Positions 1 to 64,000 of a DNA stretch of 64,000 nucleotides are shown here, one piece after another. Location of the stretch: the NCBI RefSeq assembly GCF_964355755.1, contig NC_092679.1:6448001-6512000 (forward strand). The letters run 5' to 3'. The notes beneath the pieces were generated by a model, which was not told the DNA's origin, did no database searches, and saw only the letters and a program-made list of their open reading frames with translations. A program made the translations under genes and the position numbers. This DNA comes from Antedon mediterranea (Eukaryota; Echinodermata; Crinoidea; Comatulida; Antedonidae). Numbering within the stretch: position 1 is the stretch's first letter; each line of letters begins with the position of its first letter.

Positions 1-12
1 GAAGACAAAAAA

Positions 13-40
13 AATAGGGGGACAATATATCTTTAAACAA
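13..40. repeat. End fragment of the GGGGACAAT repeat family
   Basis: The left edge carries the terminus 'gggggacaatatatcttta', which also ends the elements near 18.7, 20.7, 26.1 and 40.4 kb. Only the end lies inside this window. Confidence 0.5.
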
Positions 41-2160
41 ATTTTGACACAAAGAAAAATGTTAAGTTTTCTTGTGTTACTCTTTGTGTGTGCGTCTTGT
101 ATGTCAAAAAGTTTTCAGCCAACAGAGGGCGGCATAAATATTTTTAGATTTTTGTTTTCAAAATTAAATTATTCCTCCGTCATCGTGGTGTGTGTCGTGT
201 GTGTGGAGATCATATCGAAATCGGAGAGAGTGCTAGTAGGCCTAGGTTTACTACTGGGCATCCGGCCATTTGTTTGCACCTGTTTTACAACCTTCATAAC
301 GGTTTATTTTCAGTCAGATTTGAGGTAAAATACATTTTTTAACCTAGCTAGACTATAGGTAAGGCCTAGCTAATAAAGGTCTACTAGGCCTAGAGCCTAG
401 GCTAGGCCTAGCTAGCCTAGCTAGTAGGGCCTGCTGCGGGATGCTAGGCCTAGTTTAGGCCTACCTAGGCCTACTACTACTAGACCTAGGCTACCCTAGG
501 CCTAGCTAGGCGGCCTAATTAATAAACCCCAACTTCACCAACCAAGTTAGGCCCAAACCAGGTCTAGGCCTAGCCTATGTCTAGGCAGTATTATAATATA
601 ATAATATACACAAATATTGTAATATATTAATGCCTAGGCCTAGCTAGGCTAGTGGTGGCCCTCTTTTCTTTCTCTCTCGGGCCTCCGACCCTCGTAACCT
701 AACTAAAAATACATCCCTCTAGGAAAATAGTGAGAAAAGACGATGGTCAATAAAATGGTGAGTTAACAAAAACAAATACCAACATTACAATGAGTTTGGG
801 AACCCTAGCATAACGCTACACCATTGCATCCTTATTTAAATAACGAAAATAATAATAATGTATTTAAACATAGTTGGTCTACTTGAACTGTTTACATCCC
901 TGGAATTATCACGCCACTTGCCATGCTTGCACCATGCCATGTCATTATCCGTCAAGTGTACACAGTTAAAAGATAAGGCTTTATAATTATTAGGCATTTG
1001 TTTATTTAAAGTCAATATACCAATACCAACAGCTGTATGTGCCTACAGTAGGCCTAGAAAGTAATTGGTTTTTTTTTTTTTTTTTTAAACGTCAAATAAT
1101 TAGTCACAAATTCCAAGTTTCCATGTCTAATCAAGCTATTTGTATATTGAATACAATAAAATTACTAGGTATGTACACTGAATAACAAATTTGTTTTTTC
1201 TTCTAAATATTCATTTTAAATAGTCAAAATTGTCACAATTTAATAACCCTAATATCTCTTTAATCCTAATTCTTTAATCCTATTGTTTTTAATCCTAATT
1301 CATTGATCTTAATATTTCTCGAATCCCAATATTTCTTGAATCCTAATATTATTATTATATTATTCAAGTGTTACATGTCGGAAAGTGGTTAATTACAAAC
1401 TATTTGTTTCAAAGCTCCAAATGTATACTTGGGTCATGCCCTAAAAATTTGAGGAAATTTGAAACATTTTAGAACTTGATGTTATAGGAAATTTAAAGTA
1501 ATAAATTATAGTTTATACACAGCACAAGTACTTTCTTTTAACTAAGGATGTGGTATATAAATGTGGGTAGATTTCAGAGTAACAGAAGTGTTAGGATGAA
1601 TGGTATATTGTTTCTACAGGTAATTAAAAAGTAGAATAATGTTACAGTGAGTAGAATGTTACTGGTAGTATCAATTGATATGGTGAAGACAGACATCAAG
1701 ATAGATTACTGAACACCACCTCAAGTTAATATTTTATTTAAAATAGATTAATCATTCTGTTTAAATACTTACTGGTTCCTTTACATTCTACACAAGATCA
1801 CCTGATATCAGGTGATTATATTTCATTCAATTATTCATTATTGTTTGTTTAACAATAGAATTTCTTTCATACTACCACAGATACTTAGTTATAATAGGTT
1901 GCCAGATCATATACAGTACTGTAGGGTATGACCAAGTTATAATTCCTTGCATTTGTTTAGTCTAACCCCCTAACAGTAGGCTGAATTCTGACATAAGATT
2001 TTAATAAATTCCATTGTTAATGCAATCTGTGTATAATCCCACCCCTAATTTTGTATAATCCCATCTCCTATTATTTTTCCCATATTTTATACCCAGGCCA
2101 TATAGTACAGTGCTCCTTGATTTGACCAAGCATAAACATTTATCAATTTTTCATTCACAG
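41..2160. other. Upstream intergenic DNA with a GGCCTAG-rich cluster
   Basis: No coding segment with homology or good splice sites is visible; the 94-codon open frame at 44-328 looks like chance. From about 345 to 660 the DNA is built of overlapping GGCCTAG/CTAGGCC words. A poly-T run sits near 1071-1086. The promoter of the downstream reductase should lie here, but I cannot place it. Confidence 0.5.
345..655. repeat. GGCCTAG/CTAGGCC degenerate palindromic cluster
   Basis: Dense irregular repetition of the self-complementary words CCTAGG, AGGCCT and GCTAGC. Smaller clusters of the same type occur at about 8710-8820, 11015-11095, 36280-36780 and 63860-64000. It is not a strict-period satellite. 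Confidence 0.75.
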
Positions 2161-2182
2161 AGACAACTATCTAAGAGTAATT

Positions 2183-2490
2183 ATGCTGTGGTATATAATA
2201 AACAGCGGGCAGAGTCCAGCCGAAGAACAGCTGATTTCAAGGATGACGTTGGCATTGGCGTTTTTATCCATCTTCGTTATGAGCCTGCTGCAGTGGTTTA
2301 AGGCAACATACGGTCGCTACGGTCATCTCACAGACTCCATGAGGATTAATGTGAGAGTAGCCTGGATTGTTCAAGAGCTTCCAGCATTGTCAATACCACT
2401 GGCGTTAGTTCTCTTCACAGATAGTCCCCAGACTAAGAACCCAGTCAACGTTATTCTATGTGGTCTCTTTATTATTCACTATTTTCAAAG
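2183..2490 (+). CDS. SRD5A1: 5-alpha-reductase coding exon 1
   Basis: Residues 1-102 plus two bases. Holds the first membrane segments, catalytic Glu65 in WIVQELP and Tyr100 in HYFQR. Donor is AAAG|GTATGT. The exon itself probably begins at 2161, after TTCATTCACAG. Confidence 0.93.
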
Positions 2491-4549
2491 GTATGTTTTG
2501 TTTAAATAAAAACTAAAGCAACTATTAAATGTAATCTGACTACACAGTGTAGTGGTATTAAGAGTCAGTTTTATTTTAGTACCAAATGAATTTGGAAATC
2601 GCTACTAATTTTTCTAATTTAACCGTTTCTGTTGATTGATTAGAGTTCAAAATCTGTATGGAGTTGTTTATGATGCAAAACAGTAAATCTGCCGTATGTC
2701 TGAACAGGTCATTTAGAGTTCTAGCTTTTTGGTTATAATTGATTAATTGGTTTATTTTTTAATGTTTGTTATTTTTGTTTTATTAAAAATGGAATTTTCT
2801 ACTATTGTTTATAATTCATAACAATGAATTTTTTTTACTAGGGCCCTTGTGTTCCCGTTTTTGATACGTGGTGGAAAGGATACTCCCATTCTACCGTTTG
2901 TTCTGGCCCTTATGTTTTGTATGTGTAATGGATATATACAAGGAAGGTATCTTACCATGTATGGAGAATATCCAAGTAGTTGGATTTTGGATCCTAGGTT
3001 TTTAGTGGGTACGTTTGTTTTTTAATAAAGAATTTTTGAAAAGAATAATTATTTTAAAGAAGATTAATAATCTTGTTTTACAGATTTTTCTTTATAATTT
3101 CAACATTATATTAATAATAATAATAATAGGCTGTGAAATATAGAATTAATCTGTAATTTGTTTAAAAGATTCATCAGAATTATAATAAGCATATAACTTT
3201 GAGATGCTTTAGTAAATCCTTTCTGTTGTCAAAGTTTTAGTTTTTCTAGAAGGAAGCCACATAGAAATCAGTATAATTGTTGTGTATACTGCTCATGACA
3301 TTAATTTTTACAGAAAAAATATTTTAATTATATATTTATAGTGCTTTGTTTATCCATATTCCAGGTATTTTTCTTTTCTTTGCCGGGATGTCTATTAATT
3401 TGCACTCAGATTATATTCTCAGAAATTTACGGAAACCTGGTGAGACTGGATATAAGATACCAAAAGGTAAAATGAATTTAGTTGATGTGGACTGCTGTGT
3501 GGTGGAGTAGATTCTCAGTCTGGGCAGGGGTAGAGATGCTTACATTTTCTAAGAATCTTTTACAAAACAATGAATAGCTTAGCACCCTCCTGTTTTTTAG
3601 GGTAGCCCTAGTACCAGTAGTCCATGCCAGTGTCATAGACAAATTCTGTAATACAGTATCACATGTGAAGCCTTTATCTGTAGGCCATAAGTTTAACTCT
3701 AACCTTAACATAATACAGACAGCACATATGATACATGTGTCACAGTATCACAGAATTTGCCTATGATACTGGTATATATGTGGAGAATAACGTACAGTAC
3801 ACTTAACTCTAGATTCGCTATCAATTCAGAATCATAGATTTATTTTTTATTTATATTTACAGTTATATTTCCCTTTTTTCAGGTGGAATGTTTAACTATG
3901 TGTCAGGTGCCAATTTCTTTGGCGAGATTCTGGAGTGGTTGGGTTTTGCAATAGCCAATTGGTCTTTCTCTGGATTTTCATTTTTTCTTTTTACTCTGTG
4001 CAACATTGGACCAAGAGCTTGTCACCATCACCAGTAAGCGCTTAAATTATTTCTGATTTATGAACTAAAACTGTGTTCACACCATGCCATATTTCTGGTT
4101 GCTTAATTAAAACTGTGTTCACACCATGCCTTATTTCTGGTTGCTTAATAAAAACTGTGTTCACACCATGCCTTATTTCTAGTTGCTTAATTTAATTAAA
4201 ACTGTGTTCACACAGACCTTATTAAATAAGGATGTCTCAAAGTAGAGGTTCTACTGTTAGTTGTTGTTATTACATTTTCATACAGTATAGGATAAGACGT
4301 TACTTGTGCATGGCGAAAAAAATTATCTTTAGACCTGTCTAAACTATTAAAGTAAATGTAATGTGCCCATATATGGACATGATTTCATATCACTACCATA
4401 TTTGGGCACATCACACTTTTTTTGTCAAACAAGTTTGATAGTGTAGACAGAGCTTTACTGTATAATGTCTTTTTCTCTTTAGGTATTATCTTGAAAAGTT
4501 TGACAATTATCCAAAAACAAGAAAAGCTGTGATTCCATTTATTTTCTAA
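2183..4549 (+). CDS. SRD5A1: Steroid 5-alpha-reductase (3-oxo-5-alpha-steroid 4-dehydrogenase), complete, 5 coding exons
   Basis: Encodes a 264-residue enzyme that reduces the delta-4 bond of 3-oxo-steroids with NADPH in the ER membrane. Coding exons are 2183-2490, 2842-3008, 3365-3466, 3883-4033 and 4483-4549; the phases join without a break (795 nt). The protein is hydrophobic throughout, with several membrane segments. Family landmarks are the QELP segment, NLHSDYILRNLRKPGE, YVSGANFFGE and the terminal IPFIF. By alignment with human SRD5A2, the catalytic Glu57 and Tyr91 correspond to Glu65 and Tyr100 here. Length fits SRD5A1/2 (259/254 aa). The C-terminal HHH and RKAVIPFIF segments look more like SRD5A2, the QELP and FLIRGGK segments like SRD5A1, so it may be pro-orthologous to both. 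A splice acceptor just before position 2161 suggests an upstream non-coding exon. The start is the first in-frame ATG after that acceptor. Confidence 0.95.
2842..3008 (+). CDS. SRD5A1: 5-alpha-reductase coding exon 2
   Basis: Acceptor TTTTTACTAG, donor TGG|GTACGT. Encodes the conserved LIRGGK, CMCNGYIQGRYL and DPRFLVG segments. Confidence 0.93.
3365..3466 (+). CDS. SRD5A1: 5-alpha-reductase coding exon 3
   Basis: Acceptor ATATTCCAG, donor AAAAG|GTAAAA. Encodes the highly conserved NLHSDYILRNLRKPGE block. Confidence 0.94.
3883..4033 (+). CDS. SRD5A1: 5-alpha-reductase coding exon 4
   Basis: Acceptor CTTTTTTCAG, donor CACCA|GTAAGC. Encodes YVSGANFFGEILEWLG and the membrane segment ending in the histidine run ACHHH. 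Confidence 0.94.
4067..4215 (+). repeat. Short tandem repeat, about 42-47 bp unit, about 3.5 copies
   Basis: The unit begins AAAACTGTGTTCACACCATG and ends in GGTTGCTTAAT. Copies start at about 4067, 4109, 4151 and 4198. It lies in intron 4 of the reductase. Confidence 0.8.
4336..4456 (+). mobile_element. MITE family A copy (CTCTGTCTACACTATCAAAC termini), reductase intron 4
   Basis: Inverted termini resemble AGCTCTGTCTACACTATCAA. Interior carries the family words 'gtgcccatatatgg' and 'atatttgggcacatcacac'. No coding capacity. The left end is decayed. Confidence 0.75.
4483..4549 (+). CDS. SRD5A1: 5-alpha-reductase coding exon 5 with stop
   Basis: Acceptor TTTTCTCTTTAG lies just past the MITE. 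Encodes YYLEKFDNYP through the terminal IPFIF; TAA at 4547-4549. Confidence 0.94.
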
Positions 4550-4945
4550 ATAATGGAATCTATAACTTTGAACTTTGACATGGGAACAGAGAAAAGGATC
4601 AGCTGAAGGAGTAGATTTGACAGTTTTACAGTTGAAAATGTATTACATAATATAGTATTGACAATAGTATTTGATTATATAATATTTGTTCAATTCAATT
4701 GAAAAACAATATAAATATATATATTATGCAGATAGAAATCTTTCTATGTTTGTTTTGATTGATTTGTGAAATCAGTCACTAAAAGTAAAACTACTTTGAA
4801 AATAATTTTTACTACATACAACCCAAAAACTTTAAAAATATTAAACTTATAAAAGATTATAAGATTAGATGTCAGCGTTTATTAGTTTCAGGCATGGCAG
4901 AATGTTGGAACAATGCATTTTAGCCATAATTTGACTATAGCCTAG

Positions 4946-4951
4946 AATAAA
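4946..4951 (+). promoter_or_regulatory. Candidate polyadenylation signal AATAAA for the reductase
   Basis: An early AATAAA about 400 bp past the stop codon. Others occur farther on (for example near 6425 and 6591), so the real end is unknown. Confidence 0.35.
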
Positions 4952-6827
4952 TGTACCGTATATTCCCAATTGTCATCCCATTTCTGGTCTAAATCCCACT
5001 CCCTACTTTATGTCTGATTTCACAAACAGGCATATCCCCTTGTATAGTCCCAGTATTGACTTTTGATGTGGATGTAGGCCTCTCTCTAGCCAGTTTAGAT
5101 GAGTTTTTATAAGAAATGCTTACCAATAATTTTTTTTCCTGAATTAGGGTTTCCCGGGTACATTCCCACCCCACAAAGTCAGCCCAATTTCGTGTTCTAG
5201 AGCTGTAGGATTATACCAGAGGATATACGGTACAGTATACATTAGTAGTAACATGCAATGGGGAATTGTGCATTCTGTCATATTATTTAACTTCAACATT
5301 GCAGGGTGTAATTTTAAAATATAAAGTAGTTTCAGAATAATATTTTTATAAGGTATATATTGTACAATTTAAGTTACATTATTATAACTAAAAAAATTGT
5401 TTCTGTATTGAACTTTTGAACCTAACCTTTGACACAAGGCCATTTATTTAAGGCCATAAAACTACAGTGATGGAGAATTTGTCATATTATCTCTCAACAC
5501 CCCCCCCCCCCCCCTTTGCCGACACAGATGGTTGGTTACGCATATTATTTGTGTACGTGTCAGGCCTGATTGTATGCAAACATTCAAGACACTAGACCTA
5601 CGTTTTACCTAATTTAAGGTCACACACTACATTTTATGTAAAAATAAGTACCATATGGACCTAATGCTATAATTTTTTTCGCCTTTAAATGGTTAAAAGT
5701 TGTGAAAAATAAGTTGATTCTAATCATTTTAGCAGCCTGCTATAATCCCAACATGCATTGTGTGACAATTGATATTTTCATATTGTGATGTGATGCACCC
5801 ACTTCGATCGCAAAAGGTAAACAAATAAAAAAACCGTAACTTTTCAGATAAAATACCAGGTCTTGCCAAATTTGTATTAGCAGATTCAGCAACGCGACAT
5901 TGTCAGACTAGTTCGTACGTTACCGCTCTTTCTATAAAACTAGCCCAACTAAGTATGCCTAGAAACATCAACGAGAGAACTTTTGACGCGAGCTACTGAT
6001 GTAGTGCATTGTTTTTCTCTTTAAAACAAGCAATGACCTGGTTTAATGTTTTTAAAGTTATATATATGCATTATTTTTACAAGTAGTCAAATATTGCAGG
6101 TCTAGTGTCTTTAAGTACATATTTTAACAATATTGTTTATGTATTTTGATTTATTAATATAAAAAGTTTTTTAAATGCTCTTATTACATTTTCCTGTTAT
6201 GTACAGTATATATTCTGTGGAGCATACATTACTAGGTCAAACTTAGCACAAATGAAGTAGTAGTTTTTGGTTTAAAAAAAAAGCAATACTGTAAATATTG
6301 TTTCAGATACTTCATCATTTAATCATACATTATTTTATCTTTTAAACTAAGACAGGTGCACTGCTATAATGAGCTGCCCAGTGCAATTAAAAATGTTTGC
6401 CTTAAAACTCCGGTCCACTGATTTAAATAAACAGTCCTATATACAAAACAACTTACGTCTTTCATTTAATTTGCATTAAAACAAATTTTTAAATATTAGT
6501 ATTAAAGATTAGTATTAAATAAAATGTTATTTATAGATTTATGGTGTTTGTAACCTACCGTAAATGTAAATTTGTTTTCAATTTTGTTCAAATAAATATT
6601 ATTGTTCAATGTAGTTTTTGTTGATGTGTAAAAGTACAGAAAAGAAATAATATATAATGTGATTTTGTCTGTTTGTTTTTTTCATTGTTTTTTTTTTGGT
6701 ATTTTTATTATTTAATTTAATTAATAGTCCCTATAATTGACACTGTTGTGACAGCCACCACCACCAGAACAACTCTAAAATGACAACGTGTTTGCATGCC
6801 CCGCCCATTTTTTGTGTTGAGGCAAAG
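4952..6827. other. Intergenic or 3' UTR DNA, nothing coding seen
   Basis: AT-rich DNA with a poly-C run near 5500-5514. No conserved coding segment on either strand. Confidence 0.5.
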
Positions 6828-6934
6828 AATATATATCTTTGGTTGAGGTCGACGGTTACGACGAAGACGGCGGTTCGACGGACCAGCTGCTTTTTTTAGG
6901 GAGAGCGAGAGAAAAGGTCACTGGTGTTTACACG
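6828..6934 (+). promoter_or_regulatory. CCDC9: Probable CCDC9-like promoter and non-coding first exon
   Basis: A TATATAT box (about 6828-6834) is followed by a locally GC- and CpG-richer stretch. This ends in a possible splice donor, CACG|GTAATT, at 6934/6935. The next good exon in the same sense begins at 9539. The first-exon assignment is inference from composition and the donor. Confidence 0.4.
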
Positions 6935-7429
6935 GTAATTATTGCCTTAATTATTTACTTTTTACTTGTGTGTGTTTAGAAACGATTCTAGTTAAGTTTG
7001 TGATTCAAATTGTTGTTACGTAAACTAGAATTTAGCGTGTTTGTTCTAGTGTTTTTACATTTAATTGGCTAAGCCTAGGCCGGTTGTTGTACACAGAGGC
7101 CGAGCTATTCTATGATACTCTTTCATAAGTCAGACAGGCATTTGTTGTTTAAAGTCCGATATGAATGATCACACTACTGTACTGGGTATCACTGTACTAC
7201 TAGGCCTAGCCTATATGGGGCTGGAATTTTGCAAGCCTAGCTTGAAATACTAGGTAGATTTCAACAAGTATTTCACAATATTATCTATGTGTATGATTAA
7301 TAAATTCATTTGTATTTTCAAAAATAAAATGTTATGTATTTTAGAAATGATTTATTTATCAGAAATTTTAAGATAAATAATTTTAACGACCTATAATTAA
7401 TTTGCGTGAGATTGCCAGCAACAGAAATA

Positions 7430-8512
7430 GGGTGTCACGAAAGCTCAGACCACGAAAGCTCAGACCCCCTAAGACCTAAGATCACGAAAGCTAAGACCCA
7501 ACACCTAAGATTACAAATATTTATCTTTCGCACCTGCCTTGTATTTTAACTCCCAACATTTATTCTGAATACCACACCTTAGAATTGGCACTTTCATGAA
7601 AAAGAATCACATAAAAAGTAACAAATACATTTTTAAATTGATGATTTTACAGATGTTTTTCTCGCACACAAAATGACTAGCCTACAGTACTACAGTAGGC
7701 CTACCCCATGTTCAATGTTTTTGTTTCTATGGAACGTCAAAAGAGCAAAAATTATATATAGGGCTGAAAACTCTGTGGAGTCCATCTACAGTGTGGAGTG
7801 GATGGAACAATGTAAAATTAAAATTGTAATGATAATAGTATAATCATGCAAGTACGAAGAAATAAATACTGGCAAATAAATTTTAATTTAAAAATCATGA
7901 TAAGTTTTTTTGTTTCGTTTTCTTTCTGTTTTTATGCTTGTACTATTATTGTTGCTCTTTTGGCGCTCCATGGAAACAAAAACATTGAGCATGGTGGGAG
8001 CTCGAGGAGTTACATTACAGTATACAAAGAAACACATATGTAAAATCATCAATTTAAAGGATTTATTTATTTGTTATTATGTGTTTCTCCTTCTGAAAGT
8101 ACTTATAAGTCCTAATTTTAAAGTTTGGTGTTCAGGATAAAGTTAGTCAACAAATTTGGAGTCAAAATACAAGAAAGGCAGGTGCGTAAGAAAAATATCC
8201 TCTGAACCAACACAATGGAGTAAATATATACCAACAAACAACCCGTCAAGTTTGTTTGTTGTAAAGAAAAAATATACATTTACTCAACAGGCGAAAATAA
8301 TGTGAGTTTATCTATGTTTTGCGGTAGTATTAAATTATATTTATGGTAATAAATGAAACCTACTGTGTTTAAAATTATGTATGGATAAACAAGTATTGTT
8401 TTTAATCTGTAGTATATCTTAGTATTTGTAATCTTAGGTGTTGGGTCTTAGCTTTCGTGATCTTAGGTCTTAAGGGGTCTGAGCTTTCGTGGTCTGAGCT
8501 TTCGTGACACCC
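7430..8512. mobile_element. Long-TIR foldback DNA transposon with 10-bp target duplication (Mutator-like, non-autonomous)
   Basis: Termini GGGTGTCACGA and TCGTGACACCC are inverted over about 85 bp. The first part is a run of CACGAAAGCTCAGACC-like words. The flanks carry an exact 10-bp direct repeat AACAGAAATA (7420-7429 and 8513-8522). Much of the interior is also an imperfect palindrome: about 7510-7750 pairs with about 7945-8185. The right arm seems to hold extra DNA at about 8190-8425. Long TIRs with a 9-10 bp duplication fit Mutator-like elements. There is no transposase; open frames at 7846-8140 are by-products of the palindrome. Confidence 0.85.
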
Positions 8513-8699
8513 AACAGAAATAAGTGGCTTTTGTTATTTTGAATTTTTATTTTTACATTATTTTATATTTTTTGTTGTTGTAGGATGCATGCATATAAGA
8601 ACGTATCAGATTTTGTAAATCCACAGTGCGTGGTTTTGTTACATTTTTTGGAATAAAGTTACCTATATATATATTGTTCAAACATCCTTTTTAGACATT

Positions 8700-9538
8700 T
8701 TATCTCTAGAGACTAGGCTAGGCCTAGCCTACTACTACTAGCTGCTAGACTAGCTTTTCTTGTTGTTTAATATCAAAATAGTAACAGATAGGCCTAGGCC
8801 TATACACTAGGCCTACCAGGCCATTTCAGAAATTGTTATAAATGTAGTGGTACTGTAGGTACTGTATTATAAAATAATGGCCAAACACCAATTTATATTT
8901 ATGAACTAGGCCTAGGCTACATTATTACCCATCTGATCATCTCGGAAGGTCTATTCTATTGTAAAAAAATAAAAACCAAGAATTTACTACAAGTACAATA
9001 CAAGCAATACAAATTATTGTAATTATTTTTATTGTTATCATTATGTTAAACTTGCAAGCAAAAAAATCACACATATACTAGGCCTATACAAATGATATAC
9101 TGTAGTTTTAACTTTTAACTGAAACATTTTGACTCTGATTGAAATTTACAGAGAGGCAATTTCCAATGACAATAATTTAACTTGCAGAATAAAATCAGTG
9201 GTTTGTTATTGCAGGCAACATAAAAATAACTGTCTTCTAACAGATTTTATCGACTTGCAAATAATCTGTTAATAACACAGTCAATTATCTGTTTACCAAA
9301 CTGTACTCTATACAAACTTTGACAGAAAATATGTTTGTCGTCTGTCTCGGCTTTCAGGAAATATATTTCCTTGTTTTTTAATCTTAACATCCTTTTAAAA
9401 AAACTCTGTGGTAATATCAATTTACATATAAAAATGTCATTAAAAAGTATTTTCTTTGTCCAGTAGTCATTCTGAACTATTTTGTTCTAATTTGTGACGA
9501 CTTTAAACTGTAATCTTTGACCTGTTTTTTTTTTCCAG
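8700..9538. other. Intron sequence, GGCCTAG words then nothing recognisable
   Basis: A small GGCCTAG cluster at about 8710-8820, then AT-rich DNA up to the polypyrimidine tract and acceptor at 9529-9538. Confidence 0.5.
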
Positions 9539-9611
9539 GTCAGTGTATAATAATTCATGTCTTCCAAGAGTTACGAACAACATGGCTGAACAGTTAGTAA
9601 CAAAGATGCCG
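9539..9611 (+). CDS. CCDC9: CCDC9-like exon with start codon
   Basis: Acceptor TTTTTTTTCCAG, donor CCG|GTAAGA. ATG at 9582 encodes [10 protein letters not shown] in phase 0. An upstream ATG at 9557 opens an 11-codon frame ending at the TGA 9587-9589, overlapping the main start in another frame. Confidence 0.75.
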
Positions 9612-12600
9612 GTAAGAAAATAGTGTTATCAAATGTAGTGGAATTAAGGGGACACCTTTAGGATCCATATACTAGGGATGTCTCCTAAAAAATAGATTGA
9701 TTCAATAGGGATTCCCATTGAATAGGAGTTTTAATCTGTTGCAGTAAATATGGGTGTACCCTTTTAATAATGGGGTCCCCAGATTTATATTTAGGGATTG
9801 TGCTGTACAGAATTTTTCAAACATACTGTAATTTCCCTCATTTAAACACTGGAATGTGTCCCGTTGTAGTAACACTGTATAAATTACGGATGTCCCCCTG
9901 AGGGATGTCCCAAGGAGCTGTTGTATTATATCAATTATTTCTCACTTTAAAGATACTTACAACATATTTACTGTATAATAAAAATGAATTTCATGTGTCT
10001 ATTATGTTATGATCACAGTGACGACGTAATATTAGGTACTATTAAAATTATTTAAAAAGTATTCTTAATAGTAAAAGGATACAATAATTTATCAGGAAGT
10101 TCAATGCAATATGGGAAAAATGACATATGCTTGTCACATACTGTGAAGTTTAAGTTATAACAAATTTCAGTTGTATTAATATTATTATTAATAACATAGT
10201 TACATACCTTACAAAATGCACTTTGTTAGGATGTTGACATGATCATTATTGGAGTGTCTTGTTTATAACGGTTCTTTTGTTTCAAACACTGAGTCTAAGC
10301 ATAGAGTTCTCTATGGTCTAAGCAATTAGTATTAACTGCCTACTTAACAACACACTTGCTTTTCTTCACTTTCTTTGTGTTCATTTTTAGCATTAGCATT
10401 CCTGATAAGTAATGCTGTAGTATATGACTGATCTAATTTTATAACTCCATGTTACAATATTTTATGCATATATTTTATATTTATTTTAAAATACTACATT
10501 TTTTGGTTAATTATTCATTTAAGTAAGTTTAATTTATTTATGTCTTATGTGATTTTATATAACACCTAAATAAATTCCTGTCATTTGATTGGACGAATGT
10601 GGGTCACATGGCGTGCAATAGTACGCACTATTCAACGATCGTTAAATAGTACTTTTTGAAACATTTTTGTGTACGAAAAAAAAAACGTCTCGCGGATGAA
10701 AAAAAATCTAGTACACAAATTATCCTATGATATGGCTATGTACTGTGAAATACAACAGCGCCACCTGTCGTCTGGTCTGAGTTTCATTTGTAAACACCAC
10801 CGCGAGATATGCAACAGCAGCAGATATTTGTGTACGATTTGGACATTATGTACTAATTTCATTCAAAAAGGCATTTAAATTAGCTTTAGATCGTTTTTAG
10901 GATTTTGATTAATTAATGGGGACATCCCTACAGGACGTGGAATTGTTGGAAAAACCATAATTAGCTTAGATAAGTTCCAATTGTCTGTCGAAGTTTTGCC
11001 TTTCAGCCAAGCTAGTACTAGGCTACTAGGTCTAGCCTAGGCCATGCTAGTATTAGGCTAGGCCTAGCCTAGGCGTTTTAGCCTTGCTAGGCCTAGGATT
11101 GTTTGGTCGTTTGTTGACATAATTAACACAAAAGTAGGTGTGTTTACGAAATCAATATAAAAATAAAATTTAATATAAAATTATTTAAAACGAAATGTTA
11201 CTGTTTTTAATCAATGTGTGTGAATGAAATGTAGTAAACTTTGGCTAGGGCTACCTTTTATTTGATTCAAATAACTAGAATTTATTTAGATGTTATATAA
11301 AACAAATAATGAATGTTTTGTATTCGTGTAATGGTACAAATAATGGCACTTGGTGAATGATGAAAGGTTATATTTCAACTCGGCTCATCGCCTCGTTGAA
11401 ATATAACCTTTCATCATTCACCTCGTGCCATTATTTGTACCATTACACTCATAAACATTCATTATTTGTATAATATTAGATATTTTAAAAATAATTAAAA
11501 ATATTAAAGATTATTGAACCTGGTAATAATCTATAGTGGTAGTAATAGCAATGGGAGATACATCTCCCTGCTAGTGATCCTAATTTGGGCTTCAATGTAC
11601 TGTAGCTGGTTTAGTATATTTTTAACATCTTTCGTCATCTGTTTCCTATTAGCATTGATCTTTCTAACCCAGTTCCATTAAATGAATCATGTTTTATCTT
11701 AATATTAAATAGAAAACAACATTTGAAACCAAATGTGAAAACTGTATGTTATGGAACTTTGCTTTAAAAAAATTCAATAAAAATATTTAAAATGAAAAAT
11801 TAATAGCTGAATTATAGAACATGTGATCCCTCATTATGGTTGATAATGGTTGGCTTTAACTGTAATAGAGTTTCTAAGTGCTTTTACACCATCAACTCTG
11901 ATATACGGGGTTGAATCCTGTGTTGCCAACATAATTGAAGAATAAAATTATTAACCATAAATCATTGTTAGAATTAATGTACATACATGTTGGTTCTATT
12001 TAATTATTTTTATTTGAAGTACATATAATGAATGTAACATCTGGTCTTCCTCGAGACAAATAGCATTCTGTTTAGGGATAACTTCTTTGTTTAAATTGTG
12101 AACTCAATCATCCAATTAGTCCTGTTCATCTTTAATATAGAATATACTGTATTTAGAGTATGGTCATTTGAAATAAGCATTAAACCTATTAGTTACATTC
12201 ATCATTCCTAAATCTCTGTCTACACTCTCAAACTTTGTGACAAAAAATGATGTCATATCACTACTGTATTTGGGCATGTCACTACCGTATTTGGGCACTA
12301 GTTTGATAGTGTGGACAGAACTTAAGTGTGGATTGGTGGCACATACAGTAAAACACCTGATTAAATAAAATATGGCATGAGATTCATGAAAATACATTTG
12401 TCTTTGGGAAATGGGCTTTACTTTGTAAAGTTGTGGCTTAGTGGTCATGATGCTTGGATACCACTCCAAGGGTCCTGGGTTCAAGTCCCATGTCAGATTT
12501 TTTTCTAAGGACAAACTTACAACTCCACTCCTAAAGACACTAATAAGAGTTTGTTTATGTAGAGCATCTTATGTATATGTTTGTCTTGTGAACCTCTGAG

Positions 12601-15600
12601 GGTCCCTAATGATCAGCAATTGCTGAATGGATCACCTTCATTAAATATGGTAAAAATAAAAACAAACAAAAAACTTTCAGTTCATTCACATAATTTTAAT
12701 TTAATCTTAAATTATACTCTTGTTTTAGCTGGCTCAGCAATTAAACGATATGGTCAAGAATTTTACTCTACTGGACATCCTAAGCAAAGAAGAACAAGAA
12801 GACCTGTTGTCAAGTAAAATTGACCTTATCAGAAAACAAAATGAAGAACGCATAAAAAGACATCAGGTGATTATTATTAGTTCACAACATGTCTGCAAGA
12901 GTCTGGAATAAGAGTCTAAACTGAATCCTGATGCATTGTATTTGTACCACTGTAGTGCTAAAATATATAGAACATCTGGATTAAGAGTCTAAATCCAGAT
13001 GCATTGTGTGTGACTTGCTAGAAGAAATATGTAGAGAATTATTTGGCATCTTTCCAATAGTTCTAACATTAATTTTGAACACATATGTATTTTGAATGCA
13101 TAAACATGTGTGGGGATTAATCTAATCATGTGATAATTAAATACTGCCCCCTATAGGTGTTACTGCCCCCTATAATTGTAACAGTCTTTTTCAAATGATT
13201 TGCTTTCTTTTGTATTCATGAACCGGTCAAGGAAGCAGATAGTTTTGTCTCTTATTTAATTAAAGATCTGATTAAAAGGTAATTGCTCTACTTTATACAT
13301 ATATTACTTTGTTATACATTTATAAGATTCTGTTATGTTTAAGAAACATTAATGTTGTATTTTAAGATGATTGCATTCATAGGCCTAGACATTTGTTTTG
13401 GGTTAACCTTGACTCATGGAATGTGCAGTTAGGAAGCCTATTGAATAGTATTGTGTTACAATCTTTGAACTAGGATTTTATGCCATATAATGTTATAATA
13501 TATACTTTTGTGATAAACCTTCTTTGTATTAACAAAATATGTTTAGATAGATTTAGTAATGTTTAGTTTATAGAAGATAGTTTCTAGTTAACAGTTTGTA
13601 TAAAATAGTTCATCCTACAGTTCACACTTGATTAATTTGTACACACGAGGCTACCATGCTCGTGATAGATCGTCATGTAGTGCGCCCTCTATTTATCATA
13701 CAAAATGGCTGCGCCCATGGATTTGTTATTTATATATTTTACACAAACCTAAGATTATAACTCCTTGATTCAATGAATAGACTAAGTTTAGTATTCAAAT
13801 AGTGTGAGTAAATTCCAACATGCATTTGTTCTAGTAATATAATAGTAATATTCAGGCACTTATGATGCAATTGTGTAGGTAATTAATTAGGTATTTGTAT
13901 ACTCTAACAAAGTATACAGAGGCTGTTTAGGTAGACGTGCCGTTTGACGTAATAGTCGCAGTCCTCAGAGAGAATCCTTTTTATTAGAGTCGCCTGTTAA
14001 GTGAGGTCGTTACTAAGAATTGGCTTGTATTTTAGAATATTATTTACTTTTGTTTCTCATTGTATTTATTTTGTGGTTTTCAGGACCATACTGATCTCTA
14101 TTGTTATGCTAAAAACAAATTAAAACCAAATACACCACCGGACCGTGGTAAAAGTGAGAAAAGGCGTGTTTTTCCTTTTGTGTTGTCGTCCACATCCTTA
14201 CAATTTGGTGTCAGAAGTGGGATCGTGGATCGTATTTGGCTTTAACATTAGAGATCAGTGATGGCAAGCAAGGCATCGTTGCGAGATGTGCAGAGGACGG
14301 TTGATGAGCTAAGAGCCGAACTAGAAGCAACTAGGCGTGCTGCCCATGGTAATGGAAACACAGTATATGTTCTCCCAGAGAAGAAGATGAGACACTTTGT
14401 GGGAGCCGAAGGGGAATGTGTAGAGTCCTTTGTTGAAGACGATGGTACTGGGGACGTTTACCCTGACTGGCCTGATGATGCTGGCATTGACTCTGAAAAT
14501 GCTGAAAAGATTCTTCTTGTTGTGAATAATATTAAGTTTGAGGACAAACTCAGCTTAAACAGGGGAGTGTGGGGATTAATCTAATCATGTGATAATTAAA
14601 TACTGCCCCCTATAGGTGTTACTGCCCCCTATAATTGTAACAGTCTTTTTCAAATGATTTGCTTTCTTTTGTATTCATGAACCGGTCAAGGAAGCAGATA
14701 GTTTTGTCTCTTATTTAATTAAAGATCTGATTAAAAGGTAATTGCTCTACTTTATACATATATTACTTTGTTATACATTTATAAGATTCTGTTATGTTTA
14801 AGAAACATTAATGTTGTATTTTAAGATGATTGCATTCATAGGCCTAGACATTTGTTTTGGGTTAACCTTGACTCATGGAATGTGCAGTTAGGAAGCCTAT
14901 TGAATAGTATTGTGTTACAATCTTTGAACTAGGATTTTATGCCATATAATGTTATAATATATACTTTTGTGATAAACCTTCTTTGTATTAACAAAATATG
15001 TTTAGATAGATTTAGTAATGTTTAGTTTATAGAAGATAGTTTCTAGTTAACAGTTTGTATAAAATAGTTCATCCTACAGTTCACACTTGATTAATTTGTA
15101 CACACGAGGCTACCATGCTCGTGATAGATCGTCATGTAGTGCGCCCTCTATTTATCATACAAAATGGCTGCGCCCATGGATTTGTTATTTATATATTTTA
15201 CACAAACCTAAGATTATAACTCCTTGATTCAATGAATAGACTAAGTTTAGTATTCAAATAGTGTGAGTAAATTCCAACATGCATTTGTTCTAGTAATATA
15301 ATAGTAATATTCAGGCACTTATGATGCAATTGTGTAGGTAATTAATTAGGTATTTGTATACTCTAACAAAGTATACAGAGGCTGTTTAGGTAGACGTGCC
15401 GTTTGACGTAATAGTCGCAGTCCTCAGAGAGAATCCTTTTTATTAGAGTCGCCTGTTAAGTGAGGTCGTTACTAAGAATTGGCTTGTATTTTAGAATATT
15501 ATTTACTTTTGTTTCTCATTGTATTTATTTTGTGGTTTTCAGGACCATACTGATCTCTATTGTTATGCTAAAAACAAATTAAAACCAAATACACCACCGG

Positions 15601-18600
15601 ACCGTGGTAAAAGTGAGAAAAGGCGTGTTTTTCCTTTTGTGTTGTCGTCCACATCCTTACACATGTTTTAACTGAACTGGGTTATAGGCTGTATATTGAT
15701 GACTGCATTTGGGTTTTTTTGTTGCATATTTCAATAACAGATTCACATTATATTAAATATTTTAATGTTTCTTAATTCTGCAACAAAATTAAATTATACT
15801 TCAATACAAGATGATTTATTAGTTGATAAATTTTTATTTAGGAAATTGAAGAAGATCGATTAAGAGCAGCAGGAAGAGAAGGAGACATTAAACCACCGAA
15901 TAACCCAGATACTGATTCTAAAGCAATGTCGGCCAGTCCAACTTTTCAACAGGTATTTTAAATACTTTATATGATGCAGTATAATCCCACGGTTGAGAAA
16001 AATCCAACTCTCTAATTTTTTTTTTACAGAAAATGGCCAAAATATTGAATTTTAAAATATACATTGATTTAACATGCGCAGAACAAATTATTTGCGTCTT
16101 CGCATGCCGAATAATGGTAGTATCTACCTATGTCAAAAAATAAAAGGGTAAAAATGAGCACATTTTTTGAAAAAATACCTCTACATGGAATATATACAGG
16201 AAAAATCCCTATACATCCCTTTTATTTTTGACATAAATGGTTACTATAGCATAATAAACATGCGCAGAGTCGAATAATGGGTTCTGCGCATGTCATATGC
16301 TTTTCGAAAAATAGCCAATTTAGACGCTCCATTTCTTCCTGTAATGTGATATGAACCATGACCTAGAAATGGGTAGGCAAGCAATAACCCTCTACCATCA
16401 TACATGGAGTACATTATTATGCAAATGCTGCACTACATGATTTTTACAGATTCCATATCCGCCGCAGGAGCGTACATCTCCTCATAGTGCTCGTTCTCAA
16501 CCACCGCAAAATAGCAGCCGTTCTCCCCAAGATACTAGATCTCCCCCTGGGGCGCAACAACAGAGTGAGAAGTACATATGTATACAACTACGCAACGAAG
16601 GTAGTGGTCTCGGGTTTGGACTAGTTGGAAAGAAAGGAATCGGCGTAGTTGTTAAAACTATTGTTCCTGGTGGAGCTGCTGCTAAGGTAAGTGACTGTCT
16701 AAGTGACTTTATACAAATAATGCACAAATCACAGTGCGTTAGTGGAGATGCGGCCCACTTGAGGGAATTTACAATGGTGCAACATGAACGACATTGTGAA
16801 TACCCAAGAGTGCGCCGTATCTCCACTAACGCACAAACACGAAAGCCTACCAAAACAGTTGTGTACCAGATATGACAAGATATACATTTTTTATTTAATG
16901 GAGCCGCGGTGCAGACTAACGGTTCATAAATCTTGCATCCAGCATCTAGAGTAATCGGTAATCTGCCATTCGATTTACGCATGCTTTTTTGCTGCGCATT
17001 TTTTGCACTCCAGTGCATGATAGTGACAAAATAAAGAGTGCACACATGCCTCATTTCGACACTTCTGCTTGGCTACATCCTTGAACCCATTTTATAATTT
17101 GGTATATAACATTTTACATTTCATAAGTTGCACAATCAAAGTTTATAACAGTTTTGCAAACCTTTAAAATATATCATTTGATAAAATAAACATATAATAA
17201 ATTATTAATTTTAAAAATATTCAAAGTTCTGTAACCTGAAAAAAGTGTTTGCTGCCATCACTTGGTGAACATCTACTGATAAATAGAATTTGAATCGTAC
17301 ATCGATCTTAAAGTTGTATTTAAAATTTATAAACTTTAATATTATTAGTATCTGTACTTAAATATTTTTATTAAATACAACTTGAAATATTTAGAAAAAA
17401 AATAAATAAAAAAATGTTGTTGAGTTACTTGCCAATTACAGGATATTTATTTAATAATTTATTGTCTCATTTGAGGCTTAGGGAGTGGAGTTGAAAGAGT
17501 CGTGAGTTACAACCCTGACACTAGTTCAGGATTGAACCCCTGACCTGGGAATTTGAAGGCAAGCCTGTTAACCACCAAGCTACAACTCCAATATGTGTTG
17601 TTGTAGTGTACACTACTACATTTAAAAAGTAATATTTAACAATGGGAAATGTATTTAAATTTTGTAAACTTTCAAACACAGGATGGTCGCCTTCAACCTG
17701 GAGACATGATGGTATACATAAATGACACATGTGTGAGAGGTTTCACAAGAGACCAGATTGTTGATCTACTTATAAACTTACAAAAACAAAGCAAAGAGCT
17801 TACATTAAAAGTTACACGGGTAAGTCACGACACTTTACATATGGTACCCATTTAAATAAACGCATTTATGTCTCACTTATGCTTGGTTCCCACTAGCGAC
17901 GCAACACAAGGACGTAACGCAACGCAAGTGAATTGACCAATCACAAGCGATGGCTTATTCGCTTGTGATTGCTAACTGTCTATAACTTTTTTTTTTTAGA
18001 ACATTTTTGTTGAATAATCAAACTTTATGTGACAACAAAAATTGTATGGACATGATGAAGCCATATCACAACTATATTTGGGCATATCATTACCATATTT
18101 GGGCACATCACAGTTTTGTTGTCAAACTAGTTTGATAGTGTAGACAGAGCTTTATAAAAGGCGATACCTGACGATAATACATTCCTATGTTTAAAAATAA
18201 AGCATTTATCATTATTGCTGTATACAGTAGATGGTATGATTTATCTTGTGGTCAGAACAGCTGTACTAATTCTTAGGGTTTAGAATTCTTGTGTTATGAT
18301 CACCTTGGTTGGATCAATCTTTGTACTTAGTTGAGAAATACTTAAATGTATGTCTTCTTCAATCCTGATTTATGAAAAGAAAGAAAATATGTAAACATTT
18401 TTGCTTAGGTTATTGTTTTACTGACTTTCACTGTATAAACAAATTTCGTTGAACTGCGCATACCTGATTTTACCAGGTAATGGAAAAACAATGGTTTAAC
18501 CGTATTAGCCAATATAGTACCCTCTATATTTTTCAATAAACTTGAAGAAATTTGTAATTCGTTAAAACTATTTTGTTTTAAATTACAGTTTTTCAGGTAA

Positions 18601-21600
18601 ATAATTTGTTTTTTTTATCCAATTTTTGGTAAAAGTGAATAACTATTATGTGACATTAAAATGGCATATTCAACAAATAAAAATGTTTTTTAGTTATTTT
18701 TTCAGGGTACAATATATCTTTAAGCAAAGTCATTGACATTTTGAAATAAAGTAGATTTTTTTTTTCAATGCATGTCCAATCTAACTGCAGGTGTTTATAA
18801 ATTAATGAATTATTATACAGGTATTTAGTTTTTCATTTATATTTTTATTTGCACAGGGTCCGCAACAACAATCAATAGGAAATCTCACAAGTCCGCCAAG
18901 TTCAGCACTCAGACTTCACAATGCTGGACGAAATGCATATGGCCCAACCACCGATAGGAAAATGGTAAGTACTTCTAACTATGAATATATTCTCTATTAA
19001 AGAGTATTAAGCTCTGTCTACACTATCAAACTAGTTTGACAAGAAAGTGTGATATGCACAAATATGGTAGTGATATCCCCAAATATAGTAGTGATATGAT
19101 ATCATCGTGTCCATATATGGGCACATCACATTTTTTTGTCACATAAAGTTTGATAGTAGACAGACCTTTAGTCTGTTAAAAATAATCCTTTGACTGAAAC
19201 AATGTTTTCTGAAAATTTCAGAATGAATTATTATTAAGTATCTCTGACAAATTTCAAGAGAGCTGGTGGCAGTTATTAATATGATTTATATTACTTTTTT
19301 TGTGTGTTTTTTCATACTCATCCAACAGCGAGCAACTCCCCAATGACTTTTTTTTCCACTCATTACCATAAATTGATTTTTTTGTCAAACATGTCCACAG
19401 ACCACCGACATGCAGCACTTACTTACAATGTATATTGATTTTGTTGTTATGGTAAACAACAAAAATATCATTTTTGTTATAATTGTTGGTAGCATTCACA
19501 TCTTCATTTTATATAATTTATGCTTTTTAATATCCGATCCCAACCAAGAAGAAGTAGGTTTAATATCAGGCTCACATTCAACTACATCATTTTCCATTCA
19601 TCAAGGCAGGAAATAATATTTCACATAGAAATACTATTCAGGGGTAATACAGTGAAATTGTTACATACATTAAGAAAAGTGAGTGTTATCATATACAGTA
19701 CTATCTGATGTTTTTCACAGAGCAAGGCTAGCAGCTTTAAAAATTCATGCCGAGCCACGAAAAGAAAAGTTGCTAATGCTGTACAAGCAAGCTCTTTAAT
19801 TGGAGCTTGACAGGCAGGGGTGAAAGACCCTTTTATCAGAGGTCGTAAAGGGATTATTCTTTTATAAACACACCTTCCTTGCCATTTGATAGATTAATTT
19901 CAAATGTCGCATACTATACATTGTTTTCTCCCATTATAACGATTAGAGATATTATTTGATATTGGTTAATAGTGTGCGCCATCTACAACTGCTGTAATCC
20001 ACTGTCTGTTAAAATATGAGAGCTGCTTTTTTGAATGGCCAGCCTTTGATATTGATAGAAGCAACAGACTATAGTTAGATAAAGTTTATATTACAACAGT
20101 AGGTGTGTTATAAAACAAATAATGAATGAATTTTGCATTCTATTTAATTTGGCACTCTCATGTTTTTGTAATGTTTCTCTTGATGATCAGGAGTTTACGG
20201 TTGTTAATGACCTTTACATAAAAGAGGACAGGTTTTCAAGACGCAGGGTATCTGAAGATGTTAGTGGAAAGGTAGCGTAGAAAAAAAAGCATAAACACTA
20301 AATAAATATATATTTCCTATAGTTTAATTACTGTATATACAGTACTGTACACTATTAAGAGAAAATTCTATATACTAATAGGTGGTAAGGTGAACTTATT
20401 TAAAGATGTATTGTCCCCAAAAAACATGAAAAATGAAGATTAATGAAATCAGACTTTGAATATGTTATTTTGTAGTTTTATTAAACTTTCGTAGAAAAAA
20501 ATACGGAAACAAATAATGTTTTCACTTAACAAATGACAAAATAAATTGTTAAACCCAACCAAAAACCCATGGGCTGGCAGCCAATTTGACTATTTTTTTG
20601 CTTTAAATTCCAGTTTTTTAGGTAAATACATTTTTTTAAAATCCAATTTTTTGTCAAAGTGGATAGTTTTATTAGGTGACATTAAAATGGCATATTTCAA
20701 AATATTTTACAAATTATTTTTTCAAGGGGACAATACATCTTTGATTATTTTGGGTATTACTGCAAATAGTTATATTTAAAGCTTTGTTATATACAGTCCT
20801 CTTAAATAACGAAATAATAATGGATCACGTTTACTTAACATTTTACACCTCATAAGATTGAGTGCTGACTTTAATGGATCTGTTCCCTGGAGATACTAAT
20901 TGTTCTAACTTATTATTACTCTTATTAATAAATATTATTGTGGATTGAAATTTAGAATAGTTACCAAACAAATATCATACCCAATATCTTCAATTATGAT
21001 GTTTTTACTCTTTTTGTTCTGTTGTTTTAATTTTAACGTACAAAAGGATATCATAGTAACTTTAGAAAACTCTGAAAGTGGTCACATGACCCGTGTTACT
21101 GAAATTAAAGAACATAAGGTAGGGTTTTAATTCCATATATGGTGTATATGCATTTTTGTGATTTACACTAAATTGACTAATTTTTTTAATTTTTCAAATA
21201 AGTGGTAGTAAAATAAAAATAAAAATAACACTCTTATTAGGCGACACTTTCTTGCAACATGAATACAGTATATATTTTTGTTTAAATGGCCACATAAGGG
21301 ACATTTTTTCACCCAAAATGTGTTCCTTAATAGTGGTACATGGATACCATGCCTGATGTTTAAATCAACATTTAAAATACAGTATATAGCCTTTTTGTTT
21401 TTTCCATAAACCTTTCTGCTGTTGAATTTTAGGCCTAATACTTTAGTTTATTGTGTGCCTCCCTTATTGTCGGCATTGCTTAATAATGATATCAAATTTT
21501 AAAATTAGTTTGTGCATGCATTGTACAGTATTTAAACCTTAGTTTCTCATTATTTATTCATTATTTACATATTCTGAACAAGCTGGGCAAATCTGAAACT

Positions 21601-24600
21601 GTGATACATACTTCTGTTTAATGAATATCAAACAGTGAGAGCATGTTGTGGCTTCAATTGTTACATTTATCAAAATCCCCCCCCCCCCCCCTAAAATATG
21701 TTATACTGTCAAAACTTAACATAGTTGATTGCTATGGCGATCAGCTATACTTATTCATCTACAGTACACTCATTTATATATTGTGATGTTTTAAAGATAG
21801 TGTGTTTATACTGTATATTAATTACTAGATTTTATTATTATTATGCCAGTAACATTCAAATTCATTGTAGACATTTTTTGTGTGTGAACGCAACCTTATT
21901 AGATACTTACTGTAGTTTGTTCAACTAATATTTGGGTTTCATTTTTATATCATAGATAAATTTATTGTGTATCTTTGTAATGCAGATGGAAAATTATTTT
22001 TGATTATTAATTGAAGATGTTTTCTGCTTGTCAACTGGTACCAGAAAAACTTTTGGCAGTGTAAACTAGCCATACATTGTCATGTTAATTACTACTAATA
22101 ATACAGTTAAACTTAAATGTACCTTGAAGAATAATTTTAAATATTGATTAATTAAATTCACAATTTAGAACAGATTTTTTACTTATTAATTCAAGATATT
22201 GTTAATACATTTTTGTTCCACAAATCCTTTCTTCAAACTCGCTCTTTGACCTACTATTTCAGACTCTGAATGTGGAGGTGGATTTTGAGGGTGTGCAGCA
22301 AAGGCTAACGGGCCATCATCGTGGGCCAGTTGACCAACGAGTCCCTGGTAACCCAGCTCAAAATCCTCGGGTAAACGGTTGGAGTTACAACAGCGTTCTA
22401 AGTTATTATCAAAATGTATACAATACCTGCTTTTTAGCCTCTGCATTCAGAATATACTGTAGATCATTAGTTTAATAACCGCATCTTCTTCTTTTTGTTT
22501 CTTTATTTTTCATATTATTACCAAAAATAGCAGTGCATTGTTTTGATTGGTGTATTTAATACTGAAATTGCATGTTGCATTTTGAGGTTACAGTAAAAGT
22601 AATATGTTATTTATGGACAACTTTAAAAACTAACAAGTCGATCGATAAATAAAATGTGTTTCTGTGCATCTTAATTGCATATTATGAGAGTTTGTATAAA
22701 TCTGGTATTAAAATCCTGGAACTCTGCTCTTGTTTGAGTTTAAGCCCATCTGTACTGGAATTAAGCCCATCTATTCCATCTCACCGACGTTCCTCTGAAA
22801 AATTAATTGCCGTCTGTTCCATGTTTCTGAACTAAGACTTACTGAGACAAACTTATTGTTTCCTTCCTTCCTGTCTTTGGAACTAACTTCCACTTTTCTA
22901 AAAAATATTCACCCACAAATTAATTTTGGCGGAATATTAATGTTTTATTATTATTATAATTATCTCCAAATACGTAATTTTATGCAAAATTGTTTATGTC
23001 TGATTATACCAAGATGGATGTTGTTTACTTCCCTCAAACAAATTAGTTTACCTCCATTATAAAAATCCTGCTGATGCCTATCAAAGTACTGTAGATGATA
23101 GACTATGCATTTTTCCTTATTCTGAATTCTTCATCCTCTCCAAAAGTTGTCCCTGTCAATGATGTTATGGATTTGATTGACAAGATTGTGATGTTTGTTG
23201 TTGTTTGGAATGAATGTGCAACTTTATCTTTATTTCCTATGGAATAATGCACTGCTGTTTATTGTATAAAGCTCTGTCTACACCATCAAAACAGTGTGAT
23301 GTGCCCAAATATGGTAGTGATGTGCCCAAATATGGCAGTAATATGACATCATCATGTCCATATAAGGGCACATCACATTTTGTTGTCACATAAAGTTTAA
23401 TAGTGTAGACAGAGCTTTATTATAGACTCAAACATAACATCATGATACCATGTGTCTCCTCTTGTCTACGTACCTCTCAAAACGTGGTCATTATTCCATT
23501 TAATTGATTTCATAAATAATTATACGTTAATCTTAAAACGTTTAATGCGCAAAGCCTCTAAGCATTTCATATTATTATCCCAGTAATGTTTTATACCGAA
23601 CACATCTGGAAACATACTACCATAATGTTGCAGAAGTAAACAGCGCAGTTGTGTTTGGACCTATACCAGGTGCCCATTTGTACACCTGGGTGGAGAGAGG
23701 CAAATGTCGGTGTCTTTCCAATGCGACAAACTTTAGATTCAAATTCTCACGATCAGTAGTCCAATGTCCGACACACATTTAAATTTCATGATTACTGTAG
23801 TTTCAAATCAGATATACTGACAAAAAAAAACGCTGAAATGATAATATTATGAGCATTGTAATTATATTACAATTTACATACATCAGTTCATATGCTGTAA
23901 TTAAAATTTGGTTTGAAGTTAAAATTGTTGGCCGCATTTTTAACAAGAGGTAAGAGATTCACTGGTATCATTATGTCATGTTTAGAACTCTATAACCTTA
24001 ATATATATACATGCATATGCATTAGTTAACATAATCATTTTTTTCAGTTAATTTTTATTTGAAAAACTAACAGTATTTGGTTGCAGGCTGAGTGGATGCA
24101 TCGCATGCCATCAGAATAATTCAGAATATTAAATTCATCCTCACTCTTTTTAATAATTTATTATCTATATACCTAATTAAATTCTAACAGCATATTTTTA
24201 TTTCAGGCCCTATATATTATATTTCATTACATATATTAAGCATTATTATGTTTTTGATCTGAACATTTGTTTTTATTATAATATACACATTTTTTGATAT
24301 AATATTATTATTATTAGTTTTTTTTTACTGCTGTATATAAAAATACTAAACAAAAAAAATGGTGGTGGAGGTAAACAAACTAAGTATTGTATAACAAAGG
24401 GACATAATGAACATTTTTTTGAAATAAATACTTTATTTCATACTAATTTTGGTGATATTTAATTAAAATATTAAATATTATAAATTTAAAATATTATAAA
24501 GCCTAATAACATTGTTTATGTATATTAATTTACTTTTATCATTTAACCTAAGCTAATGTACAAATTATGTACTAAGTTTTACTTTAAATGTGAATGTCCT

Positions 24601-27600
24601 CTAGTTTACAGTAGTACATGAAAAACAAGTTTATAAATATTTTACACCTGTATGCAATGTATTTATACACCTGTATGCAATGTGTCAATTATGCAAATTA
24701 GCTACTAAGTCATTGCACACAATATAATACTATAGATATTAAAATCTCAAAATAGATGTTATGTTTGTTATAAATCTATTACCATATCTATTATAAATAT
24801 TTCAAACATTTATTATATTTAATATATTACAATATTTTTTTATTTATTTTTTTTTTTATTTTGGTAATTAGAATCCATAACAAAAACAAAATAATCTAAT
24901 CTAACGAATCTAATTAATAAATTTATTTCTATTGTGGTTGTATTATTAATAAAAATAATCTTACTATTATAATAATAATGAATAGATAAAAATAAAAAGA
25001 TCTAAATATGAAATATATATGAATAAAAGGTTCAATTTAAATTCATATATATGAATAAAAGGTTCAATTTCAATTCATGGCGACAATACTGTAATTAAAA
25101 TTTTTCACTTTATAAATAAATGTTCAACTTTCAAAACACACGATAGCATGAAATACAAAGATTAACCAAACAATGACATGTTTGCATTACACCAATATAA
25201 GCTAATTATTCTATCACCGTGATGTTTATATTGAAGATCCACTTTAAAAAAAAAAATTAAGTTTTTACAGAAAACACATTCTCAAGGTTCCAATTTAAGC
25301 TTAAATATAGCTGTAGAATTTAATAAAAAATGAAAATTGTTGTTAAAGAAAAATATTAAAATATACAATAATTGATAATGTTTTATGTTAAAGTTTCACC
25401 TTTTCTTTGAATTCTGACTTTAGGAAGAATGGTCAGAGAAAAGAAGACAGAATATAGACCGTGTAGAAGCAGAGATTCTAGCAATGAGAGAACAGTATGA
25501 AAACCAGGTACAACACATGTGGAGCTTTAAATGGCATATTACGGCCTCAATGACACTGGCATTTCATAGCCAATCAGCTAATTATGATAATATAATTTGT
25601 TCATCTTTTACTTTTACATAAACTGATATTGTATTGAATTTTAGTCCTTAGTAAAGGTCAATTATTATAACCAATCCATTTTTTAATTTATGTATGTAAG
25701 TTTGGATAAAGAACATTTCACATTTTCACAGAAACAACAAGGTGCTGTTACGTCGCCCCCGCCCCATTACAGTCGCACCAATTTCTTGGATGATCCGTCA
25801 AGAGACGAGGACGATCTTTCTAAAAGAAGTCCTAAACAACACGACAGTTCACAAAAACAGTACGGGAGTAGACGAACCCAGCATAGCTATGGAGGCACTG
25901 ACTTTGAAGACGCTGCGACGCTAGTGGCTAGGCAGAAAGCACACCAAAGGCAACAGGTTTGTTGATTATTTCTTTACTCGGTTTATTGATTGTCTTTATG
26001 TGTTCAAATAATACCTGACTTGCACATAAAAAAATCATGTGGAACAAAAATTTAACATATTCAATTAGGTATAAATGCCCCTTCTCCCAAATTATGAACA
26101 TATCTTAAATGTACAGTATTGTCCCCCTGAAAAAATAATTCTTAACAATTATTTTTTTTACATGCCATTTTAATGTCACCTAATAGTTATCCACTTTTAT
26201 CAAAAATTGAATGGGAAAAAAAATGTATTTACCTAAAAAACTGTAATTTAAAGCAAAAAAATTGGCTGCCAGCCAATGGGTTTTTGGTAGAATTTAACCA
26301 TTTATTTTGTCATTTTATAAGTGAAAACATTAATTTTTCCTTTTCTTTTCTATGGCAGTAATTAAATTTATTAAAACTACAAAATAATATATTCAAAGTT
26401 TTATTAATCTTTATTTTTCATGTTTTTGGGGGACAATACATCTTATGTATAATTCCATAGTAGTTGCGTTGAGTAAGGGTTGATGTACCTTTTAAATGAA
26501 TGTGTGTTATCATGTACTTACTAATGTGATAACCTTTGACGTACTTGTCTGACAACTGTTTCATAATGAAGCTTTTAACATTGTTTGTATGTCATGTGCT
26601 TGGGAACCTTGATAAACTTTTGAAGTTTGAGGTAGTGGTATACATCCAATTTAGTTTGGCAATTTGACAACATTTTAGTGGAACTTGCATCCAGTGAAGA
26701 CCATTCTGTTCACACGCACATAGCACATTTAATCTTTTTTTTTAGTGTAGGCTTGTGTTAATAGTCTTAATCTTAATCTTAAGTCCTAGAGAGAACATTA
26801 AACATTCATCTTTTTCCCATTTGAATCTACATTAACAATCTTAATAACCCACTTTAACATTTTCCTACTTTCTTTCACGGAAACTATCCCATACCCCTCT
26901 GTTTTGTTGTTGTTAATAGCTTCCTTCCTTCTAAAACTAAAAAATTATTGGTGACCCGTGTGATTGTCAAAGATCATCATCTTTTTTTTTTCGTTTTCTG
27001 TAATTTTTGTGTCTCGCATATCTCTAAAACATAACATAAAACACTTTTACATTTCTTAAGCTCTGTCTACACTATCAAACTAGTTTGACAAAAGTGTTAT
27101 GTGCCCAAATATGGTAGTGATATGACATCATCATGTCTATATATGGGTGCATCACATTTTGTTGTCAGTTTAAAAGTGTATACAGAGCTTTAGATTATTG
27201 TAGTCATTTAATCTAAACCGCACTATTAAATTAATAATCTTGTAATAATTAAATTGAAATTATTATTTTTTAGGCACAAAATAGTACAGAAATAAGCATG
27301 ACAGGAAAAGAAAGGAAGAGATATGAAAACTGGAAAAAAGAAAGGGACGAAATCGACGAGCAGCGTATGGCACGCCACAAGAGTTCATCAGGTGAATGGA
27401 AAAGAGAATGGGACAAAGCAAAGACTGGAAATTGGTTAGTGTATTTACTTCATGTAACACCCTTTTCACACTACATTAAAATGAGCCTACTACTGTAAGA
27501 TTTCACAGATGACTGTTAAATATCAGATTTTTCAAAACAATATGTAACTATATAAATCTGGTGTACAAGTTCTTGCTTTTTCAAAATTAGTGGCAGTGTG

Positions 27601-30600
27601 AAAGGGGTGTTATTATAATTTTAAAATTCAGTCACAGGAATTAGAGCCTATTCACACTTCCAAGTGAAATTGGCTTATTCTGTGAACCATTAATACTTAT
27701 CTTGTGCAATTCTTTTTTTAAATCAGAATATTAACAGAACATACATTTTTTTACAATGTTATTTTTTAAAATTAATAGTCAAAACGATCGGAAAGCAAAA
27801 CCCACAAAAGGTAAAATGTTGTACTTGTTTTTTTTCACAAGCTTGCTTATTGCTCTGCAGCTCACATAGAATTACCTACCAGCATATTCTAACAGCTAGT
27901 GTTACGGTTTGTTCTCTTAAATGTATCTGTAACATAGAAATTCATATGGAAAAATACCACCAGATAAAAACCCTATTATGAAATGGATTGTTCCATATTT
28001 TTGCGATTTAAAAAAGAAAAACATCCATGACAATGAGGTAAATTTGTATATCTTATTCATTTGACGACCTTTAACTGTATTAATATCAAAACGAAGAGAC
28101 TAACTTTTTCTCACATGAATATTAAATTCCTGGGTGAGGCTTGATAAGCTAATTGTAAGTGGAGACTTCATAATCAGTTTTAAACACCATCTGCAAGAGT
28201 GGTCTGAACTCATTTAACTCCAGGTAGCCTTTTTACATTTCTCTGATAAGAATTGTGAAAGCGTAATGTCACAGAAAAATATCTATATTGTCTTGTCTTG
28301 TATGCCAAACAAATCGTAACACTATTGCTGTTTATATTGCGCACAATATGCTGACTGCCATGTAAAACATACTCTTGCATACTTATTTATTTTTGCATTC
28401 CAAATTATAATTTTGTGCTGTGCTGTGCTTGTATTGTATTGTTTTTGTACATTTATTTATTATTGTGAATTACAGTTGTAAAGTGGTGGTGGTAGTTTAA
28501 TTTGAAATCTTAAAAATAATCCTTAGAAAAGGATCAACACTTAATGCCCTGTTGACAAATTTTGGTTTGCACTGTTCCTTATTCAATGTGTGCCGTTTAA
28601 TGCCACGTATTGTCATGCATATATTACAAATTGTACACGCTATGTGTGAACACTACGACCCGCATTGTTATGTACACTAGTTCATGTTGTATGCGTTGGA
28701 AACCTATAAGCATATTATTTAGCATAAAGTATGCACATTCATTGTGTGCAAAATATACCGTGAACTAGTCATGAATTACATGCAATTTGCCCCACGCTAG
28801 CACGTACTTGCAGCGTCCACGCATATTATCCACAAATTTGAAATTCAGGCACAATTTTCAACAGGTTTAATTTTTGCATACATTGTCCTTCACCTCCCGC
28901 AACTTTCTACAAGTTGCCATGCATTATTTTTGCATTGCCACTCATTTAATGATAGTAGTAGTAGTAGTGCAGGACCAAAATTTGTCAACAAGGCTTAAAG
29001 GCCAATTTACACAGACGAAGACGTTATTGGGCAACTTAGTCCCTCTAAAACCAGGCCTGTCATAGGCTACTGCTCTAGGCCTAATGACAGTCAGTCATAA
29101 TGTCTAGTCCAGGACATCAGTGCCTGCGCATGCACTAGCCTCGAGGCCTACAAGCCATACTTTCCGACCACACCTCTCGCGAATTCTGCGCGCTGTGTAA
29201 ATGGGACAAGCCACATGGTTTTCCTCTTACCATTACCGCTTACCACTCGTCTGTGTAAATTGGCTTTAACTCGGTACATTATGTACTGACCATAGTATAC
29301 ATTCAACTCTCTCAATATTGCCTGATAAAATTGCAAACTCTTAAGAAAATGTTGATATGGGAAACCAAACATGTTGGGCTAGCCCAAAGGTGTCTGGAAA
29401 AGTTAGTAATAGTATTAGTAGTATTTGGTTGTTTTGTATTACTTGTGGTGGTGGTTATTAGCAATAGTAGAGTGTGGGTAGTGTTTAGTATCTATATATA
29501 AATTATGGTTAATTCTGACATAGGCGAGCACAATGCAAAAACTTTGGTACAAATCTCCGCCTTGGATACCTACCTTATCTATCTGAGATGTACCGCGAAA
29601 CGTAGATTTGATAACATTAGTGTTCACATCGACGCTATTGTTCCATATTTCTATCTTAGGAAGATATTATAAAGAGTTTTTTAACAAAATTTATGATTTC
29701 AACATTAGATTTTCATCTCAATTTCAATTCTTCCCGGTCAAAGTAATTTCCGGGTTTAAGATAAGTTCACCTTGCAACAACCTGGTTTCAAATATTTTCT
29801 ATCTTTTATACACAAGGGAGCAGTTAAAATAATAGATTTGACCCTAAAGGTGACTGGAAACAGGCACTTTCCATCAATCAATACAGTGTCCCTTTGGAAG
29901 ACGAAAAAAAAAATCGGATAGTAGGACTGGAGCTTAAGGGTATGTTCAGACTCACGGAGTTACGGTGGAGTTATGTAAACGGCGTACATATTTTTGTGTC
30001 TGAACCATGCCGCGGATTAGCGTTAGGAAGCTGTTACTCCGCGCCAGTGGCGTTAATAACTCTAGCGGGAGAGGGTAGATTTCATAACGCTAATCCAGTG
30101 ATGCATCAGTGATTTTAACCTTAACCAATGAAAATACACGACCACGATTAGCAGACAGCAGCTACATACCCGTACCCTATGATACGACAGCTAAATAGCT
30201 ATGTCAAATGTATTTTCAGGTTCAGATTTTAAAGAACAGTAAAGTTGGCGTCAGTAATATGATATTTTCATATATTAAATCAATTAATCAGATAATTGTC
30301 CATGTAACAATTACGTTTTAAATTATTTTGAATTAAAATGAAATTCTACAAGTAGTAAGAACAAATCAGTATATTTGAAGGTAAACATTATATAAATAAA
30401 AATGAAAAAAACAATGTAAACTTTCATGCATTGTCATGAATGTATACATATAGTTCTATCTGCTTCGACCTGATCAGAGTGTTTTAAACGCAAGGCATTG
30501 GAATGTTGATCGTTGTGTCTGGAACACCTTGGCTTTTAATGCCACGGATTACCGTACGCCTTGCGTAGATAACTCCACCGTAACTCCGTGAGTCTGAACA

Positions 30601-32596
30601 TACACTAAGTTGGCCATTGGTCATAGCCATTTCAGTGTTTTGTTTATTTTAAAACATACCGCGCGTGTGTGAAGGTACAGTAGTTAAATAATAGAAATTA
30701 TACTGCAAATTAATAAAGATCAAATTAAATATACGCCATAAAGAATCAGAATATATTGTGGGGAATAGTATTATAAAATTACAAAGGGAGATTTGATGAT
30801 AAGACATTTTTCGAGTGAAATCCCGATAGCTGAGTTTTATTGAGTAAGCTTGCAGGAATAACTGTAGGCTATCTTCCTGTGGATCGAGATGTCTGCCCAT
30901 GTTGTAAGGCGTAATGTCTTCTTTCTTGGGCCCACTCTGTCACGGCAGTTAGTTTCAAAAGATGATTAAATTAAATAATGTATTAATAATTATTAGGATG
31001 GTATTCATTTGAATAAACGCCTCTCCAATAAAACATCACTTTGAATAACCCCCCCCCCCCCAACCCAACTATCTAATAAACTTCCATCCACATATTTATA
31101 ATAACACAATTATACTATTTGTAGTAGAATTCACCGCATTGTTATCTACAATTTACCAAGCATTTGTTATTCTTTTTTACCACTTTTCATATCTATTAGA
31201 GGATTTCATTTGATTATAAATGTTACCATATTATTAAAACTAAAAATGTTAACATATATCCCTCGAATAAGCACCTCCCTCAAATGACCTCCGCCTCCCC
31301 AAAGGGCCCTACCCCGCCTCCCCAAAGGGCCCTACCAAACAATAAAAACTATACTTTAAAATGTTATTAATCATCTAAAACACTGTGAAACAAAGTAGTT
31401 TAGTTTTACGAATGTCAAGCATTTTCAATAATGGTAACCGACAGAAAACGTATAAGGAGAACATTATCATTCCGAGAACCATTGTCTACACTTCCTCTAG
31501 TATTAATAATTTTTTCAATATTCATGAAGAATCATTGTATTTTTAGAAAGTTTAAAAAGCATTTACAAAACAAATACAGTACAACTAAAAATGTCATCTA
31601 CAAGAAGCAAAGCAGTGGAGTAACGGCTAGGAGCGCTCGCTGGCTAACCCAGGCCCGTAGAGAAAAAAGGGCATTCAATGTTGGAGGGCCACTTAGGGTC
31701 ATAAACCAGGGGCCTCAGACCTCTGCATTACACCACTGCTTACAAACAATATCCAAATATAAATCACCATTTCATTCATTCCTCTTCGAAGGATTTCATT
31801 TCAATTTATAATGTAGGCCTTTTGCCCTTGTATTGTGACCAAATGATCTAGTAATATTTAGATTGTGTTTTAAAAAATAGTCCTTTATTGTAACTCTATT
31901 AACATCCACTACAGCTCAAAGATCTCAGTATGCTTAATACTGTACTATATTGCATGGTTGCAGTGTGTCTATTGCTAGTTTATTCTAATTACACAGTTAT
32001 GCGCATGAGCAGCATGTTTGAGTTATTTTCTACTTCCTTCTAATTTTCGAAAAATATAATTGACAGGGCGATTTGTTAATACTGGCAATGAGAAGGAAGA
32101 GGCTTCCCTGTGCTGGGGTCGAGGACGAGGTCGTGGTCGAGGTGTTAAGAATGAAATGAAATACTCCAAAATAGGGATTGCAAACAAACAGAAAATGGAG
32201 GAGGAAATTAGACAAGGGATTGTAGAAACAGACAGTTTGAATATACCACAAGCTAGCATTGATAGTACGCATGGGACAGGAAATGGCACTAGTAAGAGTG
32301 ATGATATATTGAAAGGAACTGATCATAAGACTGTGATATTCCAAGATGCTGAAGTAAGCTTAAAAGAATCTGAAAATGTCACAAAAGTAGCTGAAGAGAT
32401 ACCACCTCTTCAGGACATAGATGCTGAAATGAGTACTCCCAAACAGCCTAAAAGTGATTTACATATAAAAGTACCTCACCCTGAACAGGTTGATTCGATA
32501 ACATCACCGGATACTTTCAAGACACCTCCTGGTTTTAATCATGTAATTAATTGGGCTGAAGAAATGGAAAAATTTGATTCGGGCAATGAACTTTGA
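9582..32596 (+). CDS. CCDC9: CCDC9-like protein containing a PDZ domain, 14 coding exons
   Basis: Joining 9582-9611, 12729-12866, 15842-15952, 16450-16686, 17682-17819, 18857-18964, 20191-20271, 21047-21118, 22263-22370, 25424-25507, 25732-25956, 27274-27434, 27779-27810 and 32067-32596 gives 2055 nt, 684 aa, with no frame break. CCDC9 landmarks: an N-terminal coiled coil ending RHQEIEEDR (about residues 20-100), [51 protein letters not shown], an RGRGRGRG run, and the C-terminal NWAEEME. Between the coiled coil and EEWSEKRRQ lies a PDZ domain (about 135-218) with GLGF at 146-149 and GRLQPGD. Human CCDC9, as I know it, lacks a PDZ. CCDC9 proteins are RNA-associated and linked to the exon-junction complex; the PDZ could add a membrane or scaffold partner (inference). 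Exons 7-9 are symmetric and may be optional. The start is the ATG in the first good exon. Confidence 0.87.
11292..11476. repeat. Near-perfect palindrome, about 85-90 bp arms
   Basis: The left arm runs from 'aaacaaataatgaatg' through TGGTACAAATAATGGCAC to AAAGGTTATATTTCAAC. The right arm is its reverse complement. The centre is near 11393, with only a few bases of loop. A half-copy of the outer arm is seen at about 20105-20160. It is probably a very compact foldback transposon. Confidence 0.85.
12206..12322 (+). mobile_element. MITE family A copy (decayed)
   Basis: Termini CTCTGTCTACACTCTCAAAC and TTTGATAGTGTGGACAGA. Interior has 'cactaccgtatttgggca' words. Confidence 0.75.
12424..12560 (+). 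mobile_element. tRNA-derived SINE
   Basis: Begins with an A-box-like TGGCTTAGTGGTC and has a B-box-like GGGTTCAAGTCCC about 35 bp later, then a non-tRNA tail. A related copy lies on the opposite strand at about 17465-17596. It does not fold as a functional tRNA by eye. Confidence 0.6.
12729..12866 (+). CDS. CCDC9: CCDC9-like exon: N-terminal coiled coil
   Basis: 46 codons, phase 0 to 0. Encodes [20 protein letters not shown] and ends RIKRHQ. It resembles the CCDC9 start, where IRRYQ is followed by EIEEDR. Acceptor TTGTTTTAG, donor CAG|GTGATT. Confidence 0.88.
13105..13108. other. Target site duplication, left copy (CATG)
   Basis: CATG directly before the 5' LTR; the same four bases follow the 3' LTR at 15662-15665. 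Confidence 0.75.
13109..14202 (+). repeat. 5' LTR
   Basis: 1094 bp, starts TGTGGGGATT, ends ACATCCTTACA. Same length and same bases by eye as 14568-15661. Confidence 0.94.
14206..14225 (+). promoter_or_regulatory. Retrotransposon primer-binding site
   Basis: TGGTGTCAGAAGTGGGATCG lies 4 bp after the 5' LTR. It begins with TGG, complementary to a tRNA CCA end, and matches the type of site used by several marine Gypsy elements (probably tRNA-Leu; inference). Confidence 0.8.
14261..14584 (+). pseudogene. Truncated gag-like open frame of the LTR element
   Basis: The ATG at 14261 opens about 107 codons. It has an N-terminal Glu/Arg-rich helix ([18 protein letters not shown]) followed by a segment with [10 protein letters not shown], reminiscent of Gypsy capsid N-termini. 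The frame runs into the 3' LTR and stops at 14584, so it is cut far short of a full gag. No zinc knuckle remains. Its identity as gag is inferred from position between PBS and purine tract. Confidence 0.6.
14557..14567 (+). promoter_or_regulatory. Polypurine tract before the 3' LTR
   Basis: AAACAGGGGAG ends directly at the first base of the 3' LTR, the usual place for plus-strand priming. Confidence 0.7.
14568..15661 (+). repeat. 3' LTR
   Basis: 1094-bp direct copy of 13109-14202; followed by the CATG duplication. Confidence 0.94.
15842..15952 (+). CDS. CCDC9: CCDC9-like exon: EIEEDR segment
   Basis: 37 codons, phase 0. [15 protein letters not shown] directly continues RHQ of the previous exon, as in human CCDC9 (YQEIEEDRKKAE). 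Donor CAG|GTATTT. Confidence 0.9.
16080..16270. repeat. Imperfect inverted repeat with ATGCGCAGA ends
   Basis: Left words ACATGCGCAGA and ATGTCAAAAAATAAAAGGG are answered by CCCTTTTATTTTTGACATA and a repeated ACATGCGCAGA. Likely a decayed inverted-repeat element. Confidence 0.4.
16450..16686 (+). CDS. CCDC9: CCDC9-like exon: Pro/Ser linker and first half of PDZ
   Basis: 79 codons, phase 0. A Pro/Gln/Ser linker (residues 94-133) precedes the PDZ start [20 protein letters not shown], with the GLGF carboxylate loop at 146-149. It ends at AAAK in the loop before helix A. Donor AAG|GTAAGT. Confidence 0.93.
16731..16835. repeat. Short inverted-repeat element
   Basis: GTGCGTTAGTGGAGATGCGGC and GCCGTATCTCCACTAACGCAC are inverted about 60 bp apart. 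Confidence 0.7.
17465..17596 (-). mobile_element. tRNA-derived SINE, reverse strand
   Basis: On the minus strand, TAGCTTGGTGGTTAACAGG (A-box-like) is followed by GGGGTTCAATCC (B-box-like). Ends with 'ggagttgtag' and 'ggagtggagttg' resemble the copy at 12424-12560. Confidence 0.55.
17682..17819 (+). CDS. CCDC9: CCDC9-like exon: second half of PDZ
   Basis: 46 codons, phase 0. [20 protein letters not shown] is a canonical PDZ segment. Helix B follows at [10 protein letters not shown], then the last strand LTLKVTR. The residue at the first helix-B position appears to be Arg195 rather than the His typical of class I domains. Donor CGG|GTAAGT. Confidence 0.94.
17881..17990. mobile_element. MITE family C copy (GCTTGGTTCCCACTAGCGAC), partial
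   Basis: Left terminus followed by GACGTAACGCAACGCAAGTG and CCAATCACAAGCGATGG with its inverted answer. The right terminus is lost. Confidence 0.75.
18015..18155 (+). mobile_element. MITE family A copy
   Basis: Interior 'catttgggca' words and right end TTTGATAGTGTAGACAGAGC. Left end truncated. Confidence 0.75.
18430..18728. mobile_element. MITE family D copy (GGGGACAAT type), decayed
   Basis: Shares 'tttaaattacagtttttcag', 'tgtgacattaaaatggcata' and the end 'gtacaatatatctttaa' with the copies near 20.4, 26.1 and 40.2 kb. Confidence 0.65.
18857..18964 (+). CDS. CCDC9: CCDC9-like exon: post-PDZ linker
   Basis: 36 codons, phase 0. Ser/Pro/Asn-rich, ends PTTDRKM. Joined directly to the exon at 25424 it reads [14 protein letters not shown], which parallels the continuous human CCDC9 segment DRKSKEWEERRRQN. 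The ancestral junction probably skips the three exons between. Donor ATG|GTAAGT. Confidence 0.82.
19009..19172 (+). mobile_element. MITE family A copy
   Basis: Left end AAGCTCTGTCTACACTATCA; right end TTTGATAGTAGACAGACC. Interior 'catatatgggcacatcaca'. Confidence 0.85.
20191..20271 (+). CDS. CCDC9: CCDC9-like candidate cassette exon (27 codons)
   Basis: Acceptor TTGATGATCAG, donor AAG|GTAGCG (weak). Symmetric phase 0; peptide includes the basic stretch FSRRRVSED, a possible phosphorylation site. No clear counterpart in human CCDC9, so inclusion is uncertain. Confidence 0.5.
20400..20748. mobile_element. MITE family D copy, full length
   Basis: About 345 bp between TAAAGATGTATTGTCCCC and the inverted GGGGACAATACATCTTT. 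Interior has 'tgacattaaaatggcatatt'. The 77-codon open frame inside is not a gene. Confidence 0.85.
21047..21118 (+). CDS. CCDC9: CCDC9-like candidate cassette exon (24 codons)
   Basis: Preceded by a T-rich tract and AAAAG; donor AAG|GTAGGG. Symmetric phase 0; encodes [20 protein letters not shown]. Support is only splice sites, open frame and matching phase. Confidence 0.45.
22263..22370 (+). CDS. CCDC9: CCDC9-like cassette exon (36 codons)
   Basis: Acceptor CTACTATTTCAG, donor CGG|GTAAAC. Phase 0 to 0. Encodes [20 protein letters not shown] and a Gly/Pro/Asn tail. Higher GC than its flanks supports coding. Confidence 0.65.
22371..25423. other. CCDC9: Long CCDC9-like intron
   Basis: Very AT-rich. 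Contains a MITE family A copy at 23268-23420 and a possible alternative last exon at 24087-24119. The stretch 24120-25420 is almost pure A/T with no recognisable element. Confidence 0.5.
23268..23420 (+). mobile_element. MITE family A copy
   Basis: Ends AAGCTCTGTCTACACCATCA and TAGTGTAGACAGAGCTTTA; interior 'gatgtgcccaaatatgg' twice. Confidence 0.85.
25424..25507 (+). CDS. CCDC9: CCDC9-like exon: [10 protein letters not shown] segment
   Basis: 28 codons, phase 0. [18 protein letters not shown] aligns with the human CCDC9 KEWEERRRQNIEKMNEEM helix. Donor CAG|GTACAA. Confidence 0.92.
25732..25956 (+). CDS. CCDC9: CCDC9-like exon: NFLDDP segment
   Basis: 75 codons, phase 0. Contains [14 protein letters not shown] (human: VRNFLDDPRR) and YGGTDFEDA (human: WGGPDFE), then a basic Gln-rich end. 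Donor CAG|GTTTGT. Confidence 0.93.
26113..26447. mobile_element. MITE family D copy, inverted orientation
   Basis: Runs from ATTGTCCCCCTGAAAAAATA through CCATTTTAATGTCACCTAAT to GGGGGACAATACATCTTA; reverse of the 20400 copy. Confidence 0.85.
27058..27192 (+). mobile_element. MITE family A copy
   Basis: Ends AAGCTCTGTCTACACTATCA and AAAAGTGTATACAGAGCTTT. Lies 80 bp before a coding exon. Confidence 0.85.
27274..27434 (+). CDS. CCDC9: CCDC9-like exon: SMTGKER / GEWKREWD segment
   Basis: 53 codons plus 2 bases. [20 protein letters not shown] and [14 protein letters not shown] align with human SMTGRERSEYLRWKQEREKI and TGQWRREWDAEKT. This is the best conserved CCDC9 block. Donor TTG|GTTAGT. Confidence 0.95.
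27779..27810 (+). CDS. CCDC9: CCDC9-like 32-bp micro-exon
   Basis: Inferred from phase. The previous exon ends with 2 spare bases and the last exon begins with 2 bases of a codon. Joining them directly gives a stop, whereas this exon (acceptor TTAATAG, donor AAAAG|GTAAAA) restores the frame as [12 protein letters not shown]. Short, but it solves the phase exactly. Confidence 0.7.
28997..29270. mobile_element. Inverted-repeat element, family E
   Basis: Termini GGCCAATTTACACAGACGAA and TCGTCTGTGTAAATTGGCTT are inverted. A second copy is at about 55793-55987. Confidence 0.75.
29938..30607. mobile_element. Inverted-repeat element, family F
   Basis: GTATGTTCAGACTCACGGAG and TACGGTGGAGTTAT at the left are exactly answered in reverse at the right (AACTCCACCGTAACTCCGTG, AGTCTGAACATAC). 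About 670 bp, no transposase. The open frame at 29894-30112 overlaps its left end and is not a gene. Confidence 0.85.
32067..32596 (+). CDS. CCDC9: CCDC9-like last coding exon
   Basis: Acceptor TTGACAG. Encodes [11 protein letters not shown], the Arg/Gly run [11 protein letters not shown], an acidic Ser/Thr/Lys-rich disordered tail, and a C-terminal [15 protein letters not shown]. The last motif matches the human CCDC9 DWGEEVE end. Stop TGA at 32594-32596. Confidence 0.93.
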
Positions 32597-33114
32597 CCCC
32601 ATTGAATCGATATTTCCCAACTTATTCTAGCCTGGTTACCCTTTAATGGGTACATGCATCTGCAGCCAAAATGGAAGCATATGTTTAATGATTATGTAAT
32701 TGGACTATAATAAGTAGCTTCATGTGATTATACTAATGATTTTATCTGTATAAAGTGTTACATAACAAACCCAAAATTCCTATGCTGTTGTATGTCCATA
32801 CTACCCAGCCTCTCAGCATATGTTTCATTACTTATGTGAAATTGCGCCATTTATATCTAAACACGAAATATGCACTTGCACTGATGAAGGGCTAGTGTTG
32901 CCCGAAAGCTCTGCTAACTGTTTTGGCTGTTTTACTTATCGTTTTGATTTACCTTTTCGCTTTTTTTTTTGTATCTCCATTGAGATCCAGCCACTGATAC
33001 CCATAGCATTGTCATTTTTTCAGTAATTTGCCTTTGGATTTAAATATGAAATATGATATACATACATTTCTGCCCTTAGTACCACTCATTGGTTCTAATA
33101 ATATCTACTTGACC

Positions 33115-33246
33115 GTTGAAATATCCCTGTAATTTGACCAATCACAAGCGATAAGTTATCTGAAATGTAGCTTGTCAATGTCATTGGTCAATTCACTTTC
33201 GTTGAATTTGTGTCGTTGCGTTGTATTCTAGTGTGAACCATGCTTT
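33115..33246. mobile_element. MITE family C copy, decayed
   Basis: Contains TTTGACCAATCACAAGCGAT and TTGGTCAATTCACTTTCGTTG words and an end resembling CTAGTGTGAACCATGCTT. Confidence 0.65.
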
Positions 33247-33740
33247 ACTAACAGGTGACCCTCAAATTTGGGAATCACTAGATATAGAGATAACTAAAAA
33301 ATCATAGTATACAGTAAATCAGGATTTTAATTATACTGTATGTTGATTTTTTGTAATTTGATTATTTTCAGACTTAATAATTAAAAAAAAAGATATGGGT
33401 GAATTTGACAGAGTGCAAGAGATGTTTCAATCAATCTTGTAACTACAAACATCCAAAAGATATATTTTTAGTTTTTAATTTTTAAACAATTTATTTTATT
33501 TCTTATCATGTGTCACAATTTTAACCTCAGGTCACATTGTCTTCATTTATATTTATTTTACCAGCCTTTAGAGACTATTAAATGTTATAATAGCATCATT
33601 GCTTGGTTTATATTGTCATACTTACATTGCGTATAGAAATGCTGGTACCATAACGAACAGATGCTAAACCATTTATTAAGATATTTTGATACTTTGGTTC
33701 CGTACTTTATTCCGCTATGTTTATGGCAATAGTTCTTACC

Positions 33741-33746
33741 AATAAA
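33741..33746 (+). promoter_or_regulatory. Candidate polyadenylation signal AATAAA for the CCDC9-like gene
   Basis: AATAAA about 1.15 kb past the stop codon. No closer strong candidate was picked out by eye. Confidence 0.35.
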
Positions 33747-36279
33747 GAGTTAATGTGTTTATATACTTTAGTTTTATTATGGGGGTACTAATATCAAGTT
33801 CGCTATATTACCAAAAACTACCACAGCTTGTATAAAAATTTAATATAATATGGTAATATTAAGATAGTATTTAAAATGTGCATTTCAGACTTAAGGTATA
33901 GCCAAAAAAAATCCATAAAATCTTTTCTTCTTTTTTACGGCGGCACTTTGTAAAAAGTTTGATGCGCTCTATTCAATAGCCACATTTTATCCTCATAGAG
34001 CTTATTCAAGCAGCACCTATTTCATAAATTGGACTATTAAACATCAGTATGTATTTTCATGGCTAATAAATGTTTATCTAAGTATAACCATAGAGACTAA
34101 TATCTCTATAACAGCAAAAATAATTATTGGAATGTTTGAATATTTTATTTTCTTTGAACATAAATTGTTAGATTTTACAATAATGTAAGTTCATAAAAAC
34201 AAGAAAAATTAAAGAAAGGGGTAAATTCCCAAAAAGTAATGCTTGTATTAAATATGAGTACCTCATTTGTGCATACTTTATTGCAACATTAGTACAAAGT
34301 TATTACAAATAAATAGTTCTGATCTAAGAGTTTCAGTTAAATTATATTGAAAGCGAATTTAACACAATACAAATATAATCTAAATAGAAAAGGTACTGTA
34401 GGTGTTATAGCTTACTCCTCCTATCAAGACAATCTAACAACATGATGGAGACCTGGAGATCAAAGGGTTTATCTGTGACTGCGACAGTTTCACACTCCTT
34501 AACACTACAGATGAGACACATCGCACAATGGAGAATGTACATCGTGCAGTACTGTTGGTACTTGTAGCAGCAAGACATAAGATCAAAGGACTGTTATGAG
34601 TTCCTATCTTGGCAAGGCGAGATCAGTGTCCTGTTATTAAATTGCCTTGCTCCTAATAAGGGATCTCTTCCCATGAAACAAACAAGCCAATTCATTATTC
34701 AGGGAACACCCCTATTCAGAGCATCCTCTGTTGGATCTCCATATATATATAATATGTCGAACTACAAAAATAGTGAATTTTTTCATATGGTAAGCATAAT
34801 TAGACAATTTACCCACAGATGGCAAAGGCTAAGTATTGTACATGGTTCAACAATAGCAATAACACTTTGTTGTATTCCAAAGACAGTGTCCCCTTAATAG
34901 AGGTTCATTATCTTTCACTGCTTTTATATAGCATAATTTCATCAACAAATAGACTAATTAAAATATTGTCAGAATTCCCCACAGATGGCCAAGACTAATT
35001 ACTGTACATGGTTCAACAATAGCAATAATTTAAGCCTATTCAACAGAAAGAAGTGCTTAATTGCTCTTAGCTGACAAAGCCTATCATTCTTAATGATATT
35101 AGTAGTTAAGTTAAATTTTCAGATTTTTTGCCCTACTCTCTGATGTAACTTCAGGTGTGGATCAAGGCTTATTTAAATGTATTAAACAAGTAATTAGTAA
35201 TTTCAGTTTAGCTGTAAAAAGTAGAACGCACACCCCTAGTGCTACAGCTACCCACTAGATCCGAAAATTAAGAGTTGAATTCATTATCTGAGATTGATAT
35301 TTGTGGTTCAAGGAATTTATAATATATACAACTAAAAATAGATATTAAGTTGCAGATGGCTGATAGAATTTTGTGATTAAAATGTGTCACATTCATAGCT
35401 ACCTGTTGCTAAACTGTCATCAGTCAGATGGCGAAAAAGCTTGCTTAGCCTTTGATAAACTAAAATAAAAAAAACTTTGAAATATAAAATAAAACTTTGA
35501 ATAGACCAATTTTATTCACTTTTTAATACAATACACTATACAAGTTTATTCATCATAAAAATATATAATATTTATATATTATAGAACAAAAAGATAAAGT
35601 GGCATAAACAAAAGAGGCTTTTTTCCCCCAAAATTACATTTTTATCATAACTTTTTCTTTCGATCCAATTTTTGGATTAATATGTGAAATTAAAAAGCCT
35701 ATTAACGATTTGTTAGATTTTTATTTTTTTCAGCGGAAAAAATATTGTCTTTAAACTATATTGAAAAATGAAAGACAAATGTAGGCTACCGATTGTCCAC
35801 AACAAATGTTCACTCAAGAACTTATAAATGAAGAAAAGAACAAATTAGAAGTAATCCTTTTCTTTCTATCATGACACATGCTTGCTATAGGAGAACAGAT
35901 CATCAATATGGATAAAAACAATGTATGTATTTTAATGAAAATGAACAATACGTACATACAATACATGTAGACCTAACTATTCATTATCTTTTTCCAAACA
36001 CAACAACAGCATGCACACAGAGGAAATCTGCATGCTACAAAATTATTTTAATTAAACTACTTTATTAGTGGTAGTACAACATGAAACGATCAGCGAACCA
36101 ATGGAAATGAAAATAATCAATGCGCTTGCGCATATTTTTGACAGTGGTGGTGTGGACGAATCGGAAGAGGACAAAAATATTGCGCCCCGTACTTTTGCAA
36201 ACCATTCATGTGTGAAATCCTTACGAAAAGATTAATATTCTAGGCCAAAAATAGCGAGCGAGTGGGATCGGCTGGATTT

Positions 36280-36780
36280 TGGGGCTGCTAGGCCTAGCCT
36301 ATAGAAAAAAAACATATAAAAACGGTGATTTTGAAAATGTTTATCGTTGGTATGCAATAAGGTTCCTGTATTGAATACATCCTAATTTTGATCGAAGAAC
36401 ATTGTTATTGAAACCGGTAGTTTTGAGGTGAGTTTTGTTTAACAATTGACCTGGTCCTTCTTGCTTGCCTTGCTTGTTGTGTGCTAAAATAAAACATTAA
36501 ATAGGCCTAGGGCCTAAACTAAAAGCATACCATAGTAGGTAGGCTAGCGCGGGCATAGGTCTAGATCATAGAAATAGAGTAGGCCTAGGCTAGAGTTAGT
36601 AACTACTCTCCTCTAGGCCTATTTTCATACTGCTAGTAGTCCCCTGCCAGACCACCTTTTAGGAGCCCTTACTAAGGCCTAGCCTACTTTTAATAAGACT
36701 AAAAGAGGGACCCAGGGCTAGGCCCTATAGGCTATAGCTATCTATAGTAGATAGGCTTGCCTAGTCACTATACATTTAGG
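36280..36780. repeat. GGCCTAG-rich cluster
   Basis: Same degenerate palindromic words as 345-655. Confidence 0.7.
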
Positions 36781-36940
36781 CTATATTATAAAATAAATGG
36801 CCTATCTATAAATGAATATGACGACGTGGAATTACAGTCGAAGCGGCCGCCAACAAAAGCGGCTGCTAGTTCAATAACGGTAATCTGTATGGAACGCCCT
36901 GTGCGCTTTGATTGTCGTTGTTTTGTAATCTTAGATATAT

Positions 36941-37374
36941 AATGCAATACTGTAGAAAGATTCGATAGTATGTAAATGAGATATAAAGATTCGGCAATAT
37001 CGTACGTAAATTATTAATGCAATACTGCATAAAGATTCGATAGTATGTAAATGAGATATAAAGATTCGGCAATACCGTACGTAAATTATTAATGCAATAC
37101 TGTATAAAGATTTGATAGTATGTAAATGAGATATTAAGATTCGGCAATACCGTACGTAGATTATTTAATGCAATACTGTATAAAGATTTGATAGTATGTA
37201 AATGAGATATTAAGATTCGGCAATTACCGTACGTAAATTATTTAATGCAATATACTGTATAAAGATTTGATAGTATGTAAATGAGATATTAAGATTCGGC
37301 AATACCATACGTAAATTATTTAATGCAATACTGTATAAAGATTTGATAGTATGTAAATGAGATATAAAGATTCT
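36941..37374 (+). repeat. Tandem array, 75-78 bp unit, six copies
   Basis: Units begin AATGCAATACTGTATAAAGA at 36941, 37016, 37091, 37167, 37244 and 37322. Each holds GATAGTATGTAAATGAGATA and a CCGTACGTAAATTATT segment, except the truncated last unit. The reverse-strand open frame over it reflects the repeat. Confidence 0.92.
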
Positions 37375-39279
37375 TTTTATACTTATGCATACTGTTGCAG
37401 ATTATATCATATCCGTGTCTATTCGATCACCATATTTTTATTTCTATTTTATTTATATCCGTAATGTAGGATAATATTAAGTTTTATAATGATTATTGTT
37501 GAGGCACATCACGTGTATATTTTATTTCTAATGTTTAAAATAGTTTTTAGTAAAATGATCATTATAATGCGAGTTACTGAAATAAACCCCCGAATAGGCC
37601 ATATTGGAAATGCGCCTTCTATGATCGTGCAGCTTTTTCCCGTAACAATACGTTATTTTGCTGACGGGGTTTCCCCTTTTTAAAAAAAACGTACTTGTTA
37701 GTGTGTCAAATCATGGACAAAACATGTACGATCGTTGTCCATGGCCAGGTAAAGATGACATATATTACTAATAACCATACGTTTGAAACGTCTATAGGAG
37801 GCTTCTTGCACGTGTTTTTGTGAAACGATCCAATGAGCTATGCTCGACGCGATTATGAGATCATGTTCCGAATATGAGCACTGTTTCTATAATTTGACAG
37901 TAGGATTTATATATAATTTACGTATATACGTCGACGATACTATAGATTTTAATTTGAAAAATCTTTTATTTCTTCATTTATAATAATCATTTAATGTAAA
38001 TAATTAAGTGCAACTTAGTGTCTCACATTCATACGCCGTTCGTAAATCTAAATGTTTAAATATCAGTACAGATTACCTCTTTGAGAATCGTGTCCACCTT
38101 ATTATCCATACATTATTCTCACATCTATCATTAATTGTACATCATAGTCCTACTGTAGGGCCGGTAGATTGATTTATAACGGCATAGTATCTACATATTT
38201 TATTATTATCCTAAACCATGCTCACTTCAAAGTGGCGGATATCGAATGCAAAAATCATCATCCATGCATCATCTTCCTTTATTGCATAAACCTCCTATGC
38301 CACCCCTAAGCTGGTATAGAACGAGTTTCGTAATTAACTGTGATTAAAAAATATGCAATAGGCGCCTCTACTTGTTTAACTATTACATTATTATTTATTA
38401 TTTTCAAAACTTTAAACAGTGGCATGCCAATCTTTTCAAAAATTTGCTCAATATTCAATAAAACAAAAACAAAACATTTTTAAAACGATTTTCTAAAAGA
38501 ACACATTAAACTTCATTAAAACCTGTAAGATAAAATGAAAACACAAATTATTTATAACTAATGAGATAATATATTTACTGTCAAATAGTAGGCCTATTAT
38601 AAGAAAATCTAATATTCAAAATTAACTGAAAACATAATGAGCGTTTTCATTAAAAATTTATCTAATGCGCCATATACAAATTAGCGCGACCAAAATAAAA
38701 CGCGACCGATATCAAACGTAACTAATATGATAAAAAGCGTATCTAGCGGCGCTCCATACAAAATACCGTATGTTGATTTTATCGCGACCGATTTCAAGCG
38801 CGACCGATTTCATCTGACACCTTTAGGGGTATCACAAATAATATTTTTTTAAAGTTAGCCAGCTTTAGATATAAAATAAATCGAATAGTAAAATATATTG
38901 ATATTGATTGATATCACTACTACTAATCTATTAATCTGAAAAATTTAGAAAAAAAGCATTTATTAAAAAAATAATTAAAAGTTAATTAATGAATTTATTA
39001 ATTAGTATGTAGAATATGTGCGTATGCGCTGCATTACATTTTAATTACTCACAATACAAGCATCGGTGGTGTGCCATACAATTCGGCTTTTTAATCTGGC
39101 GACCGAGATTGTCGGCGGCCGAGATGGATCTAACCCCTACTAGTCTATAGTATTAGTCACGTTTTATATTACATAGCTAATCATAACATAAATAGGCCTA
39201 TATATCATTTAAAATTGGATTGCGTATTTTTTGTACATTATTCTTTTTTTTCTTACATTTTTTTTCTATAAAAATTTAA

Positions 39280-39286
39280 ATGAATG
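39280..39286 (+). CDS. NR1H4-like: Nuclear receptor: putative 7-nt first coding exon end
   Basis: ATGAATG is followed by a consensus donor GTAAGT. Joined to 39422 it gives MNDSIYGAM in the frame of the DNA-binding domain. If rejected, translation can start at the ATG 39439 (Met9). Confidence 0.55.
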
Positions 39287-42200
39287 GTAAGTTGTGTTTC
39301 AAAGTTAGAGAGGGTTACTTTATGTCCTAAGTGACGAAATGGTACCCCAAAGCAGCCATAAATGATGATTGAACAAGATGAAAATAGTACGTATATAAAT
39401 AATCTGGTTTTTTTGTTGTAGATTCTATTTATGGTGCTATGACCTCAAAAGATGAGCAGAGTTTGAAAGGCCGCCTCTGTCTTGTTTGCGGTGATGTTGC
39501 AAATGGCGTCCATTACAATGTGCTCTCTTGCGAGGGATGCAAAAGTTTCTTTTTACGAAGCATCAAATCGGAAACCATTTTCAAATGCAATCAAAGTGGC
39601 AATTGTTCTATGGACTTGTACACTAGAAGGCATTGCCCTGCCTGCAGACTAGCCAAGTGCCGGGATCTAGGAATGACTGAATCAAGTATGCGCTGTTAAT
39701 AAACAACTATTTATTTATTTATTTCGTGTTCTTTCAGTAGGGTAGCCCTCTCAGTAATAAAATAAAAACTGGTTGGGACATGGGGGTAGAAGGTGGGGTC
39801 ATATTAGGAAATCCAGCACCAGCTGGCAGCCTCAAACTTGACGTGTATGCAACAACCATCATCACTTTTTTCAACCCACCACAACTTTCAAACTACTGTT
39901 TAAGCCAAGCTGTTAAGCTCTGTCCACACTATCAAACTAGTTTGACAAAAAAAGTGTGATGTTCTAAAACATGGTAGGGATATGACCAAATATTGTAGTG
40001 ACATGTCCGTATATGGGCACATCGCATTTTTTGTCACATAGTGAGTGTTTGATAGTGTAGACGGAGCTTTAGACACAAGACATAAAAATATAGATCAATT
40101 TTTGTTTAGTTATAACAATCTATATTGGTTTTTGGCTTAATTTTAAATCTTATTATATATTAAAGATGTAACAGTATTATCTAAAAATTCCCCAAAAAAT
40201 ATGAAAAATAAAGATTAATAAAATCGGCCATTTTTAAAAATAAAATTAATCAATAAATACAAAATCAATGTTTTCACTTATAAAATGACCAAATATACCA
40301 AAAAAAACATGGCAGCCAATTTGCTTTAAATTACAGTTTTTTTTCAGGTAAGTGAATCATCTTTTATGTGACATTAAAGTGGCATATTGAAACAAAAAAT
40401 GTTTTTTTAATAAATTTTTTCAGGGGGACAATGCCTTTAATAAAATTAAAATATCAATTGTGATGAATAATTTTTTATTATGGACTTTTAGAAGTATGGG
40501 ATCAAAGTCGATTGAATACACGGAAACCTTTGGTAAGAAAAGTAGGCAAAAACAGAAAAGAAGAACCACCAGAAATAGAGAAGCCGACAGATGCACAAAC
40601 CAAACTTGTTGAGTTATTGGAAGAGGCATACAAGATGTCCAAAAAGATCTGTAGAGAATATTTGGTAAGAAATTTTTTGTGTTTTGGTTGTTTTCTTATT
40701 TCACATAATTTATGTGAATTAATTTTACATGTTTTAATTCTTCAAAGTTGAAGAAAGCTTCATAAGTTTAATCTGAATTAATAGTTGTATGATGTGGCAT
40801 TATTTTAAAAAGGTCACGTTCATTGATGCATATTGCCTATTTTTATAAAATAACAATACAGAATATTACTATACAATTACAATATTATATTTATGTATCC
40901 TTTTGTTGCATTTAATTCAATAATCAAATTTAACCCAAGCATTTATTTACCATAGTGTGAATTAAATCTATTTATCAAAAGAGTACACCAGAAAGCCAAG
41001 CCCTTTGTTTTATTTGCACAGCTATTTGATGTGAATTTCACAATTTTAGAACACTAAGATTTTCTTATTTTGTTTCAGGAAAGAGCACCCAGTGGAAAAA
41101 ATGTTGAAAAACATATTTATGAGCCTGGAACCAGCAAAGATTTGATGAATGGTAATGTGAATACAGAAAAGTCAGAAATTGAAATCTGTCAAGAACTTAG
41201 GAAATACGCTATGGACACATTTGCAATTGTTGTTCGACAAACTATTGGGTTCAGTAGAAAAATTCCTGGGTTTTCACAACTGGAAAGTCATGACCAGGCT
41301 GTTCTGGTCCGTGCTTCTGTTATAGAATCGATGCTGTTGCGGTTATCGGAATTCTTTGTCATCGCTGAGAATAAAATTGTCAATGATCTTGGAGATACTT
41401 ATGACTTAAGAATGATGTCTAGCTTAGGTTTGCCGACATTTAGTGAATCTTCCTTTAAATTTTTGAAGCAAATAAAGTCGCTGAATTTAACAACAGCGGA
41501 GTATAGTTTAATGAATGCTGCTGCAGTATTAGCACCAGGTAATTCATATTTTTAGAGAACATGTCATAATCATTCTACTGCAGTTACTGCAGTAACTACG
41601 ACAATTTTGGGTAATCATACCCACATGTTTATCGCAGGGATTGCATCATAAGAATCTACATTGAAACAAACTAAAATGTTGCAATGGAAAAATGTAGTTA
41701 CTGCAGTAACTGAAATAACTACAGTTAATGCAATTAATACATTATTGTGGTAGGAAAATGTAGTTACTGCAGTAACTGAAATAACTACAGTTAATGCAAT
41801 TATTATTGTGGTAGGAAAATGTAGTTACTGCAGTACTTGAAATAACTACAGTTAATGCAATTAATACATTATTGTGGTAGGAAAATGTAGTTACTGCAGT
41901 AACTGAAATAACTACAGTTAATGCAATTAATACATTATAGTGGTAGGAAAATGTAGTTACTGCAGTAACTGAAATAACTACAGTTAATGCAATTAATACA
42001 TTATTGTGGTAGAAAAATGTAGTTACTGCAGTAACTGAAATAACTACAGTTAATGCAATTAATACATTATTGTGGTAGGAAAATGTAGTTACTGCAGTAA
42101 CTGAAATAACTACAGTTAATGCAATTAATAAATTATTGTGGTAGAAAAATGTAGTTACTGCAGTAACTGAAATAACTACAGTTAATGCAATTAATACATT

Positions 42201-42999
42201 ATTGTGGTAGGAAAATGTAGTTACTGCAGTAACTGAAATAACTACAGTTAATGCAATTAATACATTATTGTGGTAGGAAAATGTAGTTACTGCAGTAACT
42301 GAAATAACTACAGTTAATGCAATGAATACATTATTGTGGTAGGAAAATGTAGTTACTGCAGTAACTGAAATAACTACAGTCAATGCAATTAAAACATTAT
42401 TGTGGGGGAAAAAATAGTTACTGCAGTAGAATAATGTTGATCCCTTGTAAATATATTTGTATAATGAATTGTGTGATATTGATAATGATATGATCAGCTC
42501 TAAGGTCCTGATTGTTAACATGTTAATTATCTATAACAAAAAATTAATTTGGAGACCTGGACAACCCAAAAAAAGGCTATTATATATTATATAACCCTCT
42601 GTCTACATTATCAAACTAGTTTGCCAAAAAAAAGTGTGATGTGCCCAAATATGGTAGTGATATGACATCATCATATCCATATATGGGCACATCACATTTT
42701 TTTGTCACATAAAGATTGATAGTGTAGACAGAGATTAACACATTCTTTTTAATTTGACAGACCGAGATGAACTCATAAACACACAATTAGTAGAGGATAT
42801 CCAGTTTGAAATAATACTGTCATTGCAGGCCATAACAAAAGTGAACCATCCAGAAAAACCTACACTGTTTGCAGACCTTATTAATAAACTTGCACTTATG
42901 CGCGAAATCTCACAGATGCACCAGCAAGATATTATGAAAATGAAGTTGCTACAACAAGATTTCACTCCGCTAGTGGCAGAGCTCTTTAACGTCCATTGA
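39280..42999 (+). CDS. NR1H4-like: Nuclear receptor, NR1H (FXR/LXR-like), complete
   Basis: Exons 39280-39286, 39422-39685, 40492-40664, 41079-41538 and 42761-42999 join in frame to 380 aa. The DNA-binding domain (about 21-87) has both zinc clusters: Cys22, 25, 39, 42 and Cys58, 64, 74, 77. HYNVLSCEGCK resembles LXR; FKCNQSGNCSMDLYTRRHC resembles FXR. The P-box is CEGCKS, where FXR/LXR have CEGCKG. After a short hinge comes a ligand-binding domain with FSRKIPGFSQLESHDQAVLV (helices 3-5 signature) and YSLMNAAAVLAPD (FXR: YALLTAIVILSPD). It ends in FTPLVAELFNVH, with an intact AF-2 core like the FXR FTPLLCEIWDV. Expected role: ligand-activated transcription factor, probably an RXR partner (family knowledge). 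It is shorter than vertebrate FXR, mostly in the N-terminus and hinge. The choice of FXR over LXR is moderate. Confidence 0.9.
39422..39685 (+). CDS. NR1H4-like: Nuclear receptor exon: DNA-binding domain
   Basis: Acceptor TTTTTTGTTGTAG, donor TCAA|GTATGC. Encodes the complete two-zinc-module domain and the start of its C-terminal extension. Confidence 0.94.
39914..40071 (+). mobile_element. MITE family A copy
   Basis: Ends AAGCTCTGTCCACACTATCA and TTTGATAGTGTAGACGGAGC. Confidence 0.85.
40163..40438. mobile_element. MITE family D copy
   Basis: From 'aaagatgtaacagtattatc' through 'gtgacattaaagtggcatat' to 'gggggacaatgcctttaa'. Ends only about 55 bp before the next exon. Confidence 0.75.
40492..40664 (+). 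CDS. NR1H4-like: Nuclear receptor exon: hinge and start of LBD
   Basis: Acceptor ATGGACTTTTAG, donor TTG|GTAAGA. Encodes VWDQSRLNTRKPLVRKVGKN, a basic post-DBD extension, then TDAQTKLVELLEEAYKMSKK, LBD helix 1. Confidence 0.88.
41079..41538 (+). CDS. NR1H4-like: Nuclear receptor exon: LBD core
   Basis: Acceptor TTTTGTTTCAG, donor CCAG|GTAATT. Contains the NR signature FSRKIPGFSQLESHDQAVLV, then ESMLLRLSEFF and the helix 7-9 region up to AAVLAP. Confidence 0.94.
41554..42446. mobile_element. MITE family B copy (CATGTCA...CTGCAGTTACTGCAG) holding a tandem array
   Basis: Left end AGAGAACATGTCATAATCAT plus TCTACTGCAGTTACTGCAG. Right end CTGCAGTAGAATAATGTTGATCCCT is its inverted partner. Simple copies are at 56826-57074 and 57989-58148. 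Here the interior is almost wholly a 66-bp tandem array. Confidence 0.8.
41690..42420 (+). repeat. 66-bp tandem array, about 11 copies
   Basis: The unit contains the palindromic AGTTACTGCAGTAACT followed by GAAATAACTACAGTTAATGC and ends near TTATTGTGGTAG. It is in the receptor intron before the last exon. Because 66 is a multiple of three, it makes a 259-codon minus-strand open frame that is not a gene. Confidence 0.95.
42597..42735 (+). mobile_element. MITE family A copy
   Basis: Ends CTCTGTCTACATTATCAAAC and GATTGATAGTGTAGACAGAG; finishes about 25 bp before the last receptor exon. Confidence 0.85.
42761..42999 (+). CDS. NR1H4-like: Nuclear receptor last coding exon: LBD helices 10-12
   Basis: Acceptor TTTTAATTTGACAG. 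Encodes DRDELINTQLVEDIQ, VNHPEKPTLFADLINKLALM and the terminal FTPLVAELFNVH; TGA 42997-42999. Confidence 0.94.
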
Positions 43000-43009
43000 A
43001 TTATTGCAG

Positions 43010-43260
43010 ATGCACCAGCAAGACATAAAATTGAAGTTAATTAACCAGATGTCGCACCACTAGTGGCAGAGCTCTTTAACTTCCATTGAATTATTGCAGA
43101 TGCACCAGCAAAACATAAGAATGAAGTTACAAGATTTCACTCCGCTAGTGGCAGAGCTCTTTAACGTCCATTGAATTATTGCAGATGCACCAGCAAGACA
43201 TAAAATTGAAGTTAATTAACCAGATGTCGCACCACTAGTGGCAGAGCTTTTTAACGTCCC
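43010..43260 (+). pseudogene. Three tandem decayed copies of the receptor helix 11-12 coding end
   Basis: Copies at 43010-43089, 43100-43174 and 43185-43260 repeat the coding end that starts at ATGCACCAGCAAGATATTAT (42916). Each later copy is preceded by GAATTATTGCAG, an acceptor-like context. Copies 1 and 3 share a 1-nt loss that shifts the frame. Copy 2 stays open and still spells DFTPLVAELFNVH with a stop. All follow the real stop, so they lie in the 3' UTR unless splicing uses them. Confidence 0.88.
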
Positions 43261-46200
43261 AAGTTGTGAGGCACATGTTAGCCTTCTGTTAGTGTTATAC
43301 ACCAATAATGAAAAAGTTCTATTGCATTAAACAAGTTAATTTTTCATACATAAATCCAACCCAACAAAGTTTCCCCTTAATGGGGGTACAGTATAGGTGT
43401 GTTCCCTGAAGGGGTTGTCCTTCATGGTACTGTATACCATATTTCCCCTCATTTTTTCATGGGAAGTGATCTTAATAGAGTCCTCTGAATAAAGGGATTT
43501 CCACGGATGGATTCTACGTATGTTTAAATTCTATTGAAATTATGCTGAACAAACTCAAAATGCCATGCACCTTTAAAGCCTTTTAACTGTATTCAAAAGA
43601 TGAAATTGTAGGCTCGAAATTACCAATTCATTAGTAAAGTTGAATAAGCATAATAGATATATATTCTTTATAGTTTACAGTCTGTGAGTCTGTTATTCTT
43701 TTTCTTTTGTTCAGATGTTGCTCAGTTTTCTTTGTGTGTTATGCCACATTTTTGCTCAGTTTGCACAACAGACTGAGACCCTCACAGGGGGTATAATTGT
43801 GCACAATATGGAATCCTTTTATACTAGACTAATATAACCAGGGAGCTCCCTGAATATAACAGTCTAGTATTCATTATGAGTAGTAATTTACTGTAGGTTT
43901 TTAATTGGGAACCTTTTGTTTTCAAAATTGTAATTACATAAATAAGATTCGTTAAGCGCATATGTGTTTGTAGAATGACAGCTTCATCTGCAAGACTGTT
44001 TTCAGGCCATACAAATGCATCTCACTGTAGTAGAGAACTGTTGCCTTGATTGGTGTATTTGTGCATTTTGAAATAATGTGTGGTGATTGATGGCTAAAAT
44101 AACTTTACAAAATATTCATTACTTGCCATATGTTAAATGTTGTAAATAAGATTATTTGATTGATTATTGATCAATTATGGTACACTAATTTGTGATTTCT
44201 TTTACCACAGGAATTTAGCAGCTTTTTTTTTAAATGATGTTTTTCCTTAATATATATTTAGATTCAAAAGAATGTTTAAATACTAGAATTAAAAAAAATT
44301 GGAGATGAAATTCCATTTATGATGTTTAAATAAACTTGTATTACTAACTACTTTTAGTAATTGCATTCCACTTTTGTGCAATTTACAACTCAATTTATTA
44401 AAATTGTTTAACCAGGGTGATTTAAAATCATTGTTTTTGAAGTTTTTTTCAATCAATTCTAGGGGAAAAATATTTAAATAATTTTATTTCATAATTACAT
44501 TTGCACCAAATTCAATTTATGTTTTTTAGTAGTAGTACAGTAGATTGGCAAAATATGATGACGGTCACAGGAATTTTTTCCCCTGTGGTCTGAATTCTTT
44601 ATCAGTGTCAGATTTAATTTGGCAAATGATGAGAAATTCAAGTGACCATATTTTCCTTGTCTTGATTGGTGGAGTAATCATAGATAACATTATTCGTAAT
44701 GACAACCACTTAGTTTGTCATTCTCACAATGCCTTGCTGCACTAGTTACTCAGGTGCGTTCAAGTGTGTCACTGTCCACAGTTTTGATGCCTTAACATGT
44801 TTTTTAATATTAAGGCATAGTTTAAGTACAGAATATGTTATTGTATTGAATAGAACTGAAATTTTGATATAAGTACTGTATTGTTGAATTTAAAAGATTT
44901 TGTAATCAAAATGACGACCGATTCTCGGTACTGCATCTAAATTTGTCCAGTGTCCCACATGTGTTGCCTGTATCATCTAATATAACCTTCCATTATAACA
45001 GCAACACATGTTATACATATGAGATGGTGTATTGAGGAAATTGGCTATGGTACTGGGCAAATATTTTCATATGTGAAGATACAGCACCGAGAATCAGGTG
45101 AAAAATGTTAATGATGTGTGTGAACTATATGGATCGTTAAGGGTAATTAAATTTATTTAAGAAAAGATGATAAAATGGATATTACCTCTTGAAATTACTG
45201 TACAGAAATATTTGCAATTGTACAGTTTACGGTTGACTATTGTTAGGATATGAAATACGAAATAATCATAAATGAAGTACAGTAAATATGAATTTTTTTT
45301 AAGAATCTCATCTGATCAGCCTCAATTTTCTAAAATAATTGATCAATTTTTGATCACATTTTTAAAAAAAACACTGAATATTTACTATTCTGGGGAATCT
45401 ATATTCCATTCTTGTAGAAGACACCTCGTAAACTTTTGCTTGTACGACTTTCGTGTTTTCTTGAAATTGTCTTTTTTTTTTTGTAATAATATTGCTATGC
45501 AAGTACTACATGTTGCTTTGTTAAAACTACCAGCATTCCATATGGTTAAAAAAAAACCAAATAAGTTATAATCGGGGGCAGATCCAGGGAAGGGGTACAC
45601 ACTTCCCCTTTGACAGTTAAAATGAATTATATGTAAGCACTCCTCTGGATGTGCCCCTAATAATGAAAAAAAGAATTAAAAGGCCTTAAATTTTGCATAT
45701 TGAATTGTATAGACAGTAATATTGTTATATATATATATATATGATACAAGTTCTATATACTGTGTATGTTTCACTTGTGTTTTTGTAATCACATTACATT
45801 CAACTTCTGAATAATTCAAAACACTATTTTTTTTCCTCAGAATTTAGTGAATAAAAATAAAAATTTAAATAATTTTATTTATTATTGATACTGTTTTTTG
45901 GGATTCTTTCTGTATCTATGTCGTAAGTTTGCTGTTTGCTCTCAAAACAATATTGGCCTACAGTGAATAATTGATACTAAAGAAAATTTGTACAATGTTC
46001 CGAAATACCGCAAACTATTGAAAAGTATCTAAATTTAATATATGGTGTCATGTTAAAATTATTGTTGTGGTTTGCATGTATAACTAGTTTATTTTATTAT
46101 TTCTTATTTCATATTTTTTGGTAGCTTTTAACATTCAGTTCCATCAAGATATATAAATCAGTATATTTTTATATCGTATATAACTTGATCATAGAGCTAA

Positions 46201-46538
46201 ACCATTGTTAAATACAAAGTATATATTTATTATTATAATATTCACAATGTCAGGTTATGTGTATAATTAAGAGCTTGCCTAACTAAAATTATGCAATCAT
46301 AAAAACATTTTTATTGTGGCAATTACCCAAAAAAAAAAATCAAAGCTATTATGATGTAGTATATGAGTTCAAAGAGTATATAAATAAACTTTATTATAAA
46401 CTCTTTTCTTATAATATGGGACCATGTCAGAATCATTCTAGGAAGGAACCAAAACCATACATACATAATTAGGTGGTAATGCACTTTTGCACCACAATCT
46501 CTTGAGCTTGCCTGATTTAAAAACATTCACCTGACGGT
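43261..46538. other. 3' flank of the receptor, intergenic
   Basis: AT-rich; AATAAAC near 44329 may be a poly-A signal. Contains TA dinucleotide repeats near 45727-45742. No conserved coding. Confidence 0.5.
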
Positions 46539-46540
46539 GA

Positions 46541-46677
46541 AGCTTGGTTCCCACTAGCGACGCAGCGCAATGATGTAACGTAAGTGATTTGACCAATCAC
46601 AAGCCATGGATTACCCAAACAGTCGCTTGTCATTGGTCAGCTCGCTTTCGTTGCGTCTCTAGTGGGAACCATGCTTA
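46541..46677. mobile_element. MITE family C copy, full length
   Basis: Ends AGCTTGGTTCCCACTAGCGA and CTAGTGGGAACCATGCTT, interior 'gaccaatcacaagcc' and its inverse. Confidence 0.85.
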
Positions 46678-46680
46678 TGT

Positions 46681-46773
46681 GACCATGAAGTCTTATGCCC
46701 AGTTTTAGGTGCGAAAGTGCAGTAACTCCCATAAGTGCAGTAACTGCAGAAGAATCATTTTGACATTGTCCCT
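46681..46773. mobile_element. MITE family B remnant
   Basis: AGTGCAGTAACTGCAGAAGA and TTTTGACATTGTCCCT match the right end of family B; left end decayed. Wedged between family C and family A copies. Confidence 0.6.
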
Positions 46774-46774
46774 A

Positions 46775-46937
46775 AAGCTCTGTCTACACTATCAAACTAG
46801 ACAAAATAAGTGTGATGTGCCCAAATATGTATGGTAGTGATATGACATCATCGTTTTCATATATGGGCACATCACATTTTTTTGTCTCACCACATTTTTT
46901 TGTGGCATAAAGTTTGATATTGTAGACAGAGCTTAAT
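46775..46937 (+). mobile_element. MITE family A copy
   Basis: Ends AAGCTCTGTCTACACTATCA and TTTGATATTGTAGACAGAGC. Confidence 0.85.
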
Positions 46938-47619
46938 AGTGCTAATATATGAATATAGATCAGAAAATCACAAACACAATGTTATGACAATAGGAGTTGC
47001 TGAAAAACTTGTTGTTGACCAATTTTTGGGATTTCTTAAATTTTATATGTTTTGAAAAAATGTTTCTATCCATTCTAACTATTATCAGGAAGATATTTAT
47101 TTTACATCTCCTTGGTATCACAATATCTAGATTAATTTCTTTATTTTTTAAAGCTTTTTATATGATCAGCAATAATAATTGAATAAAATCACAATTTTTG
47201 TAATTGTGCGTTTGGCAAAAATGCTATGTAAATGTGAAGTTGAGCATAGATAAAATGAAAAATGATATATATTTTCCATGGTTTGAGTAAAACCCCTTTT
47301 CCACTAGATGAATTTGTTCATGCGAATTGTTCTGACTAATGGCTGCGTATTTCATATTTTCATCTAGTGTTTGTGACCAAAAATGCACAACCAATCAGAA
47401 CTCGGGTAGGTTTCGATTTGCACAAATATATTGACTTTCGATTTGCACCAATATATTGACTAGTGGAAAACAGGCTTTAGAAAGTACTTGTATTATATGA
47501 TGTAATCAGTATTGTATTTATTGAAATGATATGTACTTTATTGATTTTGTTGTAATTGGCGCTAGTGATTGGTGAATAAAATGAAAGGAAAATAGCATGC
47601 CTTTATTTCTTCTTAAGCT

Positions 47620-47778
47620 CTGTCTTTATTGTTATTATTGACTGGTATATCTTTATTCAAAAATGAAAACAACAAATTTACAAAAAAAAAATTAATAAAA
47701 TGTAGCAGCATATAGGGACGCATGCGTCCCAAGCTGAATTGCATTTCATGATAACATTAAAATAAGTGATTACAATTT

Positions 47779-47809
<31 letters not shown>

Positions 47810-48360
47810 GGGCGCAACTCGCATATTAAATTCGTTGATTAAGTTAATCAAATAAGGTAGAGGACTGTTACTATGACGCACTGTATTACAATTGACATTG
47901 CGAATCCTGTCGGCATTGCGGGTGTTGTATTTGTGCACAACATTACCCCTGGAAGGAAGAAGTGAGAACAATTTAGACTGAGGATTCAAGATGGATTTAG
48001 CAAAGGCAATACATAGGTCCTGACGCCTGTGACTCAGACCATCCAGGCGCAACGTGACCAAAGCATTGTCATAACCAGTGTAATTCCTACCCAAAACAAT
48101 TCTACACGCACGTTTCTGGACCCGTTCGATTGCATTAATGTGATCAATTGTAAGACCACCATTCCAAATGGGTACCGCATATTCTAAAACTGGTCGTACC
48201 GCACCTACATACACTGACATCTTCTTTATCTGTCAAAAACAAATGTAATGTACCCAGATATGGACAAGCTTATGTCATATTATTACCATATTTGGGCATA
48301 TCACTACCATATTTGGATATATCACACCTTTTTTGGTCAAACTAGTTTGCTTTAGATAAG
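47620..48360. mobile_element. MITE family A copy split by a LINE insertion
   Basis: The left end TAAGCTCTGTCT stops at about 47631. Family A interior words (ATATGGACAAGC, TATTACCATATTTGGGCATA, GTCAAACTAGTTTG) resume at about 48232, after the LINE fragment. Confidence 0.65.
47632..48225 (-). mobile_element. 5'-truncated non-LTR retrotransposon (CR1/Jockey-like LINE)
   Basis: The minus-strand frame 48220-47777 encodes the C-terminal part of a LINE ORF2 protein. YVGAVRPVLEYAVPIWNGGL and IERVQKRACRIVLG are the typical post-RT segment, followed by a thumb-like NTRNADRIR region. The frame ends in a poly-Phe run made by a T tract (A tract on the + strand, about 47779-47802), which may be a slippage artefact. 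A short 3' tail with AATAAAG follows. RT catalytic motifs and endonuclease are absent. Confidence 0.85.
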
Positions 48361-53310
<4,950 letters not shown>

Positions 53311-55792
53311 TATTTACAGTTTGATTCAAGACCGATTTGAACCCACCTTTTTACTACGGTTGAATGGAGAGAGAGAAAAAACAAAACAAAATTGTCTAAG
53401 AATTACGGTAGACGAGACAGACTTTGAAATGGACCTATTGTTTTTGTGGTACTTTAACTCAATATGGAAATACAGTATAATAATATTAGGTGGCAATATG
53501 TTATGATTTTATACTTTTATCTTTGTAGAAATCCTATATATGTACAGATGTATTAACAAAGATTTGTCTTTTTAGTGTGGGAATTTTGGTCCAACTTTAT
53601 ATTTAATCACGGAAGAATATATTAATGCCTGTTTGTTGACAGTACAGCCAAGTACTGTATATATCAAATATTGTCTAAGTTACTAACATATATTTGTACA
53701 AGGTTTACTATAGTGATTCAAATGACTATGTTTACATGCATAACAGTATTGAGAGATGGCATACACGATTCTTGATTTCCTCCTCATTTCTTCATAATGG
53801 ATTTATAAATTGTTATCACCGGAATTATTGATTTATACTTTAATGATCTGAAACCATGCTAAGTTTTAAAACGAAGAATTATATATGTATTTGTCTATTT
53901 TTCATTGTATTTATATTAGTGTGTGAATGGGTGTTTTAACAACTCTACTACAAACTTTTTTTTAAAGATCGTATTTTCAAATTCAGCCGCCAAATATTTC
54001 TTAGATATTTTACTATGTAAACATTAACTACTGTATGTACATATTTATTATTAATAATAATATTTATTTGGTCACCAATTAATAAATCAGGAGTGAGAAT
54101 AGGCTAGCCCAAACAGATTATAACACTTGCTCCATATTACAGCAATTAGCAGAATAAAAACAAAAACAATAGTACAGTAATAAAATATTAAGCAATATAC
54201 AGACTCTAATCCACAATAATGTGTGTCCACACACAGTTGAAACTAACATAGTACCATTATACCATGGGAACAATGAGAAGTGTACAGTAACATCCATCAG
54301 ACTTACAGTAGTATTAAACCACGAAAGTGGTCTACTGGTAGAGCGTAAGCTCAAGTGTTTAAGTTCAAGCATTTTCTCATCTTTCTATTATAATTATTAT
54401 ACAATTATATTTTATTTTTGTAAGTTCAATAATTTAGTGATAGTTATTTTATAATAATATTTGTATTGATTATTTATTATAAAATTTATAGTGTACATTT
54501 ATGATTTATTATTTAAGACAGGTAAACAAATATATAGTTAAGTTTATATAACACTAAATTATTTAGACATTTATTACATGGCCACCATGCTTTCAAAATA
54601 TGTTTTTTTAATTAATGTTTTTATGTTAATAACTATGTGCAAAGTCCAACAGACTTGAAGCAGCTTTCTTGTTGAGATGTAACTGTCTACTATATTCACT
54701 GTCTAAAAATTGATCAAATGGTAAAATCTCTAAATTGCACTCCCAAGGTTGTGATGTGTTGTTACATTGTAAGTGCACAAATGGTCTCCTCAATTATTCC
54801 ATTCTTAAATTGATAACCATTAAACTTTAAGCATAGACCAGGGACATACTGTATGTTCACAAATATTTATGGTTGTTTTTGTTGAAGAGAAAATATGAGG
54901 GATTGTATACTAAAACTTCAGCCCGAGACAGTACTGTTTAAAATATTCTGTGGTAGATCTCAATACTATTATAATTTGTTACCAGTATAAGAGGTGGGTT
55001 ATTCATTTCACCACACGACAACCCCGTCCTCTTACATGCACAGTTACTTTAGAATACCACAATTTAAAAAATTGTTATTTTTATACCAGTCTGGTTGCTC
55101 ACAACAAATTAACATAGGTCAGCCAATTCAGTTCCCAATCGACATTGGTCAGTCAATTCACCATCGGTCAGCCATTAGTGTTGGACAGTGTTGTTTCCCT
55201 GACATTCAAATACAATGTGCAAACATAGAAAGCCATTCCAGTCACACTACCAATAATTCAAAATATTTATTTGATATTTTTTATAATATATTTATGTATA
55301 AAGTATTGTGTAATAGGGTTCTTGCCCAAATTATTCTACTGCAGTTGTATTTATTTCACACACTTCACCTTTAGAACGGTGGCGTTCACACTAACTGTGG
55401 TGCTGTAAAAAAAAACCATAATCAACATCAAATTAATAGTAGGCCTAAAACATTAAAAGTGCAGTAATTGCGCAAATTACATTTTTTTATGAATGCAATA
55501 ACGTATAATGTTATAGTAATCCTCTTAACATGGTTCTATTATATATTTTGATAAAAACTGTACCCCTATAACTTAACAATGTTGTGGAGTGGTGAAAGAT
55601 GTAGCAGATGCCTCTCTGAAATAATGATCAATTAATGTCAAATACAACTCTTCATATTTCACTAATGACATGATTGTTACTGCAAAACATGCTGTAATGA
55701 GCATATAATGATGTTTACTTCACTTCCCCTAAACAAAATGTTAAGAGAAATTTTCAAATTACTAGAATTCATTAAATTAACAAATAAATTAT

Positions 55793-55987
55793 CAATTTAC
55801 ACAGACAAGCGATAACGTTATTTAAAAATATAGACTCTGTGTTATTCCTTATGACCATTTACACGAAACGTGGAGCTGACGGGCAGTTTCCGCTCAGGAT
55901 AGACACAGATTCTACAGGTATATAGGACACACTACACGTTTTTTTTTCACTTACCGTTACCGCTTGTCTGTGTAAATTGGCCTTTAG
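55793..55987. mobile_element. Inverted-repeat element, family E copy
   Basis: CAATTTACACAGACAAGCGA and TTACCGCTTGTCTGTGTAAATTGG are inverted; same family as 28997-29270. Confidence 0.75.
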
Positions 55988-56825
55988 GCCACACCTGGTA
56001 AGTTGCAGGGGCGAATCCAGGATTTCTCCACCCCTGGTTTGAGTATACAAATAGTTCTCTCGCAAACCCCTCTGGATCCACCCCTGATTTTAATGTAAAC
56101 ATAATTCTCTTGACTGTATTACCTTTAGTATGGTAACGTAATAATCAAGTGTGAAATTTGTATTCATAAGTACACACTATCTTGCAATAAACTTTGCATT
56201 TTATGTATGTACTACTGTAGATAAAATGAATTCATCATCGGATGCGGTGCAATGGTAAAGATATTTTGTATTCTGCAAATTCACAATCTGGGAAGTTTAG
56301 AAAATATAACTGGTGCATTAACTATATAATGATAAAATTAATGTGTTTTCAGAGTTGTACATACACGGTATATATGTATATATAGGAATGGGTTTTTTAA
56401 ATAGAATACTGTATATGCTTTGCTTTAGAACATAGTTTGTATGTCAGATATATTGTAGGCTAAACTTCCTGTCATAGTGTTTAAGTTCAGAATTTATCAC
56501 CAATATGTATAACATGAATTAGCATGGTAATTCTCCAGATAATGGTGGTTGTTTAGATCATCGACTTTGATTTATGGTCGTAACTGATCATTATATTTGT
56601 AGCATGGATAAAAATAATTGAGTAGATACATTCATTTCACATTTTGACATAACGTAATGGATATGCTTGCCAAATATGGCTTCATGTACTGTATAACGCA
56701 CAGCTTCTTTTTTAATGGCATTGAAAATTCAATAATTTAGATATACTGGTATATGTACAGGATATATCATTGTTGAATCGTGGAGGTACCTTCACGGTTG
56801 TGTCACAGATAATGAAATACATTTT

Positions 56826-57074
56826 AGGGATCATGTCAACATTATTTTACTGCAGTTACTGCAGTAAATGCATTTTTTTACTGCAATAATGTATGATTTA
56901 GTATGTTTCAATGTGGTTTATGAGGTAGTCACTGTAATAACCAAACAAACAGTGTGTACAGTGATTGGGCCTACAGTATCCCAAATTAAACAGCTTGCTA
57001 ATATTTCAAACAAATGTTAAAGAGTATAAGACAAAATGCAGTGACTGCAGTAGATTAATTTTGACATGGTCCCT
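56826..57074. mobile_element. MITE family B copy, unexpanded
   Basis: Left AGGGATCATGTCAACATTAT plus TTACTGCAGTTACTGCAG; right CTGCAGTAGATTAATTTTGACATGGTCCCT is the inverse. About 250 bp with ordinary interior. Confidence 0.85.
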
Positions 57075-57833
57075 GCAAATATCCTTATGGTTATATACAG
57101 TATTATATAATTTCTCGACGTTACTGTATATCGTACTCGTAGATGAGGACATAGCAGGGTTGTTTACAATATCTCTGTGTTAAGTCTCCAATTTCTCTCT
57201 GTGTGTTGGGTCTACCTTCATAGTTGTCATGCTTGAATGATGACATGTCACGCTTGAGAGATTTCTTTTCATTGACATTTGATTTTAGTACTTTTATTAA
57301 AGAACAGATGTATAGAAATTTGTATTTATATAGCCTTAAGTACACAAGGGAGGTAGAGAATATAAGACAAGGTCATTGAAATGAACAGCAATATTTCTAT
57401 TTTGTTTTTATTAATTCTTGTCATTTTTTTAATTCAACATTGTGAATAAACTTGGTATAGTTAGATAGAGGTGAATTTACTGTATTAACTATATTAGTAG
57501 ATTGGTACATGCTTACTGTACATGTTTGTAAAATGTACATTTTTAAGTAAGTAAGTAATAAGTTTGTCATTTGATGGATTCATTTATGTGGATTGTCTGA
57601 AGTTGTTTTAGGTCATCGACGTTTCTGTATGTTTACAGTAATTTTAACTATTGGAGATATATATAATTTATATTATTGACAATTAAAGTTGTTAATTTTA
57701 ATGATAATATGTCCAAATAAACATTTTTTTTAAGTTTCATTTTAAGAATTTTCTCCATTCTAAATGTTTTCATTTTTCGACCAATTTCACCTTTAAGTGT
57801 TCTTCTTGTGCGAGGTGTTCTTAATAGAGTGTT

Positions 57834-57988
57834 CTTAAGCTCTGTCTACACTATCAAACTTTATGTGATGTGATGTTGCTAAATATGGTAGTGATATATT
57901 TAAATATGGTAGTGCTATGACATCATTATATCCATATATCACATCACAATTTTTTGTCACATAAAGTTTGATAGTGTAGACAGAGTTC
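57834..57988 (+). mobile_element. MITE family A copy
   Basis: Ends AAGCTCTGTCTACACTATCA and TTTGATAGTGTAGACAGAG; directly abuts a family B copy. Confidence 0.85.
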
Positions 57989-58148
57989 AGAGATCATGTC
58001 ACAATTATTCTACTGGAGATACTGCAGTAACTACACTACATCAATCATCATAGACATTTTGTGTATAATTATTGATTACTTGAAACAGGCTTGCTAACAA
58101 AGATGTTTACTGCAGTAACTGCAGCAGAATAATTGTGACATAGTTCCT
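57989..58148. mobile_element. MITE family B copy, unexpanded
   Basis: Left AGAGATCATGTCACAATTAT, right AATAATTGTGACATAGTTCCT; CTGCAGTAAC words near both ends. Confidence 0.85.
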
Positions 58149-58659
58149 TATATAAAATAAAATGGTATAAGCTGATCAATTGAATATTCATCTTTGTTTA
58201 ACACAAATCCCATGGACATATAATACTGTATCGTTAGTAATAAACGAGTTTCTAAATGTGTATTAAAGCACTCTGTTATTCAAATCAGATTTGTGTGCAA
58301 ACTTTAATGTTTGCTTAATAAGTCTAGCATAATTACGTGACTGCGTTTAACTGACATGTTAGCCTTCCCTTCTGGACAGCATTAATCTGTATAATTCACC
58401 ATGAGTTAGTAGAATAATCCGTACTAATATTATACATTACGGTGTTGCCGTTCAGTATTATATCAGGGAGTTTAACAACTCGTTGACAACACTTCTCAAA
58501 CACTCGTCGGTTAGTTTAGAAGGTTTTTGGATGGGGTAGGCCTTACCAGGAAAAATTATTTTCTGTGTAGGCCTATAACATAGAGATTTTACATTCATAC
58601 TGTAAATATTATCTCTATGTAGATGGCACGAACAACAAACATACATCAATTAGTATTGT

Positions 58660-59267
58660 AAACTCTATCAAACTAGTTTGACAAAAAAAAGGTGTGATGT
58701 GCCAAAATAAGATAGTGTATACTCAAATACGGTAGTGGTATGCTCAAATACGGTAGTGATATGCTCAAATACGGTAGTGATAGGCTCAAAATGGTAGTGA
58801 TATGCTCAAATACGGTAGTGGTATGCTCAAATACGGTAGTGGTATGCTCAAATACGGTAGTGATATGCTCAAATACGGTAGTGGTATGCTCAAATACGGT
58901 AGTGGTATGCTCAAATACGGTAGTGGTATGCTCAAATACGGTAGTGGTATGCTCAAATACGGTAGTGGTATGCTCAAATACGGTAGTTGTATGCTCAAAT
59001 ACGGTAGTGATAGGCTCAAATACGGTAGTGATAGGCTCAAAATGGTAGTGATATGCTCAAATGTGGTAGTGATATGCTCAAAGTGATATGCACAATTATG
59101 GTAGTGATATGCTCAAATATGGTAGTGATATGCACAATTATGGTAGTAATATGCTCGTATATGGTAGTGATATGCTCAAATAAAGTGATATGACATCATC
59201 ATGTCTATATATGGGCACATTACATATTTTTCACATAAAGTTTGATAGTATATAGACAGAGCTTTAG
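58660..59267 (+). mobile_element. MITE family A copy expanded by an internal 21-bp array
   Basis: Left end has lost the outer bases (ACTCTATCAAACTAGTTTGAC). Right end is ACATAAAGTTTGATAGTATA plus GACAGAGC. Between lie many copies of a 21-bp unit related to the normal interior word 'gtgcccaaatatggtagtga'. Usual family length is about 150 bp; this copy is about 600 bp. Confidence 0.9.
58699..59180 (+). repeat. 21-bp minisatellite, about 20 copies
   Basis: Unit TATGCTCAAATACGGTAGTG plus one base. It is regular in the middle (58800-59035) and degenerate at both edges. Open frames on both strands (for example repeats of LKYGSGM) are artefacts of the 21-bp period. Confidence 0.95.
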
Positions 59268-60927
59268 AAGATATCTAAGTGCATTTTTATAAAGGCGCTG
59301 CCGACTTGCGTTATTTTATATTTGTAACTTTAAGGTTAAAATGTGACAACATTGAAGGAACTCTCTTGTGAAAATAAGACTTTAAGTTTATAAAAGCTTT
59401 TTTTTATCTTATTAACGCAAATATGGTTACTTTAGAGGACCGCCTTTCTGGCAAAAACCCAACTACAAGACCTATAAAATCGACAATTTTAGCTTAAAGT
59501 TCCAACTTGGACGCAAATCGTCCTCCATAATAATTTTGTAGAATAAGATAAAATAAGTTTAACATTCAAGATGTTAATTAAAGATGAGCCATTTTAATTC
59601 GAATAACGAACATTGACGCCCATGACTGTAATTGTCATTTTTGTAGAAAAATTACGATCAATATCTTTATTAAATAATAAGTTTGTTTATATTTGAAAAT
59701 CATGAAAACATATGGCATGATTGAATAACGGAGGCTATAACAACACTCTTGATCGTACAAGCCGATTTATTTTGCATTAACCAATATTGAATTCTGTTTT
59801 GTTTAGACATTATAATATAAATTACTCACACATTAGAAATGCAGCCCGGTTGACAACAGGACAATACAGTAATATGCAAATCATATTCTTTCATTACATC
59901 CGTGGTACAGTATTATCTATATGCACCTGCAGCTTTTTATAGTGTATTCATGCAACACACGATATTACTTGGATCTTTGATTAGCTGTGATGCAGCGCGT
60001 ACGCATACACACGCGCTGCATCACACGTCCTTTGATCGCCGCGTTATTTACTAGAACGATAGTTATGACATCAAGGGATTTGTATGCGAATACATGTTAA
60101 TAATAATGCGCTTTTATACCCATCGGCTTTAAAAAATCTCATTTTCTGATCAATCGTAGTTTGCAACGCAATATAATGTAAACGTGATTATATAATGTCA
60201 TTTGTTATTGTAATGCGATTATGTATATTGCCGTAAACCAAAACCGATTATTCTGCAAGGTGTGTGTATATCTGATTGAAATCACGTTATGTGTGCCAAC
60301 GAGCCGGAGGAGATGGCTGAAGAGAGAGAGGGGGCGAACGATCCATTTTTATTTACAGTCAATATTATCGCCATATTGTGTTTCTTAATAATGAAAATTA
60401 AAAATGAGTTACAGATAAGCATAAAATGTGGCACAGCACAGTCTCGAAGAAAACGAGAAATATGTGTCATTCCAGCCTAGTTATAGTTATGTTTGGATAG
60501 GCTTATATCCTATGATACAGGCGTCACATATGATACGTTTTATAGAATCTGCCTATGATATTACTTGGAAAATTGTAGATAGAGAATCATTCCGATTATA
60601 CCTAATTTTAAATTCGACATGCATTTTATTCAGCAATTCTGTTTACAAAATGATTCAGTTTTTTAAGACGGTGGAATTATGATACGAAATAATCGTGTGA
60701 TCAGAATTTCTTTTATTTCCCAGAGGTCACTAAATTATTACGAGACTTAATTGGAAATTAATATCGAGTCATTTCTCGTCCATTATATACTTTTCGTAAA
60801 TGAGATAGTGATCCTTCTGTTTTTGTAATATATTTTGTAAGTTTATTACGGTATTGATTAATCTGAAAGGAGAAAAGACTACTACTGTACTACTACTATA
60901 CTAATTGTGTGCGATCCGTAAAGCTCA
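59268..60927. other. Intergenic, unremarkable except one short hairpin
   Basis: AT-rich DNA; a 13-bp-arm CpG-rich hairpin at 59987-60024. The 63-codon frame near 60289-60480 starts with an acidic peptide but has no recognised homology. Confidence 0.45.
59987..60024. repeat. Perfect short hairpin
   Basis: GTGATGCAGCGCG and CGCGCTGCATCAC separated by 12 bases. Confidence 0.8.
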
Positions 60928-60939
60928 TTTCCCACAAAA

Positions 60940-61740
60940 GGCCGGTGCAGACCAAACGCGAAGCAGCGAAGCGTCATACGTCACGCGTCATTCGACGGAT
61001 CGCTTTGAAAGTTGAATTTTCATGCGTCTATTAGTTTTTTTAGACTCGTAAGCGCAACGCAAGCGTTGACAAGAAACAGTTTGTATAATCGCATGTGATT
61101 GGTCTAATTAACCTTGGTTCTCACTGCTGTAGACCCAGCGCAAAGCTCCTAGACGCAACGCAAGCGAGTTGACCAATGACTGCCAGTTCAAATAATCAAT
61201 TGCTTGTGATTGGTCAATCACTTTCGTTGCGCTTACATCCTTGCGTTGCGTCCTAGTAGGAACCCAGTTAAAACTTGGTTCCCACTAGAACATAACGCAA
61301 GGACGTAAACGCAACGCAAGCGTTTTAACCAATGACAAGCGAAGTTATAGACAGTTAGCAATCACAAGCGAATAACCCATCGCTTGTGATTGGTCAATTC
61401 ACTTGCGTTGCGTTACGTCCTTGCGTTGCGTCGCTAGTGGGAACCACGCTTTAAGGACGGGAAGACGTTACAGCACAACGCTTAAAGCTTGATTCCCACT
61501 AGGACGCAACGCAAGCACCTAGAAGCAATGTAAGCGAGTTAACCAATGACTGCCAGTTCAAATAATCAATTGCGTGTGATAGGTCAATCACTTACGTAAG
61601 CACTAACGTTCTTGCGTTGCATCCCAGTGGGAACCAAGTTTAAGGAAAATTCACCAATCACGTTAAAATAGATTGTCCGAACAGCTCACTTGCGTTACGC
61701 TACGTTGTGTGTTGAGTGCAAGTGGGAACCAAGCTTTATG
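60940..61740. repeat. Cluster of family C MITE copies
   Basis: Four or more head-to-tail copies at about 61111-61268, 61271-61454, 61486-61641 and 61642-61737 (last partial), with a related stretch at 60940-61110. Each has GGTTCCCACTAG-type ends and GACCAATCACAAGCGA-type interior arms. Unusually CpG-rich for this window. Confidence 0.85.
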
Positions 61741-62931
61741 TGACTATTGGCTACGCTGAAGCTATACGAACGATAATGACGATGATGATAATGACGATGG
61801 TGATTAACAAGATCATAATCTGCCAAAACAATTACTCTTCATCTAATCCATCATGATCAACGTTGATTAATACGCGTAAAATATTAATCAGACTATTAGA
61901 TACTCGTGATGGATTAATTAACCTAATAGACCAAGCCGCTGGAAATTTAACGAATGAATTATGCATCAACGTCGTATAAATAGAGCGATGTATTCATCCT
62001 TTACGATGCTTACATTTATCTGTATCTCTGTCGTCGTTGATTAATACTCGCCTTCATTTCAATTTATATATTGAATATTAATAATTATATTTTACCATGT
62101 TGCTGATAATCGGCCATTTGAGTTATGATTTTGCAAATTAAGATGAAGAACCAGTTTCTATGTATAGTAAATGTCAGTATTATTACTACTACAACAGGAT
62201 TTAAAAGCAACATCCTTCGTAATAATTATTATAACAACACGTTGTAGCCATAGGCAACAAGTCTGTAACGCTCGCGGTGCCATTTTAATATAATATTCAT
62301 AAATCCATAAGTATGAACTAAATAATATTATGGTGAGAGTATTAAAATAATAATAGGCTTCTTGTGTCGTAGATAGATTTTGAGCAGTTGTTGATGGAAC
62401 TTAATCAAAATAGCTTCGTATTGAAAAGTGCAAGGCAAGGTCGATTGAAGGATGGGTCTTTACGTTTTTGAAAAGGTGGAAAAAGAAAACATTATATTAT
62501 ACAGTATTACGTTATGAAATTTTATGTTTAAAAAAAAAAATTATGTGGATAACAGCAAACTTCGAAATAAAAGTATAGAAAATAAAGAGAGAGGATATAA
62601 AACATAAACAGCCAACATGTAGGCCTTCATGTAACCTTTTCGCAAACACCACCACTAACTTATTGTATGATCAGTAGAATTTGTTGTGGTTTGAGTATTA
62701 AGTCTATACACTTAACAAAGTGACGATTCTCACCTCGCATACCTTTTGTATACAATTGAAAAAAAGGAACGCATCGTTGACCAAACTCTAAAGAAGTTAA
62801 CTTCACGCTTAATTCTCCCGATAAAAAAGATTAAAAAGTCACAGATTTTTTTGGACAAACCAGTGTTTGTCAGACATTTTACATTATGGCGTTTTAGATT
62901 TCTGCAGAAATGAACTGAGAGTTGACATACC
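61741..62931. other. Upstream region of the ferlin gene
   Basis: No coding segment recognised; includes short GATGATAATGAC-type simple repeats near 61777. Presumed promoter and 5' UTR toward 62931. Confidence 0.4.
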
Positions 62932-63658
62932 ATGTCGTTGAAAATTAAGTTGAAGTCAGTTGTAGGGTTTGGGAAAGTGGCGCGTGATCGACAACTCGAA
63001 TTCTCTTTTAGAGGTACGTGATTTTATGAATTTCTGATTATTTTATATGTTATAACTTTATTTTTGACATCTGGCATATGAATACCTTTATACTTATATT
63101 ACGGCTTTGTGGGCTGAGATGTGTTCCGTAAGGGGCCTGGTTGGTTCCTGGTTGGTTAAGCACCGAGATTGAAGATTTTTACTTATAAAGTGGACGAAAC
63201 TTTGAATTATGTATAATAAATATTTGATTTGATTTGAATTTATTTGGAAAATCATCATAAAAAAAACCATACAAAGTGATAACATAAATTACGGACATTA
63301 CAAACAATACATTTATAAAAGATTTTTTGATAGCCCAAAAAGCTTATCAGTTTGTTTCCATTGGCCTAGCTGTCATTCATTATCTGAAAATATCGTTTTT
63401 TTTTATATTAGCCTACCGTATCCAATCGAATCGAACCATGTCGTGCCAAGCCCGGCATAGTCTAATGGTTGGATTTCTGCATATAGGAAATTATATTATC
63501 AGGCACAAAATTAATATTCTGAATCAATTATATAACCAATATTCTAACTGGAAATATTATCGAAGAAATACATAAATTGTTCTCTTGTATTTCATCCAGG
63601 AACTGTTCAAAAATCCTGCGTTCAGACGAACACTTCATCTGAATTAGTATGGAATGAG
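62932..63658 (+). CDS. Ferlin family protein, first two coding exons (C2A start), cut by window edge
   Basis: Exons 62932-63013 and 63600-63658 join as MSLKIKLKSVVGFGKVARDR, QLEFSFRG, then TVQKSCVQTNTSSELVWNE. This parallels the start of otoferlin-type ferlins (MALLIHLKTVSELRGRGDR, KVTFRG, RVLENCEDVADFDE), the first strands of C2A. Ferlins are large multi-C2, C-terminally anchored proteins for calcium-dependent membrane fusion. Donors are AGAG|GTACGT and GAG|GTAAGA; acceptor TTTCATCCAG. A short upstream frame ATGAACTGA lies about 20 bp before the start. Only 46 residues are visible, so the subfamily (otoferlin or FER1L) is not certain. Confidence 0.78.
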
Positions 63659-63859
63659 GTAAGATACTAAGAATGGAGGTAAAGAAAATATATTTACCAT
63701 CTACATCCCACCCTCTTAAAATAATGGAATAAACTTTTAAAAACCAAGTTGGGCCGCGGCGCGCGAAATTCTATTTTGTTGCATGCTTGGTGGATGACTG
63801 ATCCTAAAATGTCATTTTGCATAATGTTTATTTAAGAAAATATTTAGTTTTGGCAGCAT

Positions 63860-64000
63860 GCCTACTAGCCAGGCTAGGCCTCTACTAGGCTAGGGCCAGG
63901 CCAGTAGTGGGCTAGGCCTAGGCCTATACCTCCCCCCTCTATTCCCCTCTATTCTAGGCTAGGCCCTAGCCTTACTAGGCCTAGCCTAGCCTACCTACTA
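63860..64000. repeat. GGCCTAG-rich cluster at right edge
   Basis: Same CTAGGCCTAG words as the left end of the window; inside the second ferlin intron. Confidence 0.75.

Follow-up and report, generated by a model that had tools for sequence, protein, structure and literature searches.

A predicted CCDC9-family gene of the crinoid Antedon mediterranea that very probably carries a PDZ domain upstream of its DUF4594 block

The locus considered here, a stretch of 64,000 nucleotides of the genome of Antedon mediterranea (hereafter, the window), raises the question of whether two exons coding for a PDZ domain are part of a gene of the CCDC9 family and, if so, from where this domain has been derived. 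Human CCDC9 possesses a Pro/Gly/Arg-rich linker at the corresponding place and, to our knowledge, no PDZ domain. Unlike the human protein, the A. mediterranea protein predicted from the genomic sequence has a PDZ domain upstream of DUF4594; the gene, which is the sole DUF4594-containing member of the CCDC9 family found in this genome, would very probably encode it between the N-terminal part and the DUF4594 block.

The gene model was built from genomic DNA alone. Candidate exons were obtained by reading positions 8000-34500 and from the positions of the family motifs, and their borders were then refined. The predicted gene is located on the plus strand and comprises 14 coding exons, reaching from an ATG at position 9582 to a stop codon that ends at position 32596. 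Splicing of the 14 exons yields a single open frame of 684 residues, with NEL as the C-terminal residues and with GT-AG borders at 13/13 introns; introns 1-11 are in phase 0, intron 12 is in phase 2, and intron 13 is in phase 1. Least secure in the model are exon 1, together with the 5′ end, and exon 13 with its 32 bases. The coding exons are as follows.

9582..9611, plus strand: exon 1, coding part; donor gtaaga, phase 0; ATG picked for its in-phase connection with exon 2
12729..12866, plus strand: exon 2; N-terminal part, putatively helical (spliced model and motif positions)
15842..15952, plus strand: exon 3; starts at EIEEDR (spliced model and motif positions)
16450..16686, plus strand: exon 4; Pro/Gln/Ser linker and first half of the PDZ domain with the GLGF loop, last residues PGGAAAK; both borders in phase 0 (Pfam)
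17682..17819, plus strand: exon 5; second half of the PDZ domain, ends LKVTR; phase 0 on both sides (Pfam)
18857..18964, plus strand: exon 6; linker; held-out codon score +5.5
20191..20271, plus strand: exon 7; held-out codon score +4.9
21047..21118, plus strand: exon 8; held-out codon score +3.9
22263..22370, plus strand: exon 9; held-out codon score +8.3
25424..25507, plus strand: exon 10; starts at EEWSEKRR (spliced model and motif positions)
25732..25956, plus strand: exon 11; NFLDDP and start of the DUF4594 match at residue 406 (Pfam)
27274..27434, plus strand: exon 12; core of the DUF4594 match, ends in phase 2 (Pfam and genome profile search)
27779..27810, plus strand: exon 13; 32 bases, least certain of all
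32067..32596, plus strand: exon 14; GRGRGRGRG stretch and stop codon (spliced model and motif positions)

In the first-pass annotation, a PDZ domain had been proposed to lie between CCDC9 motifs, and the motifs named there are indeed found on both sides of it on the plus strand, with EIEEDR (starting at 15842) upstream and EEWSEKRR (25424), NFLDDP (25780), SMTGKER (27295), REWD (27403), and NWAEEME (32549) downstream. The blocks EIEEDR, EEW.E.RRQN, NFLDDP, SMTG.ER, and REWD, which we take to be the conserved blocks of the family, occur in this order on one frame. Among the Pfam models, DUF4594 (PF15266) matched residues 406-509 of the spliced protein (63 bits at a cut-off of 27, E 5.7e-17, profile positions 3-109 of 177), in likeness to the CCDC9 family including the human protein, and PDZ (PF00595) matched residues 141-216 (48 bits at a cut-off of 23.2, E 1.6e-12, profile positions 5-80 of 81); PDZ_6 matched the same stretch with 28.4 bits. 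Besides these three, no Pfam domain, L27 included, was detected in the spliced protein at E up to 1. The spliced frame and the Pfam matches bear out that exons 4 and 5 encode a complete PDZ domain in frame inside a DUF4594/CCDC9-family protein. Also the proposed extent of the PDZ exons, 16450-17819, was exact, since exon 4 begins at the former position and exon 5 ends at the latter, and the joins are in phase as claimed, with all borders of exons 3-10 in phase 0, GT-AG introns, and an unbroken frame of 684 amino acids. Both the GLGF loop, the carboxylate-binding element of PDZ domains, and the GD turn (QPGD) are kept. The DUF4594 region found no match among PDB sequences at E 0.1, and in NCBIfam the PDZ domain was hit by 13 families, all of them bacterial models and all far below their cut-offs.

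The exons connecting the PDZ domain with exon 10 were held out from a codon scoring that was trained on exons 2-5 and 10-14. On the forward strand, the interval 17820-25423 contains 21 segments between AG and GT[AG] that are open over 24-45 codons. Ten of them score positive, namely, exons 6, 7, 8, and 9 and, for exons 7 and 9, variants overlapping with them; none of the remaining 11 scores higher than -5.5. In the reverse-strand control of the same interval, 5/25 segments are positive, the best of them with 5.0. Because of this value in the control, the score of a single short exon (5.5, 4.9, and 3.9 for exons 6-8) is not decisive, and the scoring supports exons 6-9 as a set, not each of them singly. 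The frame is kept upon skipping of any one of exons 2-11, so that splicing of exon 3 to exon 6 could give an isoform devoid of the PDZ domain.

A very young LTR element (13109-15661) resides in intron 2. Its two ends of 1094 bases (13109-14202 and 14568-15661) are identical at every base, enclose an interior of 365 bases, and are bordered on the outside by the same 4 bases; one internal open frame of the element had no Pfam match at E 0.001.

The search for relatives covered the A. mediterranea assembly of 354 Mb, in which an absent match does not demonstrate absence. With the PF15266 profile, one place was found, namely, exon 12 of the CCDC9-family gene. The full spliced protein gave 16 matches, 12 of which are exons of the same gene; the remaining four, on C2 and C6, cover the PDZ domain (one also the linker preceding it) and no CCDC9 part. 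A second CCDC9 copy without PDZ domain was not found in this genome by either search. When the spliced PDZ exons 4 and 5 were used as DNA query, their sole match in the genome was themselves, and hence no retrocopy of them was found there; no relatives on viral contigs were confirmed with the exon 12 protein as query. By E-value, the other places nearest to the PDZ domain are C6:30700807, which is a PDZ domain near the 3′ end of the PATJ region considered, a PDZ domain on C2, presumably ZO-like, and the first half of PATJ PDZ2, where the match (69% over 35 residues) stops exactly at the end of exon 4. A PDZ domain clearly closer than PATJ PDZ2 was not found in the genome.

The PATJ/MPDZ-like gene concerned is located at C6:30698500-30752500 on the minus strand and begins with a stretch that, by eye, looks like L27. 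In comparison with single-domain chains of the PDB, its PDZ1 is best matched by human MPDZ PDZ1 (107 bits) and its PDZ2 by human PATJ PDZ2 (95 bits). Beside the PDZ2 exons, about 2500-3300 within C6:30745500-30752500, there is a long tandem array with a unit of ~12 bases that is open in several frames on both strands.

Concerning the type of the PDZ domain, the best single-domain match in the PDB is PDZ2 of human PATJ/INADL (2dlu, 71.8 bits), the A. mediterranea counterpart of which is encoded at C6:30747861-30750456, minus strand; the multi-PDZ chain 2xkx reached 78.8 bits summed over three domains, and MAGI-2 PDZ1 reached 47.1 bits. Over the whole domain, 42/85 residues are identical to A. 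mediterranea PATJ PDZ2 and 40/84 to the human one, which between them share 50/84; nine sites are in common with the former only and seven with the latter only. The CCDC9 PDZ domain differs from PATJ PDZ2 in that the identity is limited to 48-49%, in having Arg at the alpha-B1 column, where PATJ PDZ2 has Ser, and in being three residues longer before the last strand. The half encoded by exon 4 is identical to PATJ PDZ2 at 24/40 (A. mediterranea) and 23/39 (human) positions, in contrast to 11/39 for A. mediterranea MAGI PDZ1 (C9:21147019-21148206, the two pieces of which reach 60-61% to human MAGI-1) and 14/39 and 11/38 for the human MAGI copies. The exon 5 half is close both to PATJ PDZ2 and to PDZ1 of MAGI-1/MAGI-2 (2i04, 2kpk, 1ueq); its best PDB match is MAGI-1 PDZ1 with 26.3 bits, followed by dishevelled (23.7), MPDZ (21.2), and PATJ PDZ2 (20.6), and its identities are 20/47 to A. 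mediterranea MAGI PDZ1, 17/46 to each human copy, and 18/45 to both the A. mediterranea and the human PATJ PDZ2.

In a tree of 13 PDZ sequences, the CCDC9 PDZ domain joins A. mediterranea and human PATJ PDZ2 with a UFBoot value of 96, outside their pair (pair support 43); upon addition of two more PDZ domains of the same genome, the grouping has a UFBoot value of 84 and the pair one of 80. This 13-sequence tree, which does not contain MAGI PDZ1, is unsafe when used alone, since the certainty was removed by the addition of MAGI PDZ1 (A. mediterranea, human 1 and 2), with AU values of 0.31 for PATJ PDZ2 and 0.69 for MAGI PDZ1 as sister, which are not separable. Also the placements within the PATJ PDZ2 group are not separable by the AU test (outside the pair, 0.63; with the A. 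mediterranea copy, 0.50; with the human copy, 0.09). Trees of the halves place exon 4 with PATJ PDZ2 (UFBoot 88) and exon 5 with MAGI PDZ1 (UFBoot 91), both values being below 95. For the exon 4 half, the AU p value of MAGI is 0.037 under LG and 0.066 under WAG and, thus, is significant against MAGI under LG only; for the exon 5 half, that of PATJ is 0.175 (LG) and 0.081 (WAG). The sequence of exon 4 is similar to PATJ PDZ2 and that of exon 5 shows a weak leaning towards MAGI PDZ1, and the domain as a whole is most likely a divergent, old PDZ domain of PATJ-like type.

The intron within the PDZ domain lies between AAK and DGR in phase 0. For its comparison with PATJ PDZ2, the gene structure of A. 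mediterranea only was used. There, PATJ PDZ2 is interrupted at the same codon border and in the same phase, the outer borders of the exon pair appear to be in phase 0 by splice signals, and another PDZ domain of the same gene (C6:30709442 and 30705084) apparently has site and phase in common with the CCDC9 PDZ domain. In PATJ PDZ1, the intron is one base earlier; in MAGI PDZ1, it is not at the DGR site but interrupts the GD motif within its Gly codon, in phase 1. Apart from the CCDC9 PDZ exons, the genome contains 77 PDZ matches, 66 of which span the intron site by their listed profile positions, although such a span is no proof of the lack of an intron, given that PATJ PDZ2 itself (C6:30747867-30748043) spans the site through a stop in its intron. 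One of the other 11 is the partner in the PATJ pair, C6:30704962-30705084, apparently with the same site and phase. The remaining ten and three matches starting at profile position 35 make up 13 further places that were inspected; a phase-0 acceptor at precisely this site is present in none of them, 3/13 have the intron a single base earlier, 1/13 has a phase-0 intron about one codon later, and in the rest the introns lie elsewhere. The exon structure points to PATJ PDZ2, though introns close to the site are not rare in the PDZ domains of this genome. In the first-pass annotation, exon shuffling had been favored on the grounds that the two PDZ exons are flanked by introns of phase 0. The flanks are as described; the argument drawn from them is weak, because 11/13 introns of the gene (introns 1-11) are in phase 0, and because exon 4 does not code for the domain alone, 38 residues of Pro/Gln/Ser-rich linker preceding the PDZ part. 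A common origin by way of exons is argued for more strongly by the intron within the domain.

Taken together, these comparisons suggest that the PDZ domain is an old insertion in, or an ancestral part of, the CCDC9-family gene, related to PATJ/MPDZ PDZ2 and MAGI PDZ1. Recent copying is unlikely, because the domain is as distant from its relatives in the same genome as from the human ones; a recent copy from A. mediterranea PATJ, in particular, was rejected for want of any excess similarity to that copy.

It appears somewhat probable that CCDC9 already had the PDZ domain in an early ancestor, bilaterian or deuterostome, and that the domain disappeared in the line leading to human CCDC9. This is consistent with the balanced identities and exclusive sites, with the failure to find a clearly closer PDZ domain in the genome, and with the best trees, in which the CCDC9 PDZ domain stands outside the pair formed by A. 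mediterranea and human PATJ PDZ2. However, this outside placement is not significant, a faster change after a move would give the same picture, and the fusion need not be as old as the domain. Gain in the lineage of A. mediterranea, with a PATJ/MPDZ-like gene as the donor of an inserted exon pair, is possible, though on the doubtful side. It would explain the match of intron site and phase to PATJ PDZ2, the exon pair of which is apparently bounded by phase 0 and, therefore, could move without frameshift, as well as the lack of a phase-0 acceptor exactly at the site in the 13 further places; also the AU preference of the exon 4 half for PATJ PDZ2 over MAGI PDZ1 argues for it. On the other hand, there is no excess similarity to PATJ PDZ2 of the same genome, the tree of the exon 5 half favors MAGI PDZ1, the gene is mostly in phase 0 anyway, and introns near the site are not rare. 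An improbable proposal is that of a hybrid domain, in which exon 4 of PATJ PDZ2 type and exon 5 of MAGI PDZ1 type would be joined at the intron within the fold; through this domain, altered in its peptide preference, CCDC9 would link exon-junction mRNPs to proteins of the membrane or of cell polarity. The odds of this proposal are lowered because the exon 5 identity favors MAGI for the A. mediterranea copy only, not for the human copies, and because the A. mediterranea MAGI intron is situated elsewhere. Finally, that the PDZ exons make up a gene of their own within an intron of CCDC9 is highly improbable, since, although an in-frame ATG in exon 3 of the spliced model could serve a transcript beginning there, exon 4 has no in-frame ATG ahead of the PDZ domain, so that a free-standing gene would require another 5′ exon, and since the coding track carries on in phase from exon 5 through exons 6-9 to exon 10, with the phase-0 borders and GT-AG introns of exons 3-10 described above.

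With the PDZ domain taken as a part of the CCDC9-family protein, its ligand preference may be considered. Class I PDZ domains have His at alpha-B1. In the alignment, the CCDC9 PDZ domain has Arg in the column of the His of PSD-95 PDZ3, which we take to be the alpha-B1 position, and this suggests a peptide preference other than class I; class and partner are here read from one residue, and a possible preference for an acidic residue at position -2 is a guess. Since the GLGF loop and the GD turn are kept and Arg stands where PSD-95 PDZ3 has His, we infer that the protein may be an mRNA-bound (mRNP) adaptor for C-terminal peptides outside class I. Unlike the PATJ/MPDZ scaffold with L27 and many PDZ domains, it shows, by Pfam, one PDZ domain and no L27.

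In one study (PMC8111494), human CCDC9, termed uncharacterised there, was reported to elute together with the exon junction complex and to shift upon treatment with RNase A. The RNA-linked role proposed for the A. mediterranea protein is carried over from the human one. By this analogy, the protein would be retained on mRNA or exon-junction particles by its DUF4594 block together with the C-terminal stretch rich in Gly and Arg. The groove of the PDZ domain, with its GLGF loop intact, would grip the C-terminal tail of a partner protein, and the bound tail would tether the particle to that partner.

The PDZ domain could, thus, let an RNA-linked protein dock on the tails of other proteins, and a CCDC9 of an animal that bears it points to a class of partners, namely C-terminal PDZ ligands, that is not suggested by work on the human protein. 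If the domain is ancestral, docking may still be a task of human CCDC9, carried out in a different form by its linker. The question of loss or gain becomes testable by a survey of orthologues. A literature search retrieved no paper on DUF4594, on CCDC9 (full name) together with the PDZ domain, or on CCDC9 and sea urchin, which does not exclude a mention in print; PDZ and DUF4594 may also have been annotated together already by automatic pipelines of the protein databases.

Some further features were observed in the window. A sequence of 32 bases is present in five copies on both strands with at most one mismatch (4424-4455, 18121-18152, 19009-19040, 27058-27089, and 39915-39946), compared with a mean of 0.00 expected from 100 shuffles; by eye, this dispersed repeat end resembles the terminus of a small inverted-repeat transposon. 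The open frame at 2126-2509 had no Pfam match at E 0.001 and, by eye, resembles steroid 5-alpha-reductase, which is our assumption. Downstream of the gene, at 39403-41555, separate open frames encode parts of a nuclear receptor, namely, a zf-C4 DNA-binding domain (91.3 bits) and a hormone-receptor ligand-binding domain (37.2 bits), as matched by Pfam.
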